Source: Gemmatimonadaceae bacterium (GTDB lineage Bacteria > Gemmatimonadota > Gemmatimonadetes > Gemmatimonadales > Gemmatimonadaceae). From it: 64,000 nt of DNA. Every line of letters starts with the position of its first letter. Within the stretch, counting starts at the first letter, position 1. The position numbers and the translations under genes were made by a program. Positions 1 through 64,000 of the stretch are shown here, in pieces. The DNA lies in contig JACCWE010000119.1 in assembly GCA_013697785.1 (NCBI GenBank), positions 1 to 64,000 on the forward strand, in the 5' to 3' direction. The notes under the pieces are model-generated. The model was not told where the DNA came from. It ran no database searches and saw only the letters and a program-made list of their open reading frames with translations.

Positions 1-104
1 GTGCTCGCGAACTTCGGAATCGCGATCGCGGCCAAAATGCCGATGATCACGACGACGATCAGAAGTTCGATCAGGGTAAATCCGCTGCGGATATTGCGAC
101 GCAT
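1..104 (-). CDS. Type IV prepilin-like protein (partial, N-terminus only)
   Basis: The reverse strand reads a classic class-III signal: a short basic leader MRRNIRSG, then FTLIELLIVVVIIGILAAIA and a small following stretch before the window ends. The G8/F9 junction is the prepilin peptidase (PilD) site, and Glu at mature position +5 is the conserved residue for pilus or pseudopilus assembly. An AGGAG lies seven bases upstream of the ATG (112-116 on the plus strand). The globular C-terminal part is outside the window, so a major pilin, minor pilin or type II secretion pseudopilin cannot be told apart. The product would sit in the inner membrane before assembly. It is divergent from the neighbouring flavoprotein gene. 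Confidence 0.9.
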   Translation of the reverse strand, partial: MRRNIRSGFTLIELLIVVVIIGILAAIAIPKFAS

Positions 105-242
105 GGTCGAGCTCCTGTCTGGCGCGAATTGTTGTGCGCCCCGAGGGGAGCGCGCTTGTGTTTGCCCGGTACAGAGGTCGTTAATAGAAGGACGCCTCAT
201 TTATCAAGAAATCACAACATCCGGCGCCGATACGGCAATCCT

Positions 243-271
243 TTGGCGTGCCGTTAGTTGGCTCTTATTTT
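243..271 (+). promoter_or_regulatory. Candidate sigma-70-type promoter for the flavoprotein gene
   Basis: TTGGCG (243-248) and TATTTT (266-271) are separated by 17 bases, each matching the housekeeping consensus at four of six positions. Transcription would start near 278, downstream of the most upstream in-frame ATG at 258. This supports a translation start at 330. It is a weak, purely sequence-based call. Confidence 0.3.
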
Positions 272-329
272 GGTCCTCGAAATGCCGGATCCCTTACAGA
301 AGCTGGCACTTTTAGTCACTATTCCGGTC

Positions 330-1934
330 ATGTCCGTCCTCTCCTCCGCTGAACAGCCCGCCGCCCCTCTCCTCGGTCGCATTGGACTCCCCGAACCCAT
401 CTCGGCGCTCGCACGCAGATCATGGGACGTCATCATAGTAGGAGCAGGGCACAACGGTCTGGCCTGTGCGGCCTACCTCGCACGGGCGGGAAAGCGTGTG
501 CTGGTGCTCGAGTCGCGCGACCGGGTGGGAGGGGCATGCACTCTTGAGGAGCCCTTTCCCGGCGTCCGCTTCTCCCCGTGCGCCTACGTCTGCGGACTGC
601 TCCACCCGAAGGTCATCGAGGAGCTCGCGCTCGAAGCGCACGGCTTCGAGTGGATGCCCGCATCGGGCGGCCTCTTCGTGCCTTTCGAGGATGGCTCGAG
701 CGTGCAGCTCTGGAACGACGACGAGCGCTGCGAGGCCGACGTGCGCCAGCTCGCGCCCGGCGACGTGAAGGGGTGGAAGGCGATGATCGATCTCAAGGCG
801 CGGCTCCGCGAGGCGCTTCGCCCCGAGAACGACCGCGACCTCTGGCTCGATCCCTCGCCGACGCGCGAGGAGATCGACCGGCGCATTGGCAGTGATGAGG
901 AAGCGCGCTCGCTCCTCAATGACTGGTCGATGCTCGAGTGCGTGCAGCACTTCATCAGCGATGAGCGTCTGCAGATGGCCTATCTCGGTCAGGGTGTGAT
1001 CGGAACGAATGCATCGCCATCGCATCCGGGAACGGCATCGGTGTGGTTCCACCACGGCTCGGGGCGAATGTACGGGCTGCCCGGCGCCTGGGGCTACGTG
1101 CGCGGCGGGATGGGCACGATCTCCTTCATCCTCTGCGACGTCGCGCGCGAATCCGGCGCCGTCGTGGCGACAGGGGTGAGCGTCGCGCGCATTCTTCCGG
1201 GAGAAGGCGTCGAGCTCGAGTCCGGCGAGCGGATAGCGGCGCGGCACGTCGTCTCGAACGCAGATCCGCGCGTCACCCTTCGCCTGCTCGGCGCCGCCGC
1301 GGACTCCCAGTGGAAGCGCGACGTCGAAGCGGTGCCGATCGACGGCGTGACCGTGAAGGTGAACATGACGCTCCGCGAGCTTCCGAATTTCCGCGCGCGC
1401 CCAGGCACCAACGAGCCGCACCACACGGGGCAAGTGAACACGCCACTCACGATCGCCGAGTGGGATGCGGGGCACAGAAAGGCGAATGCCGGCGAGCTGC
1501 CTGATCGGATCTGGACCGAGCTTTATCTGCACACGGTCTACGACCAGAGCGTCGCGCCACCTGGCGTGCACACGCTGAGCGTGTTCGCGCAGTATGTGCC
1601 GACGACCTTCGCGCGTGGCGACTGGGATTCGCGCCGGAAGGAAGTCGGCGAGCGAGTGGTTGCGTCGATTGCGCGCTTCACGTCGAATTTTCCGGACGCG
1701 ATCATCGATCTCGAAGTGCTCGGTCCTCCGGACATCGAAGCGCGCGTCGGGCTGACGGGCGGCCACATCTTTCAGGGCGACATTCTCCCCGCTCACATGT
1801 GGGAGAAGCGGCTCACCGCGCGCACGCCGATGGATGGCGTATGGCTGTGCGGCGCAGGAACGCATCCGGGTGGGAGCGTGATGGCGGTGAACGGCCGCAA
1901 CGCGGCGATGGAGCTGCTGCGGACGGGGAAGTAG
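330..1934 (+). CDS. PYROXD2/phytoene-desaturase-like FAD-dependent oxidoreductase
   Basis: A 534-residue flavoprotein. Near the N-terminus it has the Rossmann dinucleotide-binding motif DVIIVGAGHNGLACAAYLAR followed by the acidic end of beta-2 (VLVLES) and the GG doublet (DRVGGACTLEEPF). The C-terminus carries the matching FAD-contact motif (WLCGAGTHPGGSVMAVNGRNAA). This layout and length fit the NAD(P)/FAD oxidoreductases related to carotenoid desaturases and PYROXD2; the substrate cannot be read from sequence. The ATG at 330 is chosen because an upstream ATG at 258 would add a poorly conserved extension and would lie ahead of the candidate transcription start. It is monocistronic, convergent with the L,D-transpeptidase gene, and no carotenoid synthesis gene is nearby. 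Confidence 0.88.
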   Translation: MSVLSSAEQPAAPLLGRIGLPEPISALARRSWDVIIVGAGHNGLACAAYLARAGKRVLVLESRDRVGGACTLEEPFPGVRFSPCAYVCGLLHPKVIEELALEAHGFEWMPASGGLFVPFEDGSSVQLWNDDERCEADVRQLAPGDVKGWKAMIDLKARLREALRPENDRDLWLDPSPTREEIDRRIGSDEEARSLLNDWSMLECVQHFISDERLQMAYLGQGVIGTNASPSHPGTASVWFHHGSGRMYGLPGAWGYVRGGMGTISFILCDVARESGAVVATGVSVARILPGEGVELESGERIAARHVVSNADPRVTLRLLGAAADSQWKRDVEAVPIDGVTVKVNMTLRELPNFRARPGTNEPHHTGQVNTPLTIAEWDAGHRKANAGELPDRIWTELYLHTVYDQSVAPPGVHTLSVFAQYVPTTFARGDWDSRRKEVGERVVASIARFTSNFPDAIIDLEVLGPPDIEARVGLTGGHIFQGDILPAHMWEKRLTARTPMDGVWLCGAGTHPGGSVMAVNGRNAAMELLRTGK

Positions 1935-2014
1935 TCAGCGCGGAAAACGTTGGTGCTTCTGTGGATCGCCGCGACAGGCGGCCGTGCCGCAACAGTCAGG
2001 ACGAGGGCAACGGC

Positions 2015-2923
2015 CTAGTAGATGTAGACGCCGGTGCCGATGGGGACATTGTTGTAGAGCCACGCGATGTCCTCTTCCTTCAGTCGCACGCAGCCGTGCG
2101 TCACTGCGTCGCCGACGGTCGATTCTTCCGGCGTGCCGTGGATGAGATAGCCGTCGCCCATGTCGAGGCGGTAGCTGCCGAGCTCACCGTAGATGCGGCG
2201 GTTCTTGGATCCGAGGGGCGGCATGTAGAGCGTGTCGTCGAAAACGACTTCCTCATCGAGTGGCAGCGCGGTCCAGCCGGAGTCCGGAACGATGATTCCG
2301 ACTTCGCCATGACGCACTTGCAGCTTGCGGCCGTTGGCGATCTTCACGACGCCAATGGACGGCACACGCGAAAGCGCGAGATGATTCTCCTTCGCGACCT
2401 CGGCGTAGTGCCAGTCGGGCGGGATCCAGAGCGGGTTGTCCGTCTTCGCGTGGATGGTGCGCTTGCCGCGCGGCGTGTCGAATTTCCACGAACGTCCCGC
2501 ATAGTCGAGCGTCGAGTCCATCGCGACGGCGGCCGGCGCTGAGCGGAGGGTATCGGTGCCGTTGACGACGAAGACGCGGCGATCGAAAAGGGAGACGATG
2601 ACGCGATATCCCGTCGCCGCTGCCGCCAGCTCGCGATTCGATTCGTAATTCAGGCTATCCGATTCCGACTCGAAGTGCATCACTCGGGCGGGAGCCTCGA
2701 TCGCGACTTCCCCATGGGCGGCGATGCTGTCGACGACGCGAGCGCTGTCGGCACGCGCCGCCGATTCGGCCCACTGCCGGGCGACGCGCGCGCTGTCCGC
2801 GTTCGCGAGCGTCGGCTCGTTGGTGACCGGCGGGTGGCTGCAGGCGACCGCAGTGATGCAAAGGAGCAAGCCGGCGACGAGGGCCGGCGGTATCGCACGG
2901 GAGGTTCGAATAGTGGGAATCAT
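2015..2923 (-). CDS. L,D-transpeptidase (YkuD) lipoprotein
   Basis: 302 residues. The N-terminus is a lipoprotein signal (RAIPPALVAGLLLCITAVAC, lipobox AVAC), so the enzyme is probably anchored in the envelope. The C-terminal catalytic YkuD domain ends with GYLIHGTPEEST...VTHGCVRLKEED, containing the invariant His and the catalytic HGC(V)R cysteine. Such enzymes make 3-3 peptidoglycan cross-links or attach proteins to peptidoglycan. A predicted linker of about 60 residues rich in Ala, Asp, Ser and Arg separates the lipid anchor from the catalytic part. The ATG at 2923 is preferred over 2962 because it starts directly before the signal peptide. It is divergent from the G8-domain gene across 278 bases. 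Confidence 0.93.
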   Translation of the reverse strand: MIPTIRTSRAIPPALVAGLLLCITAVACSHPPVTNEPTLANADSARVARQWAESAARADSARVVDSIAAHGEVAIEAPARVMHFESESDSLNYESNRELAAAATGYRVIVSLFDRRVFVVNGTDTLRSAPAAVAMDSTLDYAGRSWKFDTPRGKRTIHAKTDNPLWIPPDWHYAEVAKENHLALSRVPSIGVVKIANGRKLQVRHGEVGIIVPDSGWTALPLDEEVVFDDTLYMPPLGSKNRRIYGELGSYRLDMGDGYLIHGTPEESTVGDAVTHGCVRLKEEDIAWLYNNVPIGTGVYIY

Positions 2924-3201
2924 CGGTTGAGAGCTATGCAATCGACGCGCCGGACTCGGCATGTGTTTAGTCGTTGGGATCGCCGAGAGGGGCTCGCGGA
3001 ATCAAATGAAAGGTGAAGGCCCCCACGAGGATAGAACACCGGAACGTTCCATTACGATCCACGAACGCAAATTGACCGAAATGAGACGTCGCGGGTGTCA
3101 CGCTGTGGGTCGGCTATGGCGCACTCAGCAGGTGCGCCAATCTTTGGGACTTGTCCCCGTCGCATCCGCGCCGCGGCTCATCACTCCAGAGAGGACGCCC
3201 C

Positions 3202-5616
3202 ATGTTTCCGTTGAAATCTCTAGCGCGCATCGCTGTCGCTATCGCGCTCCCGATTGCGATCTTCGGATCGTGCAGCGCGGATAATGCGCCCCCGACCGGT
3301 CCCGGCGATCCGCCGCCCCAAACGACTTTCAAGTGGTCGGACCCGAATAGCTGGCCTTCGAAGGCGGTGCCGGTCGCGAACCAGGATGTCGTAGTGCCGG
3401 CGGGCGAGTCGATGATTCTCGACATTACCCCGCCTGCGCTCAAGAGCCTCGTGATCAACGGATCGCTGACCTTCGCGGATACCGACCTCGCGCTCTCGGC
3501 CAACTACGTCCAGGTGAAAGGCACGCTCGTGATAGGCTCGGAGCAGAAGCCGTATACACACCGGGCGACGATCACGCTCACGGGCGACGACTCGAACGAG
3601 GGAGCGCTCGGGCTCGCGAGCAAGGCGCTGTCGGTCTCATCCGGAGCCGCGCTCGAGTTGCATGGCGCACCGCGTGTCGTATGGACGCATCTCTCGGCGA
3701 CGGCGCCGAAGGGGGCGACGACGCTGATGCTCGAGCGGGGCGTGGACTGGCGTGCCGGCGACAATATCGTGCTGGCGTCGACCGACTTCGATCCCGCGCA
3801 AGCGGAGCCGCTCGTCGTGCAGTCGGTGTCATCGTCGCAGGTGACGGTGACCACGGCGCTCAAGTACGCGCACTGGGGAGTGATGCAGTCGGTCGGCGGC
3901 GCCTCGCTCGACGAGCGCGCGGAGATCGGGCTGCTTTCGCGCAACATCACGGTGCGCGGCAACGACGAGTGCGTCACCGCCGGCTACTGCGGACACGTCA
4001 TCGTGTTCCAGGGAGGTATCGCGCACGTGGAGGGGATCGAGCTCTATCAGATGGGACAGAAGTCGAAGCTCGCGCGCTATCCCTTCCATTGGCATGTCGC
4101 CGGCGACGTGACGGGACAGTACATCCGGAACAGCAGCATCTGGAACACCTTCAATCGCTGCGTGACGGTACACGGAACGAACATGGCGGTGGTGTCGGGC
4201 AACATCTGCTACCACCATCTCGGTCACGGCTACTTTCTCGAGGATGGCGTCGAACACGGCAACACGATCACGAACAATCTCGGAATTTTGGCGATGACTC
4301 CAGTTGCCGGTCAGGAAGTGCTTGCCTCCGACAGGCGTCCCGCGACGTTCTGGATCACGAACCCGGACAACACGTACACGGGCGACGTCGCGGCCGGCTC
4401 GATGGGCGTGGGCTTCTGGATCGCGCTCCCGGAGCATCCAACGGGGCTGTCGTCCTCCGAGGTGATCTGGCCGCGCCGCACGCAGTTTACGAATTTCTCG
4501 AACAACACGGCGCATTCCAACCGCTCGACCGGCATGAACGTCGACGACGGTCCGAAAGCCGATGGAACGACGGAGGTCACGTTCTACAACCCGCGCGTCG
4601 ATCCGACGAACGGTGGATCGGCGGTGGCCGTCACGACATTCGATCACTTCACGGCGTACAAGAATCGCCAGCGCGGTGCATGGCTGCGCGGCGCGAACAT
4701 GCGGCTCACGCACGCGATGCTCGCGGACAACGACATCGGCGCCACGTTCGCGGCGAACGAAACGTTCCTCCAGGATGCCACCATCATCGGCGAGAGTGGT
4801 AACAACGCCACGACACTCGGCACCTATCCGATTCGCGGCTACGAGTTCTACGATGGTCGCGTAGGCGCGGAGCGCGTGCAGTTCATCAACTTCGCGTCGA
4901 ATGCGACACGGCCGGCGAGCGCGTACGGCTACAACAGGAACAACGCCTTCAGCATCAACACGCAGAACTACACGAACGGCGCGACGTTCGTGAACTCGAA
5001 CCATGTCTATCTCGAGAATCCGCACCCGGACAAGGACGGCGACAAGGCCGCCGTGTTCCTCGATGCGGACGGCAGCGTGACCGGAACCACAGGCGCGCAC
5101 GTCGCGGCGAACATGCCGATCCTGCTGGACGGCACGTGCTCGAATCGAGTCGAGTGGAACGCGTTCGTCTGCCGCGGCGCGTATGGGTTGTTCTCGCTCA
5201 ACACGGGGGCTGCGACGCCGGAGAACATCGCGCCAATGACGATCGTGCGCGACGACAACGTGTCGGGCGCCATGGCGGGGAGCGGCGGATCGCTCACATC
5301 GATCAACATGTCGCTCCTGAGCGGACGCAAGTACAAGCTTCAGCCGGCGCTGGTGCCGAGCAAGCCGAGACTGTATTGGAGGGATGCGGCGGTTGGCGAC
5401 AACGCGCGCATCGGATTCCCGTGGACGAATCCGTCGGTGAAGGTCTGGCGCGACTATGACTCGGGGCATCCGATCGCAGCCGCGGCGTCGCTGTCGGAAC
5501 TCGATGCGAGCACGGGCAACGTGTATTTCTTCGATACCGCGAATTCAATGATGTACGTGAAGCTTCAGGTGCAGGCGAACAGGACCTACTCGACGGTCTT
5601 TATTGATCCGCTGTAG
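3202..5616 (+). CDS. G8-domain exported lipoprotein (CEMIP/TMEM2-like right-handed beta-helix)
   Basis: 804 residues beginning with a lipoprotein-type signal (IAVAIALPIAIFGSC). From about residue 35 it has a G8-type beta domain (FKWSDPNSWPS...VPVANQDVVVPAGESMILD...LVINGSLTF). A long Asn/Gly/His-rich region typical of a parallel beta-helix follows (HYHLGHGYFLEDG-type turns and many short strands). In animals G8 proteins such as CEMIP and TMEM2 act on hyaluronan; in bacteria the domain is found in surface polysaccharide-binding or -degrading proteins. The substrate here is unknown. A GAGAGGAC stretch about eight bases upstream supports the ATG at 3202 over 3151. It stands alone, followed by a long inverted repeat. 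Confidence 0.85.
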   Translation: MFPLKSLARIAVAIALPIAIFGSCSADNAPPTGPGDPPPQTTFKWSDPNSWPSKAVPVANQDVVVPAGESMILDITPPALKSLVINGSLTFADTDLALSANYVQVKGTLVIGSEQKPYTHRATITLTGDDSNEGALGLASKALSVSSGAALELHGAPRVVWTHLSATAPKGATTLMLERGVDWRAGDNIVLASTDFDPAQAEPLVVQSVSSSQVTVTTALKYAHWGVMQSVGGASLDERAEIGLLSRNITVRGNDECVTAGYCGHVIVFQGGIAHVEGIELYQMGQKSKLARYPFHWHVAGDVTGQYIRNSSIWNTFNRCVTVHGTNMAVVSGNICYHHLGHGYFLEDGVEHGNTITNNLGILAMTPVAGQEVLASDRRPATFWITNPDNTYTGDVAAGSMGVGFWIALPEHPTGLSSSEVIWPRRTQFTNFSNNTAHSNRSTGMNVDDGPKADGTTEVTFYNPRVDPTNGGSAVAVTTFDHFTAYKNRQRGAWLRGANMRLTHAMLADNDIGATFAANETFLQDATIIGESGNNATTLGTYPIRGYEFYDGRVGAERVQFINFASNATRPASAYGYNRNNAFSINTQNYTNGATFVNSNHVYLENPHPDKDGDKAAVFLDADGSVTGTTGAHVAANMPILLDGTCSNRVEWNAFVCRGAYGLFSLNTGAATPENIAPMTIVRDDNVSGAMAGSGGSLTSINMSLLSGRKYKLQPALVPSKPRLYWRDAAVGDNARIGFPWTNPSVKVWRDYDSGHPIAAAASLSELDASTGNVYFFDTANSMMYVKLQVQANRTYSTVFIDPL

Positions 5617-5665
5617 GGGGTGGTGAGGGAGTAGTCGGAAGCGACTGCGATCTAACTGGGAAAAA

Positions 5666-5732
5666 ACGGATGGGACGGACGAGAAACGGAAACGGCCAAG
5701 AGCTTTTTCCGTTTTTTGTCCGTCTCATCCGT
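5666..5732 (+). terminator. 27-bp inverted repeat between convergent genes (bidirectional terminator-like)
   Basis: Arms 5666-5692 and 5706-5732 are complementary over 27 positions with no bulge. The only three mismatches become G-U pairs in the plus-strand RNA. The loop is 13 bases. The right arm carries a TTTTTT run, and an A-run precedes the left arm (5661-5666), so a similar T-run trails the minus-strand transcript. It lies between the stops of the convergent G8 and S9-peptidase genes. It could also be a copy of a dispersed intergenic repeat. Confidence 0.75.
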
Positions 5733-5759
5733 CACTTGTCGAGCTTCACGCGGTTGCAG

Positions 5760-7769
5760 TTAACGCTTGCTGCCGCCGAAATGCTTCCCGTACCAGTCGA
5801 TGTAGCGCTGCATGCGGTCGGCCAGGAAGCTCGGGCGCGTGAGGCCGTGGAATTGGCCTGGGTAGATGACCAGTTGGGTTTCGACGCCGAGTGAGCGGAG
5901 GGCCTGATACATCTGCTCCGAGTTCTGGAGTGGGACGTTGTAGTCCTGATCGCCGGCCATGAAGAGCGTCGGCGTGACGATTCGGTCGGCGTGGAGGAAC
6001 GGGTAGGAGACGCGGAGCCACGCTTCGAGATTCTTCCACGGCAGCCCCAGCTCGTCGGTGTATTCGCGCACGTATTGGTCGGTGCCGAAGCCGGCCAGCA
6101 CGTTACCGATTCCCGCTCCTGCGATCGCGGCTTTGAACCGTGTGTCGCTCGCGATGACGTAGTCGGTGAGCTCACCGCCGTAGCTCCAGCCGCCGACGCC
6201 GAGCCGCTCTGGGTCGGCGATGCCGTGTGCGACCGCGTAGTCGACGCCGGAGAGCACGTCCTCGACGTCCTTTTCCCCCCAGTGCGCGTAGATGGTTTTC
6301 GCCCAGGCGAGACCGCGCCCGGAGCTGCCGCGCGGATTCATTCCGACGACGGCGAAGCCGTGCGCGGCGAGGAGCTGCCACGAGAGCTCGAAGCCATAAT
6401 CCCATTCCGATACGGGGCCACCGTGTAGCCGCAGAATCGTCGGCACGCGTGTGCCGGACTTGTAGCCGACGGGACGCATGATGAAGCCGTGAATGTCCGT
6501 GCCGTCCTTGCTCTTCGTCGTGATCGGCTCCTCCTCCGCCAGCTGGATATCACTGAGCCACGCATTCGCGCTCGTGATCTGGCGCGCCGAGTCGCGGTCG
6601 ATGGCGAAGAGCTCATCGGGATGGGTGACGGTGCTCTGGATGATCGCGACGTACGAGCCCGCGCTCGCGACGGCAGCAACGACGCGACGTCCGTCGAGCA
6701 CGCGCGTGACGGTACCTCCCTCGCGCGGCACGCGCGCGAGAATCGTAGCGCCATCATCCTCGAGCGCGGCGTAGATCGATTTTCCGTCGCCCGACCACGC
6801 CGGGTTTACGAAGCTCCGATCGAGGGTGCTCGTGACGACGCGCACGGGACCGCCGGCAGCGGGGACGATCGCGAGGCGCTGCAGCGCGAAGTAGAGCAGG
6901 GAGTCGGGGCCGCCCTCGAGGAAGGCGATCTCCCTGCTGTCGGGACTCCACACCGAACGGCTCTCCCACTGCGGATCCGCGTCGTCGAGATCGTTGTGGG
7001 TGAGCTGCTTCGCAGTTGCGCCGGCGGTCGGCGCAATGACGTACAGATCCCAGTTGTCGGAGCGGTCGGGATCCTTCTGCTGCTTCGATGAGAAGAGGAT
7101 GAGTGAGCCATCGGGGGACCACTCGGGCATCATGTCGTCGTGGTTGCCGCTCGTCAGTTGCGTGAGCGCGCGGGTCGCGACGTCGAGGAGCCAGAGGTGA
7201 AGGCGATGATCGTCGAGATAGCCTTCGATGTCATGCTTGAACTGGTAGCGGTCGATGACGATGGGATGCGGGGCGCTGTCTGCATCGGCGCTCGAGTCGC
7301 GGAGCGCGAGCACCACGCGTTTCCCATCGGGCGACCAGGAATAGTCGTCGACGCCCCCCTTCACCGATGTGAGCTTCTGCGCCTCACCTCCGTCGGTCGA
7401 GATCAGCCAGAGCTGATCGGAGTCGTGGGAATCGCCCCGCGAGGAGAGGAAGGAGATGGCGCGATCGCTGCCCGCGAAGCGCGGCGAGTGCTCGTCGCCA
7501 TCGCCGTAGGTGAGGCGCAGCGCCCGCCCACCGTCCCAGCGGGCGAGCCAGATGTCGCCGCTCGACCGATCGTGCGCGCTGTCCACGGAGGAGATTGTGT
7601 AGGCGATCAACTCGCCACTCGGCGACATGCGTGCGTCGCTCACTTGCTGGAAGCGCCGCATGTCAGCGACGGTGAGTGGCCGCCTGGATTGCTGCGCGCG
7701 GGCGGGCGTGATGCCGGCGATACACGCGTATGCGGCGAGCGCGCCTCGCAGTGTGCGGGGGGAGATCAT
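5760..7769 (-). CDS. S9 family serine peptidase (prolyl oligopeptidase/acylaminoacyl-peptidase type), exported
   Basis: 669 residues. A signal peptide (MISPRTLRGALAAYACIAG...ARAQ) is followed by a TolB/WD40-like propeller with repeated SPDGK-type blades (for example DYSWSPDGKRVVLAL, PEWSPDGSLILFSS). The C-terminal part is an alpha/beta hydrolase with the nucleophile elbow GGWSYGG, an Asp loop (AGDQDYNVPLQNS) and the catalytic His (PGQFHGLTR). This is the complete S9C triad and order. It probably trims oligopeptides in the periplasm or outside the cell. The ATG at 7769 is chosen because it starts the signal peptide; 7874 would add a non-conserved tail. The sigma-54-type promoter upstream faces the other way. 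Confidence 0.95.
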   Translation of the reverse strand: MISPRTLRGALAAYACIAGITPARAQQSRRPLTVADMRRFQQVSDARMSPSGELIAYTISSVDSAHDRSSGDIWLARWDGGRALRLTYGDGDEHSPRFAGSDRAISFLSSRGDSHDSDQLWLISTDGGEAQKLTSVKGGVDDYSWSPDGKRVVLALRDSSADADSAPHPIVIDRYQFKHDIEGYLDDHRLHLWLLDVATRALTQLTSGNHDDMMPEWSPDGSLILFSSKQQKDPDRSDNWDLYVIAPTAGATAKQLTHNDLDDADPQWESRSVWSPDSREIAFLEGGPDSLLYFALQRLAIVPAAGGPVRVVTSTLDRSFVNPAWSGDGKSIYAALEDDGATILARVPREGGTVTRVLDGRRVVAAVASAGSYVAIIQSTVTHPDELFAIDRDSARQITSANAWLSDIQLAEEEPITTKSKDGTDIHGFIMRPVGYKSGTRVPTILRLHGGPVSEWDYGFELSWQLLAAHGFAVVGMNPRGSSGRGLAWAKTIYAHWGEKDVEDVLSGVDYAVAHGIADPERLGVGGWSYGGELTDYVIASDTRFKAAIAGAGIGNVLAGFGTDQYVREYTDELGLPWKNLEAWLRVSYPFLHADRIVTPTLFMAGDQDYNVPLQNSEQMYQALRSLGVETQLVIYPGQFHGLTRPSFLADRMQRYIDWYGKHFGGSKR

Positions 7770-7884
7770 GGAAAGAGCCAAAGTGCGGGGAGGGGAGTGC
7801 CGTGCGCGGATTGTAGACGCGGGCACGAGGGGGAGCAAGACGAGGAACGGCTGTTGAGGCCTCGCAGCGGGCACGAAAATCCCA

Positions 7885-7900
7885 CGGTACGCCTGTTGCT
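7885..7900 (+). promoter_or_regulatory. Sigma-54 (RpoN) type -24/-12 promoter
   Basis: CGGTACGCCTGTTGCT contains the invariant GG (7886-7887) and GC (7898-7899) separated by exactly ten bases. The flanks match the sigma-54 consensus TGGCACG-N4-TTGCW except for C at the first and T at the fourth position. Transcription would begin near 7911, about 34 bases before the 49-aa ORF. The same element, in the same position, precedes the paralogous gene at 62707. Confidence 0.72.
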
Positions 7901-7944
7901 TATGGAATTGCCGTACGACTCACTCTTGAGCGGGGGCTCCGACA

Positions 7945-8094
7945 ATGCTGTGGACACTTGCGGTTATTCTTTTCGTTCTGTGGATTCTCGGCTTCGGCGT
8001 GTTTCACGTCGCGGGCGGGTTGATCCATATTCTGCTCGTCATTGCGATCGTGGTGGTAATTGTTCGCCTCGTCACCGGCCGCCGCGTCGTCTAG
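7945..8094 (+). CDS. 49-aa lmo0937/DUF5670-like membrane mini-protein, copy 1
   Basis: A 49-residue protein, MLWTLAVILFVLWILGFGVF... with two hydrophobic segments split by a His/Gly turn (HVAGGLIHILL) and a short basic tail RLVTGRRVV. The pattern is that of the lmo0937 family of tiny two-helix membrane proteins, whose biochemical role is unknown and which is often linked to stress. A closely similar paralog lies at 62707. The two share the bases immediately before the ATG (CCGACAATG), a sigma-54-type promoter and a following hairpin terminator, so each is a complete single-gene unit. Confidence 0.85.
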   Translation: MLWTLAVILFVLWILGFGVFHVAGGLIHILLVIAIVVVIVRLVTGRRVV

Positions 8095-8130
8095 CGGTCG
8101 CAGAATGAAATGATGTGCGAAAAGACGTGA

Positions 8131-8163
8131 AGACCCGCGAGGCGAGAGCCGCGCGGGTCTTTC
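8131..8163 (+). terminator. Rho-independent-like terminator after the mini-protein gene
   Basis: AGACCCGCG (8131-8139) pairs perfectly with CGCGGGTCT (8152-8160), with a 12-base loop and a short TTT tail. It is 37 bases after the stop codon. The T-run is short, so termination may be partial. Confidence 0.6.
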
Positions 8164-8164
8164 G

Positions 8165-8643
8165 TCGTTCGGACGGGTCGAGCCGCCGATTCAGGGAATG
8201 GCGCCAGGGGCCGGGAGGATGAGCGTATCGCTTATCGGCCGCAACGTGTTCAGAGGATGCTTCCACGAGGAGGTGTCGCGGTCGTCCTCGCCTGCCTTCT
8301 GGCCTCGCACATTTCGTCGCGCATGCTGCACCTGGGAAGCACGAAGCGGTCTGCCGTTGTTGCGGCGTACAGCTGGCGACGACACGAGCTGCGGCAGCTG
8401 CTAGAAGGCGGACACCCATGCGTCACCTCACGACGAAGATTCTCCCGATTTGATGACTGCCGCCCGAGAAAAACGCCCTGCTCCGTCGCGTTCCCCGGCT
8501 CTCCTCGGCCGCGAAGAATCCGTCGTCTGATAATGTCGCGAACTCCGAGTTTTCTACGAGGGCTAACGCATGGGCGAATGTGGCGTGCTTTGCGTAAGGC
8601 GCGCCGCTGGATGCAGTTGCGGCACAATTGACCCTGTTTCCGG
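8165..8643. other. Non-coding or unassigned stretch before the aminotransferase operon
   Basis: About 480 bases without a supportable gene. A forward 124-codon ORF (8257-8631) and a reverse one (8250-8702) are open, but both are Arg/Ser-rich, lack a Shine-Dalgarno sequence and show no recognisable motif, as expected for chance ORFs in GC-rich DNA. The operon promoter should lie here, but I cannot point to a convincing one. Confidence 0.5.
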
Positions 8644-10050
8644 GTGTGGCGGCGGGATAAGTTAGCCTTCTTCCCCCCCAGGAAACGCCCGATCGCTGCC
8701 ACGCATCGCTATCCAGACGGCAACGTCTTCTACCGGAAGCTGACCCGCGACTTCCCCGAGATCGTTCGGGGCGAAGGGTGCTACGTGTGGGATGAAGCCG
8801 GCCGTCGATATCTCGATGGATGCGGCGGAGCCTTCGTCGCGAACATCGGGCACGGTGTGCGCGAGATCGCGGTCGCGATGTCCAAGCAGGCATCGCGCAT
8901 TGCCTACGTGAACGGAACGGCGTTCACGAGCGAGCCGGTGGAGGAGCTCGCGCGGGAGCTCGCCGCGCTGGCCCCCGGCGATCTCGAGCACATCTATTTC
9001 CTCTCGAGCGGGTCGGAGGCGGTCGAGGCCGCGCTCAAGCTCGCCCGGCAGTACTGGGTGGAGAGCGGCAGGCCGGAGAAGGAGGCGATCATCTCGCTCG
9101 CCCCGGGCTACCACGGCAACACGCTACTCGCGCTTTCCGCATCCGCGCGGCCGCATTACGCGACGTACTTCCGCGAGTGGATCGTCGACGTGCATCGGGT
9201 GCCGGCGCCGCTCGCGTATCGGTGCGAGTGCCGCGGACTCGATGTCTCGTGCGCGATCTGCTCGGGCACGGCGCTCGAGGCGAAGATCCTCGAACTAGGC
9301 GCCGATCGCGTTGCGGCATTCATCGCCGAGCCGGTGGGCGGGTCATCGACGGGCGCGTCGGTGCCGCGCGACGACTACTGGCGCACGATTCGAGCGATCT
9401 GCGACCGGCACGACGTGCTCTTCGTGGCCGACGAGGTTGCGTGCGGTGCAGGGCGAACGGGGACGTGGTCCGCGCTCGAGCCGTACGGCGTAACGCCCGA
9501 CCTCATGACGATGGGAAAGGGGATCGCTGGAGGCTACGTGCCCCTCTCCGCGGTCGCGGCGCCGCGTCGCATCGTCGACGTTCTCGCGCGCGGCTCCGGA
9601 TCGCTGATGCACGCGCAGACATTCTCGCATCACCCCGTGCTCTGCGCTGCGGGGCTCGCGACGGTGCGCTATCTGCGCGACCATGCGTTGGTCGCACGCG
9701 CGGCGGAGATGGGGCGCGTGCTCCACGACAAGCTCGCGGCGCTCCTCGAGCTGCCACACGTGGGCGATGTGCGCGGACGCGGTATGATCGCCGGAATCGA
9801 GCTCGTGCTCGATCGCGAGACTCGCACACCCTTTCCGAGGAGCGCAAAGGTGGCCGAGCGATTCACGGAAGCGGCGCAGCGCGCGGGGCTCGTGGTGTGG
9901 CCGAACACCGGCCACGTGAACGGCGTCGACGGCGACATCCTCATGCTCGCGCCGCCCTTCGTGATCGAGCCCGTACAGATCGACGAGCTGGTGACACTGT
10001 TCCGCACTGCATACGACGATTCGGTCGCCGGCGCCCTGGCGAGGACATGA
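8644..10050 (+). CDS. Class-III PLP aminotransferase (omega-amino acid transaminase type), operon gene 1
   Basis: 468 residues of fold-type I aminotransferase: small-domain start (YPDGNVFYRKL...GEGCYVWDEAGRRYLDGCGG), the cofactor phosphate loop SSGSEAVEAALKLAR, the GYHGN segment, the Asp that binds the pyridine nitrogen (FVADEVACGAGRTG) and the Schiff-base lysine in MTMGKGIAGGY. It transfers the amino group of an omega- or beta-amino acid to a 2-oxoacid. A Cys-rich insert (YRCECRGLDVSCAICSG) sits where the two related enzymes in this window have similar inserts. The start is a GTG with no clear ribosome site; homology really begins near residue 20, so the true start may differ slightly. Its stop overlaps the next ATG by four bases. 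Confidence 0.9.
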   Translation: MWRRDKLAFFPPRKRPIAATHRYPDGNVFYRKLTRDFPEIVRGEGCYVWDEAGRRYLDGCGGAFVANIGHGVREIAVAMSKQASRIAYVNGTAFTSEPVEELARELAALAPGDLEHIYFLSSGSEAVEAALKLARQYWVESGRPEKEAIISLAPGYHGNTLLALSASARPHYATYFREWIVDVHRVPAPLAYRCECRGLDVSCAICSGTALEAKILELGADRVAAFIAEPVGGSSTGASVPRDDYWRTIRAICDRHDVLFVADEVACGAGRTGTWSALEPYGVTPDLMTMGKGIAGGYVPLSAVAAPRRIVDVLARGSGSLMHAQTFSHHPVLCAAGLATVRYLRDHALVARAAEMGRVLHDKLAALLELPHVGDVRGRGMIAGIELVLDRETRTPFPRSAKVAERFTEAAQRAGLVVWPNTGHVNGVDGDILMLAPPFVIEPVQIDELVTLFRTAYDDSVAGALART

Positions 10051-11657
10051 TTCCCACTCCGAGCGATATGACCGCAGCGACACTGCCGAAGATCACGTAC
10101 ACCTCGACCAACGTCGACCTCGAGCAATTCCACGCGCTGTTCGACGAGGCGCTCGTGCGCGTGCGTGGAGCGAGCGGCAAGCAGTACCCGATGTACATCG
10201 ACGGCAAGGCGGTGACGACGACCGCGGAGCAAATCGTCGACATATCGCCGATCGATACCACGCAAGTGCTCGGGAGCTTCCACACCGCGCGCCCGGAGCA
10301 GATCGATCTCGCAGTGAAGGCTGCGCGCGCCGCGGCGAAGGGTTGGGCGGCGCGCAGCGCGGCGGAGCGCATAGCTCCGCTCCGCCGCGCCGCCGAGCTG
10401 ATTCGCGAGCGCAAGTTCGAGCTCGCGGCGATCATGAGCATAGAGGTAGGGAAGAGCAGGCTCGAGGCAATGGGCGACGCCGAGGAATCGGCGGATCTCA
10501 TCGACTATTACTGCCAGCAGCTCCAGGATGCGCACGGCTTCGTTCGTGAGATGGCGCGCATGACGCCGATCGAGCGCAACATCGACGTGCTCCGACCCTT
10601 CGGCGTTTTCGCGTGCATCGCGCCATTCAACTTCCCGCTCGCGCTCGCGGCGGGAATGTCGTCCGCTGCGCTCGTCGCGGGCAACACGATCGTCTACAAG
10701 CCCGCGGAAGAGGCGCCGTGGACGGGGCACAAGCTCTACGAGATCTACCGCGACGCCGGAATTCCCGCCGGGGTGTTCAATCTCATCCAGGGACACGGGC
10801 ATCTCATCGGCGATGCGATCTGGCGCCATCCCGGAATCGATGGCGTCGTCTTCACCGGCTCGAAGGAGGTCGGGATGCGCATCTTCGCGGAGTTCAGCGC
10901 GAAGTGGGCGCGCCCCTGCCTCCTCGAGCTCGGCGGAAAGAACGCCGCGATCGTGATGGACAGCGCCGACATCGACATGGCGGCCGAGGGAGTGATGAAG
11001 TCGGCGTTCGGCTTGCAGAACCAGAAGTGCTCGGCGACGTCGCGTGTGTACGTGCACAAGTCGGTGGCGAAGGAATTCACCGATGCGCTGATCGCGAAGA
11101 CGGAGAAGCTCGTGATTGGCGATCCCTCGGAGCGCGACGTGTATTTCGGGCCCGTGATCAACGAGCAGTCGGTGCTTCGCTACGAGAAGGCGGTGGCGCA
11201 GGCGAAGGGCGAAGGGAAGGTTCTCGCCGGGGGCACACGCCTCACTCGCGGAGCGCAGGCGAGGGGGCACTATGTTTCCCCTGCGATCGTGACGGCTCCA
11301 CTCGAAAGCTCGCTGTTCCGCACCGAGCTGTTCGCGCCGCTGCTCGTGATCGGCGAGGTCGGATCGTTCGAGGAGGCGATCGCCGAGAGCAACAAGACGG
11401 AGTACGGGCTCACGGCGGGGATCTACAGCGGCAGCGATGAGGAGGTCGCGCGCTTCTTCGATGAGATCGAGGCGGGAGTGTGCTACGCCAACAAACGCAC
11501 CGGCGCCACGACTGGCGCGTGGCCCGGAGCGCAGGCGTTCACGGGGTGGAAGGGCTCGGGGACATCCGGGAAAGGCGGATGCGGCCCGTACTACGTAATG
11601 CAGTTCATGCGCGAGCAGAGTCGCACGACCATACACGCACCGGATAAAAATTCATGA
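10047..11657 (+). CDS. NAD(P)-dependent aldehyde dehydrogenase (glutamate-semialdehyde/P5C dehydrogenase-like), operon gene 2
   Basis: 536 residues of the aldehyde dehydrogenase superfamily. Visible are the N-terminal fold (YIDGKAVTTTAEQIVDISP), the coenzyme-binding segment IAPFNFPLAL, the FTGSKEVGMRI Rossmann turn, the catalytic Glu in LELGGKNAAIV, the catalytic Cys in NQKCSATSRVYV, and a C-terminal GWKGSGTSGKGG typical of the 1-pyrroline-5-carboxylate dehydrogenase (PruA/RocA) branch. It should oxidise a semialdehyde made by the flanking transaminases to the acid. The ATG at 10047 has GAGG just upstream and is coupled by a four-base overlap; an in-frame ATG at 10068 is the alternative. Confidence 0.92.
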   Translation: MIPTPSDMTAATLPKITYTSTNVDLEQFHALFDEALVRVRGASGKQYPMYIDGKAVTTTAEQIVDISPIDTTQVLGSFHTARPEQIDLAVKAARAAAKGWAARSAAERIAPLRRAAELIRERKFELAAIMSIEVGKSRLEAMGDAEESADLIDYYCQQLQDAHGFVREMARMTPIERNIDVLRPFGVFACIAPFNFPLALAAGMSSAALVAGNTIVYKPAEEAPWTGHKLYEIYRDAGIPAGVFNLIQGHGHLIGDAIWRHPGIDGVVFTGSKEVGMRIFAEFSAKWARPCLLELGGKNAAIVMDSADIDMAAEGVMKSAFGLQNQKCSATSRVYVHKSVAKEFTDALIAKTEKLVIGDPSERDVYFGPVINEQSVLRYEKAVAQAKGEGKVLAGGTRLTRGAQARGHYVSPAIVTAPLESSLFRTELFAPLLVIGEVGSFEEAIAESNKTEYGLTAGIYSGSDEEVARFFDEIEAGVCYANKRTGATTGAWPGAQAFTGWKGSGTSGKGGCGPYYVMQFMREQSRTTIHAPDKNS

Positions 11658-13015
11658 CCGCCACCGTTCGCCCCACCAGCGCGCCCTCCGTGACGCGGAA
11701 CTACCCGCACATCGTTACTCCCGTGCCCGGCCCGAATGCGCGCCGTATCGTCGAGCAGGATGAGGCGTTCGCCTCGCCGTGCTACATCAAGGAGTATCCG
11801 CTCGTCATCGCACGTGGCGAGAAGGCGATGGTGGAGGATGTCGATGGAAATCGCTTCCTCGACTTCATGGCGGGGATCGCGGTCGCTTCTACGGGCTACG
11901 GTCATCCGACGGTCATCTCGGCGATCAAGGCGCAGGCGGACAGGTTTCTGCACATCTGCGGATCGGATTTCTATTTCGAGGGGCTCGCGACGCTGTTCGA
12001 GCGGCTCGCGAAGCTCGCGCCCGGCCCGAGCAGGAAGCGCGTGTTCCTCTCCAACTCCGGTGCGGAGGCGGTGGACGGGGCGATCAAGCTCGCGCGCAAC
12101 TCGACGCGTCGCGCGGGGCTGATCGCGTTCAAGGGTGCATTTCACGGGCGCACGTACGGCGCGATGAGTCTCACCTCGAGCAAGGTGAAGCAGCACGCGG
12201 GCTTCGGTCCGCTGCTCTCCGAGGTCTATCACGTGCAGTACGCGAACCCCTACCGCTGCGAATGCGGTGAGGCGCACTCGGACTGCCACATCCACAGCAT
12301 CGGTGCGATCGAGGAGTTGTTCGCGCGCCAGGTCGACCCGCGCGATGTCGCGGCGATCTTCGTCGAGCCGATTCAGGGTGAGGGCGGATACATCGTGCCG
12401 CCGCCGCAATTTCTTCCGGCGCTGCGCGCATTGTGCGACAAGCACGGAATTCTGCTCGTGTGCGACGAGATCCAGTGCGGCGTCGGTCGCACCGGGAAGA
12501 TGTGGGCGACGGAGTTCGCCGGCATCGAGCCCGACATCCTGCTCACCGCGAAGGGGCTCGCCTCCGGCATGCCGCTCGGCGCCATCATCGCGAAGGAATC
12601 CATCACGAAGTGGGAGAGCGGTGCGCACGGCTCGACGTTTGGAGGAAATCCGGTGGCGGTCGCCGCGGCGATGGCCACGCTCGATGTCATCGAGCAGGAG
12701 TTGATGCCGAAGGTTCCAGCGCTCGGCGAGAAGCTGATCGGCGCGATGCGCGATCTGCAGAAGAAGCATCCGTCGATCGGGGATGTGCGCGGTATGGGGC
12801 TCATGATAGGCGTCGAGTTCGTGAAGGATCGCGCGACGCGCGAGCCGGCGCCGGAGCTCGCGCGCGCGCTGGTCGAGAAGGCGTTCGAGGATGGGTTGCT
12901 GCTTCTTACGTGCGGCAAGAGCACGCTGCGCCTGGCGCCGCCGCTCGTGATCGATGAGCAGGACATCGACATCGCGGTTGCGATCATCGATCGCGCGCTG
13001 ACGTCGCTGACGTGA
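11654..13015 (+). CDS. Class-III PLP aminotransferase (4-aminobutyrate/acetylornithine type), operon gene 3
   Basis: 453 residues. It has GIAVASTGYGHP near the active-site entrance, phosphate loop SNSGAEAVDGAIKLAR, FKGAFHGRTYGAMSLT, VEPIQGEGGYIVPP, the cofactor-binding Asp in LLVCDEIQCGVGRTG, and the Schiff-base lysine in LLTAKGLASGMPLGA. These are hallmarks of the GabT/ArgD group. Like gene 1 it has a Cys/His insert (YRCECGEAHSDCHIHS). Sequence does not fix the substrate; placement after a semialdehyde dehydrogenase and before a CoA-transferase suggests an omega-amino acid. It overlaps both neighbours by four bases (ATGA at 11654, GTGA at 13012). Confidence 0.92.
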   Translation: MTATVRPTSAPSVTRNYPHIVTPVPGPNARRIVEQDEAFASPCYIKEYPLVIARGEKAMVEDVDGNRFLDFMAGIAVASTGYGHPTVISAIKAQADRFLHICGSDFYFEGLATLFERLAKLAPGPSRKRVFLSNSGAEAVDGAIKLARNSTRRAGLIAFKGAFHGRTYGAMSLTSSKVKQHAGFGPLLSEVYHVQYANPYRCECGEAHSDCHIHSIGAIEELFARQVDPRDVAAIFVEPIQGEGGYIVPPPQFLPALRALCDKHGILLVCDEIQCGVGRTGKMWATEFAGIEPDILLTAKGLASGMPLGAIIAKESITKWESGAHGSTFGGNPVAVAAAMATLDVIEQELMPKVPALGEKLIGAMRDLQKKHPSIGDVRGMGLMIGVEFVKDRATREPAPELARALVEKAFEDGLLLLTCGKSTLRLAPPLVIDEQDIDIAVAIIDRALTSLT

Positions 13016-13953
13016 CCGGGGCGGCGCCGGTGGCGTCGGGGATGCCGAAGGCGTCGAAGGTCGTCTCGATGCGCGATGCGATAGCGCGCTTCGTGCACGA
13101 CGGTGACACGGTCGTCATCGAGGGCTTCACGCATCTGATCTGTTTCGCGGCGGGGCACGAGATCATCCGGCAGAAGCGCCGCGACCTCGTGCTCTGCCGG
13201 CTCACCCCCGACCTCATCATCGACCAGTTGCTCGCGGCCGGGTGCGCGCGCAAGCTCGTGTTCTCGTGGGCGGGAAATCCCGGTGTCGGTTCACTGCACG
13301 CATTTCGGCGCGCGGTTGAGGCGGGCAATCCACCGCTCGAGATCGAGGAGTATTCGCACTTCGGCATGGTCGCGCGCTTCAGTGCGGGTGCCGCGCACCT
13401 CCCCTTCTGGCCGCTGCGCGACTACAAGGGCACGGACCTTCCCGATTCGAATCCGCGCATCGCGCAGGTGACGTGTCCGTACACGGGCGAACAGCTCGCC
13501 GCTGTCCCGGCGCTCAATCCCGATGTGACCATCGTGCACGCGCAGCGCGCGGACGCCGAGGGGAACACGCAGATCTGGGGGCTGCTCGGCGTGCAGAAGG
13601 AGGCAGCATTCGCGTCGAAGCATGTCATTGTCGTAGTCGAGGAGCTCGTCGACACGAGCGTCGTGCGCGCGGATCCGAATCGAACGCTGATTCCGGGAAT
13701 GATCGTGGACGCGGTCGTGGTCGAGCCATGGGGTGCGCATCCGTCATACGCGCAGGGACACTACGATCGGGACAACGACTTCTACGTCGCATGGGAGAAC
13801 ATCTCGCGCGACGAGGGGTCGCTGCAGGCGTATCTGGAGACGTATGTGATGAGTGTGGAAGATCGCGCCGGGTATCTCGCGCTCCATCCCGGGCTCACCG
13901 ATCGGCTCGCAGCGCGCGCTCGGATGTGCGAGGGAGTGAACTACGGCTACTGA
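13012..13953 (+). CDS. CoA-transferase family I, subunit A (glutaconate CoA-transferase-like), operon gene 4
   Basis: 313 residues with the family-I alpha-subunit pattern: an early VSMRDAIARFVHDGDTVVIEGF segment, ...PDLIIDQLLAAGCARKLVFSWAGNPGVGSLHAFRRAVE, then DVTIVHAQRADAEGNTQIWG. It resembles the GctA-type subunits that move CoA between carboxylic acids. It works as a heteromer with the next gene, whose product carries the catalytic Glu. It starts at a GTG overlapping the preceding stop (GTGA). Its job would be to activate the acid produced by the dehydrogenase. Confidence 0.88.
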   Translation: MTGAAPVASGMPKASKVVSMRDAIARFVHDGDTVVIEGFTHLICFAAGHEIIRQKRRDLVLCRLTPDLIIDQLLAAGCARKLVFSWAGNPGVGSLHAFRRAVEAGNPPLEIEEYSHFGMVARFSAGAAHLPFWPLRDYKGTDLPDSNPRIAQVTCPYTGEQLAAVPALNPDVTIVHAQRADAEGNTQIWGLLGVQKEAAFASKHVIVVVEELVDTSVVRADPNRTLIPGMIVDAVVVEPWGAHPSYAQGHYDRDNDFYVAWENISRDEGSLQAYLETYVMSVEDRAGYLALHPGLTDRLAARARMCEGVNYGY

Positions 13954-13975
13954 GCTGAAGTATTCGGCCGAGGAG

Positions 13976-14722
13976 ATGATGACGGTGGTCGCGTCGCGCG
14001 AGCTGCGCGATGGCGAGATCGTCTTCGTCGGCATCGGGCTGCCCAATCTCGCATGCAATCTCGCGCGTGCGACGCATGCGCCCGCGCTCGTGCTCATCTA
14101 CGAGTCGGGCGCCGTAGGCGCGCTGCCGGAGCGGCTGCCGGTGTCGATTGGCGATCCATCGCTCGTCACGGGATCACTGATGGTCACGGGTATGGCGGAC
14201 ATCTTCCAGCTCTTTTTGCAGGGAGGGCGGATCGAGGTCGGCTTTCTGGGCGGGGCGCAGATCGACAAGTACGGAAACATCAACACGACGGTCGTCGGCG
14301 ACTACGCGAAGCCCAAGGTGCGGCTACCCGGGAGCGGCGGCGCGGCGGAGATCGCGACGCACGCGCAGCGGACGGTGATCATCTCGAGGCTGAGCACGCG
14401 CGCCTTTCCCGAGGCCGTGGACTACATCACGAGTCCCGGCAATCGCGGGAAGGGGAAGTCGCGGCGGGAGTGGGGGATGCCGGGCGCGGGCCCGGTGAAG
14501 GTGATCACCGATCGCGGCGTGCTGTGCGCATCAGATGTCGATGGCGAGATGGAGCTCGCGGCGCTCTATCCTGGAGTTACGACGGAGGATGTCACCTCGC
14601 GCGTGGGATGGAAGCTGCGCGTGCGCGACTCGCTCGAAGCGGTGGCGCCGCCCAGCGCGGAGGAGCTGCGGCTGCTGCGCGAAGTGCTCGATCCCGGGAA
14701 GCTGTATCTCAAGGGTAGCTGA
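13976..14722 (+). CDS. CoA-transferase family I, subunit B (glutaconate CoA-transferase-like), operon gene 5
   Basis: At least 248 residues. The YESGAVGALPERLP segment contains the Glu that forms the acyl-glutamate/CoA-thioester intermediate in this family (family knowledge). GFLGGAQIDKYGNINTTVVGDY is the usual glycine-rich loop. The first in-frame ATG is 13976, but family-like sequence (KYSAEEMMTVVASRELRDGE) clearly extends upstream of it in an open frame. No ATG, GTG or TTG is available there; CTG at 13955, two bases after the subunit A stop, is the best candidate. The coordinates given are therefore a minimum. Confidence 0.88.
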   Translation: MMTVVASRELRDGEIVFVGIGLPNLACNLARATHAPALVLIYESGAVGALPERLPVSIGDPSLVTGSLMVTGMADIFQLFLQGGRIEVGFLGGAQIDKYGNINTTVVGDYAKPKVRLPGSGGAAEIATHAQRTVIISRLSTRAFPEAVDYITSPGNRGKGKSRREWGMPGAGPVKVITDRGVLCASDVDGEMELAALYPGVTTEDVTSRVGWKLRVRDSLEAVAPPSAEELRLLREVLDPGKLYLKGS

Positions 14723-15463
14723 GTGGCCACAGGTGCGGTGAAGAGCTATTGGCGCGCGAGCCGTGCTCCGCGCTACAGCTTCACCTTCGCGCTCCCGCTG
14801 CTCGCGCTCTACGAGCTGCTCGCTGCGATTCTTCCGCCGGGTGAGACGCACGGGGTTCGGAACGGAGCTGATGTCCTTCTCAAGTCGCTGTTCTACGCGG
14901 CGCTCGGACGGTGGGGACCCCTGGCGTTCGGGGTCGTGCTCGTCGGATTCTTCCTGTGGGGCGCAATTCGCGACAAGCGGGCGAATAGTGAGCCGCTGCG
15001 AAGCTCGTTCTTCCTCTGGATGCTCGGTGAGTCGGTTGCGCTCGCGCTGGTGTTCGGCGTCGTCGTCGGCTTGATCACCGCGCGGCTGCTCGGGACGCTG
15101 CACATGCTCTCGCTCGCACCGATGGAGCAGCTCGACACGACGACGAAGCTCATGGTCTCGCTCGGCGCAGGATTGTATGAGGAGCTGCTCTTTCGCGTGA
15201 TTCTCGTGAGCGGCCTCGCGACGTTCGGCCGCGTGGTGTGCGGAATGACGCCGCGCATCGCGGGCGCGTTCGCGGTGGTGCTGGGTGCCGTGATCTTCTC
15301 GGCCTTTCACTACGTTGGCGCCTACGGCGACGTGTTCACCGTGCAGTCGTTCACTTTTCGCATGATCGCCGGTCTGTTCTTCAGTGCGCTGTACCTGCTT
15401 CGCGGCTTCGGCATCGTGGCGTGGACGCACGCACTGTACGATGTCTTTCTGCTCTTCGCGTAA
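14723..15463 (+). CDS. CPBP-family intramembrane glutamic protease (Abi/Rce1-like)
   Basis: 246 residues with about six to seven membrane segments. The active-site motifs are all present in the C-terminal half: EELLFRVIL (motif 1 Glu-Glu and Arg), FSAFHYVGAYGD (motif 2 His) and WTHALYDVFLL (motif 3 His). CPBP proteases work inside the inner membrane; bacterial substrates are mostly unknown. The GTG start follows the CoA-transferase stop with no gap, so it is probably translationally coupled although functionally unrelated. The following gene starts within its stop codon (TAATG). Confidence 0.9.
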   Translation: MATGAVKSYWRASRAPRYSFTFALPLLALYELLAAILPPGETHGVRNGADVLLKSLFYAALGRWGPLAFGVVLVGFFLWGAIRDKRANSEPLRSSFFLWMLGESVALALVFGVVVGLITARLLGTLHMLSLAPMEQLDTTTKLMVSLGAGLYEELLFRVILVSGLATFGRVVCGMTPRIAGAFAVVLGAVIFSAFHYVGAYGDVFTVQSFTFRMIAGLFFSALYLLRGFGIVAWTHALYDVFLLFA

Positions 15464-15471
15464 TGGCTTCC

Positions 15472-15477
15472 AAGGAG
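15472..15477 (+). promoter_or_regulatory. Shine-Dalgarno that decides the start of the propeller-PHP hydrolase
   Basis: AAGGAG sits six bases before GTG at 15484. Translation from this GTG gives a clean signal peptide. The upstream ATG at 15463 has no such site and would bury the signal behind seven extra residues. Confidence 0.75.
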
Positions 15478-15483
15478 TATCTC

Positions 15484-18021
15484 GTGCGCCGTACTCTGCT
15501 GGCTCTTCTCGCGTTCGGCACCTCCGCCTCGCTCCCCGCACAGCGCGAGGCAGTGCTCAAGCAGATCAACGTGCCGCACCCGTACTACTTCCGCGAGATG
15601 TATCTGCCGCAGCTCACCACGGGGCCGAGTGGCGCCGCGTGGATGCCGGACAACGCGACGCTCGTGTACTCGATGCGCGGCTCGCTCTGGAAGCAGGCGC
15701 TCGGCTCGACTATCGCGACGCAGCTCACGGCGGGGGGTGGTTACGATTATCAGCCCGATGTGTCGCCCGACGGGAAGTGGGTGGCCTTCGATCGCTACGA
15801 CGGCAACGCGGTCGAGCTCGAGCTCCTCGAGATCGCGACGGGAAAGGTCATTCCGCTCACGAGCAATCATGCGGTGAATCTCGAGCCGCGCTGGTCGCCC
15901 GACGGCGCGCGGCTGGCGTTCGTCAGCACGCAGTTCGAGGGGCGATGGCACGTGTACACGATGGATGTTCGCGACGGGCGCGGCGCGGAGCCGAAGCGAA
16001 TCACGACGGATCGCGACAGCAAGCTCCCGCGCTACTACTACAGCGTCTACGATCACTATCTCTCGCCGACGTGGTCGCCGGACGGGAAGGAGCTGATCGT
16101 GATATCGAATCGCGGCGAGATCTGGGGAACGGGCGGCTTCTGGCGGATGAAGGCGGAGCCGAGCGACTCGATGCGGATGATCCACTTCGAGGAAACGACG
16201 TGGAAGGCGCGCCCCGACTGGTCGCCGGATGGAAAGCGTATCGTCTTCAGCTCATACGTCGGCACGCAGTTCAATCAACTGTGGCTCATGACGAGCGACG
16301 GCGGCGTTCCGCTCGAGCTCACGTATGGCGCGTTCGACGCGACGAGTCCGCGGTGGTCGCGCGATGCGCGGCACATCGCGTACATCTCGAACGAGGGTGG
16401 AAACACGGCGCTCTGGGCGCTCGACATGCCCGGCGCGGCGAAGCGAAAGGTCGAAGCGAAGACGATGAAGTTCATCGAGCCGGTCGGCTCGTTGACGGTG
16501 AGTGTGACCGATGACGCGGGGCGCGTGCTCGATGCGCGCGTCTCGGTTACGGGACCGGATGGCCGGAGCTGGGCGCCGCCCACCGCGCTGATGCACGCGG
16601 ATGATGCGTTCGATCGGAGCGAGCGGCACTTCGAGGTGGGCTACTACCACACTTCGGGAAGCTCGACGCTCACCGTTCCCACGGGCGCGATGACCATCGA
16701 GGTTACGCGCGGGCTCGAGTACGCAGTCGAAACCCGGGCGGTGCAGGTGAGCGCGAAGGGGGCGAAGACGGTGCACGTCGTCATGCACCGACTCGTGAAT
16801 CTTCCCGCAGAGGGATGGATGAGCGGCGATCTCCACGTGCACATGAATTACGGCGGCAACTATCGCACGGCGCCGACGCAGCTCGCGTTCATGGCGCGCG
16901 CGGAAGATCTGCACGTCGTCGAAGAGTTGATCGTAAACAAGGAGCAGCGCGTTCCCGATATCTCGTACTTCGCGAACGGCGTGCCCGACAAGGTTTCGAC
17001 GCCATCGACGCTCATCGTACACGGGCAGGAGTTTCACACCAGTTATTGGGGCCACAGCGGCCTGCTCGGGCTGACGAAGAACATCATCCTTCCCGGATAC
17101 GCCGCCTACGCGAACACGCCGGCAGGAAGTCTCTATCCCGCGAACGCGAACGTCTTCGATCTGGCCCACGCGCAGGGTGCCATCACCGGCTACGTGCACC
17201 CGTACGACGAGATGCCAGATCCCGAGGACACCATCTCGCGCGTCAAGAGCGAGCTCCCGGTGGACGTCGCGCTCGGGAAGGTCGACTATATGGAGATCGT
17301 CGCCTTCGCCGATCATCGCTCCACGGCCGCGGTGTGGTATCGGCTGCTCAACTGCGGCTTCAGAATCCCGGCCGGCGCCGGAACCGATGCGATGACCAAC
17401 TTCGCGTCGCTGCGCGGGCCCGTCGGCATGAACCGTGTGTACGTGCACTCCGGCGCGAAGCTGGATCATGCGCGCTGGATGCGCGCGATCAAGGGGGGAA
17501 AGACATTCGCGACGAACGGCCCGCTGCTCTCGCTCATCGTGAACGGCAAGGAGCCGGGCGATGAGATCCCGTTCACACTCGGCACGCACACGATCAGTGT
17601 GCGGGCATCGATGCACTCGATCGTCCCCGTCGAGCATCTCGAGCTCGTGCAGAACGGCAGGGTCGTCGCGACGATTCCGATGTCCGCCGAACACAAGAGC
17701 GCATCGGCGACGGTGAGTGTTCCCGTCGACAAGAGCGGCTGGATCACGCTGCGCGCGTGGAGCGAGCATGCGTCGCCGCCGATCCTCGACATCTATCCCT
17801 TCGCCACGACGAGCCCCGTCTATCTCACTGTCGCCGGAATTCCGCCGCGCTCACCCGACGATGCGCGCTTCTTCATCGACTGGGTCGACAGGCTCCGCGA
17901 AGGCGCCGAGAGGCACCAGGGGTGGAACAGCGCGGCGGAGAAGGCGGCGGTGCTCGATCTCATCTCCCGCGCGCGCGCCGAGTACGAGAAGCGCGCGCTC
18001 GAGATCGCAGTGTCGCGCTAG
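15484..18021 (+). CDS. Exported TolB-propeller plus PHP/CehA-McbA metal-dependent hydrolase
   Basis: 845 residues. The signal peptide (VRRTLLALLAFGTSASLPAQ from GTG 15484) is followed by a six-bladed TolB/WD40-like propeller with SPDG blades (DYQPDVSPDGKWVAF, PRWSPDGARLAFVS, PTWSPDGKELIVIS). Next come a beta-sandwich linker with a carboxypeptidase-regulatory flavour and a C-terminal PHP domain opening with SGDLHVHMNYGG (metal ligands HxH) and continuing with ITGYVHPYD, IVAFADHRS and AGAGTDAMTN. This fits the CehA/McbA group of PHP hydrolases acting on esters or phosphoesters. It is last in the operon, convergent with a small zinc-ribbon-like gene. The role in the pathway is unclear. Confidence 0.88.
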   Translation: MRRTLLALLAFGTSASLPAQREAVLKQINVPHPYYFREMYLPQLTTGPSGAAWMPDNATLVYSMRGSLWKQALGSTIATQLTAGGGYDYQPDVSPDGKWVAFDRYDGNAVELELLEIATGKVIPLTSNHAVNLEPRWSPDGARLAFVSTQFEGRWHVYTMDVRDGRGAEPKRITTDRDSKLPRYYYSVYDHYLSPTWSPDGKELIVISNRGEIWGTGGFWRMKAEPSDSMRMIHFEETTWKARPDWSPDGKRIVFSSYVGTQFNQLWLMTSDGGVPLELTYGAFDATSPRWSRDARHIAYISNEGGNTALWALDMPGAAKRKVEAKTMKFIEPVGSLTVSVTDDAGRVLDARVSVTGPDGRSWAPPTALMHADDAFDRSERHFEVGYYHTSGSSTLTVPTGAMTIEVTRGLEYAVETRAVQVSAKGAKTVHVVMHRLVNLPAEGWMSGDLHVHMNYGGNYRTAPTQLAFMARAEDLHVVEELIVNKEQRVPDISYFANGVPDKVSTPSTLIVHGQEFHTSYWGHSGLLGLTKNIILPGYAAYANTPAGSLYPANANVFDLAHAQGAITGYVHPYDEMPDPEDTISRVKSELPVDVALGKVDYMEIVAFADHRSTAAVWYRLLNCGFRIPAGAGTDAMTNFASLRGPVGMNRVYVHSGAKLDHARWMRAIKGGKTFATNGPLLSLIVNGKEPGDEIPFTLGTHTISVRASMHSIVPVEHLELVQNGRVVATIPMSAEHKSASATVSVPVDKSGWITLRAWSEHASPPILDIYPFATTSPVYLTVAGIPPRSPDDARFFIDWVDRLREGAERHQGWNSAAEKAAVLDLISRARAEYEKRALEIAVSR

Positions 18022-18022
18022 C

Positions 18023-18235
18023 TCAAGCCGGCGGCGGCGTCGCGACGTCGCGATCGCGCACCCCGCTTCCCGGGCGGCACGAAGCAACATGCGTGGCGAA
18101 GCGCGCGGAGGTTACCGATCGCGCGCAGCGCGGACAACGTCGGCAGCACTCGAGGACGTGCATGACGACGGCTCCGGCGCGATGACACGCGCACCGGCAT
18201 TCATCAGTGGACTGCTCCTGGAGCATGTCCGCCAT
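18023..18235 (-). CDS. Small Cys/His-rich (zinc-ribbon-like) protein
   Basis: 70 residues from the ATG at 18235 (85 from an alternative ATG at 18280). It contains ECRCACHRAGAVVMHVLECC, then RRCPRC and a trailing HVASC. The spaced Cys pairs plus two His look like one or two structural zinc sites. The Cys pattern would be unlikely in a random ORF, which is the main support for calling it a gene. There is no recognised family. It ends one base after the stop of the convergent PHP hydrolase. Function unknown. Confidence 0.5.
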   Translation of the reverse strand: MADMLQEQSTDECRCACHRAGAVVMHVLECCRRCPRCARSVTSARFATHVASCRPGSGVRDRDVATPPPA

Positions 18236-18379
18236 GAGCAACTCTTTCGAGAGGGTGAGCCTGCGACTTCCGTTTTTCAATGTGCGATGTGATTTGCATC
18301 ACACACGAGTCTCTTTCGCGACAAGAGCATGGGGCAAGTCGACCAAAACCGCAAGTAGAGCGACCCCAGCCGTTGCTAC

Positions 18380-19453
18380 CTAGCGTCGCTGAATTTCCTG
18401 AGCGGCTCCGCTGCGCGCGGATTCGTACGCACCCTCCAGCACGACGGCGACATTCGCGATATCGATCAGCGACGGCGCCAGATCGTTGGCATCCATCGCG
18501 TTCGCGAATGCGTTGAACAAGCCTGCGAACCACGCCGGATAGGCCGACTTGTCCAGCTGCGCGGAGTAGTCGAACTCCTCCACCGCGCCACCGCGCTCGA
18601 GCCTGAGCACACCACCGATCCAGTCGATCGAGCCGCCGTCGCCAATGAAGCGAATGTGCGTCTCGCGATGCCGCGCCGCCCACGTGAGGAACATGACGCC
18701 GAGACGCTCGGGATACTCGAACAGCAGCTGAGCGCTGTCCTCGACGTCGTAGTCCTGATGTTGAAGGAGTCCGGTCCACGCGCGCACGCGAGGCGGCACG
18801 CCAGCCGTGTCGAGCATCGAATAGATCAGATGCGTACCGTGGTCGAGCAGAATTCCTCCGCCCGCATCCGCGCGCAAGCCGCGCCATGGCGTCGAGTCCG
18901 CGCTCGTGCCGCGGTCGGCCATGAGCCGGTAGACGTGCAGCTCGGCGAGATGCCAACGCCCGATCGCTCCCTCGGCGAGCCACCTTCGAAGCTGGACCCA
19001 CACCGGGTTGTAGCGATACTGATGGCAAGGCATCACGACGCGCCCCGATTCGCGCGACGCATCGGCAATGCGCCGTGCCTCGGCGGTGGTGAGCGCGACG
19101 GGCTTTTCGCAGAGCACGTGATAGCCGTGCTCGAGCGCCCAGATGGTGAGATCGAGATGCGACGACGTCGGTGTGCAGATGTCGACGAAGTCGACGTCCT
19201 CGATCAGCCGGAGATCATCGCGCGACTCGAGCTGCGGCACGCCATCGAGCGGCACGGCCGATGGAGATGCATCCACCGTCGCCACGATCTCGAGACGATT
19301 CCGCGTGGCCTCGTCGTGCAGGAAGCCGGGGATGTGCGATCCGCGCGCGACGCCGCCGAGGCCGATCACTGCGCCGCGATATTTTCGTACGGGCAGTGAT
19401 GCGACGACCGCGTCCCCCGAAGGCGACGCGGTCGTTGACGCGTTGGTGCTCAC
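18380..19453 (-). CDS. Gfo/Idh/MocA-family NAD(P)-dependent oxidoreductase
   Basis: 357 residues. The N-terminal Rossmann fold has YRGAVIGLGGVARGSHIPGF. The family-defining EKP motif occurs in HVLCEKPVALTTAEARR, followed by MPCHQYRYNPVWVQLRRW and the substrate-domain GGGILLDHGTHLIYSM. Members oxidise or reduce sugar-like or inositol-like hydroxyls. The GTG at 19453 overlaps the stop of the upstream aminotransferase (GTGA), so the two form an operon. This suggests amino-sugar or cyclitol chemistry in which an oxidised carbon is aminated, though no sugar-nucleotide gene is adjacent. Confidence 0.9.
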   Translation of the reverse strand: MSTNASTTASPSGDAVVASLPVRKYRGAVIGLGGVARGSHIPGFLHDEATRNRLEIVATVDASPSAVPLDGVPQLESRDDLRLIEDVDFVDICTPTSSHLDLTIWALEHGYHVLCEKPVALTTAEARRIADASRESGRVVMPCHQYRYNPVWVQLRRWLAEGAIGRWHLAELHVYRLMADRGTSADSTPWRGLRADAGGGILLDHGTHLIYSMLDTAGVPPRVRAWTGLLQHQDYDVEDSAQLLFEYPERLGVMFLTWAARHRETHIRFIGDGGSIDWIGGVLRLERGGAVEEFDYSAQLDKSAYPAWFAGLFNAFANAMDANDLAPSLIDIANVAVVLEGAYESARSGAAQEIQRR

Positions 19454-20787
19454 CGTGCGAGCGAGTCCGCGGTTTCGCGGAGAATGTCCTCGGTGATGGC
19501 GAGTGCTTCCAGCGCCAGCTCCTCGCTGATGACGAGCGGCGGGTTGATGCGCACTTCCGGATTGTAGATCATCGACAACACGCCGCGCGCGAGACACTTG
19601 TCGAAGATCTGACGCGTGACCTTCTTGTCGACGAGTGTGTCTGTCCCCGGCTCCACGATGTCGAAGCCGATCATGAGACCGCGACCACGCGCATCCTTGA
19701 TGATCGGGATCTCACGCTCCCAGCGCTGGATCTCGGCCAGCATCTTCTCGCCGACCTTGCGCGAGTTCTCGACGAGTCCCTCCTCCTGAATCGTCTCGAT
19801 CGTCACGCGCGCCGCGGCGGCCGCCATCGGGTTGCCGCCGTAGCTCGACGAGCTGCCGCTCGGATTTGCCCATGGCTTCGCGAATGCCACCTTCTCGCGC
19901 ACGAGCAGCCCGCTCATCGGGAAGCCGCCGCCGAAGCCCTTGCCGCACGTCATGATGTCGGGAACTATGGAGCCCTCGTGCTCGATCCCCCAGAACTTCC
20001 CGGTGCGGCCGAAGCCCGTGATCATCTCATCGGCGATGAGCAGCGCGCCGATCTCATCGCACAGCTGGCGAAGCGCCTTCATGAAGCCGCGTCGCGGCAC
20101 GATGTTGCCCGCCGTTCCCTGAATCGGCTCGACGATGATCGCAGCGATGTCGTTCGAGGTCTCGAACTGGATCTTCCGCTTGAGGAAGCCGATCGCGTCG
20201 CAATCGCAGTCGCGGTGCGACTTGTCGAAGCCGCAGCGGTGGGCGGGATCGTAGGGCGACAGATAGCGTCCCGGAACGAGCGGGCCGAGATCGAACTTGA
20301 AGTTGGAGCCGAGCAGCGGGAGAACGCCGGCAGTCTTGCCGTGGAAGGCGCCCCAGAAGCCGATGACCTCGTTCTTTCCGGTGTACGACTTCGCGAGGCG
20401 AAGCGCGGACTCGACCGCCTCGGCTCCGCTCGAGTAGAGCTGCGTGCGGTTGACATCGCCCGGGGCGAGATCGGCGAGCATCTTCACGAGCACCGCGCGA
20501 TTCTCGGAGGTGAAGCTGCCGACGTGGATCTTCGCCACCTGCTTCTGCATCGCCGCGACGTACTTCGGATGTGCGTAGCCAAGGCTCGCGACGCCGATCC
20601 CGGCCATCAGGTCGATGAAGCGGTTCCCGTCGACATCGTAAAGAAGGGCTCCTTCGCCGCGATCGATGCAGATCTGGCTGAAGAGCGCAAAGCTCTGTGC
20701 ACCGGGCGCGAGATGCAGCTGCTCCTCGTCGAAGAGCTCGCGTGATTTGGAGCCTGCGACCCAGAGTGGCGTCTCGACGTTGGTCAC
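19450..20787 (-). CDS. Class-III PLP aminotransferase (third copy in window)
   Basis: 445 residues with GIGVASLGYAHP, the phosphate loop YSSGAEAVESALRLAKSY, FWGAFHGKTAG, VEPIQGTAGNIVPRR, the cofactor Asp in LLIADEMITGFGRTG and the Schiff-base lysine in MTCGKGFGGGFPMSG. It belongs to the same branch as the two enzymes at 8.6-13 kb and shares their Cys-rich insert (HRCGFDKSHRDCDCDAI). Its stop overlaps the Gfo/Idh start by four bases. The 208 bases upstream, before the threonine synthase stop, contain no gene and presumably the promoter. Confidence 0.92.
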   Translation of the reverse strand: MTNVETPLWVAGSKSRELFDEEQLHLAPGAQSFALFSQICIDRGEGALLYDVDGNRFIDLMAGIGVASLGYAHPKYVAAMQKQVAKIHVGSFTSENRAVLVKMLADLAPGDVNRTQLYSSGAEAVESALRLAKSYTGKNEVIGFWGAFHGKTAGVLPLLGSNFKFDLGPLVPGRYLSPYDPAHRCGFDKSHRDCDCDAIGFLKRKIQFETSNDIAAIIVEPIQGTAGNIVPRRGFMKALRQLCDEIGALLIADEMITGFGRTGKFWGIEHEGSIVPDIMTCGKGFGGGFPMSGLLVREKVAFAKPWANPSGSSSSYGGNPMAAAAARVTIETIQEEGLVENSRKVGEKMLAEIQRWEREIPIIKDARGRGLMIGFDIVEPGTDTLVDKKVTRQIFDKCLARGVLSMIYNPEVRINPPLVISEELALEALAITEDILRETADSLAR

Positions 20788-20995
20788 GTATACCGTCCGC
20801 GAATCAGATGAATTAGGGAGACGAACACGCGAGTGAGCTCGCGGATCGTGCCTCGTGCAGCAACCGAACTACAGCGCGCTCAGGCGAGAAAAAATTATTG
20901 GAAGTGCCCGGGCGATACCAGCAACGTGTCTGTTATCAAGAGTTCTTTGTCTCCTGATACTAACCAAGGTGCGTCACGGTTACCTGTCCGAATTG

Positions 20996-22285
20996 TCAGG
21001 TCGGCCGCAACGTGCGCATTACGTCGGCAACGGCGCTCAGCGACGCATCGATCTCGATCGGCCGATTCGCGTGCGCAGGTGGCGGCTCGGTGCCGCGATG
21101 ATAACGATCGAGCGCCTCCGGATCCTTGAGTACGTGCCCGGTGAGTACGCACACCACGCTCTCATCCGGAGAGATCGTTCCGGCCAGCACCATCTGCTTC
21201 ACACCGGCGACGCTCGCTGCGCTCGCCGGCTCGCAGCCCACTCCGGCGGCATCGATGATCGCCTTCGCTTCCATGATGTTTCCATCGCTCACCGAAGTGA
21301 CGACGCCGTTCGTCTCGCGAATCGATTGCACCGCGCGCTGATAGCTCGCCGGCGCGCCGATGTTGATCGCGGTGGCGATCGTGTTGGCGCGAACCGTATG
21401 GCGCACGCGGAAGCTTTCGCGAAAGCTCATCGCGAACGGGGCCGCGCCATCCGACTGAACCGCTAGGAGTCGCGGCACTTTCGTGATCAGCCCGAGCTCC
21501 ATCGCCTCGCGCAGCGCTTTTCCGAACGCCGCAGTGTTGCCGAGGTTTCCAGCCGGGAGCGCGATCCAGTCCGGCGCCTCCCAGCCCAATTGCTCGAGCA
21601 TCTCGAAAACGATCGTCTTCTGCCCCTCGATGCGGTACGGATTGATCGAGTTGAGCAGATATGCTCCGAGCTCCTCGGCCGACTCGCGCACCAGGCGAAG
21701 GCAGTCGTCGAAATCGCCGCGCACGAGCAGGGTCCGCGCGCCATACGCGAGCGACTGTGTGAGCTTGCCGAGGGCCACCTTGCCGAGCGGCACGAGGACG
21801 AGGGCGGGAATCTCCGCGAGAGCAGCGTACGCCGCCATCGACGCGCTCGTGTTTCCGGTCGACGCACACGCGACCGCAGTCGCGCCGACCCGTACGGCCT
21901 GCGTCACGCCGACGGTCATTCCGCGATCCTTGAACGAGCCCGTCGGGTTCATCCCCTCGTGCTTGATTCGAAGCGCCGACACGCCCGCCCACGCCGCGAC
22001 CGCCTTACGCGAAATCAGCGGCGTGTTGCCTTCGGGCCACGATACCGCTGCGTCGGCGCCGTTCGGCAGCACCAGGGGACCGAAGCGCCAGACACCCGAG
22101 GCAGAAGCGGAGCTTCGGAAACGATCAGCGAGCGCTGCTCCGCGCTCCTTCGGCAGCGTGTGGCGAAGCTCCAGCAAGCCGCTGCAGTAGGGGCATTGGG
22201 GGCGCGCATCGAGCTCGTCCAGCTCCCTGGCACAGCGCAGGCAGCGTTGCACCGAGGGTCCCTCGGCGAGTGGCGTATTTTGCAT
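20996..22285 (-). CDS. thrC: Threonine synthase (PLP-dependent)
   Basis: 429 residues. It converts O-phosphohomoserine to threonine in the cytoplasm. The N-terminus has a small zinc-ribbon segment (CLRCARELDELDARPQCPYC) common in one subgroup. The PLP lysine is in MNPTGSFKDRGMTVG, and ASTGNTSASMAAYAA is the phosphate-binding Asn/Ser loop. LPAGNLGNTAAFGKA and CEPASAASVAGVK complete the pattern. The ATG at 22285 lies inside a perfect inverted repeat (22283-22303), and the bases before it on this strand are CCTCCTT, the complement of a ribosome site, so translation initiation is unusual. It is divergent from the S41 protease gene. Confidence 0.93.
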   Translation of the reverse strand: MQNTPLAEGPSVQRCLRCARELDELDARPQCPYCSGLLELRHTLPKERGAALADRFRSSASASGVWRFGPLVLPNGADAAVSWPEGNTPLISRKAVAAWAGVSALRIKHEGMNPTGSFKDRGMTVGVTQAVRVGATAVACASTGNTSASMAAYAALAEIPALVLVPLGKVALGKLTQSLAYGARTLLVRGDFDDCLRLVRESAEELGAYLLNSINPYRIEGQKTIVFEMLEQLGWEAPDWIALPAGNLGNTAAFGKALREAMELGLITKVPRLLAVQSDGAAPFAMSFRESFRVRHTVRANTIATAINIGAPASYQRAVQSIRETNGVVTSVSDGNIMEAKAIIDAAGVGCEPASAASVAGVKQMVLAGTISPDESVVCVLTGHVLKDPEALDRYHRGTEPPPAHANRPIEIDASLSAVADVMRTLRPT

Positions 22286-22303
22286 GTATAAGGAGGATAC
22301 ATG
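22283..22303. promoter_or_regulatory. Perfect 7-bp inverted repeat framing AAGGAGG at a divergent gene junction
   Basis: CATGTAT (22283-22289), AAGGAGG (22290-22296) and ATACATG (22297-22303) form a perfect palindrome around a seven-base core. The left arm holds the thrC ATG (minus strand), and the right arm holds an ATG on the plus strand preceded by the AAGGAGG. It could be a dimeric-repressor operator or an RNA hairpin presenting or hiding a start codon. Confidence 0.5.
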
Positions 22304-22378
22304 ACGCCTGAGGGCATTGAAAGTGCGCAGGCAACTCCACACCGTGTGAAGTGTCTCACTCGATGTGTGCCGTGGTGA
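22301..22378 (+). CDS. Possible 25-aa leader peptide
   Basis: An ATG four bases after AAGGAGG opens a 25-codon frame (MTPEGIESAQATPHRVKCLT, then RCVPW) that ends 71 bases before the S41 protease start. The ribosome site is the strongest in this stretch, but spacing is short and the peptide has no known motif or run of one amino acid, so attenuation is not obvious. It may be fortuitous. Confidence 0.2.
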   Translation: MTPEGIESAQATPHRVKCLTRCVPW

Positions 22379-22449
22379 TTCCCCCGGCGCCCGCTCCGCG
22401 CTACACTGCACCAGTGATTTCGACATCACGCCATGACCCTCGAGGGCCG

Positions 22450-24036
22450 ATGAGTCGCGTCCGCGCTTCCGTCTTTTTCGCTGCCGTTCTGCTCGTTCCG
22501 CTTGCCACCAGTGCGTTCCTGATCGAGCGCCGCTCGACGCGCGACAGCGCGCGGTTGTTCGATCAAGTGCTCTCGCTCGTGTCCGACCGATTCGTCGACA
22601 CGGTCGGAAGTGCGGAGCTCTACGAAAAGGCGGCACGGGGGCTCGTGCGCGAGATCAACGATCCGTACGCGGCACTTTATTCACCCAAGCAACTCTCCGA
22701 GTTCACCGCGAGCACGGGTGGTCGCTACGCAGGGCTCGGCATGCTCGTCGAGGACCAGCAGGGCACGACGGTCGTGAGCCGCGTCTATCCGCACACGCCG
22801 GCCGAGGCGGGCGGTGTGCACGACGGCGATCACATCGTCGCGGTGGAAAGCCAGGCGGTTCACGGCTGGAAGCTGCCGCAGGTCACCGATGCCCTCAAGG
22901 GAAGTCCGGGAACGCAGGTGAACGTCACCTTCTCGCGTCCGGGTGTCAATGCGCCGATCACGCTCAAGCTGACGCGCGCCGTGATCCACATTCCCGCGGT
23001 GCCGTACACGATTCTCCTCGACGGCAAGATCGGCTATCTGCCGCTCCTCCAGTTCAACGAGACATCGGGCGACGAGTTCGAGCACGCGGTGCAGACGCTC
23101 ACGAAGGAAGGCGCGCGCGGCATCGTCATCGATCTTCGCGGCAACGGCGGCGGCATCGTCGATCAGGCGATCGACATCAGCAATTTGTTTTTGAAGGACG
23201 GCGCGGAGATCGCGACGGTGCGCGCTCGCAGTGGCGAGGTGCAGCGATACGCGGCGCGCGGAACGCCGCTGGCCCCGACGCTGCCGCTGGTCGTGCTCAC
23301 CGATGGCTACACCGCCTCGGCGAGCGAGATCGTCGCCGGCGCGCTGCAGGATCACGATCGCGCGCTGGTGGTCGGCACGACGTCGTTCGGAAAGGGACTG
23401 GTTCAGTCGCTCTTCACGCTCGACGGCGGATGGGCGCTCAAGCTGACGACGGCGAAGTGGTATACGCCGAGCGGGCGCTCGATTCAGAAGGAGCGGAAGG
23501 TCGTCGACGGGAAGCTCGTGGAGGAGCCCGACTCGCTCGAGACGGATACGGTCAAGAAGAATCGTCCGCAGTTCAAGAGCGACGCAGGTCGCGTCATCTA
23601 CGGTGGCGGCGCGATCACGCCGGACGTCGTCGTGCAGCCCGACACGCTGGATGCGCCGGAGCAGCTGTTCCTCAAGGCGATCACGCCGAAGTCGCAGGAG
23701 TTCTACATCACGCTGTACAACTACTCGATGGAGCTGAAGGAGAAAGTTCGCCCGGACTTCGTGGTCGCACCCGAGTGGCGCGCCGAGCTCTATCGGCGAG
23801 TGACCGCGGCTGGCGTCACGATCGATCCCAAGCTCTATACCGAGGCCGCGCCCGAAGTGGATCGCGTCCTCGGCGATCGAGTCGCGCGCTTCGCATTCGG
23901 AGACTCGACGGCCAAGCGCCGCGAGCTTGCGGACGACAACCAGCTCGTGCGCGCCGTCGAGCTGCTGCGAAAGGGTTCGACGCAGCAGGACCTGTTTACG
24001 CTGGCGCAGCACGGGCCGCCGAGCGGAACGCGGTGA
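22450..24036 (+). CDS. S41 C-terminal processing peptidase (CtpA-like), membrane-anchored/exported
   Basis: 528 residues. An N-terminal signal or anchor (VFFAAVLLVPLATSAFLIE) is followed by a CTP N-domain (YEKAARGLVREINDPYAALYSP), a PDZ domain (GMLVEDQQGTTVVSRVYPHTPAEAGGVHDGDHIV) and the S41 catalytic core. The core has IVIDLRGNGGGIVDQAI, the nucleophile in TDGYTASASEIVAGALQDH and the general base Lys in SFGKGLVQS. It degrades or trims periplasmic proteins from their C-termini. The ATG at 22450 is chosen because it starts just before the signal; 22351 would add a non-conserved Pro-rich tail. A long C-terminal extension of about 150 residues follows the core. Confidence 0.93.
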   Translation: MSRVRASVFFAAVLLVPLATSAFLIERRSTRDSARLFDQVLSLVSDRFVDTVGSAELYEKAARGLVREINDPYAALYSPKQLSEFTASTGGRYAGLGMLVEDQQGTTVVSRVYPHTPAEAGGVHDGDHIVAVESQAVHGWKLPQVTDALKGSPGTQVNVTFSRPGVNAPITLKLTRAVIHIPAVPYTILLDGKIGYLPLLQFNETSGDEFEHAVQTLTKEGARGIVIDLRGNGGGIVDQAIDISNLFLKDGAEIATVRARSGEVQRYAARGTPLAPTLPLVVLTDGYTASASEIVAGALQDHDRALVVGTTSFGKGLVQSLFTLDGGWALKLTTAKWYTPSGRSIQKERKVVDGKLVEEPDSLETDTVKKNRPQFKSDAGRVIYGGGAITPDVVVQPDTLDAPEQLFLKAITPKSQEFYITLYNYSMELKEKVRPDFVVAPEWRAELYRRVTAAGVTIDPKLYTEAAPEVDRVLGDRVARFAFGDSTAKRRELADDNQLVRAVELLRKGSTQQDLFTLAQHGPPSGTR

Positions 24037-24055
24037 TCGAATAGTCTCTCGCGCC

Positions 24056-24571
24056 GTGCGCTCACTGCTCGCCATCTCGCTGCTCGCCCTCGCTAGCAGT
24101 TCGCTTCGCGGCCAGGCGAAGACGATCGCGCGCTATGGATTCGTCGATGGTGCGGTGGCCATCGATGTGCGCCCGGGCGGGATCATCGCGATCGCGGGCG
24201 CGCAGGGCGACAGCGCTGCGACTGTCGTCTTCCGCGTGAACGATGCGCGCGCGTGGACGGACTCGACGCGCCGGTTCGTGACGCGCGCTGCGCCGAAGAA
24301 AGCGACAGTGGTCGTGTTGCAGCGAAGCATGATCGAGGAGTCTTCGGGCAGCGGAGCCGCCGTGAGCTTTCTGCGCCGCGCCGCATCCGACACGACGACG
24401 TTCGAGCTGCTCTTCTCGACGCGCGGCTTCGGAAAATTCTCGCTGGCGCTCGAGCGCAGGGAGGCGGTGCTCTTCTTCGCGTCGATGAAGCGCGCGGTCG
24501 ACGCGACGAAGCCGTCGCCCGCTCCAAAAGCCATCGCGAAGCCGAAGCCGAAGTCGAAGAAGGCGCCCTAG
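24056..24571 (+). CDS. Exported hypothetical protein with Lys/Pro-rich tail
   Basis: 171 residues from a GTG 20 bases after the S41 protease stop. The N-terminus is a signal peptide (VRSLLAISLLALASSSLRGQ). The middle looks like a beta-rich domain (IARYGFVDGAVAIDVRPGG...TVVFRVNDARAWTDSTRRF), and the C-terminus is a basic Lys/Pro/Ala tail (KPKPKSKKAP). I recognise no family. Close spacing suggests cotranscription with the protease. The stop overlaps the stop of the convergent serine hydrolase by three bases. Confidence 0.7.
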   Translation: MRSLLAISLLALASSSLRGQAKTIARYGFVDGAVAIDVRPGGIIAIAGAQGDSAATVVFRVNDARAWTDSTRRFVTRAAPKKATVVVLQRSMIEESSGSGAAVSFLRRAASDTTTFELLFSTRGFGKFSLALERREAVLFFASMKRAVDATKPSPAPKAIAKPKPKSKKAP

Positions 24572-25773
24572 CGCCGCCAGCCGATCATGCGATCGGCTCT
24601 CCACTCCGAAGGCTCGGCGCGGTCGGAATCCGCGGCTACCGTTGCGATGTCCGCGACGTCGGCGCGCACATCAGCGAGAATCGCGATCGGCGGCGTGTAG
24701 CCATCGGCACGCTCGTGCAGCCAGTTGGAGAGCACGATCACGTAGAGCCCGCGATCTGGATCGATCCAGAGTGACGTCCCCGTGAAGCCGGTGTGACCAT
24801 ACGCGCGCTCGCTCATGTGCTGTCCACAGCTCGCGCCGCCCGCGCAGGTGTCCCAGCCGAGCGCGCGCCACCCCGAGGAGCGATGCGTGAAGAGCGCGAC
24901 TGTGCTGTCGGCTACGATGCGCTTGCCGTCGAGCGTGCCGCCATCGAGCAGCATCTGCGCGAAGCGCGCGAGATCGGTCGCGGTGGAGAAAAGCCCCGCG
25001 TGACCCGCGACGCCGCCGAGCGCGTACGCATCGCCATCGTGGACGCGTCCCTTGAGTGGGCCGCGCGCGTTGTGCATCTCGGTAGGGGCGGCGCGCGCGC
25101 GAAGTGCGGCGGCGGGCGTGTAGGTGGTGCTCATCATGCCGAGCGGCGCGAAGATCCGCCGGCGAACAAAGTGGTCGAGTGGCTCGTGCGCGACGGCCTC
25201 GACGACGAAGCCCAGGACATCCATTCCGACATCCGAATACTGTTGCACCGCGCCTGGCGGATGTTCGAGCGCGGTCGCGAGCACGCGTCGGCGAGTTTCC
25301 GCTGGCGAGTGGGCGAAGTGCGAGAGATTACGGCCGGCGGGAAGGCCGGAGCGATGCTCGAGCAGTTCCCGGATCGTTACCCGGGACTTGGCGCCGCGCG
25401 CGAAGGCTGGGAGATAGCGAGCGACGGGCGCGTCGAGCGCGATGCGGTGCTCGTCGAAGAGCACCATGATGGCCGACGTCGTCGCGACGACCTTCGTGAG
25501 CGATGCGAGGTCGTAGAGGGTGCGCTCGGGCGAGACGGCGGCGCTCGCGGGCGAGTAGTCGAGTGTGCCGTAGCCGCGCGAGAGCACGGTCGCATCGCGA
25601 CGCCCTATGACTACCGCTGCGCCAGGAAAGCCGGCTGCGGCAACTCCGCGCTCGACCACGCGATCGACGGCCGCGAGACGCTCGGCCGACATGCCGAGGC
25701 TGTCCGGCGTGCGCGCCGGGAGGGGGCAGGGCGTGCCCGCAATGCAGAGAAAAGCGAGGATGGGGAGGAGCAT
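24568..25773 (-). CDS. Serine hydrolase of the beta-lactamase/penicillin-binding class C family, exported
   Basis: 401 residues from the ATG at 25773 (GAGG directly upstream), with a signal peptide (MLLPILAFLCIAGTPCPLPA). The SxxK nucleophile motif is in YDLASLTKVVATT, the Tyr motif in QQYSDVGMDVLGF, and the third motif in YGHTGFTGTSLWIDP. This is the layout of esterase EstB, D-aminopeptidase and PBP4*-type enzymes. They act on peptidoglycan peptides, esters or D-amino-acid peptides rather than giving true beta-lactam resistance; the substrate is not determinable. An ATG at 25806 is an alternative start. Confidence 0.9.
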   Translation of the reverse strand: MLLPILAFLCIAGTPCPLPARTPDSLGMSAERLAAVDRVVERGVAAAGFPGAAVVIGRRDATVLSRGYGTLDYSPASAAVSPERTLYDLASLTKVVATTSAIMVLFDEHRIALDAPVARYLPAFARGAKSRVTIRELLEHRSGLPAGRNLSHFAHSPAETRRRVLATALEHPPGAVQQYSDVGMDVLGFVVEAVAHEPLDHFVRRRIFAPLGMMSTTYTPAAALRARAAPTEMHNARGPLKGRVHDGDAYALGGVAGHAGLFSTATDLARFAQMLLDGGTLDGKRIVADSTVALFTHRSSGWRALGWDTCAGGASCGQHMSERAYGHTGFTGTSLWIDPDRGLYVIVLSNWLHERADGYTPPIAILADVRADVADIATVAADSDRAEPSEWRADRMIGWRR

Positions 25774-25822
25774 CCTCGGGTGACGAGCGCGCGCCGAGGT
25801 GCGCAACGATCGCCATCATTCG

Positions 25823-27112
25823 TTACGGCTTTTTGTAGAGTACCCCGCCTTTCATCACGAGCGTCACGGATCTGAGCGCGTGGATGTCCTTCGTCGGATC
25901 GCCGCTCACCGCGACGAGATCGGCGAGGAGTCCGGGCTTCACGGAGCCGAGCTTGCGGTCGAGATGGAGCACCTTCGCGTCGACGCTCGTGGCGGCGCGA
26001 AGTGCAGCGATCGGCGTCATCCCGTAGTCGACGAGGAGCTCGAGCTCGCGCGCGTTGTCGCCGTGTGTGAAGACGCCGACGTCGCTCCCGTTGCAAATCG
26101 TGACGCCCGACGCGAGCGCGAGCGCGAAGGTCGCGCGGCGATGCTTGATCATCTCGGGCTCGGGACCTACGCCCTTCTTCCACCCGCGGTACTGCGCGAT
26201 CGCATCGCCGGCCGCGAGAGTGGGGCAGAGCGCGACCCCCTTCTCCTTCATCAGTGCGAGCGTGGCCGCGGATGCATCGTCGGCGTGCTCCACGGTCTCG
26301 ACGCCCGCGATCACGGCGCGACGAATCGCCGTGTCGCTGTACGCGTGCACTGCGACGGCGCGACCGCTCGCGCGTGCGGTCTGCACCACGAGATTCACCT
26401 CGTCCTGGGAGAAGGTCGGCCGCGTCTCGCCGTTCGGACCCCAGCGATAGTCACCGTAGATCTTGATCCAGTCGGCGCCTTTCGCGATCTGACTGCGCAC
26501 TGCGTGAATGAGCGCATCGACACCATCCGCCTCCTCGGCGCCCTGCGGGACCTCCCAGCGCGGATCGAAACCCTTGGGGCCGTACGCACCCGTCGCGACG
26601 ATCGCACGTGTGACGACGAGCATGCGAGGACCGGGGATGATTCCCTGTTCGATTGCCTCCTTGAGCCCGACATCGGAGTATCCGGCGCCTTCCGTGCCGA
26701 GATCGCGAATGGTCGTGAAGCCGGCGAGCAGTGTGTTGCGCGCGTGATTCGTCGCGCGCGCGACGCGAAGGGCGAGCGGCTCGTGGAGCACCTGATCATC
26801 CCACGGCGTCTCGTTGTACGGATGCAGAAAGACGTGTGAGTGCGCGTCGATGAGTCCGGGGAGAAGCGTCGCGCCGGGGAGATCGATTCGCGTCGCGTTT
26901 GTTGGCGCATGCAGCGATGCAACTGGTCCGGCGGCGACGATGGTGTCGGCGTCGACGAGGACTGCCCAGCCCTCGTGCATCGCGGTGCCGTCGAAGACGC
27001 GGGCAGGGATCAGCAGCGTCGAGCCCTGCGCGGCGAGCGCGACGGGAACCAGGAGGAGCAGAAACATCGTTCGCGCGAAGCGCATGTCGAATCGGGGAAG
27101 AGGAGCTTCCAT
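25823..27112 (-). CDS. Exported amidohydrolase (imidazolonepropionase/prolidase-like)
   Basis: 429 residues. The signal segment ([14 protein letters not shown]) precedes a metal-dependent amidohydrolase: composite beta-sandwich ([20 protein letters not shown]), the HxH metal site in [13 protein letters not shown], a carboxylated-lysine candidate in [10 protein letters not shown], His ligands in [10 protein letters not shown] and [10 protein letters not shown], and the metal Asp in [11 protein letters not shown]. These exported members often hydrolyse N-acyl amino acids or dipeptides. The ATG at 27112 has GAAGGG upstream; ATG at 27085 is nearer the signal but lacks one. It is divergent from the ABC transporter operon over about 80 bases. 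Confidence 0.9.
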
Positions 27113-27191
27113 CTTACCCTTCACGAGGCAGGAGAGCCACCGCTGCGAGCTCTTCACTTCGCGATCCGCTACACCGATTTACATTCCTCGC

Positions 27192-28226
27192 GTGACCGAC
27201 GCCGCCATCCGCACCGAAAAACTTCGCAAGGTCTACACGACCGCGCCTCCCAAGGCCGGCCGCGGTGCGCCCGGCATCGCGCCCGACGCTTCGCGCGCCG
27301 CGGCCGAGCGTCGTGCGGGGAGCGAGGTGATCGCGCTCGAGTCGCTCGATCTCGAGATACGATCCGGCGAGTTCTTCGGACTCCTCGGCCCCAACGGTGC
27401 CGGGAAGACGACGACCATCGGCATCTGCACCACGCGCGTGCTTCCGACTTCGGGTACCGCGATCATCGAGGGCGCCGATGTCCGCATCCAGCCGACGCTC
27501 GTGCGCCAGCGGATCGGCGTCGTCCCCCAACGCCCGAATCCCGACAGCTCCCTGAACGTTCGCGAAAATCTCGTTTTTCACGCCGCGTACTTCGGCATCT
27601 CGCGCTCGGTCGCGAACGCGCGCGCGAAGGCGCTGCTCGAGAAGCTCGGGATCGCCGAACGAGCCGAGGCGAAAGTCATGCAGCTCTCGGGCGGGCAGCA
27701 GCAGCGCCTCATGATCGCGCGCGCCCTCATCCACGAGCCGCGTGTGATCTTCCTCGACGAGCCGACGGTCGGACTCGATCCTCAGGCGCGTCTCGACCTG
27801 TGGACGATCCTGCGCGAGCTGCACTCGCAGGGACGTACGATCGTGATGACTACGCACTACATGGAGGAAGCCGATCGCCTCTGCGACCGACTTGCCATCG
27901 TCGACCAGGGCAGGCTGCTCGCGATCGATACGCCGGAGGCGCTCAAGGCGCGTGCGCCCGGCGGAACGATGATCGAGCTCGTCCTCGACGGGAGCGGTGA
28001 TGGTCTGGTGACCGAGATGCGCGGGGTACCCGGCGTGTCGAGCGCCGAGGCGAAGTTCGAGCACGGAAGCAACAGCGTTCGTGTCTACAGCGATCGCGGT
28101 GGCGAGGTGATCGCGGCACTCGTCACCATCGCCACCGTGCACGCTCGCTCGATCCGCGATATTCATCTCGCGCCGCCGAGTCTGGAGACGCTGTTCATCT
28201 CCCTCACCGGCCGACAGCTCACATGA
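27192..28226 (+). CDS. ABC-2 type transporter ATP-binding protein
   Basis: 344 residues from a GTG. Walker A is GLLGPNGAGKTTTIG, the signature is QLSGGQQQRLMIARALI, Walker B is RVIFLDEPTVGLDP, and the switch His is in IVMTTHYMEEADRL. A low-complexity insert of about 35 residues (after TEKLRKVYTT, rich in Ala, Pro, Arg) separates beta-1 from the rest of the nucleotide-binding domain. The C-terminal 80 residues are the usual DrrA/CcmA-type regulatory tail. It overlaps the permease by four bases. These exporters carry drugs, lipids or polysaccharide; the cargo is unknown. Confidence 0.95.
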   Translation: MTDAAIRTEKLRKVYTTAPPKAGRGAPGIAPDASRAAAERRAGSEVIALESLDLEIRSGEFFGLLGPNGAGKTTTIGICTTRVLPTSGTAIIEGADVRIQPTLVRQRIGVVPQRPNPDSSLNVRENLVFHAAYFGISRSVANARAKALLEKLGIAERAEAKVMQLSGGQQQRLMIARALIHEPRVIFLDEPTVGLDPQARLDLWTILRELHSQGRTIVMTTHYMEEADRLCDRLAIVDQGRLLAIDTPEALKARAPGGTMIELVLDGSGDGLVTEMRGVPGVSSAEAKFEHGSNSVRVYSDRGGEVIAALVTIATVHARSIRDIHLAPPSLETLFISLTGRQLT

Positions 28227-29029
28227 CGAGCGCCGTCACCGACGTTGCCCAGCGACCAAACTCGGGCCGAATCTTCCTCGCGCTGCTGCGTCGTGACATC
28301 AACGTCGCGCGCCGCGAGCTTCCGTATTTTCTTCTGCGCACCACACTACAGCCACTGCTGTTCATCGTCGTCTTCGGGCTGCTGCTCCCGCGCATGGGTT
28401 ACGTTGGAAACGCGTACAAGGCGGCGCTTCTTCCCGGCGTGCTCGCGGTGAGCCTCGCGTTCTCGAGCGTGCAGTCCGTTGCGCTGCCGATGGTGGCGGA
28501 TTTCGGCTGGACGCGCGAGATCGAGGACCGCCTTCTCGCCCCGATCTCGATCGAGCTGATAGCGCTCGAGAAGATCGTTGCGGGCGTGCTTCAAGGAGTG
28601 ATCGCCGCCCTCTTCGTGCTCCCGATCGCGCGCCTCATCATGGGACCGATCGACGGGCTCACCGCCACGCACTTCGCGCTGGTCCTCTTCATCGTCCTGC
28701 TGGGCGCCACCGCATTCTCGGTACTCGGGCTCCTCATGGGATCGCTCGTCAATCCGCAGCAGATCGGCCTGATGTTCAGCGTGATAGTCGCGCCGATGAT
28801 CTTCTTCGGATGTGCGTACTACCCGTGGCAGAATCTTTCCGTCTTTCCGGTGATGAAGTACGCGGTGCTCATCAATCCGCTCGTGTACGTGGCCGAGGGA
28901 ATGCGTGGTGTGCTCACGCCAGGGATGCCGCACATGGACCTGCGCGCCGTGAGTGGCGCGCTCATCGTCATCATCGCGCTCTTCTGGACGCTCGGCCTTC
29001 GCAGCTTCGCGAAGCGCGCGATGGGGTGA
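28223..29029 (+). CDS. ABC-2 type transporter permease
   Basis: 268 residues with six predicted membrane segments. It has the ABC-2 signature region near the C-terminus (IFFGCAYYPWQNLSVFPVMKYAVLINPLVYVAEGMRG). It overlaps the ATPase gene (ATGA), so a homodimeric permease with the ATPase dimer is expected. It resembles NodJ/DrrB-type exporters. It is convergent with the MBL/rhodanese gene. Confidence 0.93.
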   Translation: MTSAVTDVAQRPNSGRIFLALLRRDINVARRELPYFLLRTTLQPLLFIVVFGLLLPRMGYVGNAYKAALLPGVLAVSLAFSSVQSVALPMVADFGWTREIEDRLLAPISIELIALEKIVAGVLQGVIAALFVLPIARLIMGPIDGLTATHFALVLFIVLLGATAFSVLGLLMGSLVNPQQIGLMFSVIVAPMIFFGCAYYPWQNLSVFPVMKYAVLINPLVYVAEGMRGVLTPGMPHMDLRAVSGALIVIIALFWTLGLRSFAKRAMG

Positions 29030-29043
29030 GCCGAGGCGGCGAG

Positions 29044-30450
29044 CTAGTCCTTCTGCGCCGCCTTGATGCCAAGCCAGCCGTCGGGAACGTTGATCGCTTC
29101 GATTCCCGCCGCCGAAAGAAGGCTCGATGCGACGGCGGAGCGGGTGCCGCGCTGGCAGTAGACTGCGATCGGGCGATCGCGCGGAAGCGTCGCGAGGGCG
29201 CGCGGGAGATCGTCGAGGGAGATGTGGTGCGCCTCGCGATGGTGACCACTGTTCCATTCCGCCTTCGAGCGCACGTCGACGAGCATCACGGTATTCGTCT
29301 CGACCTGCTCCAGGAGCGTTTGCGGCGAGAACTGGCGGATGCGTCCGAGCGCCCGGCCGCCATCGACCCACGCAATGCACGCATCTTCATCGAAAATGCC
29401 GGCGATGCGATCGAGGCCGATCAGCGTGAGCGCGCGAGCCGCCGCGAGGGCGTCTTCGCGCTCGTCGGCGAGCAGGTAGAGATCGTGATCGTACGGAAGC
29501 AGAGAGCCCGCGAGCGTGGTGAATGATCCGCCCCACGGAATGTTGAGCGTACCCGGCACGTGTGCGCGCGCGAAGCGGTCGGGCTGGCGCACGTCGATCA
29601 CGAGCGCACCGGCGAGTCCGAGCTCCGCAAGTGAATCGGGCGCGGGCGAGGGAGGGTCCTTACGAATTCCGAGCACCGGCGGCCCGTCGCGATTGATGCG
29701 CTTCATCGTCGCGAAGTACGCCGGCGGATCGACCTGTCCCTCGAGAACGCGATCGACGAAGCTGTCGACGTTGCGCTCCGAGAACGCCCAGTTGGACATG
29801 CGCTCGTACCCGACGGTGGACGATGGCATGTCGCCGAGCGACTTGCCGCAGGCGCTGCCGGCGCCGTGCGCGGGCCAGATCTGCAGATAGTCGGGGAGCT
29901 TGCGGACGCGGCTCAGCGAGAGAAAGAGCTGACGCGCGCTCGCCTCCTTGGTGCCCACCTCGTTGGCGGCGCGCTCGAGCAGATCGGGGCGGCCGACATC
30001 GCTCACGAACACGAAATCACCCGTGAGAATCGCGACGGGCTCCTCTGCGGTGTCGAGCGCCTTCACCAAAAACGAGAGGTGCTCGGGCGTGTGGCCCGGC
30101 GTGTGGCGCGCGGTGAATCGCACGCGCCCGACGTCGAACATCTCCCCATCGTGCAGCAGCTTCGCGCCATCCGCCTCGGCGAACTCATAGTGCCAGTTCG
30201 CGGGGCCCTCGCCCGAGAGCAGCATCTGCGCGCCGGTGCGCGCGACGAGCTCGCGCGTGCCGGAGACGTAGTCCGCGTGGATGTGCGTCTCGGTCACGTG
30301 CGTGATGTTGAGCCCCGCGTCGATCGCAGCCCGGATGTAGATCTCGGGATCACGGATGGGATCGACGACGATCGCGGAGCGCGTGGCGCTGCACCCGATG
30401 AGGTAGCTCATCTGGGCGAGCTGATGTTCGTGAAAGCGGCGCAGAATCAT
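29044..30450 (-). CDS. MBL-fold hydrolase with two rhodanese domains (persulfide dioxygenase-like)
   Basis: 468 residues. The N-terminal metallo-beta-lactamase fold has THIHADYVSGTREL, HTPGHTPEHLSFLV, and LTGDFVFVSDVGRPDL with the ETHE1-like metal ligands (His, His, Asp). Two rhodanese domains follow. The first (ALVIDVRQPDRFARAHVPGTLNIP) lacks an active-site Cys. The second has the loop YCQRGTRSA with Cys. This architecture fits enzymes that oxidise glutathione or protein persulfides to sulfite. The ATG abuts the stop of the upstream phosphatase-like gene, so they form an operon. Confidence 0.93.
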   Translation of the reverse strand: MILRRFHEHQLAQMSYLIGCSATRSAIVVDPIRDPEIYIRAAIDAGLNITHVTETHIHADYVSGTRELVARTGAQMLLSGEGPANWHYEFAEADGAKLLHDGEMFDVGRVRFTARHTPGHTPEHLSFLVKALDTAEEPVAILTGDFVFVSDVGRPDLLERAANEVGTKEASARQLFLSLSRVRKLPDYLQIWPAHGAGSACGKSLGDMPSSTVGYERMSNWAFSERNVDSFVDRVLEGQVDPPAYFATMKRINRDGPPVLGIRKDPPSPAPDSLAELGLAGALVIDVRQPDRFARAHVPGTLNIPWGGSFTTLAGSLLPYDHDLYLLADEREDALAAARALTLIGLDRIAGIFDEDACIAWVDGGRALGRIRQFSPQTLLEQVETNTVMLVDVRSKAEWNSGHHREAHHISLDDLPRALATLPRDRPIAVYCQRGTRSAVASSLLSAAGIEAINVPDGWLGIKAAQKD

Positions 30451-30969
30451 TCAGCCATCCGTTCGGGCGTGTCGTTCGATGTAGTCGAGCGCCATCGCGG
30501 CATAGTCCGGTGACCGAAGTCCGATGTCGACCGCCCGGCGCTGCGCTTCCTCGATCGGCAGTTGCTCATCGAGCGCGAGAAATGGCAGGAGCAGGGCACC
30601 AACGCGATTTGCCGACTGGCAATGTACCAGTACAGGACGATTGAGTGGGTCGCTTAGAAATGCGCGCAGCGCGTCGAACTGCCGGTCGCCGAGCGATTCA
30701 TGGCTGACGGGGAGGGAAAGGTAGCGAAGGCCGGCGCGAGCGATCTCGCCGACCTCGTCGTGTCCGCGCGGCTCTGCAGGCTCGCGCAGGTCGACAACGG
30801 CCTTGAATCCGGCCGCTGAGAGGGTGGCCCAGGCGGCGGCGGCGGGTTGGCCCGCCGTCGCGACGCCGGGGAGGGGACAGGCGCCGTAGGGGAGGACGCT
30901 GGCGATGCGCCTTATTGCAGCATCGTCGAACGCCCGGGAGTCGGAGCTCATCTGCGTGTGACCATGCAT
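30451..30969 (-). CDS. Cys-based phosphatase-fold protein (DSP/beta-lactamase-hydrolase-like, DUF442 type)
   Basis: 172 residues. VATAGQPAAAAWATLSAAGFKAVVDLREPAEP is the usual start of the DUF442/BLH phosphatase-like fold, and VLVHCQSANRVGALL is the CX5R P-loop (Cys and Arg present). Members pair with persulfide dioxygenases and rhodaneses in sulfide oxidation operons, as here, where its stop touches the MBL gene start. It may act as a sulfurtransferase rather than a phosphatase. An in-frame ATG at 30951 is an alternative start. Confidence 0.85.
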   Translation of the reverse strand: MHGHTQMSSDSRAFDDAAIRRIASVLPYGACPLPGVATAGQPAAAAWATLSAAGFKAVVDLREPAEPRGHDEVGEIARAGLRYLSLPVSHESLGDRQFDALRAFLSDPLNRPVLVHCQSANRVGALLLPFLALDEQLPIEEAQRRAVDIGLRSPDYAAMALDYIERHARTDG

Positions 30970-31043
30970 TGAAGATGCAACGATGGCCCGCTCATGTGAA
31001 CCGCATTGTTGTAGGAGAGGAGGCAGCGGTTCATCTTGGCGCC

Positions 31044-33983
31044 ATGATTCGGCCGGCTCGTGGTCTCCTTCCGTTGGTGTCGATCATCTGCGCGGCCGCG
31101 CTGTTCGCGAACGGCGCGCGCGCGCAGCAGACGACGATTCCCCATCTCCACTGGCGCACGCTCGAGACGCGGTGGTTCCGCTTCATCTACACCGATGATG
31201 CCGCGCCGTGGACGCGCGACGTGGCCTCGCGCATCGATGCCGCCCACGACGCGGTGGTCGCGCTCGTGGGAAGTTCGCCACGCGAGCGCGTGACGGTGAT
31301 CGTCGAAGATCCGAACAACGTGTCGAATGGCTTCGCGCTTCCGCTGCTGGATCATCCACTGATCTTTCTCTGGCCAACGCCACCGGATCCCACGTCGCCG
31401 ATCGGGAACGGCTCCTGGGGCGACCAGCTGTCCATTCACGAGTTCGCGCACATCGCGCATCTCACGCGCGAGTCCAGCAATCCCGGCGTTCGGCGGCTCA
31501 CGAGCCTGCTGCCGGTGAAGTTCGGCCCGGTGGCGGTGCACGCGCCACGCTGGGTGACCGAGGGATACGCGACTTTCGTGGAAGGACGGATCGTGCGCGG
31601 GATCGGGCGCCCGCACGGCGCGTGGCGGCCGGCGGTGCTCAGGGAGTGGGCCATAGAGGGGCAGCTGCCGACGTACTCCGCGCTCGATGGCTCGCCGCGC
31701 TTCGAGGGCGGCGACATGGCCTACCTCGCGGGCTCGGCGTTTCTCGAATGGCTCGCCGCGCGTAACGGCGACTCGAGTGTCGTGCATCTCTGGCGGCGCA
31801 TGTCGGCGCGCGTACCGCGCTCGTTCGGCGACGCGTTCGCGGGCATTTATGGAGCCTCGCCCGATGAGCTCTACGGACGATTCACAGCAGAGCTCACGCA
31901 CGATGCACTGGATGCGCGCGATCGTCGCGATTCACAGGATGACGAGCCGCGGCGCGTGCTGCTCGCGTCGCACGGTGATACGCTGCCCTTTGAAGGAGAG
32001 GGCGAGCTCGTGCAGCGATTGCACTGGGCGACGGGTGCGCCCGCGCTGTCGCGCGATGACTCGCTCGTCGCGCTCGTGCTCTCGGATCCGGAGCACGCGC
32101 CACGAGTGGTCGTGCTCAATCTCAATCGGCATGCGCCCGACAGCGCCGCGCGGGCGCGCGCGGCACGTGTGCGTGCGCTCGACCCCGAGGACGTGCCTGC
32201 CATCGAGTCGCGCCCGCCCGCGCTCGAGGTGGTCGCGCGACTCGATCCTCGCGGCGGAATGTCGTTCGCGGAACCGCGCTTCTTCGCGGATGGACAGCGC
32301 ATCCTCGCGACGGCGCTCGCCGCGCGCGGTGATGGTGTATTTCGCCGCGATCTCTTCGTGTGGAACTGGCGCACGGGCGCGGTGCGGCGCGTCACGAGCG
32401 GAGCCGGCATCCGGCACGCCGACGTTTCGCCCGACGGGTTTACCGCAGTCGCCGATCGCTGCGCTGGCGGCTACTGCGATCTCGTGCGCGTCGCGCTCGC
32501 AACCGGCGCGATCACAACGCTCGCCGCAGGCGACCGCGCGCATCTCTACAACCGCCCGCGCTTCTCGCGCGACGGCCGCACGATCGCGTTCGCGCTGCAG
32601 CGCGAGGACGGATGGCACGTAGCGACGATGCCCGCTGCGGGTGGGGAGGCAACCGTGCTCGACGATGCGAGGGGAAGCGCGAACGCCTACGCGCCATCGT
32701 TCGCGCGCGGCGGCTCCGAGCTCGTGTTTGCGAGCGAGCTTGGAGGTGTCCCGAACATCGCGCGCATCGATCGCGCGACGGGTGCGATCTCCGCGCTCAC
32801 CAGCGTGAGCGGCGCAGCGCTCGATCCGGAAGCGAGCCAGAACGGGTGGGTCTATTTCCTTCGGCTGCACGCGCGCGGACTCGATCTCGCTCGTGTGCGG
32901 CTCAACGCTTCGCTGCCACGCAGCGACGGCGTGCGCGCGAAATACCCGTGGGTGCTCGAACAGCCGGCGACCGCGACGCTCGACTCGCTCGCCGTCGCGC
33001 CGCTGCCCATCGATCGCGCCTACCGACTCGGCCCTCGCGCAGAGCGGCTGCTCGTCTCCGCCAGCTGGGCGCGCGAAGGAAAGAGTGCCGGCATCGCCTA
33101 CACGGGAACGGATCCCGTGGGAAAGCTCACGTGGCTCCTTCAGGGCCGGTGGGGTGATCGTGCGAGCTGGACCGGCGCTTCGATCGGCGCCGTCTTTCGC
33201 GGAAGCCGCCCGCTCTTCGGCCTCGAGGCGTTTGCCCTCGAAAACCAGCCGTCGCGCCAGCATGACTTTGCGGCGCCGTCGGTGATCGACTCGCGCTATC
33301 GCGGCGTGTCAGCGTGGTCCGAATTCGACGACGACCGACAGTCGCACGACATCTCGCTGCGCGCGCTCGCGTCGTACGGCACGGTGGATCCTACGCGACT
33401 ACCGGCCGTGCGCCGCGCGCTCGCGCAGATCACACTCGGGGGAGGTGCGCTCCAGACACCGCGCGATTGGCGGATCTCCGAGCGCGCGGCGCTGACCGGA
33501 GCGGTGGGCACCCTCGGCGATCACCGCTGGCAGCGCGCGGTGCTCACCGGCGGGGCATCGGTGCACGGCATGGGGCACGAGCTCGCCATCGATGGACTCT
33601 TCGGCGCGGTCTCGACCTTTGCGCCACAGTTCGAGCGCTTCGCGCTTGGCGGACTCGCTCCGACGCTCGTCGACACCGCCCTTCTCGCGCAGCGCGTATC
33701 GATGCCCGTGCTTCCGATCTGCGTCGCGACGGGCTCACGCATCGCGACGGCGCGTGTATCGCTCCCTGGGCCTATCTGGCGTCCGTACTACTGGCTCGGC
33801 AGCGCGAACGATCGAATCGGCGCGTGGAGCCAGGTCGTCGGGCTCGAGGGGAGCTGGCGCACCGACGGGATCTGGCTCGTGCGCGTTCCCGGCGCCAACC
33901 TTCTAGGCGGCTTCGGCTACTCGCTCACAGGGCCCGCGAAACACCACGCGCAGGCCTACGTCTCGGTGAACTACCGACCCTGA
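31044..33983 (+). CDS. Exported HEXXH (gluzincin-like) metalloprotease plus beta-propeller and outer-membrane-like C-terminus
   Basis: 979 residues. Signal peptide LLPLVSIICAAALFANGARAQ. The zinc motif HEFAH is at residues 132-136, with a second-helix Glu in RWVTEGYATFVEG, the spacing of M1-type gluzincins. Beyond about residue 320 TolB-like blades appear (VSPDGFTAVADRC, RFSRDGRTIAFAL). The last 300 residues are rich in alternating hydrophobic strands ending in YVSVNYRP, resembling a surface-algebra/beta-barrel assembly. The ATG at 31044 starts the signal; 30915 would add an unrelated tail. It probably acts at the outer membrane; the substrate is unknown. Confidence 0.78.
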   Translation: MIRPARGLLPLVSIICAAALFANGARAQQTTIPHLHWRTLETRWFRFIYTDDAAPWTRDVASRIDAAHDAVVALVGSSPRERVTVIVEDPNNVSNGFALPLLDHPLIFLWPTPPDPTSPIGNGSWGDQLSIHEFAHIAHLTRESSNPGVRRLTSLLPVKFGPVAVHAPRWVTEGYATFVEGRIVRGIGRPHGAWRPAVLREWAIEGQLPTYSALDGSPRFEGGDMAYLAGSAFLEWLAARNGDSSVVHLWRRMSARVPRSFGDAFAGIYGASPDELYGRFTAELTHDALDARDRRDSQDDEPRRVLLASHGDTLPFEGEGELVQRLHWATGAPALSRDDSLVALVLSDPEHAPRVVVLNLNRHAPDSAARARAARVRALDPEDVPAIESRPPALEVVARLDPRGGMSFAEPRFFADGQRILATALAARGDGVFRRDLFVWNWRTGAVRRVTSGAGIRHADVSPDGFTAVADRCAGGYCDLVRVALATGAITTLAAGDRAHLYNRPRFSRDGRTIAFALQREDGWHVATMPAAGGEATVLDDARGSANAYAPSFARGGSELVFASELGGVPNIARIDRATGAISALTSVSGAALDPEASQNGWVYFLRLHARGLDLARVRLNASLPRSDGVRAKYPWVLEQPATATLDSLAVAPLPIDRAYRLGPRAERLLVSASWAREGKSAGIAYTGTDPVGKLTWLLQGRWGDRASWTGASIGAVFRGSRPLFGLEAFALENQPSRQHDFAAPSVIDSRYRGVSAWSEFDDDRQSHDISLRALASYGTVDPTRLPAVRRALAQITLGGGALQTPRDWRISERAALTGAVGTLGDHRWQRAVLTGGASVHGMGHELAIDGLFGAVSTFAPQFERFALGGLAPTLVDTALLAQRVSMPVLPICVATGSRIATARVSLPGPIWRPYYWLGSANDRIGAWSQVVGLEGSWRTDGIWLVRVPGANLLGGFGYSLTGPAKHHAQAYVSVNYRP

Positions 33984-33986
33984 CGG

Positions 33987-34409
33987 CTACGCAGACTGCG
34001 AGAAGCCGACGGTGTTTCCACCCGGCTCCTTCACGTAGATCTCGGTGGTGCCGTAAAAGGTCTGGTGCCGCGCCTTTACGATCGGCGTTCCGCCGATCGC
34101 GCGCTCGACGTCGTCGATCGAATCGACCTCGAGGTAAAGCGCCACCGAGTGTCCGGCGGCATCCGCCTCGGTCATCGTTCCGTCCGCGAGCGCGCTTTCC
34201 CGGCTCTGGTACATGATCTCGACGTCGCCGCGCTTCAAAATCGCGAAGATCAGCGAGTGCCCCTTTCCGGGGACGCTGGCCGTCATCTGGAAGCCCAGCC
34301 TGTCGATCCAGAACTGGAGACAGTCGACGACGCTGCCGACGACGAGCACGGGCGTCAAATGCTTGAGAACAGGAAAGCCGGGACGCAGGAACTCGGATTT
34401 CTCGGACAT
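33987..34409 (-). CDS. VOC (glyoxalase/bleomycin-resistance) family protein
   Basis: 140 residues with two beta-alpha-beta-beta-beta modules: LTPVLVVGSVVDCLQFWIDRLGF...FAILKRGDVEIMYQ and VALYLEVDSIDDVERAI...TEIYVKEPGGNTVGF. The Glu in the final strand (EIYVKEPGGN) is the usual metal ligand position. The ATG at 34409 is chosen over 34478. It is convergent with the metalloprotease gene (three bases apart) and divergent from the secretion cluster. The reaction cannot be assigned. Confidence 0.85.
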   Translation of the reverse strand: MSEKSEFLRPGFPVLKHLTPVLVVGSVVDCLQFWIDRLGFQMTASVPGKGHSLIFAILKRGDVEIMYQSRESALADGTMTEADAAGHSVALYLEVDSIDDVERAIGGTPIVKARHQTFYGTTEIYVKEPGGNTVGFSQSA

Positions 34410-34534
34410 GGTTCGATCTCGCGGGGAGGGACTTCGCGGTAAACATACGCCACCGAACAAAAACCGCAAACTGGGCAATTCCCGCCTCGTTTCGTCGCGC
34501 GGATCTTGCCGTGCTCATCCGGTTACAGCAGCCG

Positions 34535-34562
34535 CCCCTCCGCGTCTTATCGGTGGGAGGGG
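34535..34562 (+). promoter_or_regulatory. Hairpin that covers the ribosome site of the first secretion-cluster gene
   Basis: CCCCTCC (34535-34541) is fully complementary to GGAGGGG (34556-34562), which is the Shine-Dalgarno of the ATG at 34566. The loop is 14 bases. Folded, the hairpin would block ribosome entry, suggesting translational control or a thermosensor-like switch. Both arms are simple GC-rich tracts, so chance pairing is possible. Confidence 0.45.
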
Positions 34563-34565
34563 TGA

Positions 34566-36629
34566 ATGAACGACACGATCGAAACGCGCTGGGAACAGCA
34601 GAACGAAGCCGGTCGCCTGTCGTTCACCGACGGCGACTTTGCACGAGCGGAGCAGTCGTTTCTCGCGGCAATTCGCGAAGCGACTCAGCTCGGCGCAGAC
34701 AACGTGCGCCTCGCCTCCAGTCTCAGCAACCTGGGCCAGCTCAAGTACAAGCAGAAGGATTTCGCCCAGGCGGAGGCGCTCTTCCATCGTGCGCTCGCCA
34801 TCCGCGAGCGCGTGCTTGGCCCCGAACATTTCGGTCTCGTTCAGAACATCAACAACCTCGCGGCGCTGCATTACGCACGCGGTGAGCTGAATCAGGCGGA
34901 GCCGCTCTTCCAGCGCGCGCTCGGCATCAGCGAGCAGCACCTCGGCGAGTCCCATCCCGATGTCGCCGTCACGCTGAACAACCTCGCGCGCCTCTATTTC
35001 CGCCAGAACGAGTATGCATCGGCAGGCCCGCTCCTCGCCCGGCTTCTCTCGATCAAGGAACAGGCACTCGGCGCCAGCCATCCGGAGATCGCGGCGATTC
35101 TCACGAGTCTCGCCAAGGTGCGTCTGCACGAGCAGGACTTCGACGGCGGCGAGGCGTTCGCGCGCCGAGCGCTGGAGATCCGCGAGAAGCTGCAGCTGCC
35201 CAACGATCTCGCGGTCGCGACTGCGCTCGAGACGCTGGCCGAGATCAACGGCGCGCGCGGTCGCATCGATCTCGAGATCGCCAATCGGGAGCGCGCGCTC
35301 CAGGTGCGAGAGGGCGCGATGGGCGCCGATCATCCGGTAGTCGCCTCAGCACGCGCGACGATCGAGGCGCGGCGCGCCACGCTCGCCCCAGCATTGCAGC
35401 CGATCGTAGCGCAGGCGCCTCCGAGCGCTGCGAAGCCGCCCGTTGCGAAGGCGCCCGTTGCGAAGGCGCCCGACGCGCCTCGGCCCGTCGCGCCTCCAGT
35501 TGCGCAACCGCCCGTCGCCGCCCGCCCGTCCGTCATCGCGCCGCCGCCGGAATTCGTCATTTCGCCGCCGCCCGCGCGGACGACGCGTACGACATCGCTG
35601 CCGTTCATCGAGGTCACCGAGGCGCCAACGTTCGATCGTGCGCGGCCGCCCTCCGTACCGCGCAACAGCGGCTCGAACTCCACCGTCGCCATCCCGCTTC
35701 GTAGCGGCAACGGAAATGGAAATGGCGCGCACGGCGCCACCGCCCCGCACACGGCGGAGTCGCCGCTCGCGTTCCATCCGCTCACCGAAGCGCCGCAGCA
35801 GTCGCGCTACAACGTCGCTCCTCCCGCCGCGAGCGCTGCGATCGAGATCGAGCCGTCGCTCGCGCCCGACGCACACGCGCAGAGCCCATTCACGAACTCG
35901 TTCGCACGACTGGTGGCGGAGACGCCTTCCGGTCGGAACGCGATCGTGCAGGACTCGCCACCGCCGCCTACCACGCATCGCATTTCCGAGCCACGCCCGG
36001 AAATCAGCCTCGACTGGCCGATAGAGCCGCGGCGTCCGTGGCTCAAGATCATCGCGGGGCTCATCGTGGTTGGTGCAATCGCGGGAGGCGGCTGGTACTT
36101 CCTCTCGCGCTACGAGACCACGTCGGCGCCGGTCGTCGCTGCTCCCGTCGCGAAGGCGAAACCGATCGTAGCTGCGCCGACGGATACGCTGGCGATCAAG
36201 CACGACTCAGCTCCTCCGGGACCGCCGGCCAGCGTCGTGAAGCCCGGCGTCACCACGTCGATCGTCCCCGTTTCGAAGCCCGAGGCTGCGCCGATCAAGC
36301 CCGAGCCGACCGTCATGAAGCCCGAGGCCGCCGTCGTGAAGCCGGTGTTCGTGCCGACGGGTCCCGCCAAGGTCGCGTCGCAGGACGAGGGTCCACCGCC
36401 TCAGGCGAAGAATGCGACGCACACTGCAGCTAAGGCCGACGCCGCGCCCACAGTCGCCGCGTCGGACGCGGAGTCCGATGCCTCGCCGTCGCTTCCGGCC
36501 GCCATCAAGGTCGACGCGATCACGAACATGATCGACGACAGCGCCCGTCATCGCGCCGACTCGGTGGGGAGCACGATTCAGCAGAAGCCGCCCACATTCA
36601 AGCCCAAGACGTATAAGCCGCCGGCCTAA
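34566..36629 (+). CDS. TPR-Pro-rich-TM protein opening the secretion cluster
   Basis: 687 residues. Residues 1-260 are kinesin-light-chain-style TPR repeats (ALAIRERVLGPEHFGLVQNI, ALGISEQHLGESHPDVAVTL). Residues 275-480 are a Pro/Ala/Thr-rich linker. There is one membrane segment near 493-512 (IIAGLIVVGAIAGGGWYF) and then a Pro/Lys-rich periplasmic tail ending in KPKTYKPPA. With no signal peptide, the TPRs face the cytoplasm. It could dock a cytoplasmic baseplate to the membrane, or recruit FHA/kinase partners. It is not a known Tss protein. Confidence 0.85.
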   Translation: MNDTIETRWEQQNEAGRLSFTDGDFARAEQSFLAAIREATQLGADNVRLASSLSNLGQLKYKQKDFAQAEALFHRALAIRERVLGPEHFGLVQNINNLAALHYARGELNQAEPLFQRALGISEQHLGESHPDVAVTLNNLARLYFRQNEYASAGPLLARLLSIKEQALGASHPEIAAILTSLAKVRLHEQDFDGGEAFARRALEIREKLQLPNDLAVATALETLAEINGARGRIDLEIANRERALQVREGAMGADHPVVASARATIEARRATLAPALQPIVAQAPPSAAKPPVAKAPVAKAPDAPRPVAPPVAQPPVAARPSVIAPPPEFVISPPPARTTRTTSLPFIEVTEAPTFDRARPPSVPRNSGSNSTVAIPLRSGNGNGNGAHGATAPHTAESPLAFHPLTEAPQQSRYNVAPPAASAAIEIEPSLAPDAHAQSPFTNSFARLVAETPSGRNAIVQDSPPPPTTHRISEPRPEISLDWPIEPRRPWLKIIAGLIVVGAIAGGGWYFLSRYETTSAPVVAAPVAKAKPIVAAPTDTLAIKHDSAPPGPPASVVKPGVTTSIVPVSKPEAAPIKPEPTVMKPEAAVVKPVFVPTGPAKVASQDEGPPPQAKNATHTAAKADAAPTVAASDAESDASPSLPAAIKVDAITNMIDDSARHRADSVGSTIQQKPPTFKPKTYKPPA

Positions 36630-36715
36630 CTTCGTGCGTCGCAAACCTTTCATAACGCATCCCGGCATCTTACTGTAGCTGTAGATTCCCTACGGACTTA
36701 TCTGCCGGAGAAGCT

Positions 36716-38596
36716 ATGGAGCGACAGACCGGGTCTACGCGGCTGACTGGATCGCCGGGTGGCCAGGGTGGTGACGACGAGTTGCTGCGCGCGGTGAAGG
36801 AAGCTGCCGCCGCGGAGTACGAAATATTGGGGGAGATGGGCCGCGGTGAGCGCGGTAGCGTCGTGTATCTCTCGCGCGAGCGCGCCTCCGACAAGCTCGT
36901 TGCGCTGAAACTCCGCCCCGATGGCGCGGAGTTCGAGCTCAGCGTCGTTCGCGAGCTCGATGCATCCGTCCCGGCGATGGGGAACAAGTGCCCATCGTGC
37001 AAGGCCGATCTCGTCGGGTGGGGTCGTTTCTGCAGCCATTGCGGCAAGGATCTCTCGGGCACCCGCTCAGGTGAGGCGTCGCGCGAGGAGCTGCTCAAGG
37101 CCGTGCAAGGCGCCGCCGAAGGTGAGTACGAAGTGCTGGGCGAGATGGAGCGCTCGGAGGGCGGCGGCGTGGTGTACTTCGCGCGCGAGCTCAAGAGCAA
37201 CCGTCTCGTGGCGCTTCGTCTCACGCGCGAGCAGGAGAGCGACGGCAGCGAATCCTACGCGCTCGGCGTCACGCAGGTCATCAAGCCGCTGGTCGCATCG
37301 CTCGGTGCCACCTATGCGTCGCCGACGCAGGTGATGCAGGCCGCGAGCACGCCTGCGTCGCGAAACGTGGCGCCGTCGACGCGCTCACCGCAGCCCACCG
37401 CCAGAAGTGTGACGCCGCCGAGTGTGATGGTGCCGGACGATCTCGCCGAAGAGGAAGATGCGCCGCGGCCCAGGAAGAAGGTGCCCGTCATTCCGATCGC
37501 GGTGATCTCGGCGTTGCTCCTCGTCGGCGGAGCGCTGTTCGTCTTCTCCGACTCGAAGCACGGTGCGCCCGATGGACCGCAGGATCCGCCGGCCGACATC
37601 GTCGTTCCAGCAACGCCGCCTTCCACGCCGCCGGTCGTCGCAACCGCTCCAAGGGTCGACAGCGGAGTCGTGTCGATTGGATCGCTCCCCGCGGGCGCGC
37701 ACGTGACGCTCAACGGCAAGACGGTCACTGACCGCCAGCTCGCGCTTCTTCCGGGGAAGTATCAGCTCGTCGCAACCGCGCCGGGATTCAGGACCGCGAC
37801 GCAGCGCGTTGAGGTGGTCGGGGGACAGACGTTCAGCTGGGCGCCAATGATGGAAGTCGTGAAGGTGGCGGCGGCCGTGCCGGCTGCCGTGCCGCCTCCG
37901 ACTCCGCCCCTTCCGCGGCCGACGTCCGCGCCAAATTGCCTCAATGCGTACAGCGACAAGAACTATCCTGCCGCGTTGCTCGCGTGCACGCGCGAGGCGA
38001 ACGCCGGCAACCAGCAGGCGCAGCGCAACCTTGCGGTTATCTACGATCAGGGGCTCGGCGTCAACAAGGATCCGGCACAGGCGGCGATCTGGTTTCGAAA
38101 GGCCGCGCAGACCGGCAATCGCGACGCGAGCTTTCAGCTCGCATCGATGTACGAGCAGGGACGGGGCGTTCCGAAAGATCAGAAGGCGGCGCTCGACTGG
38201 TATCGCAAGGCTGCGCTGCTCGGCGATGCCGACTCGCAGGTGAAGCTCGGTCGCGCGTATCTCAGTGGCGACGGCATCGGCAAGGATGAGGGCGAGGCCT
38301 CCGCGTGGTTCCAGCGCGCGGCCGATCAGGGCAGCCTCTATGCGCTCAACCGGCTCGGCGCGATGTACATCGATGGGAAGGGCGTGCACAAGGACGAGGC
38401 GAGGGGCGTGAAGCTGTTCCAGTCCGCGGTCGCGAAGGGAGATGCGCAGGGACAGTTCAACCTCGCCGCGATGTATGCGAAGGGGCGCGGCATCGCGAAG
38501 AGCGATTCGGCGGCGAACGATCTGTACATCAAGTCGGCGAAGCAGGGCTACGCCGACGCGATCAAGGAAGCCAAGCATCGCAATCTGAAGTTCTGA
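36716..38596 (+). CDS. Duplicated kinase N-lobe/zinc ribbon/TM/PEGA/Sel1 protein
   Basis: 626 residues with an unusual order. Residues 26-85 (EYEILGEMGRGERGSVVYLS...KLVALKLRPD) look like the glycine loop and VAxK strand of a Ser/Thr kinase, but no catalytic lobe follows. Residues 92-110 are a zinc ribbon (CPSC...CSHCG). Residues 125-190 repeat the N-lobe in degenerate form (VALR replaces VALK). A TM segment at about 257-279 is followed by a PEGA domain at 315-378 (GSLPAGAHVTLNGK) and about five Sel1 repeats at 425-620 (YDQGLGVNKDPAQAAIWF). The C-terminal part is periplasmic. PEGA and Sel1 suggest envelope contact. GGAG precedes the ATG. Confidence 0.82.
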   Translation: MERQTGSTRLTGSPGGQGGDDELLRAVKEAAAAEYEILGEMGRGERGSVVYLSRERASDKLVALKLRPDGAEFELSVVRELDASVPAMGNKCPSCKADLVGWGRFCSHCGKDLSGTRSGEASREELLKAVQGAAEGEYEVLGEMERSEGGGVVYFARELKSNRLVALRLTREQESDGSESYALGVTQVIKPLVASLGATYASPTQVMQAASTPASRNVAPSTRSPQPTARSVTPPSVMVPDDLAEEEDAPRPRKKVPVIPIAVISALLLVGGALFVFSDSKHGAPDGPQDPPADIVVPATPPSTPPVVATAPRVDSGVVSIGSLPAGAHVTLNGKTVTDRQLALLPGKYQLVATAPGFRTATQRVEVVGGQTFSWAPMMEVVKVAAAVPAAVPPPTPPLPRPTSAPNCLNAYSDKNYPAALLACTREANAGNQQAQRNLAVIYDQGLGVNKDPAQAAIWFRKAAQTGNRDASFQLASMYEQGRGVPKDQKAALDWYRKAALLGDADSQVKLGRAYLSGDGIGKDEGEASAWFQRAADQGSLYALNRLGAMYIDGKGVHKDEARGVKLFQSAVAKGDAQGQFNLAAMYAKGRGIAKSDSAANDLYIKSAKQGYADAIKEAKHRNLKF

Positions 38597-38657
38597 TCTC
38601 GCGCAGTCGCACCCTCCGCCGATCACTACAGAGCGACAACGTCCCTGACCGAGATCA

Positions 38658-39797
38658 ATGCCAGCCTACGCGGTTGAGTTCACGACGGAGCGCGGACTGC
38701 AGCGAACGCAGTTCACACTCGATGACGACCGACCGCTCGGCCCGCAGGTCCGACAAATCCTCGAGGAGCTTCGTGGCACCGGGGTAGTCATCTCCGGCAC
38801 GGCGGAGGACGAGCTGTCGGTCGTTTGGGGCGGCCGCGATCTCGATACGACGCAGGCGCCGCAGCAGCTCGGGATCAATCCGCAGCGCACGATCGAGCTC
38901 CACATGAAGCGTCGTGCGCGCGCGGTGAAGATCCCCGCGGTGGCGCCGTTCGTTCCCAAAGGCGCGTACGCAGCGGCGGTGAGCGGAATGGCGGGCGCGC
39001 TGCTCGCGTGGCTCGTGTGCTCGACGATCACGGACTTGAGCGACGCGCTGCCGACGTACGCGCGGCTCGATCTCGCGGTGGGCGGCATGATCGGCGTGTT
39101 CGCGGGCGGCTTCATCGCCGGGAGCGATGCGCTTCGTCGGCGCACGAGCCTTCCGCTCGGCGTGCTTTTCGGAGTGCTGCTGGGTCTCGTGGGCGGAGTC
39201 GCGGGTGGCGCCGCCGGCGCGGGACTCGGTGGTGTGCTCGCGCCGCGACTCACGCCTCCGGGATTCGTCGTCGCGCGCATCCTCGCCTGGGTAGTCCTCG
39301 GCTCGGCGCTCGGGCTCACACTCGGAATGCGGTGGTGGCAGGACGACGAGCGGCGCACGGTCGACGGCGCGGGCTACGGCGCGCTCGCGGGTCTCGTCGC
39401 CGGAATTTTGTACTCGCTGCCGGGTCCGTCGGAATTCTGGCAGGCGCTCGCCTTCGTGATTCTCGGCGCGGGTGTCGGCGCCGGCGTGTGCGCTCCGGCG
39501 CTCCGGCGATCGGTCGCGATCCTCGAGCTGGAGCGCGGCTCGCGCGGACGCATCGGGCTCACGCGGCTCCGCGAGTGGGGGCTCCTGAATGGCGAGAGCG
39601 TTGCGCTCGAGCGCGACGGAGCGACGGTGGCATCGGTGGTGTGCGAGTCGACGCGATGCCGGATCGTTCCGTCGGGCGCCGGAGTGCGAGTCTCCGGAAA
39701 GACCGTCTCTGCGCCGACCGAGCTCGTGAACGAAGATCGCATCGCGATTGGCGATGCCCAGTATCGCTTCCGTCGGCGCCGGCGGGTGAGCGCGTGA
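38658..39797 (+). CDS. Ubiquitin-like/multi-TM/FHA-like membrane protein
   Basis: 379 residues. The first 90 resemble a beta-grasp ubiquitin-like (YukD/EsaB) domain (PLGPQVRQILEELRGTG, ELSVVWGGRDLD, LGINPQRTIELHM). Residues 95-280 contain about six Gly-rich membrane helices. Residues 282-375 look like a degenerate FHA beta-sandwich ending in NEDRIAIGDAQYRFRRRR. Ubiquitin-like plus multi-TM is reminiscent of EccD of type VII secretion; no such combination is a standard T6SS part. Both soluble ends should be cytoplasmic. It is coupled to the VWA gene by a GTGA overlap. Confidence 0.75.
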   Translation: MPAYAVEFTTERGLQRTQFTLDDDRPLGPQVRQILEELRGTGVVISGTAEDELSVVWGGRDLDTTQAPQQLGINPQRTIELHMKRRARAVKIPAVAPFVPKGAYAAAVSGMAGALLAWLVCSTITDLSDALPTYARLDLAVGGMIGVFAGGFIAGSDALRRRTSLPLGVLFGVLLGLVGGVAGGAAGAGLGGVLAPRLTPPGFVVARILAWVVLGSALGLTLGMRWWQDDERRTVDGAGYGALAGLVAGILYSLPGPSEFWQALAFVILGAGVGAGVCAPALRRSVAILELERGSRGRIGLTRLREWGLLNGESVALERDGATVASVVCESTRCRIVPSGAGVRVSGKTVSAPTELVNEDRIAIGDAQYRFRRRRRVSA

Positions 39798-41167
39798 TAC
39801 GCCCCGCCCTCCCGATGCTCGCGTGCGCTACGACGTTCGCGATGACATTCGCAATGCCGGCGCTCGCGCAGGTCGCGACGCCGACGTCGCCGGTCGGCAT
39901 GGTGCGATGCATGGAGAGCTCCGACGTGCCGTGCCTTCGCGCAACGGTGCCGCTCCGCCCGGAGGAGGCTCGCGCGTCGAACGAGCAGAGTGCCGCAGCG
40001 GACTGGAAGGCGGACATCGCGGATCTGTCGCTCACGGGCGGCATCGCGCGCTCGACGGCGACGATCGCCCATCCACTCACGCTGCTCGTGCTCGTCGACA
40101 TCAGCGGCAGCATGAAAGGCGAGGGGATCGAGCTCACGCGCTCGGCGCTCCGCACCTTCATCTCCGAGCTGCCGCGAAGCTCGGTGCGAGTGGCCGTCGC
40201 CCCGTTCGCGAGCCACACTCTCGCGCCGCGGATTCGCGCCGCGACATTCACCGATCCGCAGAGCGCGCTCGCGCAGGTGGATGGGCTGCCGCAACCCGAA
40301 GGGAACACGGGATTGTACAGCGCAGTGGAGATCGGGTCCGAGGTCGTGAAGGGCGCGCTCGATGGACAGCCGAAGGATGCGTGGGGAGCGCTGCTCGTGA
40401 TCACCGATGGCGTCAACGACGTGCGACCGACCGACGATCCGGGATTGCTCTCCGGCTCGACGGGGCGTGACGCCGCCGTGAACGCGGTCGCCAGCAGCGG
40501 CAACTACGTGTGGCTCGTCGGCATCGGCTCCGCGCCCGATGGAGCGGACCTTCAGGCACTTGCGGGCGCCCACGGCGAGCGGTATTTAGTAGCCGAAGAT
40601 CCGCTGCTGTTGCATCGGGTGTTCACGGGTATTCGGGATGCGCTATTTACAACGCGTGCATTGACTTATCCCGCACCTACCTGGGCTCGCGCCCGACTTG
40701 CCCGCGGAGTCTTTCCGCTCACGGTGAGCCGAGGCGATGGTCGCGGCTGTTGTTCACCTGCAGTGGCGGGCCGGTGGACGCCGCCTCTCTATGCGTTGCC
40801 TGCGTTCGGCGGCGTGGCGGACTCCGGCACGGCGACGGCGCAAGGGATCTCCGCGTACGAGCAGAAACAGCCTCGCGTGGCAAGCAATGTCCTCGTGTTC
40901 GCGTTTTTCGCGCTAGTCGGGGTAGTGCTGTGGTTCGTTCTGCCGGGGATGATCTGGCCGGACGAGTCGGTGGCGATGGCGGGACCGCCGGCGCCGAAGC
41001 TCGCGAACAGCGTCGCCTCGCCTGCCGCGGCTCCTCGCGTGGCGGCCAGTGCCGCCGCCCCCGAGCCCGCGGTGGTGAGCGGTGGTGTTCGTCGCGGGGT
41101 CACGGAGGCTCCTCCGCGTCGTCCTACGGACGTCACGGCGGCGACTGCACGTCGTTCGGTGAAGTGA
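39794..41167 (+). CDS. Exported, C-terminally anchored von Willebrand A protein
   Basis: 457 residues. A signal peptide (LACATTFAMTFAMPALAQ) is followed by a VWA domain from about residue 95 with the metal-ion site LLVLVDISGSMKGEG and ITDGVNDVRPTDDP, two further MIDAS loops. A membrane helix lies near 366-388 (VFAFFALVGVVLWFVLPGM), with an Ala/Pro-rich cytoplasmic tail. The VWA domain is thus periplasmic and could bind a partner through Mg2+. It overlaps the preceding gene (GTGA) and precedes tssB by 65 bases. VWA genes occur next to some secretion loci, but a function here is inferred only from place. Confidence 0.83.
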   Translation: MIRPALPMLACATTFAMTFAMPALAQVATPTSPVGMVRCMESSDVPCLRATVPLRPEEARASNEQSAAADWKADIADLSLTGGIARSTATIAHPLTLLVLVDISGSMKGEGIELTRSALRTFISELPRSSVRVAVAPFASHTLAPRIRAATFTDPQSALAQVDGLPQPEGNTGLYSAVEIGSEVVKGALDGQPKDAWGALLVITDGVNDVRPTDDPGLLSGSTGRDAAVNAVASSGNYVWLVGIGSAPDGADLQALAGAHGERYLVAEDPLLLHRVFTGIRDALFTTRALTYPAPTWARARLARGVFPLTVSRGDGRGCCSPAVAGRWTPPLYALPAFGGVADSGTATAQGISAYEQKQPRVASNVLVFAFFALVGVVLWFVLPGMIWPDESVAMAGPPAPKLANSVASPAAAPRVAASAAAPEPAVVSGGVRRGVTEAPPRRPTDVTAATARRSVK

Positions 41168-41232
41168 TGATTCGTGATCGAGAAGTGGTCGTTCATTGGT
41201 GTGGTGCGCGGTTCATCTCGAGGAGGAGTTAG

Positions 41233-41712
41233 ATGCCAGTTGTGAAGGTTTCGCGGGCGGGTGTCCGCTCCGCACCACGCGAAGTACCGACGGATACGAC
41301 TGCGACGGTGCTCCCGATGACCGTCGATCGCGTCGGCCAGGAATGCCCCGAGGATGATCAGCCGACCAAGGTGAGCAGCCTTGCCGAGGCGTTCGAGAAG
41401 TTCAAGCCCAAGCTGGACTTCAAGACGACCGTGGGTGAGGAGGGGACGGAGTTCGTCGCGGAACTCGAGTTCAAGAGCCTCAAGGACTTCGACCCGAAGA
41501 AGATCCGCTCGCGCGAGCCGGGCAAGCGAAATGATCTCGCCGATCTGCAGAGTCGCATCGATCTCCTTCACCGCATGCGCGAGCGCTTCGCCGTGCTCTC
41601 GGTGAAGAAGGCGTGGGAGAACACCGACCAGCGAAAGGAGATCATCGACGCCGTGGCCGAGTTCGAGCAGCAGCTCCGCAACATCGCCGGCGGCGAAGGA
41701 GCGGCATCATGA
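41233..41712 (+). CDS. tssB: T6SS sheath subunit TssB (VipA-like)
   Basis: 159 residues, the usual TssB length. The core matches the small sheath protein: AEAFEKFKPKLDFKTTVGEEG, FVAELEFKSLKDFDPKKIRS and a C-terminal helical part with LADLQSRIDLLHRM. It polymerises with TssC into the contractile sheath in the cytoplasm. GAGGAG lies before the ATG, a strong ribosome site. The tssC ATG overlaps its stop (ATGA), as in many T6SS loci. Confidence 0.9.
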   Translation: MPVVKVSRAGVRSAPREVPTDTTATVLPMTVDRVGQECPEDDQPTKVSSLAEAFEKFKPKLDFKTTVGEEGTEFVAELEFKSLKDFDPKKIRSREPGKRNDLADLQSRIDLLHRMRERFAVLSVKKAWENTDQRKEIIDAVAEFEQQLRNIAGGEGAAS

Positions 41713-43052
41713 GCGACGAAGTCAAGACGCGCACGACTTTCGACATCATTGGAAAGAAGGCCGCGGGGAAGGCGATCGAAGAAATCTTCAACGTCATCCA
41801 CCCGGCGCCGCCCAAGACGTCGCTCGGCGAGATCTTCACGGCCGAATCCGCGAACCAGTTTCTCGATCGTGTCGCGAGCTTCTCCGCGCTGCTCTCGCAG
41901 GCGGACAGCCATGCGCAAGCGCTCAAGAAGCTCGACGCTGCGATCGCGGAGATGGAGACGGTGCGCGACGAAGTGCTCAAGGCCGTCTACAAGCAGATTC
42001 GCCCGCTCGAGAAGAGCTACAAACAGATTCAGCTCTTCTTCGAGAATTCGGAAGTGCGCGACAACGTGCAGCGTCCGCCGGTGGAGTTTTTCATCTTCAA
42101 CGCCGACTCGAAGGCGATCACGAGCGATGTCGACAGCTCGACGATCGTGGCGCTCGATGAGTTCGTGCAGGGGCGGAACGACAGCTTCAACTTCCGCCAG
42201 TTCATCTGCAATCTCGTCGTGCCTGGCTACGTGCCGGACGTCGTGCGCAAGCGGCTCGAGGACATCTCGAACAAGTGGGGAATGCTGCTCATCGGCGATC
42301 TCAAGGATGAGAAGAGCTTCCGTACGCTGAGCGATCAGTTCCGCACCGACGGCGGTGCGTACGAATTCCTGAAGCGTCCGGAGGACAAGGCCGCGTCGGA
42401 CGTCGTGATCGCGGGCTACGTGAAGCTGCGTGAGAAGCACTGGTTCGAGGAAGCGGACGGCGATTCGGAAGACGCCGATCTCTATTCGCCCGCGTCGATG
42501 CTGTTCGCGGGATCGCTCGCGCGGGCGGATCGCACCACCGGCGGCGGCATCGCGCAGGGCCCCGTCGGCATGATCTTCGGCAAGATTCGCGGCGTCGAGA
42601 AGTCGCGTATCGAGCCGCGCATCTCGCAGATGGAGCATCTCTCGATGGAGCGGCAGGTCGTCTCGATCATCCGCAACGAGGACAACGATCTCTGCTTCGT
42701 GGGCAGCCGCTCGCAGGCCGAAGATCCGAACGGCGTGCTCAAGTTCTTCACGTCGTACCGTGTGCTGCGGTATCTCGAGCGCCGTATCGCCGTGTACCTG
42801 CGCCGCGTCGCGGAGCAGCGCCTCACGCGTGATCTCGTCAAGTCGCAGGTGCGCGATCCGATCGAGGAATTCCTGCGCAGCGAAAAGCAGAAGGGCACGA
42901 TCTACGACTTCAACCTCGACATCGACATGGCCGAGGAGAAGTTCGCGATGGGTGTGCTCGATATGGGGCTCGAGGTGCTGCCGGTTGGTCCGGCGGAGAC
43001 GTTCAACCTCAAGATCGACACGCCGAACTTCTCGAAGGAGGAGGCGAAGTAG
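41709..43052 (+). CDS. tssC: T6SS sheath subunit TssC (VipB-like)
   Basis: 447 residues, shorter than the roughly 490-residue canonical TssC. A helical N-terminal stretch (FLDRVASFSALLSQADSHAQ, AIAEMETVRDEVLKAVYKQI) precedes the sheath fold. RVLRYLERRIAVYLRRVAEQ and GVLDMGLEVLPVGPAETFNLKIDTP occupy the C-terminal domain typical of the large sheath protein. It builds the contractile tail with TssB. It follows tssB with a four-base overlap and is followed at its stop by the small Pro-rich gene. The divergence fits a non-canonical T6SS. Confidence 0.87.
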   Translation: MSDEVKTRTTFDIIGKKAAGKAIEEIFNVIHPAPPKTSLGEIFTAESANQFLDRVASFSALLSQADSHAQALKKLDAAIAEMETVRDEVLKAVYKQIRPLEKSYKQIQLFFENSEVRDNVQRPPVEFFIFNADSKAITSDVDSSTIVALDEFVQGRNDSFNFRQFICNLVVPGYVPDVVRKRLEDISNKWGMLLIGDLKDEKSFRTLSDQFRTDGGAYEFLKRPEDKAASDVVIAGYVKLREKHWFEEADGDSEDADLYSPASMLFAGSLARADRTTGGGIAQGPVGMIFGKIRGVEKSRIEPRISQMEHLSMERQVVSIIRNEDNDLCFVGSRSQAEDPNGVLKFFTSYRVLRYLERRIAVYLRRVAEQRLTRDLVKSQVRDPIEEFLRSEKQKGTIYDFNLDIDMAEEKFAMGVLDMGLEVLPVGPAETFNLKIDTPNFSKEEAK

Positions 43053-43402
43053 TGGCTGCCGGCGACGGCAAATCGCCTGGTGCGGGAGATGACGAATCGA
43101 CTGCACCGCGCAAGCCGGATCTGCGTGTGGGCTCGCACGACGACATGGGCGTGAACATCTCGCGTGACTTGCGCGGGACGGGCGGCAATGCACGCGGCCA
43201 CGGCGCGACCTTTTCGAAGATGAGCTTCTCCTCGCGCGGCGCGCCGCGCGAGGAGGTTGTGGAGGAGGCCCCGGCGCCCGCGAAGCCGCCCTCCTCTGCA
43301 CCGGTGTCCGCGCAGGCACCGGCTGCACCGCCCGCCGCTCCGGCCGAGCCGGAGAAGGGCACTGTTGTCAGTTGGCTCACGGGGCTGTTCACGCGCCGCT
43401 GA
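43052..43402 (+). CDS. Small Pro/Ala-rich protein between sheath and tube genes
   Basis: 116 residues from a GTG that shares one base with the tssC stop. The N-terminal half is polar (GDDESTAPRKPDLRVGSHDD), the middle is Pro/Ala-rich, and the C-terminus is a short amphipathic stretch KGTVVSWLTGLFTRR that could bind a membrane or a partner groove. No family is recognised. Strict coupling inside the core secretion operon argues for a structural or chaperone role. It has no signal peptide, so it is probably cytoplasmic. Confidence 0.7.
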   Translation: MAAGDGKSPGAGDDESTAPRKPDLRVGSHDDMGVNISRDLRGTGGNARGHGATFSKMSFSSRGAPREEVVEEAPAPAKPPSSAPVSAQAPAAPPAAPAEPEKGTVVSWLTGLFTRR

Positions 43403-43478
43403 GCGGCGATCGTTTCCCCGACTCACTCTGCCGGCGGTCGCCGGCGGCTCTCCACGAACCCAATCACGAGGAAGGACG

Positions 43479-43973
43479 ATGGCTGCTCGTACTTACGGCG
43501 CCTGTCACATTGAGGCGGGGAAAATCGACCTGTGGCCCAACGAAGCACGGGTGCGCATCCTGTCGCCGCGTGATCAGGCGACCGGGCAGGCGACCGGACG
43601 TCATCAGATCCAGGGCATCAGTGCGTGGGTCAACGCGAGTGATGAGTCGCGCATCACGCAGGATGTGTTGATGGAAGTCTGGAAATCGATGTTCGCGAAC
43701 GAGATGCTGACGAAAGTCTCGATCACCTGGTTCACGAACGAAGCGAAGGGCGCCAACGTGCTCGCGAACCTCGAGTTCCAGGGCAGCGTAACCGGTTTCG
43801 AATTCTTCAATCCCGGCACGCCGATGTCGGACATCACGGATGGCCCGGCGAAGGGCGGCATGTCGATCGCCGATCACAAGCCGGAAGCGATGATGATGTC
43901 GAATATCATGGTCGTGCAGTTCGTCGCGACGACCACCGACAAGGGATACGGCGCGCTCAAGTTCACGAAGTGA
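43479..43973 (+). CDS. hcp: Hcp-family tube protein (TssD), main copy
   Basis: 164 residues, the length of Hcp. It is beta-rich: a short start (YGACHIEAGKIDLWPNEARV), KVSITWFTNEAKGANVLANLEF, then FQGSVTGFEFFNPGTPMSD. This is consistent with the Hcp beta-barrel that stacks into the inner tube. Similarity to textbook Hcp is weak by eye. The call rests on length, fold-like strand pattern, position after the sheath genes and the presence of a paralog next door. The ribosome site is GAGGAAGG. It is followed by a perfect 10-bp hairpin. Confidence 0.78.
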   Translation: MAARTYGACHIEAGKIDLWPNEARVRILSPRDQATGQATGRHQIQGISAWVNASDESRITQDVLMEVWKSMFANEMLTKVSITWFTNEAKGANVLANLEFQGSVTGFEFFNPGTPMSDITDGPAKGGMSIADHKPEAMMMSNIMVVQFVATTTDKGYGALKFTK

Positions 43974-43982
43974 TCAATGTGT

Positions 43983-44008
43983 GTGGTGCGGCGATGATGC
44001 CGCACCAC
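43983..44008 (+). promoter_or_regulatory. Intercistronic hairpin after hcp
   Basis: GTGGTGCGGC (43983-43992) pairs perfectly with GCCGCACCAC (43999-44008) around GATGAT. There is no T-run, so rather than a full terminator it looks like a stabiliser of the upstream mRNA or a partial attenuator. Either would help give more tube protein than downstream baseplate protein. Confidence 0.65.
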
Positions 44009-44039
44009 GCCACTGCACGCACCCGCAAACGGCGAGTCG

Positions 44040-44537
44040 ATGACCGGACCTTCGCTCAATACACGATTCGGCACGATCTTTTTTTCCCTCGACAACGGGA
44101 TATCGTTCGAGGTCGATGACGCACGAGTCGAGATCACTCGTGCGGTGAATTCGGTCGGCCGGCGCACGGGCTCTTCACTCGATATCCGCGTTCACGTCGT
44201 GCTCGATCTCAACACGCTCAGAGGCAGCGACGTCACGCCCGAGCTGTTCAAGATCTCGATCCAGGCCGACGATATCGTGCAGGGTTTCAAGGTCGATTGG
44301 CACAACCCGGTCTCCGGTGCGCTGGACGGGTTGGGACCGCTGGCGCGGCAGCTCTCGTTCTCGGGATGGATCGCTGGCTTCGAGTTATATCGCCCTGAGA
44401 AAACCGGCTCCGATTCGTTCGGAGATGGCGAAGCCTCGGCGGGTACCCGGCTCGGCCGCGCCGACAACCTGCTGCATCTCACGGTCGCCGTCGTGACCGA
44501 CGACGACAACATCGCCAATCTGACGCTCACCGAGTGA
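44040..44537 (+). CDS. Hcp-like second tube protein
   Basis: 165 residues. The C-terminal half aligns by eye with the preceding Hcp: QLSFSGWIAGFELYRPEKTG against LEFQGSVTGFEFFNPGTP, and HLTVAVVTDDDNIANLTLTE against the final strand of Hcp. The N-terminal part differs. Two unequal tube proteins in tandem recall contractile tails that use a special first or last ring. It has no strong ribosome site and is followed by a GTGA overlap, so it is probably made in lower amount than Hcp. Confidence 0.7.
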   Translation: MTGPSLNTRFGTIFFSLDNGISFEVDDARVEITRAVNSVGRRTGSSLDIRVHVVLDLNTLRGSDVTPELFKISIQADDIVQGFKVDWHNPVSGALDGLGPLARQLSFSGWIAGFELYRPEKTGSDSFGDGEASAGTRLGRADNLLHLTVAVVTDDDNIANLTLTE

Positions 44538-44923
44538 CGGCACCCTTCGCCTCCTCGCGGATGCTCTCGCTGCCGCTCCGCATCACGCCGGAGGGCCAGC
44601 TCGAGCGCACGGATCCACTGTCATCGCTCCTCGAGATGATGCGCGCGATGGCGGCGACGTCGCGGCAGGCGTGGCCGCATGCGCCGTGGTTCGGCTTGCA
44701 GGAGCTCTTCGCCGAGGCAAGCCCGGACGTGCAGGAGCATCCGCGGCTCGTGCTCGCGCTCAACGCGGCGTTCGCGGGACTCGGAATCAACTGGGCGCGC
44801 GTCTCGTCGGTACGCAAGCCGCATACGCGCGTGCAAGGTGAGCGCAACTTCGACATCACGCTCCTGATCGATGGCAAACCCGCCTTCGGGAATGTCGCCG
44901 CGTCCTCCCCGATGGCCGGTTAG
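44534..44923 (+). CDS. tssE: gp25/TssE-like baseplate protein (divergent)
   Basis: 129 residues. It shows the gp25-type order: an N-terminal segment (RTDPLSSLLEMMRAMAATSR), a WFG motif (WPHAPWFGLQELFAEA), then LALNAAFAGLGINWARV and a beta-hairpin FDITLLIDGKPAFG. The EPRI-like motif of canonical TssE is not present; GINW sits in its place. Position, between tube and spike genes, supports TssE. It starts at a GTG overlapping the Hcp-like gene stop, and vgrG starts six bases after it. Moderately sure. Confidence 0.58.
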   Translation: MTAPFASSRMLSLPLRITPEGQLERTDPLSSLLEMMRAMAATSRQAWPHAPWFGLQELFAEASPDVQEHPRLVLALNAAFAGLGINWARVSSVRKPHTRVQGERNFDITLLIDGKPAFGNVAASSPMAG

Positions 44924-44929
44924 CCGCGC

Positions 44930-46825
44930 ATGGCGACTCGTGTCGAGGTGACTATTGGGGCGCTGACACTCCGCGACCGCGAAGTCGAACACCTCGAGAT
45001 CGTGCAGGAGCTCGGCGAGCATCATCGTCTGACCATCACGTTCCACCGCGATCCGAGCAAGACTATCAAGTTGGCGGACTTCGTGAATCCGAAGGTGACG
45101 GTCACCTTCACGGACGACGTTGCAAAGAAAAGCTCGACGCCATTCGTCGGGCTGATCGATTCATGCGAGGAACAGCATCAGCTTCGCGGCGGATCGATCT
45201 TCGTGATGGTCGCGCTCTCGGACTCGGCGAAATTCAGCGCGCGCCATCACAAGGGAAATCTGCTGAGCGGGAAGATCACCGACATCATGACGGCGTTCGA
45301 GATCAAGGTCGTCGGCACCATTCCGTTTCAGCGGATTCAGGACTGGCGGCAGGCGGGCGAATCGGATTTCGCGTTTTTGAAGCGCATCGCCGATGACCAT
45401 CAGTGCTATCTGCGTCCGATCCCGGGGGGGCTCGAGCTGCGCCATGGATTCGATGACAAGCGTCACGACCTCAGCTGGGGGAAGAATGTCAGCGCGTTGA
45501 CGTCGCGCATCGTTCCGCGCAACGCTCGCTTCAAGGGCGCCTACTACGAATTCCAGGCGAAGGCCGAGCTGGCGCTCAATGATCGGCAGAAGGATGCCCC
45601 CGCTTCCGGAGCGATCAACCTCACCGATGCGGTCAAGGCGAAGGCGATCGAGCTGCAGGTCGCGGGCGTCGGCAATTTGTACGAGACGATCACGCGATCG
45701 GCCCTCCGCGCCACCTTTCGCGACGCCGTATTGCGGGAAGCCGAGCGCGCGAGCGGGACGGCGGTGACGATAGAGGGCACTTCCACGAACGTCGAGCTGC
45801 TCGTCGGCGACACCGTCGACGTTCGCGACGGCAACAACTTCAAACTTCCCGATCCACCGGGCACGCTGGGGTTGACGCACGTGAAGCATGTATTCGATGG
45901 CAATCAATACTCGAACTCGTTCGTCGCCACTCCGTGGACGAATTTTTCGAATGCGATTCAGCCGCCGCGACAATTGCTATTCGGATTCACGACGGCGGAG
46001 GTCGTCGACAATCTCGACCCCGCAGCGCTCGGCCGCATCAAGATCCGATTCAAGGACAGTCCGGCAGGCCGCACCGACATCGACATGTTCGCCCGGTACG
46101 TCACTCCCTTCGCCGGAAATCAGCGCGGCATCGCGTTTCTTCCGGAGATCGGCGACGAGGTAATCGTCGGTTTCGAGGAAGGCGATCCTGAGCATCCGTA
46201 CATCATCGGAAGTGTCTGGAACGGTCCCGACATCTCCCCGGGTCCCACGCCCAAGCGAATCGTCACCAAGAGCGGCAACGCGATCGTGATGGATGATGCC
46301 GGTGTGATCGAAATTCACTCGCCGAGCGGCACGTGTCTGGTGCAGCTGAGCAATGGTGTGGACGGTGCACCGCGCATCACGATCGCATCTGGCGGCGATC
46401 TCTTTCTCGAAGCCGCGGATCGCATCCAGCTCAAGTGCAAGAATCTGGTAGAGCTGGTCGACAAGGATGCGACTCGCATCATCAAGGGCGACGATCAGAC
46501 ATCGATCAAGGGCGCGCGCTTCATCGAGGTCACTGGCGAGGACGTCCATCAGTCGGACACGCGCATTGCATTCCTGGCCGGTGGCTCCAGCACGATCGAG
46601 ATGAGTCCCATCGCCATCGTGTCGCAGGGCAATCAGATGGTCTCGATTGCCAAGGCACAGAACGTCGTGCAGGGCTTGTTCGTATTGCTGAATCCTCCCG
46701 GCCTCGTGATGCCGCCTGCCCAGGGAGGCATCTTCGTCGAGCCTGAGGCGAAGGACAGCATCGCGACCGGCCGTGCGAATCCCAAGCCGACCGTACCGTT
46801 CAAGGTCGACGGTGATGACACGTGA
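44930..46825 (+). CDS. vgrG: VgrG spike protein (TssI)
   Basis: 631 residues. The gp27-like N-terminal part (VEVTIGALTLRDREVEHLEI, FDFAFLKRIADD-type segment at DFAFLKRIADDHQCYLRP) is followed by the gp5 OB-fold (GRIKIRFKDSPAGRTDIDMF, GNQRGIAFLPEIGDEVIVGF, DPEHPYIIGSVWNG). A beta-helix-like C-terminus follows (ITIASGGDLFLEAADRIQLK). It ends in a Pro-rich tail without a recognisable toxin domain. It forms the trimeric tip of the tail. No PAAR gene follows. Its stop overlaps the TssF start (GTGA). Confidence 0.92.
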   Translation: MATRVEVTIGALTLRDREVEHLEIVQELGEHHRLTITFHRDPSKTIKLADFVNPKVTVTFTDDVAKKSSTPFVGLIDSCEEQHQLRGGSIFVMVALSDSAKFSARHHKGNLLSGKITDIMTAFEIKVVGTIPFQRIQDWRQAGESDFAFLKRIADDHQCYLRPIPGGLELRHGFDDKRHDLSWGKNVSALTSRIVPRNARFKGAYYEFQAKAELALNDRQKDAPASGAINLTDAVKAKAIELQVAGVGNLYETITRSALRATFRDAVLREAERASGTAVTIEGTSTNVELLVGDTVDVRDGNNFKLPDPPGTLGLTHVKHVFDGNQYSNSFVATPWTNFSNAIQPPRQLLFGFTTAEVVDNLDPAALGRIKIRFKDSPAGRTDIDMFARYVTPFAGNQRGIAFLPEIGDEVIVGFEEGDPEHPYIIGSVWNGPDISPGPTPKRIVTKSGNAIVMDDAGVIEIHSPSGTCLVQLSNGVDGAPRITIASGGDLFLEAADRIQLKCKNLVELVDKDATRIIKGDDQTSIKGARFIEVTGEDVHQSDTRIAFLAGGSSTIEMSPIAIVSQGNQMVSIAKAQNVVQGLFVLLNPPGLVMPPAQGGIFVEPEAKDSIATGRANPKPTVPFKVDGDDT

Positions 46826-48588
46826 TGAAGGGTCAGAGCGCTAGCGCGGGAGCCCGCTCCCCGGGCGTGCTCGGCGGCACTGCGCGCTCCGCCGCCGATC
46901 TCGCGTCCGAGATGCGTCGCGAGTTCGAGGCCGCGGTTGCGCTGCGCTTCGGAACGCAGCCACAGCCCGACCCGGTGCTCGGCGCGCTCTTCCAGGCATT
47001 CGCGGTGCAGCTCGAGCGCATCTACCAGGAATCCGAATACGTCTTTCCGGTGGCCGTTCTCGACGATCTGCTGAACGGACTCGCGCTCCCGTCGCGCCTG
47101 GCGCATCCCGCGCAAACCGTCGTTTCGTTCAGCGGCATCGATCAGCGCGAGCGACTCGCGCTCGACACGGAGATCATCGGCAACTCCTCGGGTGGCGAGC
47201 AGCTGCGCTTCACGATCGACGAATCGATCGAGATCTCTTCGACAACGCTGGCGTTCGCCGGCGTCTCCGAAAATGGGAAGCTGCACTCCGTCGCCGGCGC
47301 ACGCATCGGGACGGCGCCCATTCTCCCGGGCAGCACGCCGCTCGTGCTGCGAAACGCACCGCCCACTCTGCTGTTCGCCTTCGACGGCGATGCCTCGCAT
47401 CTCAGCGGCCTCGGCATTTTTCTCGATGTCACGAGCATCGATAGTCCGCTCGTCGAGGCGGTGTCGCGGAGTCCGTGGCAGATTCTCTCTCCCGACGGCT
47501 CCGTCTCCGAGATTGGCACGCTGCGCGCCAGGCGCGGGCGTGGCGGCGTCACCACGCTCGTGTGGAACGACTCGTCGCGCGTCGAAGAGGACGAGATCGT
47601 GAGCACCGGCGCCGCGTCCGACGACGCGGCAGATGTGGCGAGCGCCTTCGAGCTCTCGCCCGGCAGCTACGGCAAGCAATGCGTCGTATTCCCGAACGTT
47701 CCGGCCGAGCGACGCATGCGCTCGTCGCCGCCGGTCCGCTTCGCGGATGCACTAGCCGTACTGCTCCCCGAGAAACAGCAGAATGCGCTCGACCGGCCGC
47801 TCATCTGGGTGCAGGTGCCTCTGCCCGCGGCGCTCACGCGCGTCGCCGACGAGCTGCAGCGCATTGCGCTGCACGCGGTGACCGCGAGCAACATCGAGAT
47901 CTACAACGAGCGCATCCAGTTCGACCGGATGGGCAACGCGGTCACTCTTCGCCCTGAGGGGCGCACCGATCAGTATCTTCTCGGTCTGCTCAGCGTGAGC
48001 GGTGAGAAGGGAGATGCGTACGTCAACGACTCGTCGATCGCCGCGCCGGCCGAAGCGGGCCGTTATCGCTTCCGCAGCGGACAGCTCGAGTGCCGTCCGC
48101 ATCGCCAGCCGACGGGACGGTACGATGGATATGCGATGGCGCGCTTTCTCTTTTGCGATGGTGCCCGCGCGAACGGAATGGAAGTGGGATCGGTGAAGCG
48201 GATCGCGTCGCCGCTGTCGAACGTCGCCGCGCGCGTGGTCAATCTCGCGGTGTCGCGCGGCGGGAGCGCGCCGCCGCCATACGCCGACGCGCGAATCCGC
48301 TTCGCGGAGCTGCTGCGCACGCGCGATCGCGTCGTAACGATCGATGACGTCGAGATCACGGCCCGCGCGTTCGAGCCGCGCATCAAGAGTGTTGATGTGA
48401 AAACGGCGTCCGAGCTCGGACCGCACGGTGTACGCCAGGTCGACGTCGTCGATGTGCGCGTCGCACCGAGCGATTTCGCGGATCCCGAATCGGAGCTCCC
48501 AAGGCTCTCGACTCTGCTCGAGTCGCATCTGCAGGAGCGTGCGATCATGGGTCGCGGCGTGCGCGTTGCGGTGCGGCCGCATGTCTAA
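46822..48588 (+). CDS. tssF: T6SS baseplate protein TssF-like
   Basis: 588 residues, TssF length. N-terminal SEMRREFEAAVALRFGTQPQPDP and FQAFAVQLERIYQESEYVFPVAVLDDLLNGL match the usual TssF opening of long helices followed by beta domains. It is rich in short beta segments later on. The next gene is tssG, overlapping by eight bases, the standard pairing (two TssF and one TssG per wedge). The GTG at 46822 overlaps the vgrG stop, with ATG at 46825 as the alternative. Confidence comes from both order and pattern. Confidence 0.82.
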   Translation: MMKGQSASAGARSPGVLGGTARSAADLASEMRREFEAAVALRFGTQPQPDPVLGALFQAFAVQLERIYQESEYVFPVAVLDDLLNGLALPSRLAHPAQTVVSFSGIDQRERLALDTEIIGNSSGGEQLRFTIDESIEISSTTLAFAGVSENGKLHSVAGARIGTAPILPGSTPLVLRNAPPTLLFAFDGDASHLSGLGIFLDVTSIDSPLVEAVSRSPWQILSPDGSVSEIGTLRARRGRGGVTTLVWNDSSRVEEDEIVSTGAASDDAADVASAFELSPGSYGKQCVVFPNVPAERRMRSSPPVRFADALAVLLPEKQQNALDRPLIWVQVPLPAALTRVADELQRIALHAVTASNIEIYNERIQFDRMGNAVTLRPEGRTDQYLLGLLSVSGEKGDAYVNDSSIAAPAEAGRYRFRSGQLECRPHRQPTGRYDGYAMARFLFCDGARANGMEVGSVKRIASPLSNVAARVVNLAVSRGGSAPPPYADARIRFAELLRTRDRVVTIDDVEITARAFEPRIKSVDVKTASELGPHGVRQVDVVDVRVAPSDFADPESELPRLSTLLESHLQERAIMGRGVRVAVRPHV

Positions 48589-49543
48589 GCCGGTGGTCGA
48601 GAGCGATGACGAGAGCGTGGCGATCGGCATGCCCGATCTCGTGCGCGCGCGCCGGCTCGCGCGCCAGACGATCGACTCTGCGCTCACGACGCTGTACGCG
48701 CTCGGCGTCGACGACTCGCGCGTCGTGATCGAGAGCGTCGGGCGCGGATGGGAGCCGGGGACGATCGTCGAGCAGTCGCCGGAGCCGGGAACGCCGCTCA
48801 CTGGCCGCACGCGCGTCGTGCTAAAGGTTGCAGGCGCGAGCGCGATCGACTCGCTTCCGTTCGCGATGCGCGACGAGGACGAGTATGAGTTCCGCTCCGA
48901 TCGGCTCTTCGCGCTGTTCGACAGCCCGCTCGCCAAGCTCGCGTATCGTGTACGCCGGGGCGGCGACTATTTCGTGGCGTCGCCGGATGACATGGTGCGC
49001 ACGCGCCGCTGGATCGAGGAGATCTTCCAGCTCGATGCGGAGCGGTGGAGCGAAGAGCGCTGGTTTGCGATCGCGCGGCTGCTTCCCGCGCTGCATCGCA
49101 TTGCGGGACGCGAGCTCGCGCTACGCGTCGCCTTCCGGCTCGTCTTCTCCTTGCCAGTGGAGAGCGTGACAATGCATGCCGGGATGGTGAAGCTCACTAC
49201 TGGTGGCACGACCGCGCTGGGCGTGAGCAATGCGCGGCTCGGTGTGGATGCGATCGCGGGGACGGGGCTGCGCGACGAGGCGTCGGTCGAGGTGCGATAC
49301 GGTCCGATCGATCTCGCGATGTACCTCGCGCATACCGGCGACAGTGCCCGCAGGGAGCGCGACGAGCTCTATCGGCTCGTGCTGCCGATGCATCTCGCAC
49401 GCTCCGTGCGCGAGCGCTGGCGGGTGGGCGACGCGAGCCAGCCGGCGCGCGTCGGCGGTGCCAGCGCCGGAGCGAACGAAGATGCAGCGGTCCTGGGAGT
49501 GAACAGCTATCTTGGCGCACCGCCGCAAAGGAGATCCGCGTAA
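48581..49543 (+). CDS. tssG: PASTA-TssG fusion, baseplate protein
   Basis: 320 residues. Residues 17-84 are a PASTA domain: MPDLVRARRLARQTIDSALT...GWEPGTIVEQSPEPGTPLTG...VVLKVAG. The rest fits TssG, ending in LGVNSYLGAPP like the C-terminal LGxxxWLG of the family. PASTA domains usually sit outside the cell and bind peptidoglycan, yet this protein has no signal or TM segment. It may therefore be used here as a protein-binding module. It starts inside the tssF gene (eight-base overlap), and the tssK ATG shares a base with its stop. Confidence 0.78.
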   Translation: MSKPVVESDDESVAIGMPDLVRARRLARQTIDSALTTLYALGVDDSRVVIESVGRGWEPGTIVEQSPEPGTPLTGRTRVVLKVAGASAIDSLPFAMRDEDEYEFRSDRLFALFDSPLAKLAYRVRRGGDYFVASPDDMVRTRRWIEEIFQLDAERWSEERWFAIARLLPALHRIAGRELALRVAFRLVFSLPVESVTMHAGMVKLTTGGTTALGVSNARLGVDAIAGTGLRDEASVEVRYGPIDLAMYLAHTGDSARRERDELYRLVLPMHLARSVRERWRVGDASQPARVGGASAGANEDAAVLGVNSYLGAPPQRRSA

Positions 49544-51198
49544 TGCCGGAGGAGACGGGAGAGGGGCTCAAGTCGGTCAACTGGACCACGGGAATGCTGC
49601 TCACGCCAGAGCATTTCACGCTGCAGGACCAGTACATCGACAATTCCGTGGGCTGGGTGCTCCGGAATTGCCTGACCGCGACCGGGCTGGTGGGCGGCGG
49701 CGTGCGCCTGGAGGCCGCACAGCGCGGCCTCGGCGTGTTCGACCCGAAGGTCGACGTGCAGGATGACGGTACGACGGTGAATATTTCCGTCCGCCAGACA
49801 CGCGGCCTCACGTCGCTCGGCGACATCGTCGACATCGATGAGAGCTGCGTCGTGCGACGCAGCCTGCCGCGCGGCGATCTCGCTGGCGCGACGGAGCTCC
49901 TCGTCTATCTCGTCGCTGGCGAAGGAAAGGAGGCGGATCCGGAGAGCGTTGGCTCGGACGACGCGAATCCGAACTTTGCCGCACTGCGCCGCAACAAGTA
50001 CACGATTGCGCTCGGCGTCGACGCCGATGCGCTGCCGCACTCGCTCGCGATCGGGAAGGTGCGCCGCGCATCCGAGACGCTCGGCTTCGAGCTCGACCCT
50101 CGCTTCATCCCGGCGTGCGCGACGCTGCTCGCGCACAGCTCCCTCTACGCGGGGTGGCGCGCGCTCCAGGCGGAGATCGTCTTGCTCGCGGGTGAGTTCG
50201 CCGAGCTGCATCGCGCGGTCGCGCGCTACGCGGATCAGGTGTCGCGCCGCGGCATCGATGTGCGCGGCGACACGGACATCCTCGCCTTCATCGAGCGCGC
50301 CGTCATGGCCCTCGACACGCTCGCGTACGAAACGTTCGATCCGGCGATGTCGCCGTTCGCGTTCTTCCAGCAGGTCGATCGCTGCGGCCGCCGGATCGCG
50401 GTCGCGCTCGATCTCAGCTCCTCGACGCAGAGCTTCTTTCAGACGCTCACGGGTGCAGACGCGAGCTATGCGACGCTGCTCGAGGAGGAGCGCCAGGCGC
50501 TCTCCACTCGGCGCGAGCTCAGCCCGCGCGATGACCTCCGCCACTCGATGGAGCGCGCGGAGCAGACGATCGGACAGCTGCGCCGCCTCTGCGAAGCGCT
50601 CGAGGGGAAGTACGTCGACTATCGCATCAACCGCTCGATCGACTCGCTGCGCTTCCTGCTCGACCGCGGCGGCGAGCACTTCTACGTGTCGGTCGCGACG
50701 CCAGGGCATCCGCAGCGCGACGGCGACATCCTCACCTTCGTGTTCTCGCAGATGAACCTCACGGGGCGCCACGAATATCGCGTCGTTCTCATGGGCGATC
50801 CGCAGGGCGCGTCGAGCTGGCACGTGGGCGAGGAGCTTCGCGTCGATCTCCGCATCAACTCCAACTCGGGGCCGAGCCGCCCCACGTCGCGGAACATCGC
50901 GGCGGAGATTCCGGGGCAGCGCAACTTCGCCATGAACTTCGACACGCCGCCGGACGTGGCGACTATCACGGGGCTCACCATCACGGTTCAGCCGGGGCAT
51001 CGTGTGCGCGGCGCGCTGCTCTATCAGCGTCGCCTCGGGCTGATCGCCGAGGGTAGCGGTCCACCCCCGCTCTCGACACCGGCGCCGTCGGTGTCGCCCG
51101 TCGCGCAGGCCGCGCCGCAGCCGACTTCGTCGCCGCAGGCGCATTCGGATCAGACGCCGATGGGCACGCCGGTCATCAAACTGAAGAAACCCAAGTGA
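49543..51198 (+). CDS. tssK: T6SS baseplate adaptor TssK
   Basis: 551 residues. The N-terminal VNWTTGMLLTPEHFTLQDQYID is the TssK signature (W-x-GM-L-x-P-x-HF-x-x-QD). The middle is helical (ELHRAVARYADQ, RRLCEALEGKYVDYRIN), and the C-terminal domain, which in canonical systems docks on TssL/TssM, is divergent and ends in a Pro/Ser-rich tail (TPVIKLKKPK). AAGGAG lies nine bases ahead of the ATG. Its presence without TssL is a puzzle: its membrane partner may be one of the unusual proteins in this cluster. Confidence 0.85.
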   Translation: MPEETGEGLKSVNWTTGMLLTPEHFTLQDQYIDNSVGWVLRNCLTATGLVGGGVRLEAAQRGLGVFDPKVDVQDDGTTVNISVRQTRGLTSLGDIVDIDESCVVRRSLPRGDLAGATELLVYLVAGEGKEADPESVGSDDANPNFAALRRNKYTIALGVDADALPHSLAIGKVRRASETLGFELDPRFIPACATLLAHSSLYAGWRALQAEIVLLAGEFAELHRAVARYADQVSRRGIDVRGDTDILAFIERAVMALDTLAYETFDPAMSPFAFFQQVDRCGRRIAVALDLSSSTQSFFQTLTGADASYATLLEEERQALSTRRELSPRDDLRHSMERAEQTIGQLRRLCEALEGKYVDYRINRSIDSLRFLLDRGGEHFYVSVATPGHPQRDGDILTFVFSQMNLTGRHEYRVVLMGDPQGASSWHVGEELRVDLRINSNSGPSRPTSRNIAAEIPGQRNFAMNFDTPPDVATITGLTITVQPGHRVRGALLYQRRLGLIAEGSGPPPLSTPAPSVSPVAQAAPQPTSSPQAHSDQTPMGTPVIKLKKPK

Positions 51199-51204
51199 TC
51201 GCCC

Positions 51205-51227
51205 CCCGGCGCGCAGGATGCGCCGGG
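51205..51227 (+). promoter_or_regulatory. Intercistronic hairpin between tssK and the Clp ATPase gene
   Basis: CCCGGCGC (51205-51212) and GCGCCGGG (51220-51227) form a perfect 8-bp stem with a seven-base loop, directly after the tssK stop and 36 bases before the ATPase start. There is no T-run; it is probably a stability or attenuation element. Confidence 0.5.
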
Positions 51228-51262
51228 TCGCTGTTCGCTTTGCCAAACAAGGAGAGCCACCG

Positions 51263-53962
51263 ATGGATCTGAGTCGTCTCGCCATGGACCTTTCCGCCGC
51301 GCTCGAGTCCGCGCGTCGCGTCGCGGCCCGCGCGGGCTCGGGATACATCCACGCGAAGCATCTGATGCAGGTGCTGCTCGACAAGGGGGGCGCGCTCGCG
51401 CACGTCGCGGCGCAGGTGAAGCTCGATGCGGCCGCGGCTCTCGCAGCCGTGGAGCGGACGCCCGACGAGCGCGATGCGACGAAGCTCGAGCCGGGACGGC
51501 AGCCGATCGCGGGGCGTTCCCTGCGCGACCTTCTCGATCGCGCCTTCGCGGTGGCGGACAAGCGCGGCAGCGGCACCGTCGGTGCGCTCGAGGTTGCGCT
51601 CGCCGCGACGGACTCTCGCTCCGGCGAGCTCGCGACGGCGCTCAAGGATGCGGGGTGGACGGCGGAGACGATCGGTGCAGCGCTCGACAACCCGGCCGTG
51701 ATGCAGCCCGCCGAGGAGACGACGGCGGATGCCGGGCAGAGTCAGCTCGCGAAGTTCTCGACCGATCTCACGCAGCGTGCGCGCGACGGGAAGCTCTCGC
51801 CGGTGATCGGTCGCGATGTCGAGACGCGCGCGCTCATCCAGACGCTGCTGCGCAAATCGAAGAACAACCCGGTGCTCGTCGGCGATCCGGGAACGGGGAA
51901 GACCGCTGTCGTTGAAGGGCTCGCGCTTCGCATCGCCGCCGGGGATGTGCCGGAGTCGCTGCGCAAGTGCCGGCTCCTCTCGCTCGATCTCACTGCGCTC
52001 GTTGCGGGCGCCAAGTACCGCGGTGAGTTCGAGGAGCGGATCAAGGCGATCGTCGACGAGGTACGCGGCACCGACGACATCATCCTCTTCCTCGATGAGC
52101 TGCACACGCTCGTTGGCGCGGGCGGAAACGCGGGCGGCATGGACGCGGCGAATATCCTCAAGCCTGCGCTCGCGCGCGGTGAGCTCCGCTGTGTCGGGGC
52201 AACCACGCATGACGAGTATCGCGAGCACATCGAGAAGGATGGCGCGCTCGCTCGCCGCTTCGAGAAAGTGATCGTCGAAGAGCCGGATGATGACATGACG
52301 CTCGCGATGCTTCGCGGGGTGAAGGGCAACTTCGAGCGGCATCATGGCGTGCGCATCAGCGAGGACGCACTGCAATCGGTCGTGAAGCTCGCACGTCGTC
52401 ACCTCCGCGACAGATTTTTCCCCGACAAGGCGTTCGACATTCTCGACGAGGCGGCCGCGAGGATCCGCATGCAGCTCGAGTCGAAGCCCAATCAGATTGA
52501 CGAGAAGGAACGCGAGCTCGTGCGTCTCAATGCGCGCATAGAGGCGCTCAAGGGCTCCGGTGGCGGCAAGGGCGACGATCTCAAGAACGCGACCGCCGAT
52601 GCGGCGAAGAAGCAGAAGGAGCTCGACGCGCTCCTCGCACGCTGGAAGGACGAAAAGGAAGTGTCCGACGGACTGCAGGCAACGAGCAAGGCGACGCAGC
52701 AGAAGCAGGCCGAGCTCGACGCGGCCGAAGGCGCGGGCGATGTGGCGAAGGCCGCGGAGCTCCGCTATGGCGCACTGAAGTTTCTCGGCGACCAGCAGGC
52801 CGATCTCGATGCGCGGTGGGCAAAGCTCTCCGCCGCCGGGGTGCTCGTTCCCGCCGAAGTCGGCCCGGACATGATCGCCGAGGTCGTGGCGCGACGCGCC
52901 GGCATTCCAATCTCGCGCATGATGGAGAGCGAGCGCGAGCGGCTGCTCAAGCTCGAGGAGCGTCTTCGCGAGCGCGTGCTCGGCCAGGATGACGCCGCAG
53001 ACTATCTCGCCGACGCCGCGCGCCGCATGCGCGCGGATCTGCGCAAGAAGCGGAAACCCGCGTCGTTTCTCTTCGTCGGACCCACGGGTGTCGGCAAGAC
53101 GGAGCTCGCGAAGGGACTCGCGGAGGCGCTGTTCGACGATGACTCCGCGCTCATCCGCATCGACATGGCCGAGTACAAGGATGCTGGCTCTGTTTCCGGG
53201 CTGATCGGATCTCGTCCGGGGCTCATCGGATCGGATCAGGGCGGATTTCTGACGGAACAGGTGCGTCGCTCGCCGTACTCGATCGTGCTCTTCGACGAGA
53301 TCGAAAAAGGACACCCCGAGGTCATCGACATCCTCCTCGGCGTCCTCGACGAAGGGCGCCTCACGGATGCGAAGGGACGGTTCGTCGACTTCACGAACAC
53401 CATCGTCATCCTCACGTCGAATCTCGGCGTGAAGGAAGCGATGGCAGCGACCGACGATCTCGAGCAGCGCAAGGAGATCCTCATGAAGGTCGTGCAGTCG
53501 TCGCTGCGACCGGAGCTGTTCAACCGCATCAGCGCCGTGATCCCGTTCAACTCACTCGACCTCCCGATACTCGAGAAGATCGTGCGGATGAATCTCGCGA
53601 GCATCGGCACGCGCCTGATGGAAGAGCATCAGGTCACCTTCGAGGCCGACGACGACGCGGTGCAGCTCCTCGCGCAGCTCGCGTACGATCCTGCCTACGG
53701 GGCGCGGCCGGTCGAGCGGACGGTGGAGCGGCTCGTGGTATCGGAGCTCTCGCGCACGATCATCAGCGGCGAGCTCCCGCCCGAGTCGCACGTCCGGATC
53801 ATGTGCGAGGATGACGACGTGCTCATCGTCACCGGTTCCGTGGCTCAGGTGGCGAAGGATGCTGCGGAGATCGAGGCGAGCAAGAAGAAGAAGGCGGCGG
53901 AGGCTGCGGTGGCGCCGCCAGCGCCTCCGGCACAAGCGCCGGTCGAGCCGGCGACGGTGTGA
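51263..53962 (+). CDS. tssH: Hsp100/Clp AAA+ ATPase of the secretion cluster (TssH role, ClpB-like)
   Basis: 899 residues. N-domain 1-150; AAA1 with Walker A GDPGTGKT, pore loop KYRG and Walker B IILFLDELH; a coiled-coil middle domain with both ClpB-type halves (RIRMQLESKPNQIDEKEREL, GDVAKAAELRYG); AAA2 with Walker A GPTGVGKT and Walker B IVLFDEIEK. The AAA2 pore loop reads GLIG (about residues 653-656) where ClpB and ClpV have GYVG. The sensor-2 segment YGARPVERTVERLV is ClpB-like; ClpV has GARNID. An Ala/Pro/Lys-rich tail follows. It should disassemble contracted sheath. The ribosome site is AAGGAG. Confidence 0.88.
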   Translation: MDLSRLAMDLSAALESARRVAARAGSGYIHAKHLMQVLLDKGGALAHVAAQVKLDAAAALAAVERTPDERDATKLEPGRQPIAGRSLRDLLDRAFAVADKRGSGTVGALEVALAATDSRSGELATALKDAGWTAETIGAALDNPAVMQPAEETTADAGQSQLAKFSTDLTQRARDGKLSPVIGRDVETRALIQTLLRKSKNNPVLVGDPGTGKTAVVEGLALRIAAGDVPESLRKCRLLSLDLTALVAGAKYRGEFEERIKAIVDEVRGTDDIILFLDELHTLVGAGGNAGGMDAANILKPALARGELRCVGATTHDEYREHIEKDGALARRFEKVIVEEPDDDMTLAMLRGVKGNFERHHGVRISEDALQSVVKLARRHLRDRFFPDKAFDILDEAAARIRMQLESKPNQIDEKERELVRLNARIEALKGSGGGKGDDLKNATADAAKKQKELDALLARWKDEKEVSDGLQATSKATQQKQAELDAAEGAGDVAKAAELRYGALKFLGDQQADLDARWAKLSAAGVLVPAEVGPDMIAEVVARRAGIPISRMMESERERLLKLEERLRERVLGQDDAADYLADAARRMRADLRKKRKPASFLFVGPTGVGKTELAKGLAEALFDDDSALIRIDMAEYKDAGSVSGLIGSRPGLIGSDQGGFLTEQVRRSPYSIVLFDEIEKGHPEVIDILLGVLDEGRLTDAKGRFVDFTNTIVILTSNLGVKEAMAATDDLEQRKEILMKVVQSSLRPELFNRISAVIPFNSLDLPILEKIVRMNLASIGTRLMEEHQVTFEADDDAVQLLAQLAYDPAYGARPVERTVERLVVSELSRTIISGELPPESHVRIMCEDDDVLIVTGSVAQVAKDAAEIEASKKKKAAEAAVAPPAPPAQAPVEPATV

Positions 53963-55008
53963 TCGGGATGCGCGCGAGGGGGAAGGGCGCGACGCGCCTG
54001 CTGCTCGGCGCCGCACTCGCGCTGGCGATGCTCGCACCCGCGGGCGCGCGCGCACAGGGAATCTTTTTCTGGAAAAAGAAGAAGCCCGAGCCACCCCCGC
54101 CCCCCGCCGCGGCTGCGCCGGCCGCACAGGCGCCGCCGGTCACGCCGCCGAATGCGCTCACGCCCACGCAGCAGGCGGACAAGGACCGGCTGATCAAGCA
54201 GGCGCGTGAGAAGGGGCTCAATCGCGATACGACCGAGGCAAACGCCGAGGAGCGCGCGGAGCTCTTCAAGATGGTGCTCATCATCGACGGCTCGGATACC
54301 GAGGCGCGGATAGGCTTCGATCAGGCGCAGAAGGACATCGATGCGGCACACGCACGCGATGCGGCGTCGCAGAAGTCGAAGGAGGATGCGAACGCTGCGA
54401 AGCGCGACAAGCTCCGCGCCGCGGAGACGGCGATCGACGCCGGCGATCTCAAGACAGCCGGCATGATGGTCGATGACGTGCTCTCGACATCGCCCGACGA
54501 TCCGCGCGCGCTCTCGCTCAAAGCGACGATCGCGGACAAGCGGAAGGCGGCCGCCACACGCAAGAAGCTGTTGATCTTCGGCGCGATCGCTCTGGCCGTG
54601 GCAGTCGCCGGCGTGCTGCTGGTGATCCAGCTGCTCCGTGCGAAGCGGGAGCACGATAAGCAAAGGAAGGCCGACGCAGCTGCGCGAAAGGCGATCCTCA
54701 AGGTCGTCGACGGTGTGGGGCGGGGAAAGCTGATCGCTCTCGACAAGGACGTCTTTCGAATCGGCGCCGCGATGGGGAACAAGCCGGAGGAGCAGAACGA
54801 TCTGGTGCTGAGCGACAGTGAGAACGTGATCTCGCGCTACCACTGCTCGATCATCAAGAAGGACGGCGGCTTCTGGCTGGTCGACTCATCGCAAAACGGC
54901 ACGTCGCTCAACGATCAGAAGCTCGATCGCGGCGAGGATCACAACCTCGACGACGGCGACGAGTTCGTGCTGGCGGATGTGAGCAGAATCAAGTTTTTGT
55001 TCACGTAG
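53959..55008 (+). CDS. Exported-N, cytoplasmic-FHA membrane protein
   Basis: 349 residues. A signal-like N-terminus (RLLLGAALALAMLAPAGARAQ) is followed by a Lys/Pro stretch (FWKKKKPEPPPPPAA), an alpha-helical periplasmic region, one TM helix (LLIFGAIALAVAVAGVLLVI, about 204-226) and a canonical FHA domain at the C-terminus (FRIGAAM, VISRYHCSIIKK, SSQNGTSLND) with the Gly, Arg, Ser-His and Asn-Gly residues. The FHA would face the cytoplasm and read phosphothreonine made by the next gene, as Fha1 does with PpkA in known T6SS. The start is GTG 53959 (overlapping the ATPase stop) or ATG 53968. Confidence 0.87.
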   Translation: MIGMRARGKGATRLLLGAALALAMLAPAGARAQGIFFWKKKKPEPPPPPAAAAPAAQAPPVTPPNALTPTQQADKDRLIKQAREKGLNRDTTEANAEERAELFKMVLIIDGSDTEARIGFDQAQKDIDAAHARDAASQKSKEDANAAKRDKLRAAETAIDAGDLKTAGMMVDDVLSTSPDDPRALSLKATIADKRKAAATRKKLLIFGAIALAVAVAGVLLVIQLLRAKREHDKQRKADAAARKAILKVVDGVGRGKLIALDKDVFRIGAAMGNKPEEQNDLVLSDSENVISRYHCSIIKKDGGFWLVDSSQNGTSLNDQKLDRGEDHNLDDGDEFVLADVSRIKFLFT

Positions 55009-55826
55009 TGGCGGTGCCGGGGCCGCCGTGGCGACTCGGTCGTCGCCTGTCGCGTCGGGGTGGAAATTTCGAGCTCGTCCTCGTGACGCTCGCCGATGGC
55101 CGCGAGATGGCGCTCAAGCGACTCGCTCCGACTATGCGGGCGCGTGATCAGCTGAGCCAGCGCCTCATCGCCGAAGGGATGCTTCAGCGCCGGCTCGAAG
55201 GGTGTGAGGGAGTCGTGCAGTGCTACAGCGTGATCGAAGAGCTACCGGCGCTCTTCCTCGAGCGTGTGCCGGGCGGATCGCTGGCGGAGATCAACGCGTT
55301 CGTCTCTCTTCCAATCGATGCGGCATTGCGAGTCTTTCGCAGGGTCTCGGGCGCGGTCGCGTGTGCTCACGGGCGCGACGTCGTGCATCGCGACATCAAG
55401 CCGAGCAACATCCTCTTCGGTATCGACGGTACTCCGCACCTGGCCGACTTCGGCGTCGCCGTTCGCCGCGGCGCGCGCTCGACCGCCGATGGCTGGGATG
55501 ACATCGACGTCGGCACCCTCGGCTACGCCGCGCCCGAGCTCCTCCGCGACCCCGCGACCGCGAACACGGACACCGTCGACATCTACGGCCTCGGCGCCCT
55601 GCTGCACGAGCTACTCCTCGGCGCTACGCCGCACATGATGCACGGCGCCGAATCCGAGCCCGAGCTCCGCTCTCGCATCGTCGGAGGCGCGACTCGCGAT
55701 CTCACCCCTCGAGAATCGGAGCTCTCCGAGTCGCACCGCCGCGCGCTCGACGCTGCTCTCGCTCCCCATTCCCAGCAGCGCCCGCAGTCAGTCCTCGAGC
55801 TTCTCGCCCTTCTCGACGGCGCCTGA
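55008..55826 (+). CDS. Ser/Thr protein kinase (PpkA-like role)
   Basis: 272 residues, a soluble Hanks-type kinase. The catalytic motifs are clear: VAL-type Lys in REMALKRLAP, catalytic loop VVHRDIKPSNILF, DFG in LADFGVAVR, and the APE-like GTLGYAAPELL. The glycine loop is poor (LSRRGGNFELVLV). It has no TM or PASTA domain, unlike most envelope kinases. The GTG start shares one base with the FHA gene stop, so the two are made together. The 3' end overlaps the convergent FHA/M15-like gene by 39 bases. It probably switches the secretion system through the FHA proteins. Confidence 0.92.
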   Translation: MAVPGPPWRLGRRLSRRGGNFELVLVTLADGREMALKRLAPTMRARDQLSQRLIAEGMLQRRLEGCEGVVQCYSVIEELPALFLERVPGGSLAEINAFVSLPIDAALRVFRRVSGAVACAHGRDVVHRDIKPSNILFGIDGTPHLADFGVAVRRGARSTADGWDDIDVGTLGYAAPELLRDPATANTDTVDIYGLGALLHELLLGATPHMMHGAESEPELRSRIVGGATRDLTPRESELSESHRRALDAALAPHSQQRPQSVLELLALLDGA

Positions 55827-56996
55827 CCAGCTCACCGTGTACCGGTCGTGCCGGTCCGCGAAGCGATCGACGTGCAGGTGCACTCCGGTGCCTGCACGAT
55901 CTGCCAACCCTGCCTTGATCGCGCCCTGGATCTGCGCCTGCAGCACCGAATCCGTCGAGAAGTCCTTCACGCGAATTCCCGCCGCTCGGCAGTTGCTCAC
56001 GATCCACTGCACCTCAGCACGGGAGAGATCGTTCACGCGCATGTCGATCGCTCCGCCCTTGCCGTAGAGCGAGAGATGCTCGGGGTGATCGCGCCCCGTG
56101 ACTACCAGCTGCCGATGGTATTGCGACGCGAAGCGCGTCTCCATGGCTCCGAAGCGCGCCGCGAAATCCGCCGCCGACAGCTGTGCCTTCAGCGACGTGG
56201 CCGTGCTCACCGTCGCCTTCGCATTCCGATATTGCGCCGGCACAGCCACGCTCCGTGTGCGATAGACCTGCGCGATCGTCGCCTCGAGCGCGGCGATCCG
56301 CGGCTTCACCCACGGATTGTCGCGCAGCCTGCTCGTCTCGAGGACGTTCGTCGAGCGCGCGAACTCCTGAAGCGCCTGATCGCCGAGGCTGAGGTCGAGC
56401 AGCGTCGAGCCGCGCTCCATGTGGTCGTAGCTCACGAGCAGCAGCGAATCGAACAGCGCAGCATCGGTGTCGGACAGCGGCGTCATCTGCGATTCGTGCG
56501 TCGCCCCGTTGTACACCGCGATCCCCGCAATGACGAGCAGCGCCGCGACCACCAGCACGCCTGCCCATACCGCGATGGTGCGCCATCCGCCGCCGCCGCT
56601 GCGCCCCGCCTTCCGCTTCTTTCTCTTCTTCCCGCTCCTCGGCGCCACGCCGACGAAGCCTTCGTCCACTTCCTCGGCCGCAACCGGCAACGGCTCGCCC
56701 GTCTCCAGCCTCCACACCGATCCCGGCACCACCTGGATGACGTCGCCATCCGCCAGGCGCGTCAGTCCGGACACCGGGCGTCCATTCAACTGCGGTGCGG
56801 GGTAGACGTTCGCGACCGGCGAGAGATAGAAGCCGTCTTCGCGTTCCATCAGTGCCACGTGTCGCGGCGCGACGCCCGGCAGGAGAAGCGGGAGCGCCGA
56901 CCCGTTTGCCGAGCCGATCCAGAACGGCGTAAGCGCAATCGATACGGGCGCGCCCTGCGTCGGCGCGACGGGAACCAGCCTGGGATCGTAGGTCAC
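55788..56996 (-). CDS. FHA-TM protein with M15-peptidase-like periplasmic domain
   Basis: 402 residues. Residues 1-105 are an FHA-like domain (FWIGSANGSALPLLLPGVAP, RHVALMEREDG, LNGRPVSGLTRLADGD). A Lys-rich stretch and a TM helix (about 137-161) follow. A helical region then leads to a C-terminal part with YGKGGAIDMRVNDLSRAEV and VHLHVDRF, which match the AxD and HxH metal-ligand motifs of M15/VanY-type peptidases, although Tyr replaces the first His (SLYGKGGAID for SxHxxGxAxD). It may bind or cut peptidoglycan. It is convergent with, and overlapping, the kinase gene. Confidence 0.78.
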   Translation of the reverse strand: MTYDPRLVPVAPTQGAPVSIALTPFWIGSANGSALPLLLPGVAPRHVALMEREDGFYLSPVANVYPAPQLNGRPVSGLTRLADGDVIQVVPGSVWRLETGEPLPVAAEEVDEGFVGVAPRSGKKRKKRKAGRSGGGGWRTIAVWAGVLVVAALLVIAGIAVYNGATHESQMTPLSDTDAALFDSLLLVSYDHMERGSTLLDLSLGDQALQEFARSTNVLETSRLRDNPWVKPRIAALEATIAQVYRTRSVAVPAQYRNAKATVSTATSLKAQLSAADFAARFGAMETRFASQYHRQLVVTGRDHPEHLSLYGKGGAIDMRVNDLSRAEVQWIVSNCRAAGIRVKDFSTDSVLQAQIQGAIKAGLADRAGTGVHLHVDRFADRHDRYTVSWSGAVEKGEKLED

Positions 56997-57077
56997 GGCT
57001 GGTAATGGACGGAGAATTCATCGGTTTCGCAACGCCTTCCGCCTTCGAATCCCCCGCATCCCGAATAGCTTTCGCGC

Positions 57078-57659
57078 ATGGATCCCATCGAGGAATTTCG
57101 TACGCTCTTCGCACAGGCACAGGGAGTCGATCGCGCGCTTCTCCCCGATCCCACCGCGATGTCGCTCGCGACGGTGAGCCCGGACGGCGCACCGTCCGTT
57201 CGCATCGTGCTCCTCAAGGGCGTAGACGAGCGAGGCTTCGTCTTCTACACGAACATGAATGGCCGCAAAGGGCGCGAGCTCGTGGCGACACCGCGCGCCG
57301 CGCTCTGTTTCCACTGGGCTGCGCTCGAGATTCAGATTCGCGTTGAAGGGAATGTCGAGCCCGTGACGGACGCCGAGGCCGACGCGTATTTCGCCTCGCG
57401 CGCGCGCGAGAGTCAGATCGGCGCGTGGGCATCCCGCCAGAGTGAAACGCTCTCGAGTATGGACGAGCTGCGCGGCCGCGTGCTCGAGGTCGAGCAGCTC
57501 TACGGGAACAAGCCTGTGCCTCGCCCGCCATACTGGACCGGACGTCGCGTTCTCCCCGCGCGCATAGAGTTCTGGCACGCCGGCGCGTTCCGCCTGCACG
57601 AGCGCCGTCTGTTCGAGCGGAGTGGCGAGAGCTGGACGATGCGCCGCCTCTTCCCGTGA
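57078..57659 (+). CDS. pdxH: Pyridoxamine/pyridoxine 5'-phosphate oxidase
   Basis: 193 residues, FMN-dependent, making pyridoxal 5'-phosphate. Typical elements are MSLATVSPDGAPSVRIVLLK, GFVFYTNMNGRKGREL (FMN phosphate binding), FHWAALEIQIRVEG, SQIGAWASRQSE and the C-terminal RIEFWHAGAFRLHERRLFER with W-x(3)-F-R-L-H. It is slightly shorter than E. coli PdxH because the N-terminal arm is missing. The product feeds the many PLP enzymes in this window. It precedes speA by 48 bases and may be cotranscribed. Confidence 0.95.
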   Translation: MDPIEEFRTLFAQAQGVDRALLPDPTAMSLATVSPDGAPSVRIVLLKGVDERGFVFYTNMNGRKGRELVATPRAALCFHWAALEIQIRVEGNVEPVTDAEADAYFASRARESQIGAWASRQSETLSSMDELRGRVLEVEQLYGNKPVPRPPYWTGRRVLPARIEFWHAGAFRLHERRLFERSGESWTMRRLFP

Positions 57660-57707
57660 CGAAATCGGTACTGTTGAAGAACAACACAGGTCCGTAAGAT
57701 TCGCCGC

Positions 57708-59648
57708 ATGGCAACTCGAGTGGAGGCAAGTCCTCCTTCCGTCGCAGCGACTACATGGAGCATTGACGAGTCGCGCGCGCTCTACAACATCGAAGGCTGG
57801 GGGATCGGCTACTTCGACGTGAACGAGCAGGGACATGCGGTCGTCTGTCCCGACCTCAACCGCCCCGAGCTCAGGCTGGACCTGTTCAACATGGCGATGG
57901 ACCTCGCCGCGCAGGGCGTCGGCCTTCCGGTACTCCTCCGGTTCAGTGACATCCTGCGCTCCCGCATCGAGACACTCTGCGGAACGTTCGATCGCGCGAT
58001 CAAGGAGTTCGACTACGACGGCACGTACACGCTCGTGTACCCCATCAAGGTCAATCAGCAGCGGCACGTCGTCGAGGAGATCGTGCAGTTCGGCGCGGCG
58101 CACGGTGTCGGCATCGAGTGCGGCAGCAAGCCCGAGCTCCAGGCGGTGCTTGCGCTCACCGAGACCACCAATCACCTGATCGTCTGCAACGGCTACAAGG
58201 ACGAGGAGTTCATGCGCCTCGCCCTCATGGGGCAGAAGCTCGGGCACGAGGTTTTCATCGTGATCGAGCAGGAGGGCGAGCTCGATGTGCTCCTCCGCGT
58301 CGCCGATGAGATGGGGATCACGCCGCATGCGGGCGTCCGCATCAAGCTCGCCTCGGAGGGCTACGGCCGATGGGCCGAAAGTGGCGGCGAGAAGTCGAAG
58401 TTCGGCTTGAGCGCGAGCGAGCTCGTTCGGGTGGTCGACAAGCTGCGTGATGCCGGCCGTCTCGACGTGCTCAAACTCATCCACTTCCACCTGGGCTCGC
58501 AGATCACGGACATCCGCTACATCAAATCCGGGCTGCAGGAGATTGCGCGCTTCTACGCCGAGCTTCACACGGCGGGCGTGCGCGTGAGCCACGTGGACGT
58601 CGGCGGCGGGCTCGGCATCGACTATGATGGCTCGGGCTCGACGGTCACCGCGAGCGTCAACTACTCCGTGCAGGAGTACGCGAACGATGTCGTGTACACG
58701 CTCGCCGAAATGTGCCGCGAGCTCGAGATCCCGATGCCGAATCTCATCTCTGAGTCGGGGCGTGCGCTCACCGCGCACCACGCGCTGCTCCTGCTCAACG
58801 TGATCGACGTCGAGTCGCAGCAGGACGTCGAGCTACCGGTGCTCACCGACGACGACCACGCGATCCTGCACGATCTTCAGGACTCGTTCCAGTCGATCTC
58901 CGGACGCTCCGCGCGCGAGGTCTACCACGACGCCACGTTCGCGAAGGAGCGCGCGCAGGCGCTTTTCAACAGCGGCGTGCTCTCCCTCCGCGCGCGCGCG
59001 ATGGCCGAGCAGCTTTACACGGCTACGGTCAACGCGGTCGCAGTGATGGCGCAGAAGGATCGCGAAGAGTACGAGGACATCATTGAGGAGCTGGAGGCGC
59101 GGGTCATCGACCGCTACTTCTGCAACTTCAGCGTCTTTCAGTCGCTCCCCGACAGCTGGGCGATCGACCAGATCTTTCCGATCATCCCGATCCATCGTCT
59201 CGACGAGCAGCCGGAACGTCGCGGAACCATCCAGGATGTGACGTGCGATTCCGACGGGAAGATCGATCGCTTCGTCGGCGGGAAGAATGGAAGCCCGAGC
59301 CTCCCGCTGCATCCGTACCGGCCGGGGGAGCCGTACATCCTCGGCATTTTCCTGACCGGAGCGTACCAGGAAATTCTCGGCGACCTGCACAACCTATTCG
59401 GTGACACGAACGCCGTGCACGTGCGGCTCTCGGAGTCAGGCTACGAGGTGACCGATCTCGTGCACGGCGATACGGTGACCGAGGTGCTGAACTACGTGCA
59501 GTTCCACGCGTCCGATCTGTTGACGACGTTCAGGCGAAAGGTCTCCGCGGCGTCGAATCTCACGCGCCAGGAAGCCAACACGTTCATCGCGGACTACGTC
59601 GCGGGGCTCGAGGGGTACACCTATCTCGAGGGCGACGCGCCGCGATGA
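57708..59648 (+). CDS. speA: Biosynthetic arginine decarboxylase
   Basis: 646 residues, the size of the fold-III SpeA enzymes. The PLP lysine is in YTLVYPIKVNQQRHVVEE. GGGLGIDYDG and HFHLGSQITDIRYIKSG are the barrel phosphate and substrate elements, and SESGRALTAHHALL follows. It converts arginine to agmatine for polyamine synthesis in the cytoplasm. It uses ATG without a strong ribosome site. A 9-bp hairpin lies just past its stop. Confidence 0.95.
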   Translation: MATRVEASPPSVAATTWSIDESRALYNIEGWGIGYFDVNEQGHAVVCPDLNRPELRLDLFNMAMDLAAQGVGLPVLLRFSDILRSRIETLCGTFDRAIKEFDYDGTYTLVYPIKVNQQRHVVEEIVQFGAAHGVGIECGSKPELQAVLALTETTNHLIVCNGYKDEEFMRLALMGQKLGHEVFIVIEQEGELDVLLRVADEMGITPHAGVRIKLASEGYGRWAESGGEKSKFGLSASELVRVVDKLRDAGRLDVLKLIHFHLGSQITDIRYIKSGLQEIARFYAELHTAGVRVSHVDVGGGLGIDYDGSGSTVTASVNYSVQEYANDVVYTLAEMCRELEIPMPNLISESGRALTAHHALLLLNVIDVESQQDVELPVLTDDDHAILHDLQDSFQSISGRSAREVYHDATFAKERAQALFNSGVLSLRARAMAEQLYTATVNAVAVMAQKDREEYEDIIEELEARVIDRYFCNFSVFQSLPDSWAIDQIFPIIPIHRLDEQPERRGTIQDVTCDSDGKIDRFVGGKNGSPSLPLHPYRPGEPYILGIFLTGAYQEILGDLHNLFGDTNAVHVRLSESGYEVTDLVHGDTVTEVLNYVQFHASDLLTTFRRKVSAASNLTRQEANTFIADYVAGLEGYTYLEGDAPR

Positions 59649-59653
59649 ACGCC

Positions 59654-59674
59654 GCGCGCTAGCTGCTAGCGCGC
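59654..59674. terminator. Bidirectional terminator-like hairpin between speA and superoxide dismutase
   Basis: GCGCGCTAG (59654-59662) and CTAGCGCGC (59666-59674) pair perfectly with a three-base loop. The right arm covers the stop and last codons of the convergent dismutase gene. There is no long T-run, so it probably acts as a Rho-assisted or weak terminator. Confidence 0.5.
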
Positions 59675-60274
59675 CTCGTACTTCTTGTAGACCTCGGCCC
59701 AGTTCACGACGTTCCACCAGGCGGCGAGATAGTCGGCGCGGCGGTTCTGGTACTTGAGATAGTAGGCGTGCTCCCAGACGTCGACGCCCAAAACCGGCGT
59801 CTTCATCTCGCTGACCGGCGTGTCCTGATTCGGCGAGCTCTCGATCGTGAGCTTGCCGCTCTTGTCGGCCACGACCCACGCCCAGCCGGAGCCGAAGCGC
59901 GCGAGCCCCGCCGCGTTCACCTGCTCCTTCAGCTTCGCGAAGTCACCGAACGAATCCTTGATGGCATCGCCGACGGCGCCGGTTGGATCGCCGCCCGCTT
60001 TCGGGCCGATGATCTGCCAGAAGAAAGAGTGATTCCAGTGTCCGCCGCCGTTGTTGCGAACGGCACTGCGAACGGCTTCAGGGACCGATGAGAGATTCTG
60101 CAGAAGCCACTCGAGCGACTTGTCCGCGAGCTCGGGAGTCTTCTCGATCGCGGCGTTCAGATTCGTCACGTACGCCTGGTGATGCTTGGTGTGATGGATC
60201 TCCATCGTGCGCGCGTCGATGTGCGGCTCGAGGGCAGCGTAGTCGTAGCCGAGCGGCGGGAGTGTAAAAGCCAT
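59666..60274 (-). CDS. Fe/Mn superoxide dismutase
   Basis: 202 residues. Metal ligands are all visible: the N-terminal His in [12 protein letters not shown], the second in [10 protein letters not shown], and Asp/His in [24 protein letters not shown] is the family stretch before the C-terminal domain. It removes superoxide in the cytoplasm. The metal (Fe or Mn) cannot be told safely from sequence. The ATG at 60274 has GGAGG seven bases upstream (60282-60286 on the plus strand), and the DedA stop lies between that site and the ATG, so the two genes are translationally coupled. Confidence 0.96.
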
Positions 60275-60276
60275 TG

Positions 60277-60945
60277 TCAATCCTCCGTTATTGTCGAGCG
60301 AAGATCCGGGGTCGCGACCTCTGCGACCGCGGCGTGCTTGCGGCGCCACGCGCCGATGAGTGCAGGCGCGAGCGAAACCAGAATTACTACAATGATAACC
60401 TTGTCGATGTTCTTATCGATCCCGGGGATGTAGCGGCCGAGGCCGTATCCGATCATGAGCATACCGCATACCCATGCGATGCCGCCAATGACGTTGTACA
60501 GCTGGAAGGGACGATAGCTCATCCGCGCCGCGCCTGCGACGACTGGAACAAACGTGCGGACGATCGGCATGAAGCGCGCGAGCACGATCGTCGCGCCGCC
60601 GTGTTTCTCGTAGAAGTCGTGCGCACGCTGGAGGTGGCTTCGCTTGAAGAACATCGAGTTCTCACGCGCGAAGAGCTTCGGCCCCGCCGCGTGCCCGATC
60701 GCGTAGCCGACCGTCTGTCCGAGAACCGCGGCAACCGTGAGAATCGCGCACATGAACCACACATCGAGCGTGCCGCGCGACGCGATCAAGCCTGCGGAGA
60801 CCAGCAGCGAATCACCCGGAAGAAAGAATCCGATCAGGAGCCCGGTCTCGGCGAAAATGATGAGCGCCAGCCCGACGTATCCGCCCCACTGGATCAGAGC
60901 CGTTGGATCAGAGTACTGGTGCCAGAGATCTCCGAGCGAATGCAT
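60277..60945 (-). CDS. DedA-family membrane protein (SNARE-associated/undecaprenyl-phosphate flippase type)
   Basis: 222 residues with about five membrane segments. The DedA motif [15 protein letters not shown] and the second signature [19 protein letters not shown] are intact. Several members return undecaprenyl phosphate across the membrane and depend on the proton gradient. It is the first gene of an operon with superoxide dismutase. The pairing itself is not one I know as functionally explained. Confidence 0.93.
60282..60286 (-). promoter_or_regulatory. Shine-Dalgarno of the superoxide dismutase inside the dedA 3' end
   Basis: GGAGG (minus strand) is seven bases ahead of the dismutase ATG at 60274 and lies within the last codons of dedA, whose TGA is at 60277-60279. 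It explains the choice of 60274 over the longer in-frame start at 60349 and implies coupling. Confidence 0.8.
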
Positions 60946-61050
60946 GGCGCTCCGTGTGAGTGTGCGACGCCTCTGAACTTCGACTGAATCCGGGTATCGG
61001 TCAACCGCGCACGACCTTCCATTTCCGTATTGCGCGCTCCATCCTGTGTC

Positions 61051-61728
61051 ATGTCATCAGACAGCATCACGATTCGCCTCGACGACAGGCGGCGCCAGCT
61101 CGGCGTCTGGTGGCAGAAGGTCCAGCACGTCGCGAGCGGCATCCCGCTCCTCCTCGCCGGTATCGATCGTCTCGACTTTCCCGGGACCAATGGACGCATA
61201 CTCGCGATCGCGGAGATCGCGGTCGCGGCCGCACTGCTCGTGATGTTCGCCCGTGAGGTGCGCAAGGAGGCCCGGAAGCGGCTGGGAAAGAGCCCGGCGT
61301 CGTCCGCGCATGCGCACGAGCACTCTGGGCCCGAGTGGTTCGATGTCGTCGCAGGCGTGCTTCTCATTCTCGAAGCCGTAATCTCCACGCATCCCGGTGG
61401 TAAGCCGCTCTACGAGCACGCCATACTCTATCTCGGTGTCGTGACGCTGTTCACCGGACTCGCGCACGGGGTACTCAGCGGCTTCTCGTGGAAACGGCGC
61501 TTCGTGCGCGTGGACGATGCGGGCCTCCGCGCGAGGCTCTCGCCCTTTCGCAAGTTCAACGTCGCATGGGCCGATATCATCGACATTCGCCTTGGCGAGC
61601 GCTCGGCGATCGTGGTGACGAAGGAGGAGTCGCACGAGATCCCGCTCAGCCACTACGGCAATGCAATCGAGATTCGTACCGCGGTTGCGGATTGGCGCGA
61701 GCGCAAGGCGCGCGCCCTCTCGCGCTAA
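61051..61728 (+). CDS. Small integral membrane protein with PH-like C-terminus
   Basis: 225 residues. About four hydrophobic segments (GIPLLLAGIDRL, LAIAEIAVAAALLVMFA, WFDVVAGVLLILEAVI, AILYLGVVTLFTGLAHGVL) are followed by a cytoplasmic-looking beta-rich tail (KRRFVRVDDAGLRARLSPFRK...ADIIDIRLGERSAIVV) like bacterial PH/YdbT-type domains. A His-rich loop (SAHAHEHSG) separates helices 2 and 3. No function is assigned. The stop overlaps the convergent methyltransferase stop by four bases. Confidence 0.75.
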   Translation: MSSDSITIRLDDRRRQLGVWWQKVQHVASGIPLLLAGIDRLDFPGTNGRILAIAEIAVAAALLVMFAREVRKEARKRLGKSPASSAHAHEHSGPEWFDVVAGVLLILEAVISTHPGGKPLYEHAILYLGVVTLFTGLAHGVLSGFSWKRRFVRVDDAGLRARLSPFRKFNVAWADIIDIRLGERSAIVVTKEESHEIPLSHYGNAIEIRTAVADWRERKARALSR

Positions 61729-62582
61729 ATGCGCTCGAGCACCACGGTTCCCGACATGCGCCGAAACTCGTCGCGCATCTTCGCGGGATAGAAGCGCCCC
61801 AGGAATCTCCACAGCCACATCATCTTCATCTCGCGATCGAGGCGCTCGGCCTCCTCCATCGTCGAGTGGTACGCGCGTTCGTCCCAACCAAACTCCTGGA
61901 AGAAGTCGGTGCCGTTCGCCGGAGCGAACTTGAAGGGCGCGTTTCCCGACGCGACCGCTTTCCCCCACGACTTCGACATCATCTTGAGCAGGCGCGGGCT
62001 CGCGAGATCGATCACCCAGCGCGTGAACGACGGCTCCGCCCGCAGATCCGACGCGAGCGCGCCCACGTCTGTGTCGCTCAGATAGATGAGCAACCTCTCC
62101 GTCACGATGAGGCCTCGCTTCGAGCGTGCGCCGAGACGGGCGAAAAGCTCGCGTCGCGCCGTCGCATCGGTGAGATCCGCCTCTACTGCCTCGTAGGAGC
62201 AGCGCGGCTTCGCGTCGCCGAGTGTTTCGAGCTTGTAGCGCAGAATCTCCGGCAGGTCGACGTCCACCCAATGCAGCGTTGGAGGGAGCGCGAGCCGCCA
62301 CGGGCGAGCATCGAGCCCTGCCGCGAGGTTGAGCACGAGGTCGATCCCATCCGTGCCGACCTCCGCGAGGATGATCTCATCGAAGAGCTGCGTGCGCACG
62401 ATCATCGCCCACGCCATCGTCTTGCCGTCCCTTATCGTGCGCACGATCTCGTCGCCCTTCTCGCCGGCGAGCGTGCGAGCAAACGGATCGTGGAAGAGGG
62501 CGTCCGGGCGCTCGCTCTCCATGGCGCGGTATACCGCAACCCAGCGCGCGGTGTCCGAAACGTGTTCTATCGCCATGCACAA
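61725..62582 (-). CDS. Class I SAM-dependent methyltransferase (leucine carboxyl methyltransferase-like family)
   Basis: 285 residues. The opening IEHVSDTARWVAVYRAMESERPDALFHDPFA is the stereotyped start of the PPM1/TIGR00027-type family, and LVLNLAAGLDARPWRL is the SAM loop. ERLLIYLSDTDVGAL is the post-I motif. Members include putative O-methyltransferases of natural products; the substrate is unknown. Two in-frame ATGs (62582, 62576) are possible starts. Confidence 0.9.
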   Translation of the reverse strand: MCMAIEHVSDTARWVAVYRAMESERPDALFHDPFARTLAGEKGDEIVRTIRDGKTMAWAMIVRTQLFDEIILAEVGTDGIDLVLNLAAGLDARPWRLALPPTLHWVDVDLPEILRYKLETLGDAKPRCSYEAVEADLTDATARRELFARLGARSKRGLIVTERLLIYLSDTDVGALASDLRAEPSFTRWVIDLASPRLLKMMSKSWGKAVASGNAPFKFAPANGTDFFQEFGWDERAYHSTMEEAERLDREMKMMWLWRFLGRFYPAKMRDEFRRMSGTVVLERI

Positions 62583-62641
62583 CCTTCGGCCGAGGTCGTC
62601 TAGCGCGTCAGTATTCGCGTTAAGGCTACTTCGGTTCCGTC

Positions 62642-62657
62642 TGGTACGCGAGTTGCT
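62642..62657 (+). promoter_or_regulatory. Sigma-54 (RpoN) type -24/-12 promoter
   Basis: TGGTACGCGAGTTGCT has GG (62643-62644) and GC (62655-62656) separated by exactly ten bases. It matches TGGCACG-N4-TTGCW at all but one position. It lies 50 bases before the 49-aa ORF and is nearly identical to the element at 7885. Confidence 0.78.
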
Positions 62658-62706
62658 TTATGAACGGACAAGAGTTGGACACAGTTCCTTTTCGCGGAGC
62701 CCGACA

Positions 62707-62856
62707 ATGTTGTGGACGATCGCGGTAATTCTCTTCGTGCTTTGGCTGCTCGGCTTCTTCGTGCTCCACGTCGGCGGCGGCCTGATTCACCTGTTGCTCG
62801 TGCTCGCGGTCATCGCGATCGTGTGGCGCCTCGTGACCGGACGGCCTGCCGTCTAG
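62707..62856 (+). CDS. 49-aa lmo0937/DUF5670-like membrane mini-protein, copy 2
   Basis: 49 residues, MLWTIAVILFVLWLLGFFVL... with a His/Gly turn (HVGGGLIHLLL) and the tail RLVTGRPAV, closely similar to the copy at 7945. It comprises two short membrane helices. GGAG precedes the ATG, and a strong UUCG-loop terminator follows. Preservation of promoter, leader and terminator around both copies suggests duplication of the complete unit, or strong selection on its regulation. Confidence 0.88.
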   Translation: MLWTIAVILFVLWLLGFFVLHVGGGLIHLLLVLAVIAIVWRLVTGRPAV

Positions 62857-62877
62857 TTTCAGGAACGATTGGGAACG

Positions 62878-62910
62878 AGCGAGGCGGCCTTCGGGTCGCC
62901 TCGCTTTTTT
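62878..62910 (+). terminator. Rho-independent terminator with UUCG tetraloop
   Basis: AGCGAGGCGGCC (62878-62889) pairs with GGTCGCCTCGCT (62894-62905) over 12 bp (one G-U) around a TTCG loop closed by C-G, followed by TTTTTT (62905-62910). It is a textbook intrinsic terminator, 22 bases after the stop of the mini-protein gene. Confidence 0.92.
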
Positions 62911-62968
62911 CCAGGCACGATCGGCGCGCGTTGCACGATCGGCGCTGCGCACGCAGCTTTGCGAAGCC

Positions 62969-64000
62969 ATGACGACTCCCGCCGAGCGCCCGCTGATCGT
63001 TCACGTGGTGAGCCACACGCATTGGGATCGTGAGTGGTATCACCCCGCGGCGAGATTCCGTCAGCGCCTCGTCGCCCTCATCGATGCGCTTCTCGACGAT
63101 CGCGATGACCTCGCGCCCTTTTTGCTCGATGGGCAGGCGATCGTGCTCGACGACTATCTCGAGGTGCGCCCCGAGCGGCGCGACGAGCTGCGTGCGCGGC
63201 TCCGCGACGGCTCGCTCGAGGCCGGGCCGTGGTATGTGCTCGCCGATGAGCTGATCCCGTCCGGTGAATCACTCGTGCGCAACCTGCTCGCAGGCGGCGC
63301 AGTACTCCGCGCGCTCGGCGCCTCCGCGCCCAGGGTTCTCTACTCGCCCGATGCTTTCGGCCATCCCGCAATGCTGCCTGCGATCGCCGCAGGGTTCGGG
63401 ATGAAGCTCATCGTTCTCTGGCGCGGCTACGGCGGCACGGCACATCCGCGTGGCGACGTCGCACGCTGGAGCGCGCCCGACGGAAGCTCGGCGCTGCTCT
63501 ATCATCTCTCGCCGAGCGGCTACGAGCTTGGCTCGTCGCTTCCCCTCGAGGAGAGCGATGTGCGCGATCGCTGGCGCGCGCTCCGCGATGTGCTCGCGCC
63601 TCGCGCGACGACGGGGAACGTGCTCCTTCCCAACGGCGCCGACCATCACGCGCGCCAGCTCGGCCGCGCGGAGGCCGTAAGCGCGCTCGCGAGCGCCGCG
63701 AAGCCGGACGACGTGCGACTCACCAGCCTCGGCGACTTCGCGCGCGCGATCGTCGATGCGGCATCGGTGCGAGAAGGTGAGATAGGCGCAGTCAGCGGCG
63801 AGCTGCGCGACTCCTACGGCTACACGTGGACGCTCCAAGGCACCTTCGCCACGCGCAGCTCGCTCAAGCGCCGCGCCGCGCGCGCCGAGCGCTCACTGCT
63901 CCGCAACACGGAGCCGTGGGTCGCGCTGGCGGAGCGCACCCGGGCGACGGCTCGCCCTGCGCTGCTACGATCGGCGTGGAGGACGCTGCTCCAATGCCAG
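62969..64000 (+). CDS. GH38 alpha-mannosidase (partial, N-terminal 344 residues)
   Basis: This frame runs open to the window edge. The N-terminal catalytic domain shows HVVSHTHWDREWYHP, the GH38 metal/substrate signature, then the region with EAGPWYVLADELIPSGESLVRNLL and YSPDAFGHPAMLPAI, which carries the second Zn ligand pattern DxFGH. The remaining catalytic and beta-sandwich domains lie beyond the window. It would release alpha-mannose from mannosides or N-glycan-type chains. No signal peptide is visible at the ATG used, so it is probably cytoplasmic. Confidence 0.9.
   Translation, partial: MTTPAERPLIVHVVSHTHWDREWYHPAARFRQRLVALIDALLDDRDDLAPFLLDGQAIVLDDYLEVRPERRDELRARLRDGSLEAGPWYVLADELIPSGESLVRNLLAGGAVLRALGASAPRVLYSPDAFGHPAMLPAIAAGFGMKLIVLWRGYGGTAHPRGDVARWSAPDGSSALLYHLSPSGYELGSSLPLEESDVRDRWRALRDVLAPRATTGNVLLPNGADHHARQLGRAEAVSALASAAKPDDVRLTSLGDFARAIVDAASVREGEIGAVSGELRDSYGYTWTLQGTFATRSSLKRRAARAERSLLRNTEPWVALAERTRATARPALLRSAWRTLLQCQ

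Follow-up and report, generated by a model that had tools for sequence, protein, structure and literature searches.

The protein encoded at 36716-38596 on the forward strand of the window (the whole 64,000-nucleotide stretch of DNA, from a soil bacterium of the Gemmatimonadaceae, that was analysed) carries, on either side of a zinc ribbon, two repeats that resemble the beginning of a protein kinase N-lobe and stop before the catalytic parts. We hold with about even confidence that it acts without catalysis, as a membrane-anchored docking protein for an unusual Type VI secretion system (T6SS), because the repeat-zinc-repeat module is inherited almost constantly with a T6SS that lacks the usual membrane anchor.

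Two partial kinase N-lobes around a zinc ribbon

The open reading frame is intact (626 aa, no stops) and its product is predicted to be a bitopic membrane protein, with the order repeat A, zinc ribbon, repeat B, transmembrane (TM) helix, PEGA and Sel1 (from the reading frame, Pfam and hydropathy). Repeat A (residues 20-88; 36773-36979) comprises a helix and strands beta1-beta3, with Lys65 kept, followed by an extra strand that closes with LDASVP; repeat B (residues 120-196; 37073-37303) comprises a helix and beta1-beta3 with GGGVVYFARE, Arg168 at the Lys position, and again an extra strand (limits from hhalign, AF2 and the homologue alignment). Between them lies the zinc ribbon, C92-x2-C95-x10-C106-x2-C109 (36983-37057), under the Pfam cut-off at E 0.02, whose two CxxC knuckles are kept in 37/37 homologues. 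A single TM helix, a feature absent from the earlier note, is found by hydropathy at residues 258-276 (37487-37543). Because basic residues (RPRKK) come just before it, residues 1-257 should be cytosolic and the PEGA/Sel1 part periplasmic according to the positive-inside rule. The PEGA domain (residues 317-374; 37664-37837) scores 33.2 bits against a Pfam gathering cut-off of 20.8 (E 5e-8), and the Sel1 repeats (five stretches with approximate outer limits, 38003-38575) 129 bits against 30.7 (E 4e-38). The zinc ribbon, PEGA and Sel1 parts read earlier from the sequence are borne out. The protein matches no curated Tss family (TssA-TssM) in Pfam or NCBIfam.

Repeats A and B are homologues, sharing 45% identity and reaching 99.4% in hhalign. 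Against an aligned set of 44 complete kinases of this phylum and its relatives, repeat A reaches 97.6% and repeat B 96.3% in hhalign, both over helix-beta1-beta2-beta3 only. The zinc ribbon and repeat B taken together align over a single unbroken stretch of 86 columns with the Gemmatimonadota Hanks-type Ser/Thr kinases that carry a zinc ribbon (hhalign 99.3%, E 8e-21), the order of the two elements being the same and their spacing similar. All three alignments stop just past VAxK, in strand beta3, and controls with column-shuffled or reversed profiles reach 0.1-2.4% only. Given this contiguous alignment ending after VAxK and the low controls, the module most likely descends from a zinc-ribbon kinase that lost helix alphaC and everything beyond; in place of alphaC there are about ten residues and then one new strand. 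Pfam finds no kinase (PF00069) in the protein, so that the kinship is visible to profile methods only, and neither Pfam nor the profiles find a C-lobe with HRD and DFG, the homology stopping at beta3. Strands beta1-beta3 and the glycine loop are present in both repeats, the loop being degenerate in B. Searched against the sequences of solved structures, the module returned weak matches only, the best of them zinc ribbons and kinases (E 0.003-1). Another apparently isolated N-lobe in the same genome (C111) was rejected as a kinase truncated by a contig end.

Structure prediction gives moderate backing to this assignment. For residues 20-200, AF2 with nine sequences yields a tandem model with one helix and four strands per repeat (pLDDT 79, pTM 0.75; the five models range from 53 to 79), and a single repeat modelled from 18 rows has the identical topology (pLDDT 76, pTM 0.58). 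In Foldseek searches of the PDB, kinase domains make up most of the named matches of the single repeat (probability mostly 0.6-0.85, about 40-50 residues); with the tandem, the high-probability matches are kinases over 35-45 residues (top probability 0.91, 41 residues, 2.1 A), and full-length matches such as cystatin have probabilities of at most 0.2. The check by structure prediction thus succeeds in part: the four-strand topology is recovered and kinase domains dominate the matches, but neither the single repeat nor the tandem has a PDB match with E < 0.001. Fold comparison thus lends support without settling the matter, and it is the sequence profiles that bear the N-lobe claim. By these profiles the earlier reading of the repeats as truncated kinase N-lobes holds, each repeat of about 70 residues matching kinases up to beta3.

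The module and its Type VI secretion system

Upstream, the protein is preceded by a TPR protein with one TM helix (34566-36629, +), which is kept beside it even in a genus without T6SS. The cluster downstream (38658-56996) is, by its gene content, a divergent T6SS. It opens with a protein that has a ubiquitin-like N-terminus (profile match to ubiquitin-fold chains, E 1e-4) and about five TM helices by hydropathy, an EccD/TssN-like layout (38658-39797, +), and a VWA-domain protein with one TM helix (39794-41167, +). There follow TssB-like (41233-41712, +) and TssC-like (41706-43052, +; PF17541, E 3.5e-16) sheath subunits, a VgrG-like spike (Phage_base_V; 44930-46825, +), a TIGR02243-like baseplate protein (46822-48588, +), TssG-like (48428-49543, +, start uncertain) and TssK-like (49540-51198, +) baseplate subunits and a ClpV/TssH-like ATPase (51218-53962, +). 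Next come an FHA protein with a TM helix (53959-55008, +), a soluble Ser/Thr kinase with the catalytic motifs MALK, HRDIKPSN and ADFG (55008-55826, +) and, on the opposite strand at the end of the cluster, a second FHA-like/TM protein (55788-56996, -). TssC, VgrG and TssG score over the Pfam cut-offs, and the TssB, TssK and ClpV/TssH models under the curated cut-offs; the product of 46822-48588 matches TIGR02243 ('putative baseplate assembly protein') and not the curated TssF family. IcmF/TssM and DotU/TssL were not found anywhere in the genome of the window. Among 12 T6SS carriers, IcmF is present in one and DotU in two: G285 has both, on a separate contig, and G264 has DotU only.

Searching for the repeat in other proteins, as the earlier note had proposed, recovered the module (E < 1e-20) in 28/395 Gemmatimonadota genomes, fusions to kinases included, as well as a contig-edge fragment in G053. 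Among the matches listed when 84,980 genomes were scanned by pattern, full-length modules occur in Gemmatimonadota only, and those outside the phylum are short kinase matches. Conservation across so many genomes and independent assemblies refutes the possibility that an assembly error removed a catalytic lobe. The periplasmic part varies among homologues, being PEGA/Sel1, another domain or almost nothing. In G136 (L166/L167) two module genes lie on both sides of the T6SS cluster, one with PEGA/Sel1-like parts and the other short; in G325 two lie 11 kb apart (L159, 4841-5983 and 16579-18096) with a VgrG-like gene between them, in a genome without TssC of this type that possibly has another injection system.

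The module is found in 17/19 genomes with this TssC and in 11/376 without it (Fisher P 1e-20, uncorrected for phylogeny), and many loci, in several families, show physical linkage of the module gene with T6SS genes. In one of the two exceptions (G004) the T6SS contig begins inside the ubiquitin-like gene, where the module gene should precede, and in the other (G012) TssC is a fragment at a contig end. The eleven carriers without this TssC include kinase fusions and a genus retaining the gene without T6SS; the module is therefore not exclusively a T6SS part.

This latter genus, a sister of the window's own (g22; genomes G025 and G364, loci L154 and L036), provides a natural deletion. Gene order matches that of the window on both sides of the module gene, the region between 38.6 and about 57 kb is absent, and the order becomes TPR gene, module gene, homologue of the gene at 57708, SOD. 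TssC and TssK are absent genome-wide in g22, and the ClpV matches are just about 43% identical. In the absence of the T6SS the module evolves with a dN/dS of 0.28, compared with 0.04 for SOD and 0.10 for the N-terminus of the TPR protein in the same genome pair; in two genera that have the T6SS, the window's own and g37, the module values are 0.03-0.06 and 0.09, respectively. Constraint in g22 is thus 3-9 times weaker than in T6SS-bearing genera; all of these are pairwise Nei-Gojobori estimates from few pairs with dS near 0.8, clear in direction and imprecise in size. The module is under strong constraint alongside the T6SS and this constraint is relaxed after T6SS loss.

Docking, kinase regulation and other readings

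The protein is not a Hanks-type kinase, the beta3 Lys being unconserved and the C-lobe missing, and a catalytic role is excluded because the catalytic lobe is missing. Nor is it a complete two-lobed pseudokinase, since part of the N-lobe only is present. Residue counts from 38 homologues place Lys at the beta3 position in 10/37 A repeats (13 have Arg and the remainder are mixed) and in 0/38 B repeats (31 Arg, 5 Ala); the matching column is Lys in 44/44 local kinases. The statement that the second repeat has Arg for Lys is accurate for this protein (K65 in A, R168 in B). What the module does conserve is the zinc cysteines and, in B, the motif YFAR. A nucleotide-binding sensor, in which the N-lobe modules would still bind a nucleotide, ATP or some other, but perform no catalysis, could draw on repeat A of the window's genus, which retains GxGxxG and Lys65; yet the Lys is gone in 27/37 A repeats and in every B repeat, and alphaC, the hinge and the entire C-lobe floor of the pocket are missing. 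A conserved ATP site is unlikely, and we judge the sensor very improbable. The earlier suggestion of a repurposed small beta domain holds as well, since the residues by which an N-lobe binds ATP have been lost. A functionless protein, whether the remnant of a zinc-ribbon kinase in decay, a pseudogene or the product of an assembly error, is harder still to credit and was rejected: the contiguous homology to zinc-ribbon kinases does reveal such an origin, but the module is conserved in many assemblies and at a dN/dS of 0.03-0.06.

A more serious competitor is a kinase regulator acting in trans, in which the modules would bind to a complete Hanks kinase and activate it, serve as its decoy or recruit substrates for it, the T6SS being one output among others. 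In five genomes the module is followed, within one fusion protein, by another zinc ribbon and then a complete kinase (G057, G024 twice, G367, G395 twice and G299; contig ends truncate some of the frames). In G363 (L176, 8016-10526, -) its fusion partner is a kinase of full length but degenerate, a separate pseudokinase with HRC for HRD and TGFG for DFG. Moreover, a kinase gene lies within 4 kb of 10/24 stand-alone loci, against about 6% expected per locus (P 1e-6, uncorrected for related loci), and the T6SS cluster itself contains an FHA protein and a kinase. The fusions with complete kinases and the neighbouring kinase genes suggest that the module and Hanks kinases are functionally linked, whether in cis or in trans, and the 'scaffold for the cluster kinase' proposed in the earlier note is plausible. 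Against regulation in trans, no kinase lies within 4 kb of the gene in the window's genus, the cluster kinase being 16 kb off, and the positions matching PknB Arg10 and Leu33, which we take to be the residues of the PknB back-to-back dimer, are not conserved as Arg/Leu: they are mostly Glu/Ala/Gly and Ser/Thr/Gly. A PknB-type back-to-back interface in the module was rejected because these key positions are not kept. We regard the kinase regulator as a possibility that is on balance improbable, and rank T6SS docking above it given the co-occurrence with the T6SS and the relaxation linked to its loss. Both linkages, to the T6SS and to kinases, are compatible with docking of T6SS parts and/or a kinase at the membrane.

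How might such docking proceed? We hypothesize that the N-lobe modules are protein-binding surfaces that would hold T6SS parts at the inner membrane, be it the baseplate, the FHA/kinase branch or the ubiquitin-like/TM protein encoded next to it. On the opposite side, PEGA and Sel1 may contact the envelope in the manner of EssB/YukC in the type VII system. The docking, its partner and the envelope contact are inferences, and the periplasmic part is inconstant among homologues, so that a role in envelope contact could not be general.

Parallels with other secretion systems

In proteobacterial T6SS a threonine phosphorylation pathway operates through PpkA and Fha. The window's cluster also has a kinase and FHA proteins, and the protein described here has a PpkA-like layout of cytosol, TM helix and periplasm; unlike PpkA it has no catalytic lobe, and the cluster kinase is a separate soluble protein. 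A documented precedent for the proposed role is EssB/YukC, whose cytosolic pseudokinase part has a non-catalytic role in scaffolding (PMC12599244; for EssB see also PMC3694306). In both, a non-catalytic domain of kinase origin in the cytosol is joined by one TM helix to an extracytoplasmic part, this layout being predicted in our case, and the gene belongs to a secretion-system cluster. They differ in that EssB is a complete two-lobed pseudokinase of a type VII system, whereas our protein has beta1-beta3 only, twice, around a zinc ribbon, and sits with a T6SS; no EssB chain appears among the best 60 PDB profile matches or the best 50 Foldseek matches. The neighbouring gene at 38658 extends the comparison, since TssN and EccD both combine a ubiquitin-like domain with TM helices (PMC10781749). 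In the Bacteroidota T6SSiii, with TssN/O/P/Q/R, TssJLM are likewise missing and lineage-specific membrane proteins are present, one of them ubiquitin-like with TM helices (PMC10781749). The likeness of our protein and its neighbours to TssNOPQR is one of layout, not demonstrated homology. Taken further, the Gemmatimonadota T6SS could have a membrane complex made of parts resembling those of the type VII system, the ubiquitin-like multi-TM protein being EccD/TssN-like and the protein with duplicated N-lobe fragments EssB-like, which would make it a third independent solution to T6SS anchoring; we put this forward as a doubtful proposal.

Among open papers (subscription papers and preprints being outside the scope of the search), we found no description of the module family or of its T6SS. 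A kinase fold reduced to three strands, duplicated, given one new strand and held under strong selection as a non-catalytic module goes further than the pseudokinases known so far. The protein is also a candidate for the missing membrane anchor of a T6SS lineage that has no TssJLM and belongs to a poorly studied phylum.
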